Origin: Clostridia bacterium
GTDB lineage: Bacteria > Bacillota > Clostridia > Christensenellales > Aristaeellaceae
Direction: 5' to 3'
NCBI GenBank assembly: GCA_009784985.1
Contig: WQXF01000013.1
Coordinates: forward strand, 1-36,724
Length of the DNA stretch: 36,724 nucleotides
The position numbers and the translations under genes were made by a program. The notes under the pieces are model-generated. The model was given only the letters and a program-made list of their open reading frames with translations, was not told the origin of the DNA and searched no databases. Below, one piece after another: positions 1 to 36,724 of this stretch. How positions within the stretch are numbered: position 1 is the stretch's first letter; each line of letters begins with the position of its first letter.

Positions 1-228
1 ACATCGAAAGAGAATGTGCGATATTTTTTCTTTGCTTTTTCAACCTCCTTTTGTCTTCTTTCCCTTGTGGCATAACGCTTTTCAAACAACCATCGCTTTA
101 GTTTTGGGGTAACTCAAGCTTGTCAAAGGGGGGAGGGCCACCACAGTGGCGGGGGGATTCAATAGCGGCGATGTGCAAAAATCAATGAATTGGAAAAAAT
201 TATTTTCCAATGCTTTTGCCCTGTTCTG

Positions 229-304
229 ATGGAAAGCATGCTTGACATCCCGCCTCGCACCTGCTATACTGCCGATGCAAAGCACGCTTTCCATTTTGCA
301 TCGG
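229..304. repeat. Two interleaved inverted repeats around the XRE promoter (candidate operators)
   Basis: The arm ATGGAAAGCATGC (229-241) has an inverted partner at 282-294 with one mismatch. CCGATGCAAA (272-281) has a perfect inverted partner at 295-304 whose last two bases overlap the GGAGGTGA ribosome site. The first pair flanks the -35/-10 elements, so it fits an operator pair for autorepression. The second pair begins near the predicted transcription start and could act as an operator or, if transcription starts early enough, as a hairpin touching the ribosome site. Confidence 0.55.
242..270 (+). promoter_or_regulatory. Sigma-A-type promoter of the XRE regulator module
   Basis: TTGACA at 242-247 and TATACT at 265-270 are separated by exactly 17 bp, and the start codon follows at 315. 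The core promoter is bracketed by an inverted repeat (229-241 and 282-294, 13 bp with one mismatch). A second, perfect 10-bp inverted repeat lies at 272-281 and 295-304. Confidence 0.8.
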
Positions 305-314
305 AGGTGATCCC

Positions 315-518
315 ATGAAAAACCGGCTCGAAGCCATACGCAAGCAAAACAACATCACCCAAGAGGAGCTTGCGGAAAGGCTAGAAGTATCCCGCCAAAC
401 CATCGGCTCGTTGGAAAATGGCCGGTACAACCCCTCTATCCTGCTTGCGTTTAAAATCGCCCGCTTTTTTGGTTTACCCATCGAACAAATCTTTTTATAC
501 GAGGAGGAACCATCATGA
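315..518 (+). CDS. Small XRE-family helix-turn-helix transcriptional regulator
   Basis: This 67-residue protein is essentially one HTH_3 (Cro/CI-type) domain. It starts MKNRLEAIRKQNNITQEELAE, followed by the recognition-helix region SRQTIGSLENGRYNPS. Proteins of this size and sequence are usually stand-alone DNA-binding repressors encoded beside a small membrane protein. The start is an ATG at 315 preceded by GGAGGTGATCCC. It shares 4 nt (ATGA) with the next gene, so the two are probably translationally coupled. The palindromes overlapping its promoter suggest autoregulation. The signal it responds to cannot be read from sequence. Confidence 0.9.
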   Translation: MKNRLEAIRKQNNITQEELAERLEVSRQTIGSLENGRYNPSILLAFKIARFFGLPIEQIFLYEEEPS

Positions 519-925
519 AACCCATCAACACCAAAATGCTTTCTACCTTGCCCGTTATCGGTTTTGTGCTGATTGTGTTATCCTTTGCGATAAAATTTCT
601 GGGTGTCCCTGAGTCGGCTTGTTGCTTTATAGCCGGCCTTGGTTGCGCATGGGTGGGGCTTGGCGCGGTGGGCGCCATCGTTCAACGGCTTAACCCACAA
701 TACGCAAAAAAGCTAGAAATCCAACAAAAAGACGAGCGAAACATGGTGATCCGCGAAAAAGCCGGATACATTGCCTTTCTGGTTACCCTATTCGCCCTTG
801 CGATGCTGGCGTTTGTTTTTTTGCTGCTGGGCAGCGACCTTGCCTGTGCGCTTGCGCTGGTGGCGATGGCCGTACATGTAGGCAGCTTTTTTGTGGCGAT
901 GCTGGTTTATGACAAACAACTGTAG
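515..925 (+). CDS. Small integral membrane protein paired with the XRE regulator
   Basis: This is a 136-residue protein with about four hydrophobic segments: roughly residues 8-29, 34-56, 89-109 and 111-131. A polar loop between segments two and three contains QKDERNMVIREKAG. That loop resembles the conserved region of the DUF2178-like membrane proteins that commonly follow a 60-70-aa XRE regulator in Clostridia and Bacilli. No catalytic motif is visible. It overlaps the regulator gene by 4 nt. Its stop codon lies only 3 nt from the stop of the convergent gene at 929, leaving no room for an ordinary terminator. The function is unknown; it could sense membrane state or be the target controlled by the regulator. 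Confidence 0.8.
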   Translation: MKPINTKMLSTLPVIGFVLIVLSFAIKFLGVPESACCFIAGLGCAWVGLGAVGAIVQRLNPQYAKKLEIQQKDERNMVIREKAGYIAFLVTLFALAMLAFVFLLLGSDLACALALVAMAVHVGSFFVAMLVYDKQL

Positions 926-928
926 CCT

Positions 929-1486
929 CTACGGCAAAAAAACGCGCAGGATTTCCCGTATCAGCAGCACTGCCGCCACACTCAAAAACACGTCCACAAA
1001 TGCCACGTCTCCCCACACGCAGGCCGACATCACCAGAAAAAACGGTGCCGCAAGCGCGCGGAGAATCCACGGGGCCTCCTTGTTGCCAAGCACACGGGTG
1101 CGCAACTCCTCCAACTCCTCCCGGCTGGGGAAGGAGTGTAGCACGATGGAGAACCCCACCCAGAATGTGAGCAGATTCAGCACAATCGTCCACGGATCGG
1201 CATGAGAAAAAAGGCCGAGGCGGAACATCGTTAGGCTTACGGGGGCCAGCAGCGCGGCGCCCAGCAGCACGTTAAACACCCAACCCAAACAAATCAGCAC
1301 AAAGGCTTTGCCCGGTGGCAACTCTTCTCGCTTAACGTATTTGCACGGGTAGTCCTCCATAGAAAAGTAAACCGTATCGTACACCGGCACACCCATCAAC
1401 CGGCAAAAGAACTGGCGCGTAAACGCATGCACAATGGCGCCGGGAAAGGTAAACATCATCAGAAACCCATGCAGCGGATTGTTCAT
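929..1486 (-). CDS. Hypothetical multi-pass membrane protein
   Basis: The protein has 185 residues with hydrophobic segments near residues 5-24, 62-85, 100-122 and 145-170. The N-terminal part reads LHGFLMMFTFPGAIVHAFTRQFFCRLMGV. This placement of a His in the first helix, followed by an aromatic-rich stretch, resembles membrane metalloprotease-like proteins, but there is no HExxH motif, so I make no protease claim. The start ATG at 1486 overlaps the stop of the TPR gene by 4 nt (1483-1486), indicating co-transcription and coupling. It is the last gene of the ftsK-led operon. The product is not recognised beyond its membrane topology. Confidence 0.7.
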   Translation of the reverse strand: MNNPLHGFLMMFTFPGAIVHAFTRQFFCRLMGVPVYDTVYFSMEDYPCKYVKREELPPGKAFVLICLGWVFNVLLGAALLAPVSLTMFRLGLFSHADPWTIVLNLLTFWVGFSIVLHSFPSREELEELRTRVLGNKEAPWILRALAAPFFLVMSACVWGDVAFVDVFLSVAAVLLIREILRVFLP

Positions 1487-2475
1487 AGCGATTCCACCTC
1501 CTGTTCCAGCTCCAGATAGATTTGCGATACGGTGATTTCACCCCGGGCATACTGGGCGTGTTTCCCGTCATAGTCGAAGGTATATCCGCTTTCCTTGGCA
1601 ATTTGGCGGATGGTCTCGGCCTCGTCATGCAGTCCGTTTTCCAGCAGAGCCACGCATAGCGCTTCGGGCATCCATTGCATCAACGGATCCAGGCTGTACG
1701 CTCTGCGAACGAGGGACAACGCTTCCTCCTTCTGCCCCTCCAGTAGCAGCAATATGGCCTGGCCGCGCATCGCGCCTGCGTCCAGCGCATTGAGCGCCAA
1801 CGCCTTGGCGTAGATATCCCGCGCTTCGTCTATATGTCCGGCGGTACGCCGCGCGTTGCCAAGGAGCGCCAGGGGATACGTAACTCGGGGTTCCGCCTCG
1901 GATGCCAAACGGAGGTACCGCTCGTACTCCCCTCGATCCTCTTGCACGGTCGCAAGATTGTAGTAGAGCATCGCTTTTTCGGTCTCTGGCTCCTTCAGAA
2001 GCTTGTTTAGCAACGCGATATATTGTTGCCGTATCTCTTCTGAATCCATATCTTCGCCATCCTGGTCAATGCTGCCCAATCCCTCGGTGATCGCCACATG
2101 GGTATCGGCAAAACGAAATAGCAACTGCGCATTGGGGTTAACCTTGTGATACACATCGTCTGGAAGATCTCTATCCACAAGGTGATCGACCAACACACCG
2201 TATGCATCTCCGAACCATTGCGCATTCACCGCCGCGTCCACGGTTTGCGCGGCAAGATGTAGGTTGCCCGGATACCTGGCAAGCAGCGACGCATACTGCG
2301 TATATGCATACAGATGCTCATGGGCCGCGAAATGCGCGTCGCCCGCCTCCAACATACGGATGTCGTCGTACGCCAAGGGCACCTGCCGGATCGCCTGCAC
2401 CGTCAATAGGCACACCAGCAGCATGATGAATTCAACCCAGCGGGGCGTGCGCATGCGCAAATTTTCCGCGTCCAT
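1483..2475 (-). CDS. Membrane-anchored tetratricopeptide-repeat protein
   Basis: The 330-residue protein has an N-terminal hydrophobic anchor (about residues 14-30) followed by a helical repeat region. TPR-like signatures include residues near 45-75 (LEAGDAHFAAHEHLYAYTQY), about 160-180 (LYYNLATVQEDRGEYERYL) and about 215-260 (LDAGAMRGQAILLLLEGQKEEALSLVRRAYSLDP). TPRs act as protein-binding scaffolds; the partner is unknown. A GGAGGG ribosome site precedes the ATG at 2475. The gene lies 21 nt downstream of ftsK and overlaps the next membrane protein gene by 4 nt, so the three are probably one transcript. A role together with the overlapping membrane protein is an inference from coupling only. 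Confidence 0.8.
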   Translation of the reverse strand: MDAENLRMRTPRWVEFIMLLVCLLTVQAIRQVPLAYDDIRMLEAGDAHFAAHEHLYAYTQYASLLARYPGNLHLAAQTVDAAVNAQWFGDAYGVLVDHLVDRDLPDDVYHKVNPNAQLLFRFADTHVAITEGLGSIDQDGEDMDSEEIRQQYIALLNKLLKEPETEKAMLYYNLATVQEDRGEYERYLRLASEAEPRVTYPLALLGNARRTAGHIDEARDIYAKALALNALDAGAMRGQAILLLLEGQKEEALSLVRRAYSLDPLMQWMPEALCVALLENGLHDEAETIRQIAKESGYTFDYDGKHAQYARGEITVSQIYLELEQEVESL

Positions 2476-2496
2476 AAACTCCCTCCTCTGTCACTT

Positions 2497-5367
2497 TCAA
2501 CTTTCCATTTCAAACAACCGCCTATATTCCTCCCGCGTCATCAAAACTTCCCGTGGTTTGGCCCCCTCGGCCTGGGAAATAATGCCCCGCCGCGCCATCT
2601 CGTCGATCAGGCGGCCCGCCCGTGCATAACCCACCCGCAACCTGCGCTGCAGCATGCTGATAGAAGCCTGGCCCGTTTCCAACGCAATCTCGATGGCCTG
2701 GGGCAGCAGGTCGTCGGCTACGGCTTCAGCCTCGTCTTGGGTTTCGGTTGCATTGGTTTCGGTATTATTCACGTGCTCAATCAAGTCCTCGTCGTATTCG
2801 GCGTCGTGGTTGGCTTTGACGTATTCCACCACGCGGGATACCTCCTCGTCGGACACAAAGCAACCCTGCACACGCACAGGCTTGTTGGTGCCTTGAGGAG
2901 CGTACAGCATGTCGCCCTTGCCCAGCAGCTTTTCCGCACCGGCGGAGTCGAGAATCGTGCGGCTGTCCACCTGGGAGGATACGGCAAAGGCCACCCGGGA
3001 GGGGATGTTGGCTTTGATCACGCCGGTGATTACGTTTACGGAAGGGCGTTGGGTGGCGATCACCAGGTGGATACCGGCGGCACGGGCCAGCTGAGCCAGG
3101 CGGCAGATGGAATCCTCCACCTCGCCGGGGGCCACCATCATCAGGTCGGCCAGTTCGTCGATGATCACCACGATCTGGGGCATGGCGGCGTCTTCTTCGC
3201 CCAGGGCAGCGTTAAAACCCTTGATGTCGCGCACGCCACGGTCGGCAAAGGATTTATAGCGTTTGTCCATCTCGGCCACAGCCCAGCTCAGTGCGCCAGA
3301 CGCCTTCTTGGGGTCGGTCACCACAGGCATTAATAAATGGGGAATCCCATTGTATACCGACAGCTCGACGACTTTGGGGTCGATCAGGATCAGACGCACT
3401 TCCTCGGGGGAGGAGCGGAAGATCAGGCTGTTGATCAGCGTATTGATACATACGGATTTGCCGGAGCCTGTGGCGCCCGCGATCAGCACATGGGGCATCC
3501 TGGCCAGATCGGCGATCACCCGGCGGCCCGCGATATCTTTGCCCAGGGCGCAGGCCAGGGCCGAGTTGTGGTTTTGCGCCTCGTCGCTCTCCAGCACCTC
3601 GCGCAGCACCACGGTGGCGATGCTTTCGTTGGGAATCTCAATGCCCACTGCGGCCTTGCCGGGGATGGGGGCCTCGATGCGTACGCCCGCCGCGGCCATG
3701 TTTAGGGCGATATCATCCACCAGGCTTACGATGCGCGCCACCTTCACCCCCGGCGCGGGCTGAAGCTCATAGCGGGTAATGGCCGGGCCGTGAGTTACAT
3801 TCAGCACCCTGGCCTGGATGCCAAAGCTTTGCAGCGTTTCGATCAGCTTGTTGGCGTTGCGTTCGTCCTCTTTGCGAGTGTCTACTTTGGCGGACTTGAG
3901 AGGCGGATTAAGTAGATCAAAGGGCGGAAAACGGTAAGTGGTAACGGGGGGAAGCACGGCTTGTTGTTGCACAGGCAGCGTAACCGGCGTATGATCCAGC
4001 CTGCGCTCGGTTGCGCTTTCTGTTTCTGCCGGGGACGGCGATTTGGGTGCTGCCTTGCGCCGGGGCGAGGCCTCAACGGGCACATACATTTCAGCTTCTT
4101 CAACAAACTCAATTTCTTGCTCTTCATCCCAGGGAGCGTCATCCAGCGGCTCTTCGTCCCAAGGTTCATCTTCCCAGGGGAAACCGCCGGTAGGCTTGGC
4201 TCCACTGTAGGATGGTGTGATGGTCTCGATGTACAGCGAGGGCTGCCCGCGCCCCGGGGATGGCTGAGCGGCCTCACGTTCCCGCCCGGTGGGGAATTCC
4301 AAAATCGGCGGCATATCCCGCCAAGCCTCCCGCGTAGGGCCAGGCCCGTTGGCGTTCCACGGCAACGGCGGGCCTTGATCATAGGCGGGATAAGAAGCCT
4401 GGGGCGCTTCATCCCAAGGCATGTTAGGGTAATGGGGCACAACGGTTTCTACATACATCCGCTGTGGGGGCATGGGCTGTGGCCAAGGCTCTGGATAAGA
4501 CTCCGGCATCTCCTCAAAGGTTTGTTTCTTTTTGGTTTCCCGCTTGGGCTGCTTGGACACAGGCACAATCTTTGAAGTGGGCTCCAAGCCATCCATCCAC
4601 TGGGGATCGGCCATGTGTGGCTCGGGGCGCACGTTTACCTGCTGCATACGCAGCTGCTCCATGGCGCGGGCTTCTTTGTACTCCGCGCGGTGCGCCTTGC
4701 GCTCGGCCCGGCGGGCGGCGCCCTCCTCTTGCCGTTTGCTTAGGCCTTGGGATATGGCATCCCCTATGTCGGCCACGGATATGCCGGTGAGCGCCACCAG
4801 GTCCGTAATCACAAGGGCAATCACCACCACCACACTGCCGGCCACGCCCAGGCCGACAAACAGCGGCCAGGCCAACAACGCGCCCGCCGCGCCGCCGCTA
4901 TAAGGATATAACCAATTGCGTTCAAGGGCCGCGCGCAGGTAGTCCAAATAAGTCTGCGCGCTATTGCCTTTTAAGACGGCGTCCCGTATGGTTTCATCCC
5001 GATCAAAAAGCTGTATCCCTGTTAACAACAACAAAAGCAAGGCCAATACCAGCAAAAAGTGCTTGGTATGTTTTGAGCTGGGGGGCGTAAAGGCCAGCGT
5101 GCCGCCAATCCAGCCCACGAAAAAAGGAAACACCAGGCACAATACGCCACCAATCCCCTGCTGCAGATACCGAATCACGCCGATGTACGACTCATCGGGC
5201 AACACGATTAGGCTTGTGAGCATCAGCACGCTTAGGCCAAGAAGCAACAACCCCCAAATAGAACGCGAGATGCGCTGATTTAGCTTTTGCGTAGGTTGAC
5301 GCACGCTCGAGGTTTTTCCGCCTCGGGCGCCGCTGGCCGGCTTGGTGTTTTTACGGGTAGCAGCCAT
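2497..5367 (-). CDS. ftsK: DNA translocase of the FtsK/SpoIIIE family
   Basis: This 956-residue protein has the full FtsK/SpoIIIE layout. Four membrane segments span roughly residues 35-180. A long Pro/Glu-rich linker follows (about 190-480), then the alpha/beta motor domain with Walker A GATGSGKS near residue 632 and Walker [13 protein letters not shown] near 735. The C-terminal winged-helix gamma domain (about 890-956) binds the oriented KOPS/SRS-type sequences. FtsK proteins pump DNA through closing septa in division; SpoIIIE does so into the forespore. The ATG at 5367 is preceded by AAGGAGG seven bases upstream; an in-frame start at 5388 has no such site. The linker is unusually rich in Pro and Glu/Asp. 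It heads an operon with the TPR and membrane protein genes. Confidence 0.95.
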
Positions 5368-5387
5368 GCTTTGCCTCCTTGTTTGCA

Positions 5388-5416
5388 CAAAAAACCCATC
5401 GGCTTTCGCCGATGGA
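5388..5416 (-). terminator. Intrinsic terminator of the 5451-6632 gene
   Basis: On the minus strand CCATCGGC and GCCGATGG (plus strand 5396-5403 and 5408-5415) form an 8-bp perfect stem with a GAAA tetraloop, followed by a GTTTTTT tract. It lies 35 bp after the stop of the secreted-protein gene and before ftsK. Confidence 0.85.
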
Positions 5417-5418
5417 TC

Positions 5419-5447
5419 ATTATATCACAAAAAGTATTATGCGTAAA
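5419..5447 (-). promoter_or_regulatory. Probable promoter of ftsK overlapping the upstream terminator
   Basis: On the minus strand TTTACG (plus 5442-5447) and TATAAT (plus 5419-5424) are 17 bp apart. The predicted start, near 5412, lies inside the stem of the terminator at 5396-5415. A transcript starting here would lack the full left arm, so it would escape termination while readthrough from the upstream gene is stopped. Confidence 0.55.
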
Positions 5448-5450
5448 CCG

Positions 5451-6632
5451 TCAATCCCCCGCGTGTAATATCACAGCAGCCAGTACGCCACCCTCATCCC
5501 CATGGAGCTGTAGCCGTACGCCTGCCCCATCATACCAATAACTCTCGCCCTGGGGCAGCAGCATGTCGGAAGCCAACCTGGCGTCCAGCACGGTCACCTC
5601 GTTGGGCGGGCCCAGCAGATTTGCCACGTCATCCAGCGTACTGATCCCCGGCCTCAACCCGTACAGGTCGATAAGGGTGGCGCGGATGTTGATCACAGCC
5701 TCGCTGTCGTCGTCCGGATCAGGCGGATACATGGCGGCGGAGAGCCGCACGCCCTGCATCCGGGGCCCGTCGAAATGATAGAGGGGGCCGTCCAGGGTAT
5801 AGTCGGGGGCGTCCATCAGGCCGTAGCGCCGCATGTATTCGGCCATGGGCGTGCCAAGCTTGGCCGGGATGCCGGGCAGCTCCCCGTTGGACATATCCTG
5901 GCGAATCTGCTGGGCGGGATCAGCAGGCGCGGGCTGCTGGGCCAGCAGCGCCTCAGTGATGGGCGATTGCATCAAATACACCGCTATCTGATAATACGGG
6001 AACAGAAAAACGCCGCTCTTTCCGTCGATCCGGTGGTATTGATCTCTTGGATAATAGACGGTAAGGCCCCGCTCGTTTACAGAAAAACTGCTGCGCGGCA
6101 AGGGGGAAACATCCACACGATCCAGATAGGCATTGTACCCCTCGTGCTCCAGCGTGTTTTGGATTAGCGCCTCCATGTGCGCCATCGCCTGTTCCGGCAA
6201 CGCAAACAGATCCGCCAGCCCCACCTCTTGCCCGGTGAGCAGGTCGCAATTGAAGGTTTCGTACATCTGGCCCACGGTTCCATCGGGCAACTCCCCAGAC
6301 ACCGACACCACCAGGGACAGCAAGCTGCCAACGATAAACGCTTCCCCCTCCATGCGAATGAGGGCAGCGCCACTCTCGTCGGCCCACTCCTTGGCACGCT
6401 CCAAGATTCGGCTCAGTTCCTCCACCCGCAAGCGCTCCATGATCCAACCGTTGATCTCCTGCTGAATGACCGCATCGGGATGCCCGGTGAGGATAGGGAT
6501 CAGGATGTTGCTACTCCCCTCGGCCCGCTCCTGCATCACCACACGGACATCACTCAACGTTGCGAGCGCCTGCGCACCGGTAAACATCAGCATCAGAACA
6601 AGCCCTAGGGCAAATAAGCGCCTCAAACACAT
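5451..6632 (-). CDS. Secreted protein of unknown function (DUF3298/RsiV-like middle region)
   Basis: The 393-residue protein starts with a signal peptide (MCLRRLFALGLVLMLMF..., cleavage probably after AQA near residue 23). The region about 30-230 alternates predicted strands and contains ETFNCDLLTGQEVGLADLF and GLTVYYPRDQYHR, a pattern like the DUF3298/DUF4163 domains found in RsiV-like and other extracytoplasmic proteins. The C-terminal 80 residues (YGLRPGISTLDDVANLLGPPNE...) resemble the SmpA/OmlA-like or DUF4309 fold. The start at 6632 is chosen because GAGGTGATACAC directly precedes that ATG; the longer frame to 6701 has no ribosome site before a signal peptide. It is monocistronic, ending at a strong terminator. 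Function is unknown. Confidence 0.75.
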   Translation of the reverse strand: MCLRRLFALGLVLMLMFTGAQALATLSDVRVVMQERAEGSSNILIPILTGHPDAVIQQEINGWIMERLRVEELSRILERAKEWADESGAALIRMEGEAFIVGSLLSLVVSVSGELPDGTVGQMYETFNCDLLTGQEVGLADLFALPEQAMAHMEALIQNTLEHEGYNAYLDRVDVSPLPRSSFSVNERGLTVYYPRDQYHRIDGKSGVFLFPYYQIAVYLMQSPITEALLAQQPAPADPAQQIRQDMSNGELPGIPAKLGTPMAEYMRRYGLMDAPDYTLDGPLYHFDGPRMQGVRLSAAMYPPDPDDDSEAVINIRATLIDLYGLRPGISTLDDVANLLGPPNEVTVLDARLASDMLLPQGESYWYDGAGVRLQLHGDEGGVLAAVILHAGD

Positions 6633-6717
6633 GTGTATCACCTCGGGGTTTATTGTATATGTTTTGTGTCCTAAAGTAAATAGAAATGAAAAATTTGACA
6701 TTCAGAGCCGATAATCC

Positions 6718-6746
6718 TTGACTAGATAAGCGAACAATTGTATGCT
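6718..6746 (+). promoter_or_regulatory. Promoter of the BRO-N domain gene
   Basis: TTGACT at 6718-6723 and TATGCT at 6741-6746 are 17 bp apart. The predicted transcription start is near 6753, downstream of the first in-frame ATG (6749), which argues for a later translation start. Confidence 0.7.
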
Positions 6747-6790
6747 ATATGCAGAGCAAAACACAAATGGCATATGTGAGGGCGAACGAA

Positions 6791-7669
6791 ATGGATGGGA
6801 ATAATTTTCAGCTGTTTGAAAGCAAGCGCATCCGAACAGCATGGGATGAAGAAAACGAGGTATGGCTGTTTTCTATCGTCGATGTAGTTGGCGTGTTGAC
6901 AGAGCAACCGACGCAACGAAATGCAAGCACTTATTGGGCGGTCATGAAAAAGCGCCTTATTGAGGAAGGCGCAGATCAACTGCTTACAAATTGCAAGCAG
7001 TTGAAACTGACCGCCGCAGACGGAAAAAAGCGGCTCACCGATGTTGCCAACACCGAACAGGTTTTGCGCATCATCCAATCTATACCGTCTCCAAAAGCAG
7101 AGCCATTTAAGCTGTGGCTTGCAGCAGTCGGAAGTGAGCGTATTGATGAGACCATCGACCCTGAACTAACGATTGACCGCGCCCTTGAAACTTATCTCCG
7201 AAAGGGCTATTCCCGCGAATGGATCAATCAACGCTTGCAGGCGATTCAAGTCCGCAAGGAGTTGACCGACGAATGGCATGACAGGGGCGTTAAGCAAGGC
7301 ACCGAGTACGCAATCCTTACCAACGAGATATCCAAAGCATGGTCGGACATGACTACACGTCAATACAAGAGCTATAAGGGCCTAAAGAAGGAGAATCTGC
7401 GCGACAACATGTCAACCCTTGAATTGGTGCTCAACATGCTGGCCGAGGCCACAACGACAGAAATCTCAAGAGAGCAAAAACCCGAAACCCTTGATGAAAA
7501 CAGAGCGGTTGCCCGAAGTGGCGGGGAGGTTGCCGGTATTGCGCGGGTTGAAGCAGAAAAACGCACGGGGAAGCCTGTTATCACATCAAAAAATGCCGTT
7601 GATTTCAGTCGGCTAATCTCCAACGTTGTTGGGGATTTAGGAGCCATCAATGAAAAACCGAAAGAATGA
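6791..7669 (+). CDS. BRO-N domain protein (phage antirepressor-like)
   Basis: The 292-residue protein carries an N-terminal BRO-N domain, about residues 1-110, with the typical FQLFESKRIRTAWDEENEVW, FSIVDVVGVL and YLTDVA-like (RLTDVANTEQVLRIIQSIPSPKAEPFKLWLA) blocks. Phage antirepressors and DinD-like proteins share this domain. The remainder (about 120-292) is charged and helical and matches the C-terminal part of chromosomal BRO-N proteins common in Firmicutes. The start at 6791 has GAGGG upstream and begins where homologues usually begin (MDGNNFQLFE). The ATG at 6749 lies upstream of the predicted transcription start. No other phage gene is near, so it is an isolated gene with its own promoter. 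Its target and inducing signal are unknown. Confidence 0.85.
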   Translation: MDGNNFQLFESKRIRTAWDEENEVWLFSIVDVVGVLTEQPTQRNASTYWAVMKKRLIEEGADQLLTNCKQLKLTAADGKKRLTDVANTEQVLRIIQSIPSPKAEPFKLWLAAVGSERIDETIDPELTIDRALETYLRKGYSREWINQRLQAIQVRKELTDEWHDRGVKQGTEYAILTNEISKAWSDMTTRQYKSYKGLKKENLRDNMSTLELVLNMLAEATTTEISREQKPETLDENRAVARSGGEVAGIARVEAEKRTGKPVITSKNAVDFSRLISNVVGDLGAINEKPKE

Positions 7670-7733
7670 GGCTGAGTAAATTAAAGAAGGCAATGATAAT
7701 GCTATTGTAATTCAAGGAGCCCAAAAAGAAAGA

Positions 7734-7765
7734 GCGGCGCAATCAAATCTGTTGCGCCGCAGGAA
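7734..7765 (-). terminator. Terminator shared by dpaB and the BRO-N gene
   Basis: GCGGCGCAA (7734-7742) and TTGCGCCGC (7752-7760) form a 9-bp perfect stem. On the minus strand it is followed by TCTTTCTTTTT, fitting termination of dpaAB. On the plus strand it is followed by a weaker AGGAAATTTATT. Positions 7670-7733 before it hold no gene that I can see. Confidence 0.75.
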
Positions 7766-7777
7766 ATTTATTGATCT

Positions 7778-8350
7778 TCACTCCAACACCGGCTGCATCT
7801 GCTCCCCCGCCATCGCCGCCAACGCCGCCTCCGGGATGCGCTCAAACTTGGCCACCAACGAGGTAGGTTTATTCGTTGGGTCGTCCTGTGCGAAGGGCGC
7901 CAGGTAGATGTTGCGCATGTTGAGCAGCAGGCCGATGTTTTTGGCCGCGTTTGCCAAGCCGTCGTTGGTGGATATCGCCACCAGCACCGGCCGCTTGTTG
8001 CGCACCTGGGACTTGGCCGCCAGCAGCACCGGCGTATCAGCGATACCGGCGGCCAGTTTGGCCAGCGAGTTGCCGGTGCAAGGGGCGATGATCAGCAGGT
8101 CCAGCAGCTTTTGGGGGCCGATGGGCTCCACCTCACCCAGGGTAGTCCAGGGCGCAAAGCCGGTGATCTCCTCCAGATCCCGCCGCAAATCCTCGGCGCG
8201 ATAAAAGCGGGTATCCAACTGGTTGGTATGATAAGAAAGGATCGGCCTTACGGTTGCCCCGGCTTCCACCAGCGCCTTGGCCTGAAAAAGCGCCTTATCG
8301 AATGTACAAAAAGAACCGGTAAGCGCAAATCCGATACGCGCGCCTTGCAT
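7778..8350 (-). CDS. dpaB: Dipicolinate synthase subunit B
   Basis: The 190-residue protein matches SpoVFB/DpaB. It has the flavoprotein-like Rossmann fold with IGFALTGSFCTFDKAL at the N-terminus, the LLIIAPCTGNSLAKLAAGIADTPVLLA block at about 88-114, and NKRPVLVAISTNDGLANAAKNIGLLLN thereafter. With DpaA it forms the enzyme converting the dihydrodipicolinate-pathway intermediate to dipicolinic acid, the calcium chelator that loads the spore core; in sporulating cells this occurs in the mother cell. The length is close to the B. subtilis protein (about 200 aa). It follows dpaA by 6 nt and ends at a strong terminator. Unlike the Bacillus spoVF operon, no asd or dapA gene follows. Confidence 0.93.
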   Translation of the reverse strand: MQGARIGFALTGSFCTFDKALFQAKALVEAGATVRPILSYHTNQLDTRFYRAEDLRRDLEEITGFAPWTTLGEVEPIGPQKLLDLLIIAPCTGNSLAKLAAGIADTPVLLAAKSQVRNKRPVLVAISTNDGLANAAKNIGLLLNMRNIYLAPFAQDDPTNKPTSLVAKFERIPEAALAAMAGEQMQPVLE

Positions 8351-8356
8351 GGTTCG

Positions 8357-9205
8357 TCACTCCTTCATTGCCTCCAGTGTTTCCTCGATAACCTCCAAGA
8401 GTACCCCGCCCGCGTAAGATGGCGCGTACCTGCCGGGCAGCGAAGGTTCGATCCACGCTTTTCTGCCCAACTTTTTGGCCGCGTCAAAATCCACGCCGTA
8501 GGGCGCGCTGGCAAGGTCGATGATCCGTACCCCGGGCCGGGTGATGCACAGCAGCGCTTCGTCCAGCACCATGGCTGGCACGGTATTAAACACAAATTGC
8601 ATCTCGCTGATACGCCGGGGCAATTCCGGGTAATCGCAGGCATCGTGGCCCTCGGCGCGGATCCAGGCGCGGTCTTTGCCCTTGCGGGCCACCACCAGCA
8701 CCTGGGCGCCCAACCCCCGGAGCATCCACGCCAGCAACCTCCCCAACCGGCCATATCCCAACACCAAGCAAGCGCTGCCGTGCACGCAGGTATCCGACGA
8801 AGTCATGGCCGCGCTGATCGCTCCTTCGGCGGAGGGCACGGTATTGCCCACGGCAAAGGATTCCTCCCAGCCGGGATTGAGCACCTGCCAGTGCCGCAAT
8901 TGGGCCGCGCTCTGCAACACATCCCCCAGCGAACCGGTAAGTACCCGGGATTTTTGCGGCAATTGCACCGCCACATCCTGGGCGGGCAACGGCTGTGTGG
9001 CCAGGGGCGTAAGGATCATGCCGTCGCGCTCACAAAAGGGATAGGGCAGCATGACGATGTCGTGGTCCATATCCTTTGGCCATTGGCACACAAAAGCCGG
9101 GTCAAACTGATCCAGCCACACCGCGTCCACCTGCCAACCTTTTTCCATGGCACGTTTGGCCAGGTATCCGTTCCGTTTATCGCCGCCCACTACCAGCAAA
9201 CGCAT
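8357..9205 (-). CDS. dpaA: Dipicolinate synthase subunit A
   Basis: The 282-residue protein matches SpoVFA/DpaA. The N-terminus reads MRLLVVGGDKRNGYLAKRAMEKGW. A second Rossmann element, CLVLGYGRLGRLLAWMLRGLG near residues 143-163, binds NADP, and the DASDYPELPRRI-like and NTVPAMVLDEALL blocks are characteristic. It supplies the oxidoreductase part of dipicolinate formation during sporulation. The ATG at 9205 is preceded by AGAGGGGATGC; the frame continues upstream to 9295 but runs through the promoter region. dpaA and dpaB are 6 nt apart and form a two-gene operon. A sigma-K-like promoter sits 31-58 bp upstream. The presence of this pair supports an endospore-forming host. Confidence 0.93.
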   Translation of the reverse strand: MRLLVVGGDKRNGYLAKRAMEKGWQVDAVWLDQFDPAFVCQWPKDMDHDIVMLPYPFCERDGMILTPLATQPLPAQDVAVQLPQKSRVLTGSLGDVLQSAAQLRHWQVLNPGWEESFAVGNTVPSAEGAISAAMTSSDTCVHGSACLVLGYGRLGRLLAWMLRGLGAQVLVVARKGKDRAWIRAEGHDACDYPELPRRISEMQFVFNTVPAMVLDEALLCITRPGVRIIDLASAPYGVDFDAAKKLGRKAWIEPSLPGRYAPSYAGGVLLEVIEETLEAMKE

Positions 9206-9235
9206 GCAAGCATCCCCTCTTCCCCAGCTACTTGC

Positions 9236-9262
9236 AGTGTATGAGGCCTGAGGGCTTTTGTG
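9236..9262 (-). promoter_or_regulatory. Candidate sigma-K promoter of dpaAB
   Basis: On the minus strand GCAC (plus 9260-9263) is followed, 16 nt later, by CATACACT (plus 9236-9243). This fits the B. subtilis sigma-K pattern AC-N16/17-CATAnnnT. It lies about 31 bp upstream of the dpaA start, and spoVF is a known sigma-K target in B. subtilis. No sigma-A promoter is apparent for dpaA. Confidence 0.5.
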
Positions 9263-9263
9263 C

Positions 9264-9292
9264 TTGACGATGGGGACACCGCATGCTATAAT
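9264..9292 (+). promoter_or_regulatory. Promoter of tRNA-Ser
   Basis: TTGACG (9264-9269) and TATAAT (9287-9292) are 17 bp apart, 34 bp upstream of the mature tRNA 5' end. It is directly back to back with the candidate dpaA promoter. Confidence 0.8.
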
Positions 9293-9326
9293 CATCGGCG
9301 TCGATCCGTGTCCGATTTATGCTTAT

Positions 9327-9415
9327 GGAGAGATGGCTGAGTTGGTCTAAGGCGCACGATTGGAAATCGTGTGTAGGCTAATACCCTACCGAGGGTTCGA
9401 ATCCCTCTCTCTCCG
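9327..9415 (+). tRNA. tRNA-Ser (anticodon GGA)
   Basis: The 89-nt sequence folds as a type II tRNA. The acceptor stem GGAGAGA pairs with TCTCTCC, followed by the discriminator G at 9415. The anticodon stem CACGA/TCGTG encloses the loop TTGGAAA with anticodon GGA. A long variable arm (GTAGGCTAATACCCTAC) and the T-loop GGTTCGAATCC follow. It reads serine codons UCC and UCU. The CCA end is not encoded and must be added after transcription. Confidence 0.97.
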
Positions 9416-9421
9416 TACAAA

Positions 9422-9453
9422 GCCTGCACACTCAAGGGTTTGCAGGTTTTTTT
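9422..9453 (+). terminator. Intrinsic terminator after tRNA-Ser
   Basis: GCCTGCA (9422-9428) pairs with TGCAGGT (9441-9447, one G-U pair), and seven Ts follow. It ends the tRNA transcript 7 nt after the mature end. Confidence 0.85.
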
Positions 9454-9521
9454 GTGCTTGTAACTTTTTGCATTGCACGCCAGTATTCATGTATAGAACA
9501 ACAAGCGAGGAGGCGAAAGAT

Positions 9522-11060
9522 ATGAATCAATGGCGGAATCTGATCGTGTGCTTGAGCTTGGTGGTTATGCTTTTACCTTTGGCGGTGCTTGCCGATGGCA
9601 CAATTGCGGTCGCCGAATCGGCCGACCTCGACTCCGTATTGTCCGCGCTACTCGGCGAGGCTGCGCAAAGCGTATCCGAGCTGACAACCACACACGCGGC
9701 TTTAAAAGACAAAATTGAGGCGTTGGTTCCGGAGGACGAATTGTGGCAGGATGGGGACGTTACCCTCAAAATACTGTGGACGCATCCCCTCCTATATCAG
9801 CTGAGCACGAGCCATGCAAACTGCAATGAAAGTCGTTATAAAACCTGTACGAAAGCTACCTATATAAAAGATGAAGACGACGCGCAAGAGCTGTTTAGCG
9901 TGAGATCTACATGCGAGATCTCCACTGAAATCCTGTCATGCGTACAGGATGGCGAGACGAAAATCACCCTATCGGTCGGTTATATAGATGAGGAGGCCTG
10001 GGATGGAGACCTGGGAATTTACTATACAAAAGAGTACACAGTATTCCATTGCTTTGAGAAAGAAAACGGCAAGTGGCAAGAAATCTCGCTGTTGCCCACG
10101 CTTCTTGCCGAAGCAGCGCAAAGCGAATCCATATCCATTGATATGCAGCCAACTATGGCACACGCCCTGGATGTGCTTTTGACCGAAGATCAAATGTGGG
10201 GATGGATGGGGAAGAGAAGCGTAGTGATACACTATGCTCAACCCACTATGTACCTGCTGAGCGCGCCTAGCAGCGAGTCTTGCCAAGAGCCCCTCTTTAT
10301 GCTGGATGAGGATGGCCTGCACTACCTAATGGGAATAGGTTCAGACTGCGGCCCGCTTTCCAATGAAGTTTTGTCATGCGTACAGGATGGCACGACAAAA
10401 ATCACCATAACGATCTGCCATATATACTATGACGCCTGGGATCCAGACCTTGATACCTATGGCGAAGAAGAAACAATTTACACCATTTGCTTTGGAAAAG
10501 AAAACGGTGCGTGGCAAGAGATCGAAACAAATACGCTTCGTACGGTCTTTTATCCCTCCTATGGCGCCTCCTCCGTCCCGGCGACGCTCATCGATAGAAT
10601 GTCCACGCGAACTGGGCCCGGCGCCGCGTATACGGAGGATCTGAAGGCTCTGCCAAAAGACACGGAGATTGTTGTTTTTCAGCAGGAAATGGGCAGCGGT
10701 GTGCCTTGGGGACTTGTGGAGTTTGAACTGGACGACATGTATTACAGAGCCTATATCGGCATGAAGAGCATGGATGCCGACAGTGAACCGCCTTGGGCCG
10801 AAAAACCGCAGACCGCCCAAGTAATCGAAAGTATCACGCCTTATTACGGCCCGGGCTCATATTACACGCCCTTCAAGCACACCCTGCAAGCCGGCACTTG
10901 GGTTGAGGTCTTTGGCTGCGATGGAACTTTCGCTTTGGTTGATTATCCTTCCCCCGATAAGCCTGAAAAACGCGTCCGGTCATGGATTCCTCTTCGGATT
11001 TTGGAAGGGTATCAACCGCCGCACATTGTTCGTTATCCTATAGACGGCGAAGAGTTGTGA
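9522..11060 (+). CDS. Secreted protein with duplicated domain and C-terminal SH3-like modules
   Basis: The 512-residue protein begins with a signal peptide (MNQWRNLIVCLSLVVMLLPLAVLA). Two related domains follow, at about residues 40-190 and 190-336. Both contain LL(G/A)EAAQS, a central E(I/V)LSCVQDG(E/T)TKIT motif and an (E/D)AWD-DL-Y...F-KENG-WQEI ending, so they arose by internal duplication. Each is Cys-rich. The last 160 residues contain bacterial SH3-like modules: SVPATLIDRMSTRTGPGAAYTE and a second, ITPYYGPGSYYTPFKHTLQAGTWVEV. Such modules usually bind peptidoglycan or other wall polymers. The start at 9522 has GAGGAGG upstream; the open frame extends back into the tRNA but that part is not coding. 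A weak promoter (TTGCAT, 18 bp, TATAGA at 9468-9497) precedes it. The function of the duplicated domain is unknown. Confidence 0.8.
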   Translation: MNQWRNLIVCLSLVVMLLPLAVLADGTIAVAESADLDSVLSALLGEAAQSVSELTTTHAALKDKIEALVPEDELWQDGDVTLKILWTHPLLYQLSTSHANCNESRYKTCTKATYIKDEDDAQELFSVRSTCEISTEILSCVQDGETKITLSVGYIDEEAWDGDLGIYYTKEYTVFHCFEKENGKWQEISLLPTLLAEAAQSESISIDMQPTMAHALDVLLTEDQMWGWMGKRSVVIHYAQPTMYLLSAPSSESCQEPLFMLDEDGLHYLMGIGSDCGPLSNEVLSCVQDGTTKITITICHIYYDAWDPDLDTYGEEETIYTICFGKENGAWQEIETNTLRTVFYPSYGASSVPATLIDRMSTRTGPGAAYTEDLKALPKDTEIVVFQQEMGSGVPWGLVEFELDDMYYRAYIGMKSMDADSEPPWAEKPQTAQVIESITPYYGPGSYYTPFKHTLQAGTWVEVFGCDGTFALVDYPSPDKPEKRVRSWIPLRILEGYQPPHIVRYPIDGEEL

Positions 11061-11119
11061 TATCGTTAGATACATTGCCTGGCTTGCAGGAAGAGCTTGA
11101 TCGTTGAAGGGGCTGAAAA

Positions 11120-11575
11120 ATGAAATGGAGATACCTATTAGTAATTTTATTAGCGTTACTTTTATATGGATGCATCAATAGATGTAATAGTATACTCAAT
11201 AGCATACTCAATGGAGAGTACTATATCCCAGGCAGAGATACGGCCCATTACTGGGAAGAGGGCATGTTTGAAGTTTCAAGGGAAGCTGTACTCCTCTATA
11301 ACCCAGAAACAGAAGTAGATTTCAAGGAACAACGCTTCACATATGGAAATGAGTATTCACTCCATGTAAGGGGTGGAGGCAAGGCAATTCTTGGAAGAGT
11401 CGAAAGCTACTTGGAAATAGAAAAGGTGATATATGTTTACTCGCCAAACGGATATGCGATATTGAATAGGGAAGATGAATCATACAGAATAATTGAAAAT
11501 GCAGATGAATTAACCGAAGAAGAAAAAGAGGTTTTTGCTAACAGGGATTTGTTTAAGACTTTTGCACGCCGCTGA
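11120..11575 (+). CDS. Small lipoprotein of unknown function
   Basis: The 151-residue protein starts MKWRYLLVILLALLLYGC. The LYGC lipobox puts the lipid-modified Cys at about residue 18, so it should be anchored on the outer face of the membrane. The mature part is polar and Tyr/Glu-rich, with no motif I recognise. A short AGGGG ribosome site lies upstream of the ATG. It is 59 nt downstream of the secreted SH3 protein and may be co-transcribed with it. Base composition is visibly more A/T-rich than its neighbours, which may indicate separate acquisition. Confidence 0.65.
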   Translation: MKWRYLLVILLALLLYGCINRCNSILNSILNGEYYIPGRDTAHYWEEGMFEVSREAVLLYNPETEVDFKEQRFTYGNEYSLHVRGGGKAILGRVESYLEIEKVIYVYSPNGYAILNREDESYRIIENADELTEEEKEVFANRDLFKTFARR

Positions 11576-11674
11576 TTCTGAGTTGTAAAGCACCCTGCGG
11601 TGAAACCCTGCGAGTGATGGCGCCGAAGGATGGGCGCGGTGATGAAACATGGGGAAACAGCGACTGGCTGGGGC
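11576..11674 (+). other. Non-coding stretch upstream of the sugar-transport promoter
   Basis: No gene is visible. The stretch contains a direct repeat of ACCCTGCG (11592-11599 and 11605-11612) and GC-rich segments able to form weak hairpins. It lies upstream of the promoter at 11675, so it is not a leader of the transport operon. It could belong to the 3' end of the lipoprotein transcript. Confidence 0.3.
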
Positions 11675-11703
11675 TTGACAAACCTCACTGCCCCGGTTAA
11701 CAT
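11675..11703 (+). promoter_or_regulatory. Promoter of the oligosaccharide transport/GH65 operon
   Basis: TTGACA (11675-11680) and TAACAT (11698-11703) are 17 bp apart. A palindromic operator follows directly at 11708-11725, covering the predicted transcription start, so repression by a bound regulator would be expected. Confidence 0.8.
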
Positions 11704-11707
11704 AAAG

Positions 11708-11725
11708 AAGTTAACCGCTAAACTT
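11708..11725. promoter_or_regulatory. LacI-type operator 1 (before the solute-binding protein gene)
   Basis: AAGTTAACCGCTAAACTT is an 18-bp palindrome centred on CG, with two mismatched positions per half. It shares GTTnAnC-GCTnAAC with the sites at 19538-19551 and 19672-19685. A LacI-family gene at 20508 is the obvious candidate for its ligand. Confidence 0.7.
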
Positions 11726-11759
11726 AGCGCAAGGGCTACTAATTAGAAGGGGGATTACC

Positions 11760-13232
11760 ATGAAAAAGCGCATCCGGTTTTTAGCCATTCTTGCATCCCT
11801 TTGCATCCTTCTCACGGCCTACACCCCCGCAGTGATGGGTTCTTCGGCCTCGGCGGCATCGTCCGAACTCGAAGGTATATCCGCCGAAGTCGTCGACGCC
11901 GATCTCACCTGTACCATCACGTTAGGCAACTGGCCGCCGGACACGGCTCCTGCCGCCGAGCTGGCTTTGTTTGAGGGCTATAGGGCCATTATGCAGTTGC
12001 AATACCCCAATGTGACCGTTGTTCCCGCGTATTTTTCCTACACCCTCAGCAATTACCTGCCCATGGCAAGGGGCGGCACGGCGCCTACTGTTTTTCAGCC
12101 CCCCTTTACCGACCCGCAGTTGCTCATCAATCAAAACCTTGTGGCCGATGTGACCGATGCGCTGGAGCAGTTCGGCATTCTTGAAAAATTCAGCCCCAGC
12201 TTCGTTGAGCTGCTGGGCGACGAGAACGGACGGATATATGGCCTGCCCCGGGACGGATACGTGCTGGGCATGCATATCAACATCAATCTTTTCGAGCAAG
12301 CCGGCCTGATGACCGATGACGGCCTGCCCATGATTCCCAAAACCCTTCAGGAGCTGGCTGAGTACGGGCAGATTATTCGCGAAAAAACCGGCAAGGCCGG
12401 CCTCGTGTTCCCGGCGAGCGAAACCTTTGGCGGCTGGCTGTATACCAACATCGCGTGGAATTACGGCGCCGTGGGAGAAAACGCGTTGCAGTATCAGGAT
12501 GCCGATGGGCGCTGGATGGCCAACTTCACCTCCGAACCGGCAGTTGCCGCCATGGAATACCTGCGCTCCCTGCGCTGGGACTATGACATCCTCAATGCCG
12601 ACGCCACCACAACCGACTGGGCCAGCGCCCACTCTTTCCTCGGTACCGGCGAGGCCGCCATGAACTTCGCCGCCGATGATTCCGTGGCCGAGCCTACGGC
12701 GGGCGGGGGCCTGGCGGTTGACAAATTTGCGCTGATCCCTTTCCCGGCCGGTCCGGGCGGTGCGTATGCACTGACTGGTGGCACCTGCTTTATGTTCGCA
12801 CCCGACACCACCCATGATCAGGCTGTGGCAACGCTTGGTTTCTTAAGGATCATCGGCATGCTGCCCTTTGCAAGCGACGATATTGTGGCAGGGATGCGTG
12901 CCGGCGCGGCTGCCAGGCGTGAGCGGGGGGTTCCCGTTCTTCCGCCCATCCCGGCATGGAATGATGCGGATTTTATCGCGGTTCAGCGTGAGATCGCCGA
13001 GGAATACGCCAATGTGGATATGCGCTTGTATCAAGATTTTTTTGATTCCCTTACCGACGGTTCAGTTGCGTTAAAGGGCGAGGAACCCGTGTTCGCCCAG
13101 CAGCTCTACCGGGAGCTTACCTCGGTGATCCAAAGGCTCATCACAAGAGAAGACGCCGACGTTTTAAGAGCGCTTAGCCAGGCGCAGGAAAGGTTCCAAG
13201 AATATTTGGACGACGAACTCAACAATCGATAA
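11760..13232 (+). CDS. ABC transporter extracellular sugar-binding protein
   Basis: The 490-residue protein fits the UgpB/MalE-type solute-binding family (family 1): a signal peptide, an early strand TCTITLGNWPPD, then LALFEGYRAIMQLQYPNVTV, the GRIYGLPRDGYVLGMHININLFEQAGL hinge region and the EAAMNFAADD block. Its partner permeases follow directly, so it captures an oligosaccharide for import. The signal peptide has no clear lipobox (no Cys with a small residue before it near the cleavage site), which is unusual because Gram-positive binding proteins are normally lipoproteins; cleavage after SASA is more likely. The ATG at 11760 has AGAAGGGGG upstream. It is controlled by the promoter/operator at 11675-11725. 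The GH65 gene downstream suggests an alpha-linked oligosaccharide as substrate. Confidence 0.88.
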   Translation: MKKRIRFLAILASLCILLTAYTPAVMGSSASAASSELEGISAEVVDADLTCTITLGNWPPDTAPAAELALFEGYRAIMQLQYPNVTVVPAYFSYTLSNYLPMARGGTAPTVFQPPFTDPQLLINQNLVADVTDALEQFGILEKFSPSFVELLGDENGRIYGLPRDGYVLGMHININLFEQAGLMTDDGLPMIPKTLQELAEYGQIIREKTGKAGLVFPASETFGGWLYTNIAWNYGAVGENALQYQDADGRWMANFTSEPAVAAMEYLRSLRWDYDILNADATTTDWASAHSFLGTGEAAMNFAADDSVAEPTAGGGLAVDKFALIPFPAGPGGAYALTGGTCFMFAPDTTHDQAVATLGFLRIIGMLPFASDDIVAGMRAGAAARRERGVPVLPPIPAWNDADFIAVQREIAEEYANVDMRLYQDFFDSLTDGSVALKGEEPVFAQQLYRELTSVIQRLITREDADVLRALSQAQERFQEYLDDELNNR

Positions 13233-13247
13233 GTAAAAACGCACCAG

Positions 13248-13282
13248 AGGGGATTGGCATGCAATCCCCTTTGATTTTGTTA
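13248..13282 (+). terminator. Intercistronic hairpin between binding-protein and permease genes
   Basis: A 9-bp perfect stem (13248-13256 with 13262-13270) with a short loop is followed by a T-rich TTTGATTTTGTT. It lies between the binding-protein gene and the first permease. The U-tract is imperfect, so partial termination or 3'-end stabilisation is likely, giving more binding protein than permease. Confidence 0.65.
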
Positions 13283-13306
13283 TGTCAAAGGAAGGAGGTA
13301 GGCGCG

Positions 13307-14197
13307 GTGGGAAAATTGAAGCCAAGAACAAGGCAACAAATGATAAGCTGGCTCATCATGCTGCCCGGCATTCTGCTTTTTGCCTTTTTTGTATGGGCGC
13401 CCTTGCTGCAGAGCATCCAAATGAGCCTATACCGCACGAGGAATATAGAGCTCTTGGAATTTGTGGGTTTCAACAATTACATCAGCATCTTTAGGCGCGA
13501 AGAATTTCATCAGGCCCTCGTCAATACCTTCTCCTATACATTTTGGTCGCTTTTGATCGGATTTTTGATCCCTATCTTCATGGCGTTGGTGATTGGGGAG
13601 ACCGTGCGGGGCAAAGGTTTTTTTCGCACCGCCGCCTATGTTCCCAACATCCTGCCGGGGCTCGCCGCCATCATCTTATGGACAGCGTTTTTTTCCGCCG
13701 AAGCTACGGGCGTGATCAATATCCTGTTGAGCAAATTAGGGATTGAGCGAATGGCTTTTTTAAGCCAAGCAAACCTGGTGATCCCCATCATTGTGCTCAC
13801 CGCCACCTGGAAGGGGGCGGGCGCAACGGCGCTGATCTACATGGCGGGCCTTTCCGGCATCAACCCGGAATTATACGAAGCCGCCACCATCGATGGCGCC
13901 GGTATCATCAAACGCATCCGCCATATCACGTTGCCGGCCATCTTTAGCCTGGGCAGCACGCTGCTCATTCTGCAGATCATCTCCATCTTCCAGATCATGT
14001 ATGAGCCGCTGGTCCTCACCAAGGGCGGCCCCGATAACGCCTCTCTGTCACTGATGCTATTGATGTGGCGTTACGCCTTTGGGGGGACGATGGATTTTGG
14101 CAGGGCTTCGGCTGTGGCGGTGATCATCTCGGTGATTTTGCTTGGATTTACCGCTTTGTATTCCATCGTCAACCGGCGAAAAACCGAGTGGGAATAG
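13307..14197 (+). CDS. ABC sugar transporter permease (first subunit)
   Basis: The 296-residue protein has six predicted membrane segments and the binding-protein-dependent transport EAA loop, seen here as INPELYEAATIDGAGIIKRIRHITLPAI near residues 182-210. It is a UgpA/MalF-type subunit of a carbohydrate ABC importer. The GTG at 13307 is chosen because AAGGAGGT lies seven bases upstream; the frame upstream to 13259 overlaps the intercistronic hairpin. The second permease starts 12 nt after its stop. No ATPase gene is in the window; a shared MsmK/UgpC-type ATPase elsewhere in the genome is expected. Confidence 0.92.
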   Translation: MGKLKPRTRQQMISWLIMLPGILLFAFFVWAPLLQSIQMSLYRTRNIELLEFVGFNNYISIFRREEFHQALVNTFSYTFWSLLIGFLIPIFMALVIGETVRGKGFFRTAAYVPNILPGLAAIILWTAFFSAEATGVINILLSKLGIERMAFLSQANLVIPIIVLTATWKGAGATALIYMAGLSGINPELYEAATIDGAGIIKRIRHITLPAIFSLGSTLLILQIISIFQIMYEPLVLTKGGPDNASLSLMLLMWRYAFGGTMDFGRASAVAVIISVILLGFTALYSIVNRRKTEWE

Positions 14198-14209
14198 GGG
14201 GTATGAAGT

Positions 14210-15070
14210 TTGAAACGCACAGGAATCATCCGCGATTTTGACAAATCAACGGTGAGCGTCAAGATCGGACTGACAGTGGTCTATTTGATTTGCCTGGTGA
14301 TTGTGTTGATCTCCCTTTTTCCTGTATTTTGGGTCAGCATGGCAGGTTTTAAGGATCTAAAAGAGTTTATGTCCTCTATCGCCATTCTGCCCGCTGCCTT
14401 TGACTTTTCACGGTATTTCAAAACATGGACACAGTTAAATATCGTACAGAATTACCTAAATTCCCTATATGCCATCCTGGGCAGCGTATTCTGCGCGTTG
14501 ATCTTTAATGGCCTTTTGGCCTATGGCCTGGCTATCTTAAAACCTAGGGGCCACAAAATCCTTCAGAATCTGGTGATGTTTTCGCTTCTAATCCCCGCCA
14601 CCATCAGTTTGGTGCCGCTCTTTATGAACATTCAAAACTTGAATCTGGGCGGCTTTTTTACGCCTCTGTGGCTGGCGGCGGGCGCAAGCGCTTTTTATGT
14701 GATTCTCTTCCGTCAGTTTTTTCAATCCCTCCCCTCTTCCCTGATCGAGGCGGGGCGGATCGACGGGTGCTCGCAACTGCAAACCTTCTTTAGGATCGTC
14801 CTGCCCCTCTCCAAGCCGATCTGCGTGGTTGTGGCCATCTTTGCCATCAACGGCGCGTGGAGCGATTTCCTTTTGCCCTATCTGGTTCTGGGGCAAGGAA
14901 GGTGGCAAACAGTGATGGTGCGGTTGTTTGTATTCAGCACCCAGCAGACCATCAATTACGATGACTTAATGCGCGCGGTGGTCTTTTCCATGATTCCGCC
15001 CATCATCTTATTTTTTGCTTTTCAAAAGCAGCTCACGGAAAACATCGTAACCGTTGGCATTAAGGGATAA
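14210..15070 (+). CDS. ABC sugar transporter permease (second subunit)
   Basis: The 286-residue protein fits the UgpE/MalG-type permease family, with six hydrophobic segments and an EAA loop reading SLIEAGRIDGCSQLQTFFRIVLPLSKP near residues 178-204. It pairs with the permease encoded just upstream to form the membrane channel. It starts with TTG at 14210, eight bases after AGGGGG; the nearby ATG at 14203 is in another frame and meets a stop quickly. The TTG start continues the habit of non-ATG starts in this operon. The GH65 gene begins 22 nt downstream. Confidence 0.92.
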   Translation: MKRTGIIRDFDKSTVSVKIGLTVVYLICLVIVLISLFPVFWVSMAGFKDLKEFMSSIAILPAAFDFSRYFKTWTQLNIVQNYLNSLYAILGSVFCALIFNGLLAYGLAILKPRGHKILQNLVMFSLLIPATISLVPLFMNIQNLNLGGFFTPLWLAAGASAFYVILFRQFFQSLPSSLIEAGRIDGCSQLQTFFRIVLPLSKPICVVVAIFAINGAWSDFLLPYLVLGQGRWQTVMVRLFVFSTQQTINYDDLMRAVVFSMIPPIILFFAFQKQLTENIVTVGIKG

Positions 15071-15092
15071 ATGGGGCAAAGGAGGCAGTCCA

Positions 15093-17348
15093 TTGGCAAA
15101 AGCACCCGATAAATATTTTCTAACCGATCCGTGGAAAGTGATTGAGCACGGCTTTGATCCTGCTTATGCACGGGTAAGTGAGTCGGTTTTTGCCCTTTCC
15201 AACGAAAACCTGGGCATTCGCGGATATTTTGACGAGGGCGGGAGCACGGACAGCCTGCGGGGCGCGTATATCAACGGTGTATATGAGCTGGAGGACCTGC
15301 CCAAGTCCTATCGCGGCATTGTGGATAAGACCCATTTTATGATCCCGGCGGCCGACTGGCTTTCTACCGAAATTTGTATGGATGGCGAGACGCTGGATTT
15401 AGGGAGTGCCCGATTCAGCGCCTTTACCCGGGAACTTGATATGCGCTCGGGCATGCTCCAGCGGCAGTTTATATGGCACACAAAATCCGGCAAGGACTTA
15501 AAGCTAACCTTTTTGCGTTTTTTGGATATGACCCACGGCGAGAGAGCTTACCGGCGCATCATTTTTGAGCCCCTGAATTTTTCGGGGATGGTTGAACTGT
15601 CCATGGGCATCACCTTTGAGGTAAAGCACGAGGGGCGGAACGCCTGTTTTTGGGGCAAGGGGCAGGTGGAGGTCACAGACTCCTTCTACGCCGTCCAGGC
15701 CCGCACGCTCTCGTCGGGGCAGGAGGTGTTCGCCGCCGCCCTGCTTGACTTCCCCGTCAAAACCACTCTCCACCTTACCCAAGGGACAACACAGCACGCC
15801 GACCAGCGATCCGTGATCCTCTTTGATCACACAGAGGGCGAGGCGCTATGGCAAGCAGGGCATTCCGCCCTAAAAAAAGCCGCAGCTGTTACCTTCAACG
15901 AAGCCCTTGAAGCGCAAAAAGCGTATTGGGCGGAGCATTGGCGGCTTTCTGATGTGGTGATCGAGCCGTTGGCTTCGGTGGATAGCTCTACGGTAGCCGA
16001 GGAGCAGCAGGGAATTCGTTTTTGCAGTTTTCAAATGGCACAAACCTATAACGGCGGCAGCGTGCGCCACAATATTGGCGCAAAAGGCTTAACAGGCGAA
16101 GCTTATAATGGCCACGCCTTTTGGGATACCGAAGCTTGCTGTTTGCCCTTTTATCTGTTTACCAATCCCAAAGCTGCCCGAAGGCTGCTTACCTTTCGTT
16201 ACAACACCCTGCCCCAAGCGATGAAGCGGGCAAAGATGCTGGACTGCGAGGGTGCGTGTTACCCCATCGCCACCCTAAACGGCGACGAGGCATGTAACCT
16301 ATGGCAGCACGCCAGCCTGCAATTCCAACCCAGTACCGCCGTGGCTTACGGCATCTGGCATTACGTCCGCGTCACGGGCGACCGGGCGTTTCTATGGGAA
16401 TATGGGGCTGAAATGCTTGTGCAAATTGCCCGGTTCCTAGTAAGCCGGGTGGCCCAGAACCCCCATACCGGCGAGTACGGCTATTATGGGGTGATGGGGC
16501 CCGATGAGTTCCACATGATGGTGAATAACAACGCTTATACCAATTACATGGGCAAACGCTCCCTTGAATACGCCGCCGAAGTCCTACTCGGCCTTCAAAC
16601 CGAAAAGCCGGAGGTATATACAGCTCTCGTCCAAAAAACAGGGCTTCTAGAAAATGAAATCGGCAAGTGGCAAAAGGTCGCCGCCCACATGGCTCTGCCC
16701 ATCACAAAAGAAGGCCTGATCGAACAGCATGACGGTTACTTCGATCTGCCCCATATGGATATCCATGCCATCCCCGTCACCGAGTTCCCTCTGTATAACC
16801 ACTGGTCTTACGACCGCATCTATCGCACGGATATGATCAAGCAGCCCGATGTGCTGATGTTTCTGTATCTGTATAACGCGTCCTTTTCAGCCGAGTTGAA
16901 GCGCCTGAACTACGAGTTTTACGAGCCACGCACCATTCACGAATCCTCCCTCTCCCCTGCCATTCATTCGATTTTGGCGGCCGAGCTGGGGCGGATGGAA
17001 GAGACCACAGATTTTTTCGGTTACGCCACCCGCCTGGATCTGGACAACTACAACCGCAACACCCACGAAGGGCTGCATACCACCTCCATCGCTATGGCCT
17101 GGGTCAACATCGTGTATGGTTTTGCAGGCCTGCGCAGTGATGGCGAAACGCTGCGCTTTGCGCCCCGCCTGCCTTCCCGCTGGAGGTGTCTGCGCTTTTC
17201 CCTCACCTGGCAAGAGCGGATTATTCAAATTGAAATGCACAAGGATAAGACACTGTTTACCCTACGGCAAGGAGAAGCCATGGCGCTTGTGGTTTATGAA
17301 AAACAAGTGGTGCTTGGCGGGGAAGGGCTAGCCGTCCTGGCGGAGTAG
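15093..17348 (+). CDS. Glycoside hydrolase family 65 disaccharide phosphorylase
   Basis: The 751-residue protein shows the GH65 pattern throughout: an N-terminal beta-sandwich with NENLGIRGYFDEG, then the (alpha/alpha)6 barrel with GHAFWDTEACCLPFYLFTNP, YPIATLNGDEACNLWQHA, GPDEFHMMVNNNAYTN (proposed general acid Glu near residue 472), EPRTIHESSLSPAIHSILAAELG and THEGLHTTSIAMAWVNIVYGF. GH65 enzymes mostly phosphorolyse alpha-glucosides (maltose, trehalose, kojibiose, nigerose, glucosyl-rhamnose) to beta-glucose 1-phosphate. The substrate cannot be fixed from sequence alone. It has no signal peptide and so is intracellular, handling sugars imported by the two permeases. The TTG at 15093 is preceded by AAAGGAGG; the frame upstream overlaps the permease. 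It ends the operon before a composite repeat. Confidence 0.93.
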   Translation: MAKAPDKYFLTDPWKVIEHGFDPAYARVSESVFALSNENLGIRGYFDEGGSTDSLRGAYINGVYELEDLPKSYRGIVDKTHFMIPAADWLSTEICMDGETLDLGSARFSAFTRELDMRSGMLQRQFIWHTKSGKDLKLTFLRFLDMTHGERAYRRIIFEPLNFSGMVELSMGITFEVKHEGRNACFWGKGQVEVTDSFYAVQARTLSSGQEVFAAALLDFPVKTTLHLTQGTTQHADQRSVILFDHTEGEALWQAGHSALKKAAAVTFNEALEAQKAYWAEHWRLSDVVIEPLASVDSSTVAEEQQGIRFCSFQMAQTYNGGSVRHNIGAKGLTGEAYNGHAFWDTEACCLPFYLFTNPKAARRLLTFRYNTLPQAMKRAKMLDCEGACYPIATLNGDEACNLWQHASLQFQPSTAVAYGIWHYVRVTGDRAFLWEYGAEMLVQIARFLVSRVAQNPHTGEYGYYGVMGPDEFHMMVNNNAYTNYMGKRSLEYAAEVLLGLQTEKPEVYTALVQKTGLLENEIGKWQKVAAHMALPITKEGLIEQHDGYFDLPHMDIHAIPVTEFPLYNHWSYDRIYRTDMIKQPDVLMFLYLYNASFSAELKRLNYEFYEPRTIHESSLSPAIHSILAAELGRMEETTDFFGYATRLDLDNYNRNTHEGLHTTSIAMAWVNIVYGFAGLRSDGETLRFAPRLPSRWRCLRFSLTWQERIIQIEMHKDKTLFTLRQGEAMALVVYEKQVVLGGEGLAVLAE

Positions 17349-17516
17349 GGCGCGACGCCCTCGGCGCGCCGTTGATTCACCCCAAAATAGCGCACCTTTA
17401 ATGCAATACGGCGGGCGATCAATGATCGCCCCTACAAGGATGACGGCGCGCCGGGGCGTCGCGCCCTACGATGGGAAATCCCGCCATTTCTGTAGGGGCG
17501 ATTATGAATCGCCCGC
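17348..17516. repeat. Composite inverted-repeat region between convergent genes
   Basis: A 24-25 bp GC-rich sequence (17348-17372) recurs inverted at 17443-17466 with one indel. A 26-bp unit with its own 8-bp hairpin (17411-17436; stem GGGCGATC/GATCGCCC) recurs inverted at 17491-17516. The units interleave. The region fills the gap between GH65 and the beta-helix gene, overlaps the GH65 stop codon by one base, and contains no gene. It probably serves as a bidirectional terminator and looks like a dispersed intergenic repeat family. Confidence 0.8.
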
Positions 17517-17534
17517 CCCTCGCTTTTTCTAGTT

Positions 17535-19514
17535 TTACTCGTAAATCTCAACCTCCGCAGCCTGCGCCCCGTTGGAACGGCCAGAGGAGTTTTCTGTAAA
17601 GATTAGCTTCACAAATCGTGCCGGGGCCGGTGCAAAATCCACCCGCACAATATTGCCGGAATCCGAGTTAAATTCGTACCGTGTATTGGGCGCGACGCTA
17701 ACAAAGCTCTCGCCATCGGCGCTCACAAGAATCTCAAAGCTTTGGGTGCGGGGTTCCCAAATCGGGGCGGGGTTCAGGCGCACGGCCACGGTTTGGATGG
17801 TGTATGTATCCTCCAAGTCGATGATAACTTCCGCGGGCAAACCCTTGCTCTCCCAATAGGTCGTCGGCGCTCCATCCGTTACGTTGATGGCGGCGTATAC
17901 CTCGGTGACCTCCCCGGAGCTTGCCGGTTTTCCCAACGCAAGATTGGTTCCCTCGGGCAGTTGTACCCAATCCTCCTTGGGATCGGGGAAGATGGCCGGC
18001 CGCTCGGCCTGGGTCTGTTGGGGTGTGGGAACAATTGTTGTTTGGCCAACAGAAGACTCAACGGTGATATTGCGGGTAAATTCATTTGCATTTGCCCGCA
18101 GGCTCTGAAGGTCGGTGATCCTTTCCCCCAAAATGGTTACATTGCGTATGGTAACGTTTTCAATCATATGCTTTTCGCTGTGCCCGGTAAAACGGGAGGC
18201 GGGCACCCTGCCATCCAGGGTATTCACAACGGTGAGCCCATCGATCAGGATATCTTTGATGGAGCCCCACTCGTCCCGCACGGCGGACCAGCCGCTTTTG
18301 TTCATATGGAACTCGATCAGTTCGTTATTGACGCCGTTATCGCCCCGCATAAAAGCATTCTCCACCACGATGTTCCGGTAGGTGATGTTGCGGACGACCG
18401 CGTCGTCGCTGTTGTGGATGCTGATCACCGGTTTGTGGTTGTTATACAGCACGGTGATATCCTGAAAAAGAACGTCGTAAATCTCGGGGTTGATGGTAAG
18501 CCCCTTGTTGGTCTCGTAGCCGATTTCCATCGATTGGGCCAAATCTGTCCAAATTTGGATTCTCTCAAAGGTGATGTCCCTGGTGGAGCCGGAATAGTTT
18601 TTCAGCACCAAACTGTCGTCCCAGGTGCGGGCAAAGGAATCAACAACCGTGTGGTTTCTGCAGGATTGAAAGGTGAAACCGTCGCCGTTTTGGCGCCCGG
18701 ATATGATTTTGACATTGGAGATATGGGCGTTCTCGCTGGCGTACGAATTAAAGTTCCAGCAGTTGGCGTTGGCAATGATAAAACCCTCGGCGGTGATATT
18801 TTTGCTGTTGCGGATGTCGATGGGCACCCGGGCGTAGGAGCCGGGTTGGTTATGCCCGGGGAAGTCTGAGCCGTCGATGATGCCACGCCCCCTAATGGTT
18901 ACGTTTTCGGCGTTATCGACGATCACCACAGAGTTCACCACCGCGCCGCCCGATATATAAAGGGTCTGATCGCTCTTGACGGCGATGGCGTCCAGCCTCC
19001 AGTGCCCCGGCTCGATAAACAATACGTTGGGGTCGTTTTTGTCGGGGATGTCAGTTTCCAGGGGGTTGGCGAATATGTGGGTTGCTTTGTTCACATGCCC
19101 GTTGTATACCACGGTATAGAATCCCGGCTCGCTGATGGTGAAGCTAACCCGGTTGTCCCGAACTGTGGGGATGATGCCGTGGGAGGTGGGCAAGACCGCC
19201 GCGCTTTCAATGTCTTTGTTGAGCCCCGGCATCTCGATTTCGATTTTGACTTGGCCCTCAACGTCAAAATAGGCCATGGGCGTGTCGGAGGGTATGGTGT
19301 TGGCGTTCCATATGTGCTCATGATTCACCATCACGTCATACACAAATAGTTCGTTCCCGTCCACCCAAATAGACGCGGTTTGGGATGAGGTCATGGTTGT
19401 GGGGCCCTCGTAAAGAACAAGGATGGGCATGTTTTCCGCACTTGCCGTGCATAAAAAGGCGGTGAATACCACACACAAGATCACAAGGAAATAAAAGGTG
19501 CTTTTTGCAGCCAT
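17535..19514 (-). CDS. Secreted right-handed beta-helix glycosidase with C-terminal discoidin (F5/8 type C) domain
   Basis: The 659-residue protein has a signal peptide (cleavage near ASA, residue 26), an N-terminal beta-rich part, a parallel beta-helix (about 190-480) and a discoidin/CBM32-like domain from about 520 (NLALGKPASSGEVT, ITDGAPTTYWESK-like, IIDLEDTYTIQTVAVRLNP, FVKLIFTENSS). The helix carries NGDGFTFQSC (Asp near 279) and WDDSLVLKN (DD near 299), matching the Asp and Asp-Asp of clan GH-N enzymes (GH28 polygalacturonases, GH49 dextranases). The GH28 GHG motif is absent: AQSMEIGYE stands at that place, closer to GH49-like enzymes. It likely cleaves a polysaccharide outside the cell; the discoidin domain would bind glycan. 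AAAGGAGG precedes the ATG. It has a strong promoter with a LacI-type operator, so it belongs to the sugar regulon. Confidence 0.85.
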   Translation of the reverse strand: MAAKSTFYFLVILCVVFTAFLCTASAENMPILVLYEGPTTMTSSQTASIWVDGNELFVYDVMVNHEHIWNANTIPSDTPMAYFDVEGQVKIEIEMPGLNKDIESAAVLPTSHGIIPTVRDNRVSFTISEPGFYTVVYNGHVNKATHIFANPLETDIPDKNDPNVLFIEPGHWRLDAIAVKSDQTLYISGGAVVNSVVIVDNAENVTIRGRGIIDGSDFPGHNQPGSYARVPIDIRNSKNITAEGFIIANANCWNFNSYASENAHISNVKIISGRQNGDGFTFQSCRNHTVVDSFARTWDDSLVLKNYSGSTRDITFERIQIWTDLAQSMEIGYETNKGLTINPEIYDVLFQDITVLYNNHKPVISIHNSDDAVVRNITYRNIVVENAFMRGDNGVNNELIEFHMNKSGWSAVRDEWGSIKDILIDGLTVVNTLDGRVPASRFTGHSEKHMIENVTIRNVTILGERITDLQSLRANANEFTRNITVESSVGQTTIVPTPQQTQAERPAIFPDPKEDWVQLPEGTNLALGKPASSGEVTEVYAAINVTDGAPTTYWESKGLPAEVIIDLEDTYTIQTVAVRLNPAPIWEPRTQSFEILVSADGESFVSVAPNTRYEFNSDSGNIVRVDFAPAPARFVKLIFTENSSGRSNGAQAAEVEIYE

Positions 19515-19537
19515 ATACAGAAACCTCCTTTGATTGG

Positions 19538-19551
19538 GTTAAGCGCTAAAC
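19538..19551. promoter_or_regulatory. LacI-type operator 2 (before the beta-helix glycosidase gene)
   Basis: GTTAAGCGCTAAAC has half-sites GTTAAGC and GCTAAAC with one mismatch, centred on CG. On the minus strand it lies immediately downstream of the -10 element, over the predicted transcription start. Confidence 0.75.
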
Positions 19552-19558
19552 TACAACC

Positions 19559-19587
19559 AGTATACAATGGAGGCGGGACGGTTGCAA
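19559..19587 (-). promoter_or_regulatory. Promoter of the beta-helix glycosidase gene
   Basis: On the minus strand TTGCAA (plus 19582-19587) and TATACT (plus 19559-19564) are 17 bp apart, 45 bp upstream of the start codon. Operator 2 follows directly downstream. Confidence 0.75.
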
Positions 19588-19639
19588 GAGGCTTTCAAAA
19601 AACACCACAAAAAACTATGCACAATTTTTGCGAAAGCAC

Positions 19640-19668
19640 TTGACAGCAGGGTATGTCCCTGCTAAACT
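19640..19668 (+). promoter_or_regulatory. Promoter of the small secreted protein gene
   Basis: TTGACA (19640-19645) and TAAACT (19663-19668) are 17 bp apart. A CCCTGCT/AGCAGGG inverted repeat lies in the spacer, and operator 3 follows directly. Confidence 0.8.
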
Positions 19669-19671
19669 CAG

Positions 19672-19685
19672 GTTAAACGCTCAAC
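19672..19685. promoter_or_regulatory. LacI-type operator 3 (before the small secreted protein gene)
   Basis: GTTAAACGCTCAAC has half-sites matching at five of seven positions with a central CG. It is placed directly after the -10 element, as in operators 1 and 2. Confidence 0.65.
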
Positions 19686-19709
19686 TAAAAACAAAAAAGG
19701 AGAAAAACC

Positions 19710-20432
19710 ATGAAAAAGACGCTTAGTTTGGTTCTCGCGTTCCTGCTGGTGTTTGCCTGCGCCGCCTCCAGTTTGGCCAGCGAGGTATTCCCCTGGAACG
19801 ACTTCACCGGTCGCGACCCGCAAAACAAACCCGAACTGGCCCCCAACGGCATGAACATTTGGTGGGACAACTGGGCCAACCTGCGCTCCAGCAACGAAGA
19901 CGATGTGATCCAAATCCAGTTCCGGCCCAGGGAATTTGATCCCGACGATTATGACGACGAAGACGATTACTTCGCCAGGGCTGCCGACTGGATGGGCAAC
20001 TGGGGAGAGGCCATCAACATGTGGGCCTTGGAAGACATCGCGTATTGCAAGTACTTCACCATCCGCATGAGCGGTGGCGAAGGCGGCGAAGAGAACAAGC
20101 TGATCCTTCACTTCCAGCCCGAAGACGGCCCCTCTTTTGTGAAGCTGTTCTCCGAACTGGTGACTGCGGACGGCGGCAATGTGGTGATCACCACAGAAAT
20201 GCAGGATATCGTCATCGATCTGGAAGCCTCTGGTTTCCCCGGCATGACCAACCGCATGCACATCCGCGCGTTTGCCCCCTGCGTCATCTCCCTGGATGAG
20301 CTTTACTTCTCCGAGCCCATCGCCCTGATCGACACCACCAGCCAGGAGACCATCCTGGGCGGCTTTACCGTCGAAGCCATCGGCAACCCCGCCGATCTGC
20401 CCATTAAGGATTATCTGGCCGCGTTGGAGTAA
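19710..20432 (+). CDS. Small secreted acidic protein, possible carbohydrate-binding beta-sandwich
   Basis: The 240-residue protein has a clear signal peptide (MKKTLSLVLAFLLVFACAASSLAS, cleavage near residue 24). The mature part is acidic and rich in Trp and Asp early on (WNDF, WWDNWANL, a DDYDDEDDY stretch). It then alternates short strands ending YCKYFTIRMSGG, KLILHFQPED, MHIRAFAPCVISLDELYFSEP. That ending resembles galactose-binding-like beta-sandwich modules, whose last strand often reads DELYF. I find no catalytic motif. It is expressed from its own strong promoter with a LacI-type operator and sits between the beta-helix enzyme and the LacI gene. A role in binding or presenting the polysaccharide is an inference from this context. 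AAAAAAGGAG precedes the ATG. Confidence 0.75.
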   Translation: MKKTLSLVLAFLLVFACAASSLASEVFPWNDFTGRDPQNKPELAPNGMNIWWDNWANLRSSNEDDVIQIQFRPREFDPDDYDDEDDYFARAADWMGNWGEAINMWALEDIAYCKYFTIRMSGGEGGEENKLILHFQPEDGPSFVKLFSELVTADGGNVVITTEMQDIVIDLEASGFPGMTNRMHIRAFAPCVISLDELYFSEPIALIDTTSQETILGGFTVEAIGNPADLPIKDYLAALE

Positions 20433-20457
20433 TCCGAAAAATGAACAATACAACGGT

Positions 20458-20486
20458 AAGGGCGGATTTAACATCCGCCCTTATTG
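20458..20486 (+). terminator. Hairpin between the secreted-protein gene and lacI-type gene
   Basis: AAGGGCGGAT (20458-20467) pairs with ATCCGCCCTT (20473-20482), a 10-bp perfect stem with a 5-nt loop. The following TTATTG is a weak U-tract, so termination may be partial and the regulator may be transcribed by readthrough. I see no separate strong promoter for the regulator. Confidence 0.6.
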
Positions 20487-20507
20487 TCGATACAGGGGGA
20501 GGAAAAT

Positions 20508-21518
20508 GTGACCACACTCAAAGATATCGCACGGGAGGCCGGCGTCAGCATTACCACGGTCTCCAACGTCATCCACAACAAACCCAATAGGGTCTCGCCC
20601 GAACTGGTGGCAAAGATACAAGAGCTCATCCGCCGGGAGAGCTATGTCCCAAGCATGACGGCGCGCACCTTGGCCAACAACACCTCGCCCATCATCGGGG
20701 TTATCAACCATGTGATCTCCCGGCACGGCGGCGGGTTTATGGCGGATCCGTTTCATAACACATTTATAGGCAGCATCGAAGATTGCACCCGCAAAAAGGG
20801 CTATTTTGTGATGGTGCGGACAGTAGAGGATTCCCGCGGCCTAGAAACCATCCACCGCAACTGGAACCTTGCGGGCATCATTCTTCCGGGCATGTTTTGT
20901 GATGGTTTTTTTGAAACGGTACGCAAAATCGGCATCCCCTATGTGCTGATAGATAGTTACATCGACCTGCCCCAGGTCTGCAATGTGGGGCTGGAGGATC
21001 AAAAAGGCGGATACATGGCCACACGGCATCTGCTGGAGCGTGGCCACCGCGTTATCGCATTCACCTCACCCTTTATCCGGGAAAACGGCGTGGTTGAGAA
21101 GCGCCTGCAAGGGTATCAGCAAGCTTTGAAGGAATTTGGCATCCCCTTTGAGCGTGAGCTCGTGTTTGAGCAAGAGATATCCGTAGAAGAAGGGGTGAAA
21201 CTAGGGCGCCTTTTAAGCGATAGGGAAAAAATCACCGGCATCTTTGCCTCTGCCGATATCCTGGCCGCCGGAATCATGGCGGGGTTGCGCGAGGCGGGTG
21301 TGCATGTGCCCAATGATAAATCCATTGTTGGGTTTGATGATAACTATCTGTGCCAAATCACTCATCCACGCCTCACCACCATCCATCAGGACGTAGAGAA
21401 AAAAGGAACCCTCGCCACCGAAATGATGGTTGCCCAACTCTTAGGCAAGCCCATACAAGAAAGGCAGATCATCCTCCCCGTCCGTTTGGTAGAGCGGGAA
21501 AGTGTACGAAGTATTTAA
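20508..21518 (+). CDS. LacI-family transcriptional repressor of the sugar locus
   Basis: The 336-residue protein has the LacI N-terminal DNA-binding domain (LKDIAREAGVSITTVSNVIH) followed by a hinge helix (ELVAKIQELIRRESYVPSMTARTLA) and a periplasmic-binding-protein-like sensor domain with the GVINHVIS, GIILPGM, FASADILAAGIMAGLREAGVHVPNDKSIVGFDDN and HQDVEKKG signatures. It likely binds a sugar released from the substrate and derepresses the three promoters with related operators. The GTG at 20508 has GGGGGAGG upstream; an in-frame TTG at 20484 has none. Its stop codon overlaps the left inverted repeat of the element at 21518-21648 by one base. The C-terminus (RLVERESVRSI) looks complete for the family. 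Confidence 0.92.
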   Translation: MTTLKDIAREAGVSITTVSNVIHNKPNRVSPELVAKIQELIRRESYVPSMTARTLANNTSPIIGVINHVISRHGGGFMADPFHNTFIGSIEDCTRKKGYFVMVRTVEDSRGLETIHRNWNLAGIILPGMFCDGFFETVRKIGIPYVLIDSYIDLPQVCNVGLEDQKGGYMATRHLLERGHRVIAFTSPFIRENGVVEKRLQGYQQALKEFGIPFERELVFEQEISVEEGVKLGRLLSDREKITGIFASADILAAGIMAGLREAGVHVPNDKSIVGFDDNYLCQITHPRLTTIHQDVEKKGTLATEMMVAQLLGKPIQERQIILPVRLVERESVRSI

Positions 21519-21648
21519 TACTACTTCCCGATTAAAAACGCAGCAAGGATCGTGAAGGATTTTGTGTTAACGCTACGCTGAGTGGAGAAGGCAACGCGAT
21601 AACGCAAAAGACAAGCGAGACGCTACGCTTTTAGTCGGGAAGTAGTAT
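21518..21648. mobile_element. MITE-like element with 20-bp terminal inverted repeats
   Basis: Terminal sequences at 21518-21537 and 21629-21648 are inverted copies with one mismatch (ATACTACTTCCCGATTAAAA on the left). The 91-bp interior holds two copies of ACGCTACGCT (21570-21579 and 21620-21629) and no open frame. Its size, terminal repeats and lack of coding are typical of miniature inverted-repeat elements. It sits exactly at the stop codon of the LacI gene and could also act as a transcript-ending hairpin. No clear target-site duplication is visible beyond possible T/A-rich flanks. Confidence 0.6.
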
Positions 21649-21681
21649 AAATTCGGCGTCCATTATTTTAAGTCAAGAGCG

Positions 21682-22059
21682 CTAGCTTGTTGATTCACTG
21701 GATTTGATGTGCCTTTTGATGGCTTCAAAGCTCTGCTCGCTCATCACGTGCTCCATTTTGCAGGCGTCGTTTACGGCTACTGCCTTATCCACACCCAATG
21801 AAACAAGCCAGCTCGAAATCAGTATATGTCTCTCATACATAGTTTCGGCGATCTTTTGCCCGCTTTCTGTGAGTGAGATATAGCCGTCAGCATCCATGCG
21901 GACATGCCCGCTTGAACGAAGATTTTTCATGGCAACGCTTACGCTTGGCTTAGAATAATTGAGTTCATTCACAATATCTATGGAACGAACTGAATTTCCT
22001 GCCTGGCTCAAAACCAAGATGGTCTCTAAATAATTCTCGGCTGATTCTTGTGTTTTCAA
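21682..22059 (-). CDS. DtxR/MntR-family metal-dependent transcriptional repressor
   Basis: The 125-residue protein has the winged-helix domain (YLETILVLSQ..., VRSIDIVNELNYSKPSVSVAMKNLRSSGHV) and the short metal-binding/dimerisation domain, without the C-terminal SH3-like domain, like MntR. Metal-site residues by alignment: His in YERHIL, and Cys-x-x-Glu-His in ACKMEHVMS, matching the Cys102/Glu105/His106 of DtxR rather than the Glu of MntR. The position of MntR Asp8/DtxR Met10 is Asn (ENYLE). Iron rather than manganese sensing is therefore plausible. The TTG at 22059 is chosen because GGGGGGATAAGAGA precedes it; the frame upstream to 22134 crosses its own promoter. It is divergent from feoAB and probably represses it. 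Confidence 0.88.
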   Translation of the reverse strand: MKTQESAENYLETILVLSQAGNSVRSIDIVNELNYSKPSVSVAMKNLRSSGHVRMDADGYISLTESGQKIAETMYERHILISSWLVSLGVDKAVAVNDACKMEHVMSEQSFEAIKRHIKSSESTS

Positions 22060-22092
22060 TCTCTTATCCCCCCCAGCTATCGAGTTAATTTT

Positions 22093-22121
22093 ACTATAAC
22101 ACGAGGCTGTCCATGGTTCAA
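22093..22121 (-). promoter_or_regulatory. Promoter of the DtxR-type regulator
   Basis: On the minus strand TTGAAC (plus 22116-22121) and TATAGT (plus 22093-22098) are 17 bp apart. The predicted transcription start, near 22086, lies inside ATCGAGTTA (22079-22087). That sequence recurs at 22134-22142 at the feo promoter, so autoregulation is possible. Confidence 0.7.
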
Positions 22122-22127
22122 TAGATA

Positions 22128-22156
22128 TTGACAATCGAGTTAGCGTGTGCTAACCT
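22128..22156 (+). promoter_or_regulatory. Promoter of feoAB
   Basis: TTGACA (22128-22133) and TAACCT (22151-22156) are 17 bp apart, 56 bp before feoA. The spacer and the -10 element overlap a metal-repressor-like palindrome. Confidence 0.8.
22139..22154. promoter_or_regulatory. DtxR-type operator overlapping the feoAB -10 element
   Basis: GTTAGCGTGTGCTAAC is a perfect 6+6 palindrome with a 4-bp centre, close to the TTAG...CTAA core of DtxR/IdeR sites. Its position would block RNA polymerase when the metal-loaded regulator binds. Confidence 0.7.
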
Positions 22157-22211
22157 TTATGCGGTTAGTCGCAAATAACTGCATTCGGAACGAAGCGAGG
22201 GGGCAATTGGG

Positions 22212-22442
22212 GTGACGTTGAGAGATTTAGGCATAGGAAAAAGTGGCCGGATTGTATCCGTTGGCAGCGAAAAGGCCCTTAGGCGGCGCCTTCTGGACAT
22301 GGGGCTCACTCCCCGCACAGTCGTAACGGTAAAAAAACTAGCTCCGTTAGGCGATCCAATAGAATTACTCCTCCGGGGATATATCTTGACCCTACGCTTG
22401 GAAGATGCGGAAAAAATCGCCGTGGAGGAGGTGGAGGTATGA
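22212..22442 (+). CDS. feoA: Ferrous iron transport protein A
   Basis: The 76-residue protein is a single FeoA SH3-like domain: LRDLGIGKSGRIVSV at the start, ALRRRLLDMGLTPRTVVTVKKLAPLGDPIELLLRGYILTLR in the middle. FeoA is a small cytoplasmic partner that supports FeoB-driven Fe(II) uptake. It starts with GTG at 22212 after GAGGGGGC. Its stop overlaps the feoB start by 4 nt (22439-22442), so the two are translationally coupled. It is transcribed from the metal-regulated promoter at 22128. Confidence 0.95.
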   Translation: MTLRDLGIGKSGRIVSVGSEKALRRRLLDMGLTPRTVVTVKKLAPLGDPIELLLRGYILTLRLEDAEKIAVEEVEV

Positions 22443-24445
22443 TCTTCGCTCTCGTTGGAAACCAAAACTGTGGGAAAACAACCCTATTTAACCAATTAAC
22501 AGGTTCAAATCAGCATGTTGGGAATTTTCCCGGTGTAACGGTGGATCAAAAGGCAGGAGAAATCATTGGGCAAAAGGGTGTTTCTATCGTCGATTTGCCC
22601 GGCATCTATTCCCTGTCCCCTTATACCAGCGAAGAAATTGTAACGCGGGACTTTTTGTTAAAGCAAAAGCCGGACGGGATCATCAACATCGTGGATGCCA
22701 CCAATATTGAGCGCAACCTATACCTCACTCTCCAGCTGATTGAGCTGCAAATGCCGATGGTGCTAGCCCTCAATATGATGGACGAGGTACAGGCCAATCA
22801 CGGAAGCATCGATATTCAGCTTTTGCAAGAAACACTTGGCATTCCTGTGATACCCATCTCTGCGGTTAAAAAGCAAGGGCTTGGTGAGCTTATAGAGCAG
22901 GCTATCGCCACGGCGGAAAAACGCAAAAAGCCCGAGCGCATAGACTTTTGCACCGGCGCGGTACATCGCTCCATACACGCGGTAGCCCATTTGATAGAAG
23001 ACCACTCCCAGCAAGTTGGCATCCCGAATCGTTTTGCCGCGACTAAACTGGTGGAGAGTGATGAGCTGATGCTCAAAAGCCTGACCCTCACAGAAAATGA
23101 GCAGGATATGATTGAGCACGCCGTTAAAGAAATGGAAACGGAATTAGGTACCGACCGGGAAGCCGCACTCGCGGACATGCGGTATCAGTTTATCGAGGGT
23201 ATATGCCAGCGCTGTGTCACAAAAATTGGGGAAAGCCGTGAGTATCGCCGCAGTGTCCGGCTTGACAGCGTATTAACGCATAAATTATGGGCAATCCCCG
23301 CGTTCCTGGGCATTATACTCACGGTGTTTTGGCTTACATTCGGCGTCATTGGCAACCGGCTCGGCGATATGCTGGTGGAGAGCATACACGGTTTGGGCAA
23401 TGCCGTTGACGGTGTTTTAACGGCGTATGGGCTGAATCCCACTGTGCATTCATTGATCATCGACGGCATATTCGCCGGTGTGGGTGCGGTTCTCAGCTTT
23501 GTGCCGATCATTGTTACGCTGTTTTTCTTCCTATCCATTTTGGAAGACAGTGGGTACATGGCACGGGTTGCGTTTGTGATGGATAAACCACTGCGAAAGA
23601 TCGGCCTTTCGGGACGGAGCTTTGTACCCATGCTGATGGGCTTTGGCTGCACCGTCCCGGCCATCATGGCCACGCGCACACTGGCAAGCGAACGCGACAA
23701 AAAGATGACCATCCTGCTCACGCCTTTTATGAGTTGCAGCGCAAAGCTGCCGATCTACGCTTTGTTTACCGCCGCATTCTTTCCAAAGTATCAGGCCCTT
23801 GTGATGATATGCCTGTACGTCATTGGCATTCTGTTGGGGATATTGTCTATGTGGGTTATAAAAGGGACTGCTTTTAGGGGCGCATCGGTTCCTTTTGTGA
23901 TGGAGCTGCCCAATTATCGTTTTCCGTCAGCCAAAACCGTATTGCTGCTTATGTGGGACAAAGCAAAGGATTTTATTCAACGGGCATTCACCATCATCTT
24001 TTTGGCAACCATTGTTATCTGGTTTTTGCAATCATTTGATATGCGCCTGAATGCCGTTGGGGACAGCGCGGACAGCATGCTGGCCGCAATCGGGCAAAGC
24101 ATCAGCGTGGTGTTCGCTCCACTGGGTTTTGCGGATTGGCGTGTTTCCACGGGGCTTATGACGGGTTTCGTCGCCAAAGAAGCGGTTATCAGCACGCTAG
24201 CGGTGCTCACCGGCGCGAGTATTGCGGAGCTTGGCGGCACGTTGCACACACTGTTTACGCCTCTTGCCGCATTCAGCTTTTTGATCTTTACGCTGCTCTA
24301 TACCCCTTGCGTAGCCGCTGTTTCTACCGTGCGGCGCGAATGGGGCAGTTTAACGGGCATCCTCCTCTTCATAGTATATCAAACCGGCTTGGCGTGGATC
24401 ATGGCTTTTGGCGTGTACCAGGTAGGAAGACTGATCGTGGGGTGA
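22439..24445 (+). CDS. feoB: Ferrous iron transporter FeoB
   Basis: The 668-residue protein has the N-terminal G domain with G1 GNQNCGKTT, the G2 region GVTVDQ, G3 DLPG and G4 NMMD in the first 130 residues. A GDI-like helical linker follows, then the membrane part with the two Gate modules and FeoB_C core. The conserved membrane motifs PFMSCSAKLPIYALF and GFVAKEAVISTLAVL are present. It imports Fe(II) across the cytoplasmic membrane. The length is typical of the shorter Firmicutes FeoB proteins. It overlaps feoA by 4 nt and is followed 4 nt later by a Cys-rich small protein, the usual feoA-feoB-FeoB-associated order. Confidence 0.97.
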   Translation: MIFALVGNQNCGKTTLFNQLTGSNQHVGNFPGVTVDQKAGEIIGQKGVSIVDLPGIYSLSPYTSEEIVTRDFLLKQKPDGIINIVDATNIERNLYLTLQLIELQMPMVLALNMMDEVQANHGSIDIQLLQETLGIPVIPISAVKKQGLGELIEQAIATAEKRKKPERIDFCTGAVHRSIHAVAHLIEDHSQQVGIPNRFAATKLVESDELMLKSLTLTENEQDMIEHAVKEMETELGTDREAALADMRYQFIEGICQRCVTKIGESREYRRSVRLDSVLTHKLWAIPAFLGIILTVFWLTFGVIGNRLGDMLVESIHGLGNAVDGVLTAYGLNPTVHSLIIDGIFAGVGAVLSFVPIIVTLFFFLSILEDSGYMARVAFVMDKPLRKIGLSGRSFVPMLMGFGCTVPAIMATRTLASERDKKMTILLTPFMSCSAKLPIYALFTAAFFPKYQALVMICLYVIGILLGILSMWVIKGTAFRGASVPFVMELPNYRFPSAKTVLLLMWDKAKDFIQRAFTIIFLATIVIWFLQSFDMRLNAVGDSADSMLAAIGQSISVVFAPLGFADWRVSTGLMTGFVAKEAVISTLAVLTGASIAELGGTLHTLFTPLAAFSFLIFTLLYTPCVAAVSTVRREWGSLTGILLFIVYQTGLAWIMAFGVYQVGRLIVG

Positions 24446-24449
24446 TGCT

Positions 24450-24752
24450 ATGCGCATATTGGATTATCTAGCCCTTGGAGTGATTGCCATAGCCACGATG
24501 AGCGCTATTCTATGGATTGTTCACAGAAAAAAGCGGGGTCCAGGCGGATGCAGTCTCTGCCCGTATCAGGATCGCTGTAGGTGTAAAGTGTGTGCCATCA
24601 ACAAAGGCTTATCCCAGCGCCACATCCAACGCCATCATAACGGTGAAACCGATAAGAACGCCAAAGGCTGCGATGACCTTGTTATCCTTAAACGATTCAG
24701 GTATCAATTCCGAGCAAACAACGGCAATCATGGCCCCGGCAGAAAACGATAA
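24450..24752 (+). CDS. FeoB-associated Cys-rich membrane protein with antisense-overlapping tail
   Basis: The N-terminal half is typical of FeoB-associated Cys-rich proteins: one membrane helix (residues 4-24, YLALGVIAIATMSAILWIV), a basic stop-transfer HRKKR, then a Cys cluster GGCSLCPYQDRCRCKVC. Usual family members are 45-65 residues. Here the frame continues to 100 residues, and the last ~48 codons are antisense to the 3' end of the convergent ZIP gene, giving 144 bp of overlap. The extra tail is His/Arg-rich and looks like non-selected reading of the ZIP complement. Either the overlap is real or a stop codon was lost. It likely binds iron or assists FeoB at the membrane. Confidence 0.75.
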   Translation: MRILDYLALGVIAIATMSAILWIVHRKKRGPGGCSLCPYQDRCRCKVCAINKGLSQRHIQRHHNGETDKNAKGCDDLVILKRFRYQFRANNGNHGPGRKR

Positions 24753-25397
24753 GGCAAGGGGCAAAGCATTTCGTACGGTCAGCGCAAAAAGAACACCCAG
24801 AACCCCTGCAATTGGTTCCACAAGTCCCGAAGCCTGGCCGATAAAGAAACTTCTCCAGCGCGAGTACCCGTCCCTGCGCAGCGGCATTGCCACGCATACG
24901 CCTTCAGGGAAATTTTGCATTGCGATACCGAATGCAAGAAAAAGCGCGGAATAAGCGGACGCGCCTTCAATCCCGATTGCCGCGCTGCCAAACGCAACGC
25001 CTATGGCCAGCCCTTCCGGGATATTATGAAGTGTTACAGCGCCGGCAAGCAAAATAGAGCGTTTGGCAGCTTCTCTGCCCGATTGAATCAAAGTGGCTTT
25101 TGACAGGGCTATGTCAGAGCCGATAATCAACATACCGCCCAGCATAAACCCCGCGGCTGCCGATAGCCAACCGTTTCCCCCAAGTTCGGCCGAGAGTTCG
25201 ATCGCCGGTTCTAAAAGCGACCAAAAGGACGCCGCAATCATCACACCGGCGGCAAATCCCAACATCATGTCCAGTACTTTTTGGTTCATCGTCTTAAAGA
25301 AAAAAACAAGTCCCGCTCCAAGGGCTGTTACAAAATAAGTGAAGAGCGTAGCAAGCAATCCTTGCATAACAGGGCTTAACTCAAAAAACCAGGCCAT
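24609..25397 (-). CDS. ZIP-family divalent metal transporter (GufA-like)
   Basis: The 262-residue protein has eight predicted membrane segments with the two ZIP motifs: HNIPEGLAIGVAFGS near residues 119-133 and the second AFGIAMQNFPEGVCVAMPLR near 155-174. ZIP proteins of this GufA subgroup import zinc and other divalent ions (Fe, Mn). There is no His-rich loop. GGAGG precedes the ATG at 25397 (GGAGGAATAGCC). Its 3' end overlaps the FeoB-associated gene by 144 bp on the opposite strand. Position beside feoAB and a DtxR-type regulator suggests a metal-homeostasis cluster, but no palindrome like that at 22139 is evident upstream of it. Confidence 0.93.
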   Translation of the reverse strand: MAWFFELSPVMQGLLATLFTYFVTALGAGLVFFFKTMNQKVLDMMLGFAAGVMIAASFWSLLEPAIELSAELGGNGWLSAAAGFMLGGMLIIGSDIALSKATLIQSGREAAKRSILLAGAVTLHNIPEGLAIGVAFGSAAIGIEGASAYSALFLAFGIAMQNFPEGVCVAMPLRRDGYSRWRSFFIGQASGLVEPIAGVLGVLFALTVRNALPLALSFSAGAMIAVVCSELIPESFKDNKVIAAFGVLIGFTVMMALDVALG

Positions 25398-25629
25398 TGG
25401 CTATTCCTCCCGCATCATATACCACTTATCTTATGCGGAATCAGGCAGGAGGTTCTTGCTTGTGAGGTGTGGCTAAAAATGATGATTTCTTTTGCTTTTT
25501 CTGTTGCGGCGTTCCCATAAGATATGGTATGATTGCCAAAAGAAAGATAAATTGAGAGCCTTATCCTTTTGTGATGTTTTGTATGCCTGTACCAATCACA
25601 TCTACTGTATTACACAAGGAGGATTACTT
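25398..25629. other. Intergenic region between divergent ZIP and CAP/Ig genes
   Basis: It holds the ZIP ribosome site and a weak plus-strand promoter-like pair: TTGCGG, 18 bp, then TATGAT. No repeat or operator stands out. The frame of the CAP gene extends back to 25492, but without a ribosome site. Confidence 0.4.
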
Positions 25630-28600
25630 ATGAAACTCAAGACTTTGGCGCTGATCTTGGCTCTGCTAATGGTGGTTATGCCCATGATGCAATCCCTGAT
25701 CGAAGCAGGTATTGGCCCCGTGTACGCGGATGAATCGGAAACCAATGAGCCAAAAACGCCCGAGCCTGAACCCACGGAGGCGCCAACGCCGGAGCCGACA
25801 AAGGCGCCCGAGCCAACCGAGACGCCGGAAATTCCCACGCCGGAGCCAACGCCCACTGCTGGGCCTGATGATGAACCAACGCCTGAGCCGGAACCGGATG
25901 CACCGGCAATGGAACCGGCCAGCTTTATGCCTTTTAACACGACGACCAACCAGGCCTTTATTGATGAGGTTGTGCGGTTGGTGAATGTGGAGCGGGCAAA
26001 AGTAGGAAAGCCTGCCCTCATAGGCATACATCCGGCGCTTAACGCCGCCGCCGCCATTCGTGCTGAAGAGCTTATTGAGCTCTTTTCACATACACGCCCC
26101 GACAGTCGGGCTTGGGAAACCGTTCTTAATGAACAAGGCATCATCTACACGGCTTGGGGAGAAAACATCGCGATGGGCCAAATAACGCCTGCCGAAGTGG
26201 TAACCGATTGGATGGATTCCCCTGGCCACAAAAGGAATATATTGGATGAAACTAGCTTGGATTACAATTATATAGGCGTTGGCCACGCATTTATTGCCAG
26301 TGAGGGGCACCATTGGGTGCAGTTGTTTATCAGAGCGGACATTCCCGCCACGGCCATTTCACTTTCCAATACAAACCTGGCACTCCTCACGGAACAATCC
26401 TCCACGCTGACCCCCACGCTCACCCCCGCACACAGTTCAGATATCGTCACTTGGGTTTCTAGCGCACCAGGGGTGGCGACGGTAAGCGAAGCAGGTGTGG
26501 TGACGGGCGTATCCGGCGGCACGGCAACAATTACCGCTACGGCTCACACCGGGGTAGTTGCCACATGTTCCGTTACCGTAACGGCTAACTCTGCTATTCC
26601 CCCAACATCCATCCTACTAAGCGCCACGACAAAACACCTTGCGGTAGGCGACACCTTTGAGCTGCTCCCCACGGTGTTGCCTGTCAATGCTACAGAAGGA
26701 CCCATAACCTGGGTTACCAGTGACGACAGTGTCGTTTGGGCGCCAGATGGTGAATTGATCGCGGTGGGGCCGGGCACGGCGACCGTCACCGCTGTGACAT
26801 GGAACGGCCTCATGGCTTCCTGCACTGTTACGGTGTCCGCCGGGCCCACGCCTACACCCGCTATTTTGCCGGAATCGATCACATTTAACGTAACGGAAAA
26901 GCATCTTGTGGTAGGCGAAACCTTTCAGCTGATCCCCTCGGCATTGCCTGACGGCGCTTCAACCGAAATTTTTACCTGGCATACCAGCGACGGCAATGTC
27001 GTTTGGGTGCCGGATGGCAACCTGATCGCGATAGGGCCGGGTACGGCAACCGTAAACGCAGTAACATGGAACGGTGTCATCAGTTCCCCCTGCACCGTTA
27101 CAGTAAGCATTGAGCCGACGCCCACACCAGCGGCAACACCCACGCCAACGCCCACACCTACACCAACACCTACACCTACCCCTGATATTGATCCAACAAC
27201 AATCACACTAAACGAAACAACAAAAGAGCTTGTGGTAGGCGAAACCTTTACGCTGATCCCCACGATATTGCCTGCCGACGCTGCAAACAAGACTGTGACT
27301 TGGAGCAGCAGCAACACGGCAATCGCCACGGTGTTAAACGGCACGGTGACCGCGGTGGCGCCGGGTACGGTGATTGTCTCGGCTCAGACACACAACGGAT
27401 TGACCGCTGACTGTGAAGTGATCGTGGCGCCCATTCCCGTCTCCTCCATCACGGTAACCGGCGCAGGCAATGCAACAACCATCACCGCCAAGGGCGACAC
27501 GTTGCAGATGGACGCGGCTGTGCTGCCCGCAAACGCCACCAACCCAACCGTAACCTGGTCGGTGATCAATGGAACGGGCAGCGCGACAATAAGCAGCAGC
27601 GGCCTGCTTGCCGCCACCACCAACGGCACGGTAACGGTGCGGGCCACGTCCAATAGCAACTCCTTGGTGTTTGGGCAGCGTGTGATTACCATTAGTGGGC
27701 AGCCCGTTGTTACCGGCGTAACTGTATCGCCCCCCACGACCACGGTCCGGCAGGGCGAAACGGAATCCTTTACGGCGGTCGTAACAGGAACAAACAACCC
27801 CGATCCGGCCGTGACATGGGCAGTCGAGGGCGGCCTTCCCGGCACAACAATCACGGGCGGCATGCTTTCCGTGGCGGCAGATGAAACGGTGGCAACGCTG
27901 ACGGTGCGGGCGACCTCGGTGGAAGATAACAGCAAATCCGGCACGGCGACCGTAACCGTTGTCAGCAGCCACAATCTGGAGAAAGTCACCATGCAGGGAG
28001 AGAAGACAATTATCCTCACCCTTACAGAAGATGAAACAAAGCAGTTGACCGTTGCTTACATACCCGCAAGCACTCCTCAAACCGGTATCGGATGGGTATC
28101 CAACAACCCAGGCGTTGCAACAGTTGATGAAGCAACCGGGCTTGTTACGGCGGTTTCGCCCGGTTCGGCCTCGATAGGGGCTATCTCCACCCATAACGCC
28201 GGCATCTTCGATTACGTTTGGGTGCGGGTTATGCCGACCCCAGCGCAAACGCCCCAATACGTGATCCGTTCAGGTACGGAAAATGTGGTCAGCATTACGG
28301 AAGATTTTGTGCGGAACAATGACTTTAACCTGACCGTCGTAAACACCCAACCTTCGGAGGAACCCATGCTCGCCTCGGCCTTCACATGGAGATCCAGCGA
28401 CACGAGGGTGGCGACGGTGGCCGCAACCGGTGCTGTGAGGCACATCTCGCCCGGTATCGCCACGATTACGGCCACCGTCAAGGCAGGGGCGGACAGAGGA
28501 AAAACCGCGGAGATGGTTCTTACTTTAAAAGATAGGATGCCCCGCCTGCCAGTCTCTACGATCACATTAAACACAAACTCGGTGGGCACGCTGTTTGCCG

Positions 28601-30426
28601 TGCTGCCCACGGATACCTTCTTTGACTATGATGGTGTTCGCATTGAGCGCGCCACCCTGTCCGGAAGAGATATGATGAGCCAATTCGATTTGACCCAAGT
28701 CAACGCAACAACCTACCGGCTGAGCGCATCGGGCGTGGCAAGGGGCCGATACTTGGTTGATTTGCAGGCCACGCAGGGCGGAAACCCAGTTGGCGAGCCG
28801 TTCAGGCTAACGGTAAACGTGGTGACCGATATCCCCAGGGCCACGGTAAGGATGCCGGTGCTTAACACCTTCTGGCAAAACGCTTCCGGGCGGATAACGA
28901 TCACCGGAGCAAACCTGCCCAGGGTCCGTGAGGTTGTGCTTGCAGACACCGGCAGACCGGCGGACGGAAAAGTAACCGATAACTTTACCGTTACCCCAGA
29001 CGGAATCATCACAGCGGTGGATGTCTTTACCAGCTTTACCGACGCCAGGAACACAAAGCCTGCCGTAAAGGGCATTTTGAAGATTTATTACGAGGGCTTT
29101 AGCAGCCCCTTTGAGATCAACATCACTGTGGCGATCAGGGATACCGTACCTAGGCTGACCCTCGCTCCCGCCACACAAACCATCAACATGATCGCACCGA
29201 ATATCCCGGAGGCAACATTCGCCGTTGCGGGCGGCAGACTTGACAGGGTAGTTCCGGCGCCCGGCATTGCCGCCAACAGCGTGATAGATTCCATCGATAA
29301 CACCGCCTCCGGCTTTACGGTGACGCTAAACGACACGGCCAGAGCCTCCAACGCCTTGCAGCTTCAGGTATGGCTGGAGGGCGCGGCCAAACCCATACTC
29401 CTTCGGCCCACGATCAGAACGACGGCGGCAGCTCCCACCTACAGGCTCTCGGCGGCTACCGTCACGCTGAACAGCACGCTGGAGAATCAAAACCAAATCG
29501 TCACAATCATTCCGAGCGCGGCAAACGTGCCGGTGACAGCGTCGGTCGCCGGGCCTGCCGAAACCGAAGGGATAACCGTCGTACCGAATGGCAGCGAACT
29601 GACGGTGACAGTGCCAAAAGATACACCTGCCGGTATCTACAGGTTCAACGTCACACCCAATGAGATCCCGAGGCCCCTGGTTTTGACGGTAAGGGTAGAG
29701 GCCAGAGCCATGGTTGCAACCGTCAAGGCCGAAAGAGGCAACATCAACCTGATGGATCAAAACAACACGCTGCTGATTTACACCCCCACAATCAGGGGAA
29801 CAACCTCCGAGATTGTTGGTGTTGCCGCTATGCCAAGCGTTCATAGCGCCAGCATAGATGATCATCTAAAGTTTGACGTGCGCTGGAACTCAAACACAAA
29901 CAAAGTTGAAATTAGAACACGGGAGGGTGAATCCTATCAAAGGGGCGCCGCTTATCGGTTGCGGCTAGCGTTTACGCTGGACAATGTAGGGGCTCCGGTA
30001 AGCACCGCCGATATCATCATCAGACCGGCGCAGACCGCAGTAAGGCACAATTTGCCGAAGAACCTGACGATGTATCAGAGCCGCGCAACCGTACACAATT
30101 ATGTGACTGTGGATTTCATGCCACTCACCCCCGCCGGCGCACGGATCAATTCCTTTGGCTTTAAGCCAGAGCGGGTGGATAATAACGGGAACATACCCAG
30201 GTACGTGAACAATCCGGACAATGCGTATTGGTACTACTTTGATTATAACGCCCAGGAACTGCATGTCTGGATCAGAAACGGCGCTTTGCTAAAACCCGGA
30301 AGGTCCACGCTTGTTTTTAACGTTACATACGAGGGCCAAGGAACCGACAACCTGGGCACTAGGGCTGCTCCCGTTTATAAGCCCAGGTTGGTGGATATCA
30401 GGCTGCCGGTCACTGTTGTGAAGTAG
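25630..30426 (+). CDS. Large secreted protein: CAP (SCP/PR-1) domain plus tandem bacterial Ig-like (Big2) repeats
   Basis: The 1598-residue protein has a signal peptide (cleavage near VYA, residue 33), a Pro/Glu/Thr-rich spacer (about 37-100) and a CAP domain (about 102-236) with the family's NxERAKVGKPAL, FSHTRPDS, GENIAMG and SPGHKRNIL motifs. About eight Ig-like repeats follow (about 237-970), each ending in the Big2 pattern (WxSS...VATV...GxVTAVxPGTATITA). A PT-repeat linker (nt 27117-27184) splits repeats three and four. The C-terminal 630 residues are beta-rich without a known motif. There is no LPXTG, SLH or wall-binding signal. The ATG at 25630 has AAGGAGG upstream. CAP domains of bacteria are mostly uncharacterised; adhesion or wall binding is an inference. 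Confidence 0.88.
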   Translation: MKLKTLALILALLMVVMPMMQSLIEAGIGPVYADESETNEPKTPEPEPTEAPTPEPTKAPEPTETPEIPTPEPTPTAGPDDEPTPEPEPDAPAMEPASFMPFNTTTNQAFIDEVVRLVNVERAKVGKPALIGIHPALNAAAAIRAEELIELFSHTRPDSRAWETVLNEQGIIYTAWGENIAMGQITPAEVVTDWMDSPGHKRNILDETSLDYNYIGVGHAFIASEGHHWVQLFIRADIPATAISLSNTNLALLTEQSSTLTPTLTPAHSSDIVTWVSSAPGVATVSEAGVVTGVSGGTATITATAHTGVVATCSVTVTANSAIPPTSILLSATTKHLAVGDTFELLPTVLPVNATEGPITWVTSDDSVVWAPDGELIAVGPGTATVTAVTWNGLMASCTVTVSAGPTPTPAILPESITFNVTEKHLVVGETFQLIPSALPDGASTEIFTWHTSDGNVVWVPDGNLIAIGPGTATVNAVTWNGVISSPCTVTVSIEPTPTPAATPTPTPTPTPTPTPTPDIDPTTITLNETTKELVVGETFTLIPTILPADAANKTVTWSSSNTAIATVLNGTVTAVAPGTVIVSAQTHNGLTADCEVIVAPIPVSSITVTGAGNATTITAKGDTLQMDAAVLPANATNPTVTWSVINGTGSATISSSGLLAATTNGTVTVRATSNSNSLVFGQRVITISGQPVVTGVTVSPPTTTVRQGETESFTAVVTGTNNPDPAVTWAVEGGLPGTTITGGMLSVAADETVATLTVRATSVEDNSKSGTATVTVVSSHNLEKVTMQGEKTIILTLTEDETKQLTVAYIPASTPQTGIGWVSNNPGVATVDEATGLVTAVSPGSASIGAISTHNAGIFDYVWVRVMPTPAQTPQYVIRSGTENVVSITEDFVRNNDFNLTVVNTQPSEEPMLASAFTWRSSDTRVATVAATGAVRHISPGIATITATVKAGADRGKTAEMVLTLKDRMPRLPVSTITLNTNSVGTLFAVLPTDTFFDYDGVRIERATLSGRDMMSQFDLTQVNATTYRLSASGVARGRYLVDLQATQGGNPVGEPFRLTVNVVTDIPRATVRMPVLNTFWQNASGRITITGANLPRVREVVLADTGRPADGKVTDNFTVTPDGIITAVDVFTSFTDARNTKPAVKGILKIYYEGFSSPFEINITVAIRDTVPRLTLAPATQTINMIAPNIPEATFAVAGGRLDRVVPAPGIAANSVIDSIDNTASGFTVTLNDTARASNALQLQVWLEGAAKPILLRPTIRTTAAAPTYRLSAATVTLNSTLENQNQIVTIIPSAANVPVTASVAGPAETEGITVVPNGSELTVTVPKDTPAGIYRFNVTPNEIPRPLVLTVRVEARAMVATVKAERGNINLMDQNNTLLIYTPTIRGTTSEIVGVAAMPSVHSASIDDHLKFDVRWNSNTNKVEIRTREGESYQRGAAYRLRLAFTLDNVGAPVSTADIIIRPAQTAVRHNLPKNLTMYQSRATVHNYVTVDFMPLTPAGARINSFGFKPERVDNNGNIPRYVNNPDNAYWYYFDYNAQELHVWIRNGALLKPGRSTLVFNVTYEGQGTDNLGTRAAPVYKPRLVDIRLPVTVVK
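26641..27290 (+). repeat. Nucleotide-level tandem repeats inside the CAP/Ig gene
   Basis: Ig-like repeats two, three and four share long near-identical DNA blocks. One block runs from about 26641, recurs at about 26908 (offset 267 bp) and again at about 27233, after the PT linker. A second block near 26731 recurs near 26999. Nearly unchanged DNA suggests recent duplication or recombination between repeats. The linker at 27117-27184 is a hexamer-like CCNACN microsatellite. Confidence 0.7.
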
Positions 30427-30461
30427 GAGGCTAAAAAGAGGCTGAAAAGGAAGGATTGGCC

Positions 30462-30490
30462 TTGCTTTTTGCTCTCGCCTATGCTACCAT
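30462..30490 (+). promoter_or_regulatory. Possible promoter of a short non-coding transcript
   Basis: TTGCTT (30462-30467) and TACCAT (30485-30490) are 17 bp apart. A transcript from here would run about 140 nt into the hairpin terminator at 30607-30634. Confidence 0.45.
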
Positions 30491-30496
30491 GTACTC

Positions 30497-30634
30497 ACTA
30501 ACACGCGCGTTAGAATTCTGCACGAAAGGAGTGATGCACAGTTGGCAACACCTGAATGCATCACTCGGCGCTGAGCACGTAGTAAACGCGTCGAGCGATA
30601 CAGGGGCGGCGGCCATCACAGGCCGCCGTTTCTT
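30497..30634 (+). ncRNA. Candidate structured RNA ending in an intrinsic terminator
   Basis: Between the CAP gene and the transglutaminase gene lies a 10-bp perfect inverted repeat, GAGTGATGCA (30529-30538) and TGCATCACTC (30557-30566), with an inner CAG/CTG pair. A second, imperfect hairpin (CGCT...AGCG, about 30569-30597) follows, then an 8-bp terminator stem (30607-30614 with 30621-30628, then TTTCTT). The left arm covers an AAAGGAG ribosome site. An in-frame TTG at 30542 gives only ten codons; an ATG at 30534 gives 46 codons but runs through the terminator. I match it to no known riboswitch; it may be a small RNA or an attenuator-like leader. Confidence 0.4.
30607..30634 (+). terminator. 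Intrinsic terminator downstream of the structured region
   Basis: CGGCGGCC pairs with GGCCGCCG with a 6-nt ATCACA loop and is followed by TTTCTT. Confidence 0.75.
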
Positions 30635-30750
30635 ATTGCAAAAAAACCTTTTTTGGGCACCCAATTCCTGGTGAGATTGCGGAACTTTTGCAATATGATA
30701 AAGTTTTTAATAAATGCGCCAAAAACACGCCAAAAACATGCGGAAACCAA

Positions 30751-30779
30751 TTGACATCTAAAGCAAAATTTCATATAGT
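30751..30779 (+). promoter_or_regulatory. Promoter of the transglutaminase-like gene
   Basis: TTGACA (30751-30756) and TATAGT (30774-30779) are 17 bp apart, 31 bp before the start codon. An 11-bp tandem direct repeat (CGCCAAAAACA, 30717-30727 and 30728-30738) lies just upstream of the -35 element, a usual place for an activator. Confidence 0.85.
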
Positions 30780-30802
30780 ACCTCCTAAGAGAAAGTGGAG
30801 GT
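30780..30802 (+). promoter_or_regulatory. Leader hairpin pairing with the ribosome site
   Basis: ACCTCC (30780-30785) near the predicted 5' end is the complement of GGAGGT (30797-30802), the ribosome site of the transglutaminase-like gene. The stem would hide the site. If transcription starts at 30786 rather than earlier, the left arm is lost, so this depends on the exact start. Confidence 0.4.
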
Positions 30803-30810
30803 GAGCAGGC

Positions 30811-31665
30811 GTGGGCATATCGCAAATGCGGCTAGCTGCCCGATGTGCGCTTGTTTGCGTCTGCCTTCTGCTCGTATGTGTAATCGCCTCGCCGGTGATC
30901 ATCCCCCAAGCCGAAGCCGAGGGCTCTCAGGTTTTGATGCCCACCCCCTCCGGGAACAAAAAGATGACATACAAAAAAGCCGGTGTCACCATCGACTACG
31001 GCAATGTGTCCCAGGGTTATGTGATGATCAAGCACAAGCCAACCGACGTGGGTTTGAAGGTGCGCATCACCATGGGCAATACGGAATACACCTATGATTT
31101 AAACGGCCGGGATGAGTTTGAGGTATTCCCCCTCCAACTGGGGAACGGCAAGTATAATATTCAAGTTTTTTCCAGGGTAAAGGGGAACTATTACGCCCTG
31201 GTGACAGAAAAAAAGATATCCGTCAAGTTGGTGGATCCCAACATCATCTATCTGTACCCCAGCCAGTACGTGAATTATACGGCCGATAGCAAAGTCGTGG
31301 CCAAATCCAACGAACTATGCGAAGGGCTGAAAACCGACCGGGAAAAGGTGATGGCGATCTATGCCTATTGCAGCCGCAGCATACATTTTGATTACATTTT
31401 TGCAACCAAACCAAAGGCCGGGTACCTGCCGGATATTGACTTGGTGCTGGCCAACCGAAAGGGTATTTGTTTTGATTACGCGGCGCTGATGGCCGGTATG
31501 TTGCGCGCCCAAGGCATACCAACCAAGCTAGTGATCGGATATGCCGATAAGTCCTATCACGCGTGGAACAATGTTTTGATAGACGGAAAATGGTATCGGT
31601 TTGACGCTACCTTCGCATCTGTGAGCATGACAGCGCAAACGTATCGCGAAGAACGATATTATTAA
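30811..31665 (+). CDS. Secreted transglutaminase-like cysteine protease-fold protein
   Basis: The 284-residue protein has a signal peptide (hydrophobic stretch about 10-32, cleavage near AEA) and a C-terminal transglutaminase core. The expected triad is visible: Cys220 in GICFDYA, His250 in YHAWN and Asp265 in FDATF, with the usual LANRKGICFDYAALMAGMLRAQGIPTKLVIGY context. The N-terminal 130 residues form a beta-rich domain of unknown type. Such secreted proteins act as cysteine proteases, amidases or cross-linkers on cell-surface substrates; the substrate is unknown. The GTG at 30811 is preceded by GGAGGT 8 nt upstream. It is monocistronic with a strong promoter and ends at the terminator shared with the rha operon. 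Confidence 0.88.
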   Translation: MGISQMRLAARCALVCVCLLLVCVIASPVIIPQAEAEGSQVLMPTPSGNKKMTYKKAGVTIDYGNVSQGYVMIKHKPTDVGLKVRITMGNTEYTYDLNGRDEFEVFPLQLGNGKYNIQVFSRVKGNYYALVTEKKISVKLVDPNIIYLYPSQYVNYTADSKVVAKSNELCEGLKTDREKVMAIYAYCSRSIHFDYIFATKPKAGYLPDIDLVLANRKGICFDYAALMAGMLRAQGIPTKLVIGYADKSYHAWNNVLIDGKWYRFDATFASVSMTAQTYREERYY

Positions 31666-31671
31666 ATAAAT

Positions 31672-31708
31672 AAAAAAGGGGTTTGCTAAGGAGCAGGCCC
31701 CTTGTTTT
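31672..31708. terminator. Bidirectional terminator between the transglutaminase gene and rhaB
   Basis: GGGGTTTGCT (31678-31687) pairs with AGCAGGCCCC (31692-31701) including two G-U pairs, with an AAGG loop. It has As on the left and TTGTTTTATTT on the right, so it serves both strands. Confidence 0.85.
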
Positions 31709-31722
31709 ATTTCTGTGTTCTA

Positions 31723-33126
31723 TTACTGTGGCAAAAATGTTTGCAGCGGAAAACTCTTGGAAACCGCGTCCCGCGCCTCGGCCACATCCCGGAACACACC
31801 GCAAGCAATCATCTGGGCGATCAGGTTGCCCAGGGCCGTACCTTCCACCGGGCCGGCATACAGCGGCAGCCCGGTGGCATTGGCCGTGAGCTGATTCAAG
31901 TACGCGTCCTGGCTGCCGCCGCCCACGATATGGATATTCTCGTATGCCACGCCGGTGATGCCGGACAGAGCCGTAATCGCCGCCCCATAACAATGGGCAA
32001 GGCTACGGTACACGCATTGCAGCGCCTGGCCCGCGGTGCCCGGCACAGGCTGACCCGTATCGGCGCATGCGCCCTTTACCTCTTGGAGCATATTGTCCGG
32101 CGTAAGAAAGCGACGGTGATTCACATCGATCACGCTTGGGAAGTCCTCGGCCTCCCTCGCCAGGGCGGCAAGCTCCGGATAGGTGTGATGGCCGCCAAGG
32201 TCACGCCGGATGGATTGCAGCATCCATAACCCCATGATGTTTTGTAAAAAGCGATAATTTTTACCATACCCGCCCTCGTTGGTAAAACCGGCTTCCCAAG
32301 CCGCTTGGGTGGTGACCGGCGATTTTTGCTCCACGCCCAACAAGCTCCACGTGCCGCTGGAAAGATACACGGAGCGGGCGCCCCGTGCGGGGATCGCCAC
32401 AAACGCGCTGCCTGTATCGTGGGTGGCAGGCAGCAGCACCTGGCAGTCGAAGCCCACCTCCGCCCGCACCCCATCGGTAAAACCACCTAAGGACGCACCC
32501 GGCATGGAAAGCTCACCAAACAACCGGCGGGGCAAACCAAGGGCGTCGAGCAGCGACGTTTCCCATGCCCTGGCGCGCACATCCAACAGCCCGGAGGTGG
32601 AGGCAATCGTATACTCTTGCTTTTGTGCGCCGGTTAACAAAAAGCCCAGGTAATCGGGCATCATCAATAAACTGTGGGCCTGGGCCAGCCGCTGGGGAAA
32701 GGCGCGCTTCAGGGCCATCAGCTGATAGATGGTGTTAAAAGGCTGGCGCTGGATGCCGGTTTTTTCGTAAAGCTCTGGAAAGGGCACGATACGCTCCACT
32801 TCCTGCTCCATGCCCTCGGTGCGTTTGTCCCGATAGGCCACGGCGTCGCCGATGCGTTGGCCCTGCTCGTTCAGCAGCACAAAGTCCACGCCCCAGGTAT
32901 CGATGCCCAAACTCACCGGGGCCTTGCCCACGTCCTTGGCGGCCCGCAAGCCCGCCAGGATATGCGCAAAAAGCGCGTCCACATCCCAACAGATATGACC
33001 GTCTTTTTCCATCATGCGGTTTTCGAACCGATACACCTGCTCCAACACGATCCGCCCGTCTTCCACATGCCCGAGTATGTGGCGTCCGCTCGACGCGCCG
33101 ATGTCCACCGCCAGATAACGATCCAT
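31723..33126 (-). CDS. rhaB: Rhamnulokinase
   Basis: The 467-residue protein is an FGGY-family sugar kinase. The start reads YLAVDIGASSGRHILG (phosphate loop), with ICWDVDALFAHILAG, SLGIDTWGVDFVLLNEQGQ, and later LLPATHDTGSAFVAIPA and SSGTWSLLGVE, all typical of RhaB. It phosphorylates L-rhamnulose to rhamnulose 1-phosphate in the cytoplasm. The length fits (E. coli 489, other RhaB about 470). AGAGGTGAGCCC precedes the ATG at 33126. It is the last gene of the rhaA - aldolase - small ORF - rhaB operon and ends at a bidirectional terminator. Confidence 0.94.
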   Translation of the reverse strand: MDRYLAVDIGASSGRHILGHVEDGRIVLEQVYRFENRMMEKDGHICWDVDALFAHILAGLRAAKDVGKAPVSLGIDTWGVDFVLLNEQGQRIGDAVAYRDKRTEGMEQEVERIVPFPELYEKTGIQRQPFNTIYQLMALKRAFPQRLAQAHSLLMMPDYLGFLLTGAQKQEYTIASTSGLLDVRARAWETSLLDALGLPRRLFGELSMPGASLGGFTDGVRAEVGFDCQVLLPATHDTGSAFVAIPARGARSVYLSSGTWSLLGVEQKSPVTTQAAWEAGFTNEGGYGKNYRFLQNIMGLWMLQSIRRDLGGHHTYPELAALAREAEDFPSVIDVNHRRFLTPDNMLQEVKGACADTGQPVPGTAGQALQCVYRSLAHCYGAAITALSGITGVAYENIHIVGGGSQDAYLNQLTANATGLPLYAGPVEGTALGNLIAQMIACGVFRDVAEARDAVSKSFPLQTFLPQ

Positions 33127-33179
33127 GGGCTCACCTCTTATTACAGCTCTTCATCAGTCATTAAGTTTATGGGTGCCCT

Positions 33180-33329
33180 CTATTCCCAATTGATAGCGTC
33201 GTCGGGCACAACGTCTCCACGTGCAAAATTGGCTTCGGCTTGCTCCAACATAATTGCTTCTGTGGGTGTAACCTTTGTGAAGTCTGGATCCCATGCCAGC
33301 ACCAATCTCTTGACGAATGCCTTCATCAT
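33180..33329 (-). CDS. Small antitoxin-like protein inside the rha operon
   Basis: A 49-codon frame starts at ATG 33329 (or the adjacent ATG at 33326) after AGGGAGGGTGC and ends at TAG 33180-33182. The product reads MMKAFVKRLVLAWDPDFTKV, then TPTEAIMLEQAEANFARGDV and a DDAINWE end. The LAWDPDFTKVTPxEA...EAE...INW layout recurs in small proteins of Firmicutes often annotated as hypothetical or antitoxin-like. No toxin gene follows: the 53 nt to rhaB hold only a few codons. Another frame, with an ATG overlapping the stop of the aldolase gene, runs through this region, but I consider it a shadow. Its function is unknown; an orphan antitoxin or operon-control peptide is possible. Confidence 0.65.
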   Translation of the reverse strand: MMKAFVKRLVLAWDPDFTKVTPTEAIMLEQAEANFARGDVVPDDAINWE

Positions 33330-33392
33330 GCACCCTCCCTATACCCGGTGCATCAAGATTCTCCAAACCAGCCACCAAATCCTTCAGTGGCA

Positions 33393-34481
33393 TCACGGCG
33401 CAGCCACCTTCTGCCGATAGCTTTCCGCCTCCCAGTTTAATATGAATTGGGTAAAATCATCGGGCAGGGGCAAATAGCCGCCAAAAGCCTGCGCATACAC
33501 CGCCACCTTCATTGCGTCAAGAAATAAAAGGCGCGCGGTTTCTGCCTCTTGTTCGCTCTTGCCCAAGGCAAAGAAACCCAAACCTTCAAAAGCTACAATC
33601 TTAGGCGCAAAGCCGTGTTTTTTGCGATACGCGTCAAAGGCCGCGGGCAGATCGTCCCCCGGTTTCACAAACAGGGGCACATGCTTGCAGTACACAATAT
33701 GATCCGGCGTAAAGGGCGCCATCAGGGGGGCCATCGCGTCCGCATCTTTTACGAATGCTCGCACCTGCGCGTTTGTGCAGAACACAGAAACCCCAAATTC
33801 CGAAGCAAGCGCGCTGGCTTTGTCTTTATCCCATTGAATGGGCGAAAAATCTGGCTCCCTTGTCACGTGTGCCTGGAGTGCATCCATGATTTCGGCCATA
33901 CGGTCATGGATTTCTTCCACGCTGTCGGCAGCCACGATCAGCCCGTGGTTTTGCATCAGCGCCACCTTTGGGAAAACGCCCGTGGCCCGATGGGCAGCGT
34001 CAAAGGCTTCTATACAAACCTTGGCCAGTATATAACCCGGCTTGGTAAGCTGAATCCACACAACCCTATCGTCAAAAAGACGCTTGCAAGCACACTCGCC
34101 GTCCCGCCCGCAGGTCAGGCCATTCACCAGAGCCGGATGGGTGTGCAGCACATACCGATAGGGAAACAGGGCGTGCAAAATCGCTTCTACGCTGGGCCGT
34201 TTTTTTTCCTCCCCCGGCAAGCGGGCGGCCAGCATGTCCGCCAGGGCTTCCCGCTCCCGGGCCGCGTCTTCGGTGGGATAACCCTTTGCCAGCATGCCGG
34301 TGAGCTTGGCCACGTCCATCCTTACAAACTGTGCCTCGCCCATGGTAGCCAGGGGCGCGCCCGATCCCTTCACCCACATCACGCCGTCTTGTTTGTACGA
34401 GGTGTTCCCCCCGCCCGCCAGCACATACGCCGGATCTTCGCCGTACCGGTGGGACATCTCCAGCAGTTTTTTGATGTTCAT
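33393..34481 (-). CDS. Class II aldolase, probable L-rhamnulose-1-phosphate aldolase (RhaE N-domain type)
   Basis: The 362-residue protein carries the class II aldolase/adducin fold: SYKQDGVMWVKGSGAPL near the start, the zinc motif LHTHPALVNGLTC near residue 112, and NHGLIVAADS near 180. It resembles the aldolase half of the bifunctional RhaE/YuxG type (aldolase plus lactaldehyde dehydrogenase, about 700 aa) without the dehydrogenase half. It is longer than the E. coli RhaD type (274 aa). It should split rhamnulose 1-phosphate into dihydroxyacetone phosphate and lactaldehyde. The ATG at 34481 is preceded by GAGGTGATACG; an ATG at 34505 is inside rhaA and has no ribosome site. It lies 4 nt after rhaA. 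No lactaldehyde reductase or dehydrogenase gene is in the window. Confidence 0.88.
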   Translation of the reverse strand: MNIKKLLEMSHRYGEDPAYVLAGGGNTSYKQDGVMWVKGSGAPLATMGEAQFVRMDVAKLTGMLAKGYPTEDAAREREALADMLAARLPGEEKKRPSVEAILHALFPYRYVLHTHPALVNGLTCGRDGECACKRLFDDRVVWIQLTKPGYILAKVCIEAFDAAHRATGVFPKVALMQNHGLIVAADSVEEIHDRMAEIMDALQAHVTREPDFSPIQWDKDKASALASEFGVSVFCTNAQVRAFVKDADAMAPLMAPFTPDHIVYCKHVPLFVKPGDDLPAAFDAYRKKHGFAPKIVAFEGLGFFALGKSEQEAETARLLFLDAMKVAVYAQAFGGYLPLPDDFTQFILNWEAESYRQKVAAP

Positions 34482-34485
34482 CGTA

Positions 34486-35730
34486 TCACCTCTTGGCCAG
34501 CACATCGGCCTCGTAAGCCTTCACTTCTTTGAGCCACTGATCATCGTGAGGCACGCCCATACGCTCGCAAAACGTTTCCCACACCGCGCCAAAGGGCAGG
34601 GTCTTCAGCGTCTCCTGGCAAGCCATCAGATCGGTAAATTGATAGGAGTCCTGCATGGCGCGCAGGGCATCCCAGGGCGTAAGCAGGGCCAACAGCAGCG
34701 CCTTTTGCATGTTGCGCACGCCGATGACCCAAGCGGCGATGCGATTAATCGACGCGTCAAAGTAATCCAGCCCGATCAGCGCCTTATCAAGGGCATCGTT
34801 CCGTACGATTTCTTTGGCGATCTCTTTCAGCTCGTCGTCTAACAATACCACATGATCGGAATCCCAGCGCACGGGCCGGGTCACATGCAGGGGCAGCTTG
34901 TCAAAAAAGGCCAGCAGGCTGGCGATCTTGTCGCTCACGGCCTCGGTGGGGTGATAATGGCCGTTGTCCAGCAGATTGTAGACCCCGGGGCGACCGGACG
35001 CGTAGGCCAGATAAAACTCGCCGCTGCCCACGGTGTACGACTCCAGGCCGATGCCAAACAACTTGCTCTCCACGCAATCGATCACGCCGGGCAGCTCCTC
35101 GGCATAGATTTCGTCCAGGCTCTTTTTTAGCCTTTTGCGGGGGCCAATGCGGTCGGCGGGCACATCTTTAAACCCATCGGCAATCCATATATTGTGAAGG
35201 GCCGGGGAACCCGTGGCCTGGGCCATGGCACTGGCGATGCGCCGGGTGGCGATGCCGTGGCGCACCCAGAATGCCCGGACTTCCTCGTCGGGGCTGGCCA
35301 GCGTTAGGTTCTCCTTTACCATGGGATGGCTAAAAAAAGTGGGGTTAAAATCCAAACCCAACCCATGCTCCTTGGCAAAGGCCATCCAAGCAGCAAAATG
35401 TTCGGGCAAAAGGGCGTCACGATCCACGGGTTCGCCGTCGAACACGGCATAACTGGCATGCAGGTTGATACGGTGTTTGCCGGGGATCAGCGAAATCGCC
35501 TTGGCAAAATCCATCATCAATTCCTTGGGGCAACGGGCCTTGCCCGGATAATTGCCCGTGGCCTGGATGCCGCCGGAAAGGGCCCTGCCGCCATTTTCAA
35601 ACCCGCCTACGTCGTCTCCCTGCCAACAATGGATGGAAATGGGCACAGCGCTGAGCCGCGCGATGGCCGCCTCGGTATCCACGCCTATGCCCGCGTACTT
35701 CTGCTTTGCCTCGTGATAGTATCCGCTCAT
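34486..35730 (-). CDS. rhaA: L-rhamnose isomerase
   Basis: The 414-residue protein matches RhaA over its length (E. coli 419 aa): [109 protein letters not shown], and [15 protein letters not shown]. The acidic and His residues that bind the two metal ions lie in these blocks. It converts L-rhamnose to L-rhamnulose in the cytoplasm, the first step of the pathway completed by the downstream aldolase and kinase genes. GGGGAGG precedes the ATG. It is the first gene of the operon and is divergent from the DeoR regulator. No rhamnose transporter is in the operon. Confidence 0.96.
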
Positions 35731-35762
35731 GATCGATTCCTCCCCAAAATATATGCGCCTAT

Positions 35763-35791
35763 ATCGTACTCATAAAACCTATGCCCGTCAA
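35763..35791 (-). promoter_or_regulatory. Promoter of the rha operon
   Basis: On the minus strand TTGACG (plus 35786-35791) and TACGAT (plus 35763-35768) are 17 bp apart, 33 bp before rhaA. Confidence 0.65.
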
Positions 35792-35818
35792 GCAAAAAAA
35801 CACCATGGCCGATCATAT

Positions 35819-35870
35819 GAACAAAATTTTTGTTCGTTTGGACTTTAATCTTGCTTTTTCTGTTCGTTTG
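35819..35870. promoter_or_regulatory. Candidate DeoR operators in the divergent rha region
   Basis: GAACAAAATTTTTGTTC (35819-35835) is a perfect palindrome with 8-bp arms and one central base. TGTTCGTTTG occurs at 35831-35840 and again at 35861-35870, exactly 30 bp apart (about three turns). The second copy lies inside the spacer of the regulator's own promoter (35851-35879). DeoR-family regulators often bind such direct TTCGTTT-like repeats. Confidence 0.6.
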
Positions 35871-35879
35871 CGCTATAGT
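35851..35879 (+). promoter_or_regulatory. Promoter of the DeoR-family regulator
   Basis: TTGCTT (35851-35856) and TATAGT (35874-35879) are 17 bp apart, with a candidate operator in the spacer, so autorepression is likely. Confidence 0.65.
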
Positions 35880-35914
35880 GATTGATGGATTTCCCAAACA
35901 AGGGAGGCAGCCTT

Positions 35915-36679
35915 ATGGCCGAACGGCGCGACGCGTTGCGGGCACACATCGACGAACACGGCGCAGCATCTATGGAGGAACTGTGCGCATTGTTCCCCGA
36001 CCGCTCAACCATGACCATCCGGCGCGACCTAAACCATCTGGCGGCCATCGGCGCGATCACACGCACCCATGGCGGGGCGCTCCGGCGGGATACGGGCCAA
36101 TTGGAATCCCACTATCATGAGCGGGAACAAAACAACGCGGCCCTCAAGCGCCGCCTGGCGGCCCTGGCCATCCCTTTTGTGGAGGAGCGGCGCTCGCTTT
36201 TTATCGATTCGGGCACCACCACCATGGCCTTTGCCCAACTGCTGCCGGATAAAGACCTCACCATCCTCACCTCCGCGCCCAACATCGCCCTGCATATTGT
36301 GACCCAGAAACCAACGTGCTCGTTGCTGCTCACCGGCGGCACGGTCAACCGCAACACCCTCTCCTGTTCGGGGTATGGCAGCGCGGAGGTTTTGCAGTCG
36401 CTAAACATCGACATCGCGTTTATGGGCGCTTCTGGTTTTTCTGAGACGGGAGGTTTTACTGCCGGGGAACACGGGGAGTGCGCCCTCAAGCGCTTGGTAT
36501 TGGACAAGGCCGAGCGTGTAATCCTGCTGATGGACAGCTCCAAGATCGGCAAAAACATGCCCTATACCTTTGCCCGGCCCCCGGATATTGACATCCTGGT
36601 GACAGATACGGGCCTGCCCGCGGCCATCGAAGCGCTGCTGCAAGCGCAAAGCGTGCAGGTGATCAAAACAGAAAAGTGA
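35915..36679 (+). CDS. DeoR-family transcriptional repressor (probable rha regulator)
   Basis: The 254-residue protein has an N-terminal winged HTH of the DeoR type (ALRAHIDEHGAASMEELCALF, STMTIRRDLNHLAAIGAITRTHGGA) and a DeoRC sensor domain related to sugar-phosphate isomerases (FIDSGTTTMAFAQLLPDKDLTILTSAPNIA, LTGGTVNRNTLSCSG, DIAFMGASGF, DSSKIGK). Such regulators sense phosphorylated sugar intermediates. It is divergent from rhaA and the shared region carries repeated motifs, so it probably represses the rha operon; the likely inducer would be a rhamnulose-phosphate type compound (inference). The ATG at 35915 follows AAGGGAGG; the frame from 35882 starts at a TTG without a ribosome site. 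Confidence 0.92.
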   Translation: MAERRDALRAHIDEHGAASMEELCALFPDRSTMTIRRDLNHLAAIGAITRTHGGALRRDTGQLESHYHEREQNNAALKRRLAALAIPFVEERRSLFIDSGTTTMAFAQLLPDKDLTILTSAPNIALHIVTQKPTCSLLLTGGTVNRNTLSCSGYGSAEVLQSLNIDIAFMGASGFSETGGFTAGEHGECALKRLVLDKAERVILLMDSSKIGKNMPYTFARPPDIDILVTDTGLPAAIEALLQAQSVQVIKTEK

Positions 36680-36689
36680 GGAATCATTC

Positions 36690-36724
36690 TTGGCAAATCT
36701 AATCCTCATGCCCCAACTGGGCAT
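36690..36724 (+). CDS. Start of a lipoyl-domain protein (2-oxoacid dehydrogenase E2-like), cut by window edge
   Basis: From a TTG at 36690, after GTGAGGAATCATTC, eleven residues read MANLILMPQLG. This is very like the opening of lipoyl domains in dihydrolipoamide acyltransferases (pattern MAxxIxMPxLG). The gene would start 10 nt after the DeoR stop. Only about 12 codons are inside the window, so the identity is tentative. Confidence 0.5.
   Translation, partial: MANLILMPQLG

Follow-up and report, generated by a model that had tools for sequence, protein, structure and literature searches.

Genes and promoter-operator pairs at the locus

The window, that is, the whole 36,724-nt stretch of DNA analysed here, carries three promoters that are each paired with a palindrome. 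Promoter A (11675-11703, plus strand), in front of an importer/GH65 operon, consists of TTGACA at 11675-11680, a 17-nt spacer and TAACAT at 11698-11703, and it is followed by operator A, AAGTTAACCGCTAAACTT at 11708-11725 on the plus strand, whose core GTTAACCGCTAAAC occupies 11710-11723 and which overlaps the expected +1. The operon encodes, all on the plus strand, an extracellular sugar-binding protein of 490 aa (SBP_bac_1; 11760-13232; PF01547, E 3.2e-17), ABC permease 1 (13259-14197; PF00528), ABC permease 2 (14210-15070; PF00528) and a GH65 alpha-glucoside phosphorylase of 764 aa (15054-17348). All three domains of the GH65 protein were found, namely N-terminal PF03636, central catalytic PF03632 (E 5.5e-114) and C-terminal PF03633, and its nearest solved chain is 6w0p. 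A scan and reading of the sequence located a hairpin with a 12-bp stem (13245-13273, plus strand) in the gap between the genes of the binding protein and permease 1; as the earliest ATG in the permease 1 open reading frame falls within the hairpin loop, the true start probably lies downstream.

Promoter B (19559-19587, minus strand; TTGCAA from 19587, a 17-nt spacer and TATACT to 19559) and operator B (GTTTAGCGCTTAAC at 19551-19538, minus strand) precede the gene of a secreted beta-helix glycosidase (17535-19514, minus strand; residues 1-490, PF00295) with a C-terminal F5/8 (discoidin) domain (PF00754). On the plus strand, promoter C (19640-19668; TTGACA at 19640-19645, a 17-nt spacer and TAAACT at 19663-19668) and operator C (GTTAAACGCTCAAC at 19672-19685) precede the gene of a secreted 240-aa protein (19710-20432), for which no Pfam family was found and a structural model predicts a CBM29-like jelly roll. 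Behind it lie a hairpin with a 15-bp stem (approximately 20453-20487, plus strand; z -4.0 against shuffles) and the gene of a 336-aa LacI-family repressor (20508-21518, plus strand), which contains PF00356 (E 6.6e-14) and the effector-binding domain PF13377 (E 1.9e-34). An alignment of orthologues points to the GTG at 20508, after GGGGGAGG, as the most likely start of lacI.

Direct reading and scanning of the sequence bore out the preliminary description of the locus, which had reported three promoters with 17-bp spacers, each followed directly by a related CG-centred palindrome. The genes that it had placed behind them were also found there: a sugar-binding protein gene at site A (PF01547 match), a secreted beta-helix glycosidase gene at site B (PF00295 match) and, at site C, the gene of the small secreted protein with the LacI-family gene (PF00356 and PF13377) beside it. 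Promoter-like matches alone were not above chance in a scan of the window (7 found versus 8.9 expected); the weight of the evidence lies in the pairing of promoters with palindromes.

Frequency and conservation of the operator palindrome

The symmetrised pattern GTTNANCGNTNAAC matched the window three times versus 0.04 expected, and none of 100 window shuffles reached three matches. Genome-wide scoring was performed by pattern searches in the organism's own 2.86-Mb assembly, a draft (92% complete, 206 contigs) from which a further site could therefore be missing. The stricter pattern of the preliminary description, GTTNANCGCTNAAC, matched only these three places assembly-wide, and its reversed control gave 2 matches; when one mismatch was allowed, the genome was at background, with 49 matches per strand versus 65 in the control. 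Since GTTNANCGCTNAAC occurs nowhere else and the one-mismatch count is at background, the motif is not scattered over random genome positions, and the pattern search found no further regulon members elsewhere in the genome. One further sequence, GTTGATCGATGAAC at C3:13791, fits the relaxed pattern exactly but was rejected for its lack of the R/Y positions that the real operator has.

The consensus of the 66 sites that lie outside the window was GTTTARCGYTAAAC, of which the three sites of the window are slightly weaker versions. Sites had been selected by pattern, which by itself makes the fixed consensus columns invariant, and the independent evidence consists of the counts at orthologous genes (29 of 29, below) and the genome-wide counts. 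The consensus proposed earlier proved genome-unique in its stricter form GTTNANCGCTNAAC, but its fixed GCT represents only half of a symmetric palindrome, which relatives show as GTTTARCGYTAAAC.

A search of 200 relatives yielded eleven close LacI orthologues with 61-65% identity, and ten of these relatives with usable flanks were used for a footprint test in which the motif had been fixed beforehand from the window alone. The palindrome was present upstream of 29/29 intact orthologous gene starts (9/9 for the binding protein, 10/10 for the beta-helix protein and 10/10 for the small secreted protein). Because the motif was derived from the window alone, this footprint is an independent prediction, and an operator proposed from raw sequence has in this way survived a cross-genome check. 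In whole-genome scans, every one of the 11 relatives with the LacI orthologue had 2-3 sites, which lie at the regulon locus to the extent that the contigs reveal it, and none of 13 family members without the orthologue had any; the latter genomes, hand-picked from the relatives' table, carry other LacI proteins. Across 80 named loci, close LacI orthologues travel with the importer, GH65 and usually the beta-helix gene, and this gene set accompanies the LacI gene in many Clostridia and also, with partly different content, in Treponema. Many of the 80 loci come from metagenome-assembled genomes of the rumen and, judging by isolate names, the termite gut.

The geometry of the promoters was also conserved. 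The 17-bp spacing reported as exact holds for the three sites of the window but not as a strict rule, as 45/69 assigned sites have it and the others have 16 or 18 bp. Orthologues of promoter A read TTGACA-N17/18-TATAAT, and most binding-protein promoters of relatives match TTGACA/TATAAT at all 12 positions. At binding-protein promoters the operator begins 6-10 nt past the -10 element, and at other sites mostly within 15 nt, so that the operators are predicted to lie over the expected transcription start. A LacI repressor that acts by preventing initiation classically occupies this position. No support was found for looping of the DNA from operator B to operator C, the B-C spacing in relatives ranging from 132 to 161 bp with no fixed helical phase.

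The LacI regulator and its proposed mode of action

The sequence of the LacI recognition helix varied together with the operator. Where the helix core TTVSNV is kept, distant LacI proteins mostly retain the operator, even at 50% identity; the LacI of Treponema bryantii, with the slightly different helix QTVSNV, is accompanied by the variant operator GTTGAGCGTTCAAC; and LacI relatives whose helix is altered, to VSxATVSYV or the like, are without the operator. For some distant orthologues (e.g. L121, L123, L127 and L128) no matching site was found in the DNA examined. The proposal that genes 8 kb apart form one LacI regulon thus gains support from the 29/29 footprint, the co-occurrence of sites with the regulator (11/11 versus 0/13) and this covariation of helix and operator. 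With the same palindrome at three promoters, kept at the same genes in dozens of related genomes, one LacI-type repressor almost certainly controls a small sugar-scavenging system, and we regard the locus with high confidence as a local LacI-family regulon in which LacI and three operators control the importer/GH65 operon, the beta-helix glycosidase and the putative secreted carbohydrate-binding protein.

From the sequence data we infer binding, repression and induction as follows. A dimer of LacI (20508-21518) would bind the CG-centred palindrome GTTTARCGYTAAAC and, overlapping the transcription start at the three promoters, would block RNA polymerase. It would control the ABC oligosaccharide importer and the cytoplasmic GH65 phosphorylase together with the secreted beta-helix glycosidase and the putative secreted carbohydrate-binding protein. 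Oligosaccharide released outside would be imported, and either the oligosaccharide itself or a breakdown product would bind the effector domain of LacI, upon which effector-bound LacI would leave all three promoters together. The lacI gene itself is probably read through from promoter C. Autoregulation, which is common but not universal among local LacI-family regulons, is uncertain here, because no operator was found directly in front of lacI in the window and a hairpin lies in between. Lachnospiraceae orthologues have off-consensus palindromes upstream of lacI.

That some other regulator binds the palindromes, either a global LacI protein like CcpA or one of the remaining LacI proteins among the seven encoded in the genome, seems very unlikely. 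CG-centred palindromes are common to many LacI-family proteins (PMC4052901) and seven LacI genes offer candidates, but the genome has just three sites, all near the lacI gene at 20508-21518, and the sites are absent from the 13 relatives that have other LacI proteins without an orthologue of this one. Moreover, the recognition helices were read in five of the genome's six further LacI proteins, all but the one at L009, and are different in each of the five. Chance resemblance of the promoter-palindrome pairs in upstream DNA would agree with the lack of enrichment of promoter-like matches alone, but 0/100 shuffles with three motif matches and conservation in 29/29 regions leave it a negligible probability, and it was rejected.

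Typical sites of LacI regulators are even palindromes that have CG at the centre and lie 140-30 bp upstream of starts, and the operators described for LacI proteins mostly follow this design, close to the start codons of sugar-use operons (PMC4052901). The regulon of the window fits the traits of local LacI-family regulons in having a helix-turn-helix and an effector domain in its regulator, an even CG-centred palindrome and few sites restricted to regulator-bearing genomes. Like the local regulons of Ravcheev et al. 2014 (PMC4052901; RegPrecise), it combines such a palindrome near the start codon and few operons per genome with ABC sugar transporter and glycosidase genes and an adjacent regulator gene.

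Secreted proteins, candidate sugar and related systems

The beta-helix enzyme shows features of two glycosidase families. By sequence it matches the GH28 profile PF00295 with 30.6 bits (cut-off 22.9), and its NCBIfam matches to rhamnogalacturonidase and polygalacturonase are all far below the cut-offs. The protein lacks the GHG motif of GH28; its alignment has GYE after the DD motif, and no RIK was seen there. The beta-helix domain was modelled with a pLDDT of 92, and the best whole-chain structural matches of this predicted model, covering both domains, are the GH49 isopullulanase and dextranase structures 3wwg, 1wmr, 6nzs and 1ogm (Z 30-34, 418-423 residues aligned, 16-18% identity); the match to 3wwg has Z 33.7 over 418 residues with an rmsd of 2.9. 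The model shares with these GH49 enzymes an N-terminal beta-sandwich and a right-handed beta-helix, whereas GH28 pectinases match it mainly in the beta-helix. In contrast to the structural match, identity to the GH49 enzymes is low, no GH49 Pfam match was obtained at E 0.1, and the sequence search gives GH28. Across 27 beta-helix sequences the aspartates D278, D299 and D300 show no variation, which agrees with the catalytic aspartates of both GH28 and GH49. Most relatives encode the F5/8 domain in a gene of its own, located downstream, and supply it with a signal or anchor segment; in the window it is fused.

The 240-aa protein was modelled with a pLDDT of 89, and the model resembles CBM families 29, 8, 11 and 30 (Z 9.5-10.8). 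The CBM29 match of this predicted model has 10% identity, and its Z of 10.8 is equalled by CBM8 and nearly reached by CBM11 and CBM30. The protein is therefore a putative secreted carbohydrate-binding protein with a predicted CBM29-like fold.

We consider that the sugar is probably an alpha-glucosidic oligosaccharide, from which GH65 would release beta-glucose 1-phosphate. GH65 subgroup 4, alpha-1,3-oligoglucan phosphorylase, has FAITQA at positions 64, 392, 394, 402, 416 and 585 (PMC8537180). In pairwise alignments the GH65 of the window has F-A-L-N-Q-S at these six specificity positions, three identical and three different (positions 64 and 416 being alignment-dependent), and its L. phytofermentans counterpart has F-A-I-S-Q-T; both sets lie near FAITQA and are unlike the residues of maltose (KV[MF]NES) or kojibiose (EEAPxx) phosphorylase. 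L. phytofermentans KNHs2131 (L101) has just two GH65 genes, adjacent to each other at the regulon locus, and in strain ISDg an adjacent pair consists of Cphy_3313, a nigerose phosphorylase, and Cphy_3314, an alpha-1,3-oligoglucan phosphorylase (PMC8950772); from gene order we infer that the two pairs correspond. The specificity residues and this gene order are set against Cphy_3310, which is annotated as GH28, has an activity on homogalacturonan that is enhanced by an esterase (PMC4230839) and is by gene order the presumed counterpart of the beta-helix enzyme, so that the alpha-glucosidic substrate is only somewhat favoured.

The main competing reading keeps the sites as operators of the adjacent LacI and directs the pathway at pectin fragments, with the beta-helix enzyme as a GH28-type galacturonidase or rhamnogalacturonidase and GH65 taking a minor or glucosyl-rhamnose product; we consider it unlikely. 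The PF00295 score above cut-off and the enhanced homogalacturonan activity of the presumed counterpart Cphy_3310 agree with it, as do the NCBIfam matches, all far below cut-offs, and a GH65 glucosyl-rhamnose phosphorylase is known (PMC8950772). Against these stand the missing GHG, the RIK not seen in the alignment and the GH49 alpha-glucanases as best whole-chain matches of the predicted model. The window also contains, at 31723-35730, genes for a rhamnose isomerase, kinase and aldolase, which would suit the pectin reading; this set has no operator, however, and none of the relatives examined carries it close to the regulon, and it was rejected as part of the regulon.

With the alpha-glucosidic substrate, the regulon could tentatively be read as an undescribed glycan-use pathway in which a beta-helix family between GH49 and GH28, its discoidin partner and a new CBM29-like binding protein feed alpha-glucooligosaccharides to GH65, conserved in termite-gut and rumen Clostridia and partly different in Treponema. 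For a glycan-use system of many uncultured gut bacteria, the analysis thus names the operator, the regulator and the genes. Through the regulon, GH65 phosphorolysis is linked to a 240-aa protein of unassigned function and to an enzyme whose substrate is unsettled, which makes the substrate testable with a few purified proteins.

The regulon wiring is of a familiar kind, and the regulator and its sugar appear undescribed. RegPrecise aside, the literature searched contained no operator or regulon for this LacI orthologous group; neither the exact palindrome GTTTAACGTTAAAC nor a LacI regulon or operator combined with a GH65 phosphorylase was found there. As far as this literature shows, the orthologous group, its operator and the gene list are new. 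A close known arrangement is the Cphy_3310-3314 region of L. phytofermentans, whose presumed equivalent was read in KNHs2131, a strain that like the window has a related LacI (52%), a GH28-type beta-helix protein and an importer in one block. This block also contains the adjacent GH65 pair, the only GH65 genes of the strain, and a HAD hydrolase that adjoins lacI and is plausibly a beta-phosphoglucomutase, which would agree with the alpha-glucosidic substrate; in contrast, the window is without a second GH65, and the operators of KNHs2131 deviate from the consensus GTTTARCGYTAAAC. In the L. phytofermentans nigerose cluster Cphy_1874-1877, the glycosidases differ from those of the window (GH87, GH31) and no operator is described in the parts of the source consulted (PMC9061262). 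According to the same parts, that cluster resembles the window in its GH65 phosphorylase, ABC transporter genes and LacI regulators, and has a putative endo-acting glucanase (GH87) nearby.

Structure of the importer operon and its neighbouring genes

Within the importer operon, the binding-protein gene is separated from the first permease gene by a strong hairpin (13245-13273). Hairpins of this kind often lower permease expression relative to that of the binding protein. Further downstream, the gap between the GH65 gene (15054-17348, plus strand) and the beta-helix glycosidase gene (17535-19514, minus strand) is composed of short repeats (17349-17534), which occur in many places throughout the genome (114 matches). 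In the nearest relatives, represented by loci L078 and L079, a second GH65 gene is placed between these two genes, and a search of the window's genome for it returned no close copy.

The small secreted CBM-like protein was also found as a tandem duplication or fusion of two to three units in several relatives (loci L080, 8409-9830; L088, 4674-6131; and L131, 7700-9835). At the related locus L055, the promoter of the small secreted protein carries an additional near-operator, ATTGAACGTTAAAC (10981-10994), within the spacer between its -35 and -10 elements.

Palindromes and repeats around lacI

Closely upstream of lacI, the Lachnospiraceae-type orthologues carry either GTTTAACCTTAAAC or GTTTAACATTAAAC (L101, 9964; L107, 9967; L109, 9965; L111, 4913; L124, 9960), each of them a palindrome altered at its centre and possibly a weak autoregulatory operator. 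The LacI orthologue of another related genome, G090, contains one in-frame TAG (L061, 8997-9995), yet the operators there are intact. In the window, the lacI stop codon is followed immediately by a mobile-element-like repeat (21519-21650) with inverted ends ACTACTTCCCGATTAAAA and TTTTAGTCGGGAAGTAGT, further copies of which are present elsewhere in the genome.

Other genes of the window

A rhamnose-use set, comprising L-rhamnose isomerase, FGGY kinase and class II aldolase genes (31723-35730), was without a LacI operator in the window scan. The segment 25492-30426 encodes a protein of 1644 aa, in which a CAP domain is combined with about eight bacterial Ig-like (Big_2) repeats. Finally, the gene at 8357-9295 is similar to dipicolinate synthase subunit A, with a score under the family cut-off, and this resemblance suggests a spore-forming ancestry.
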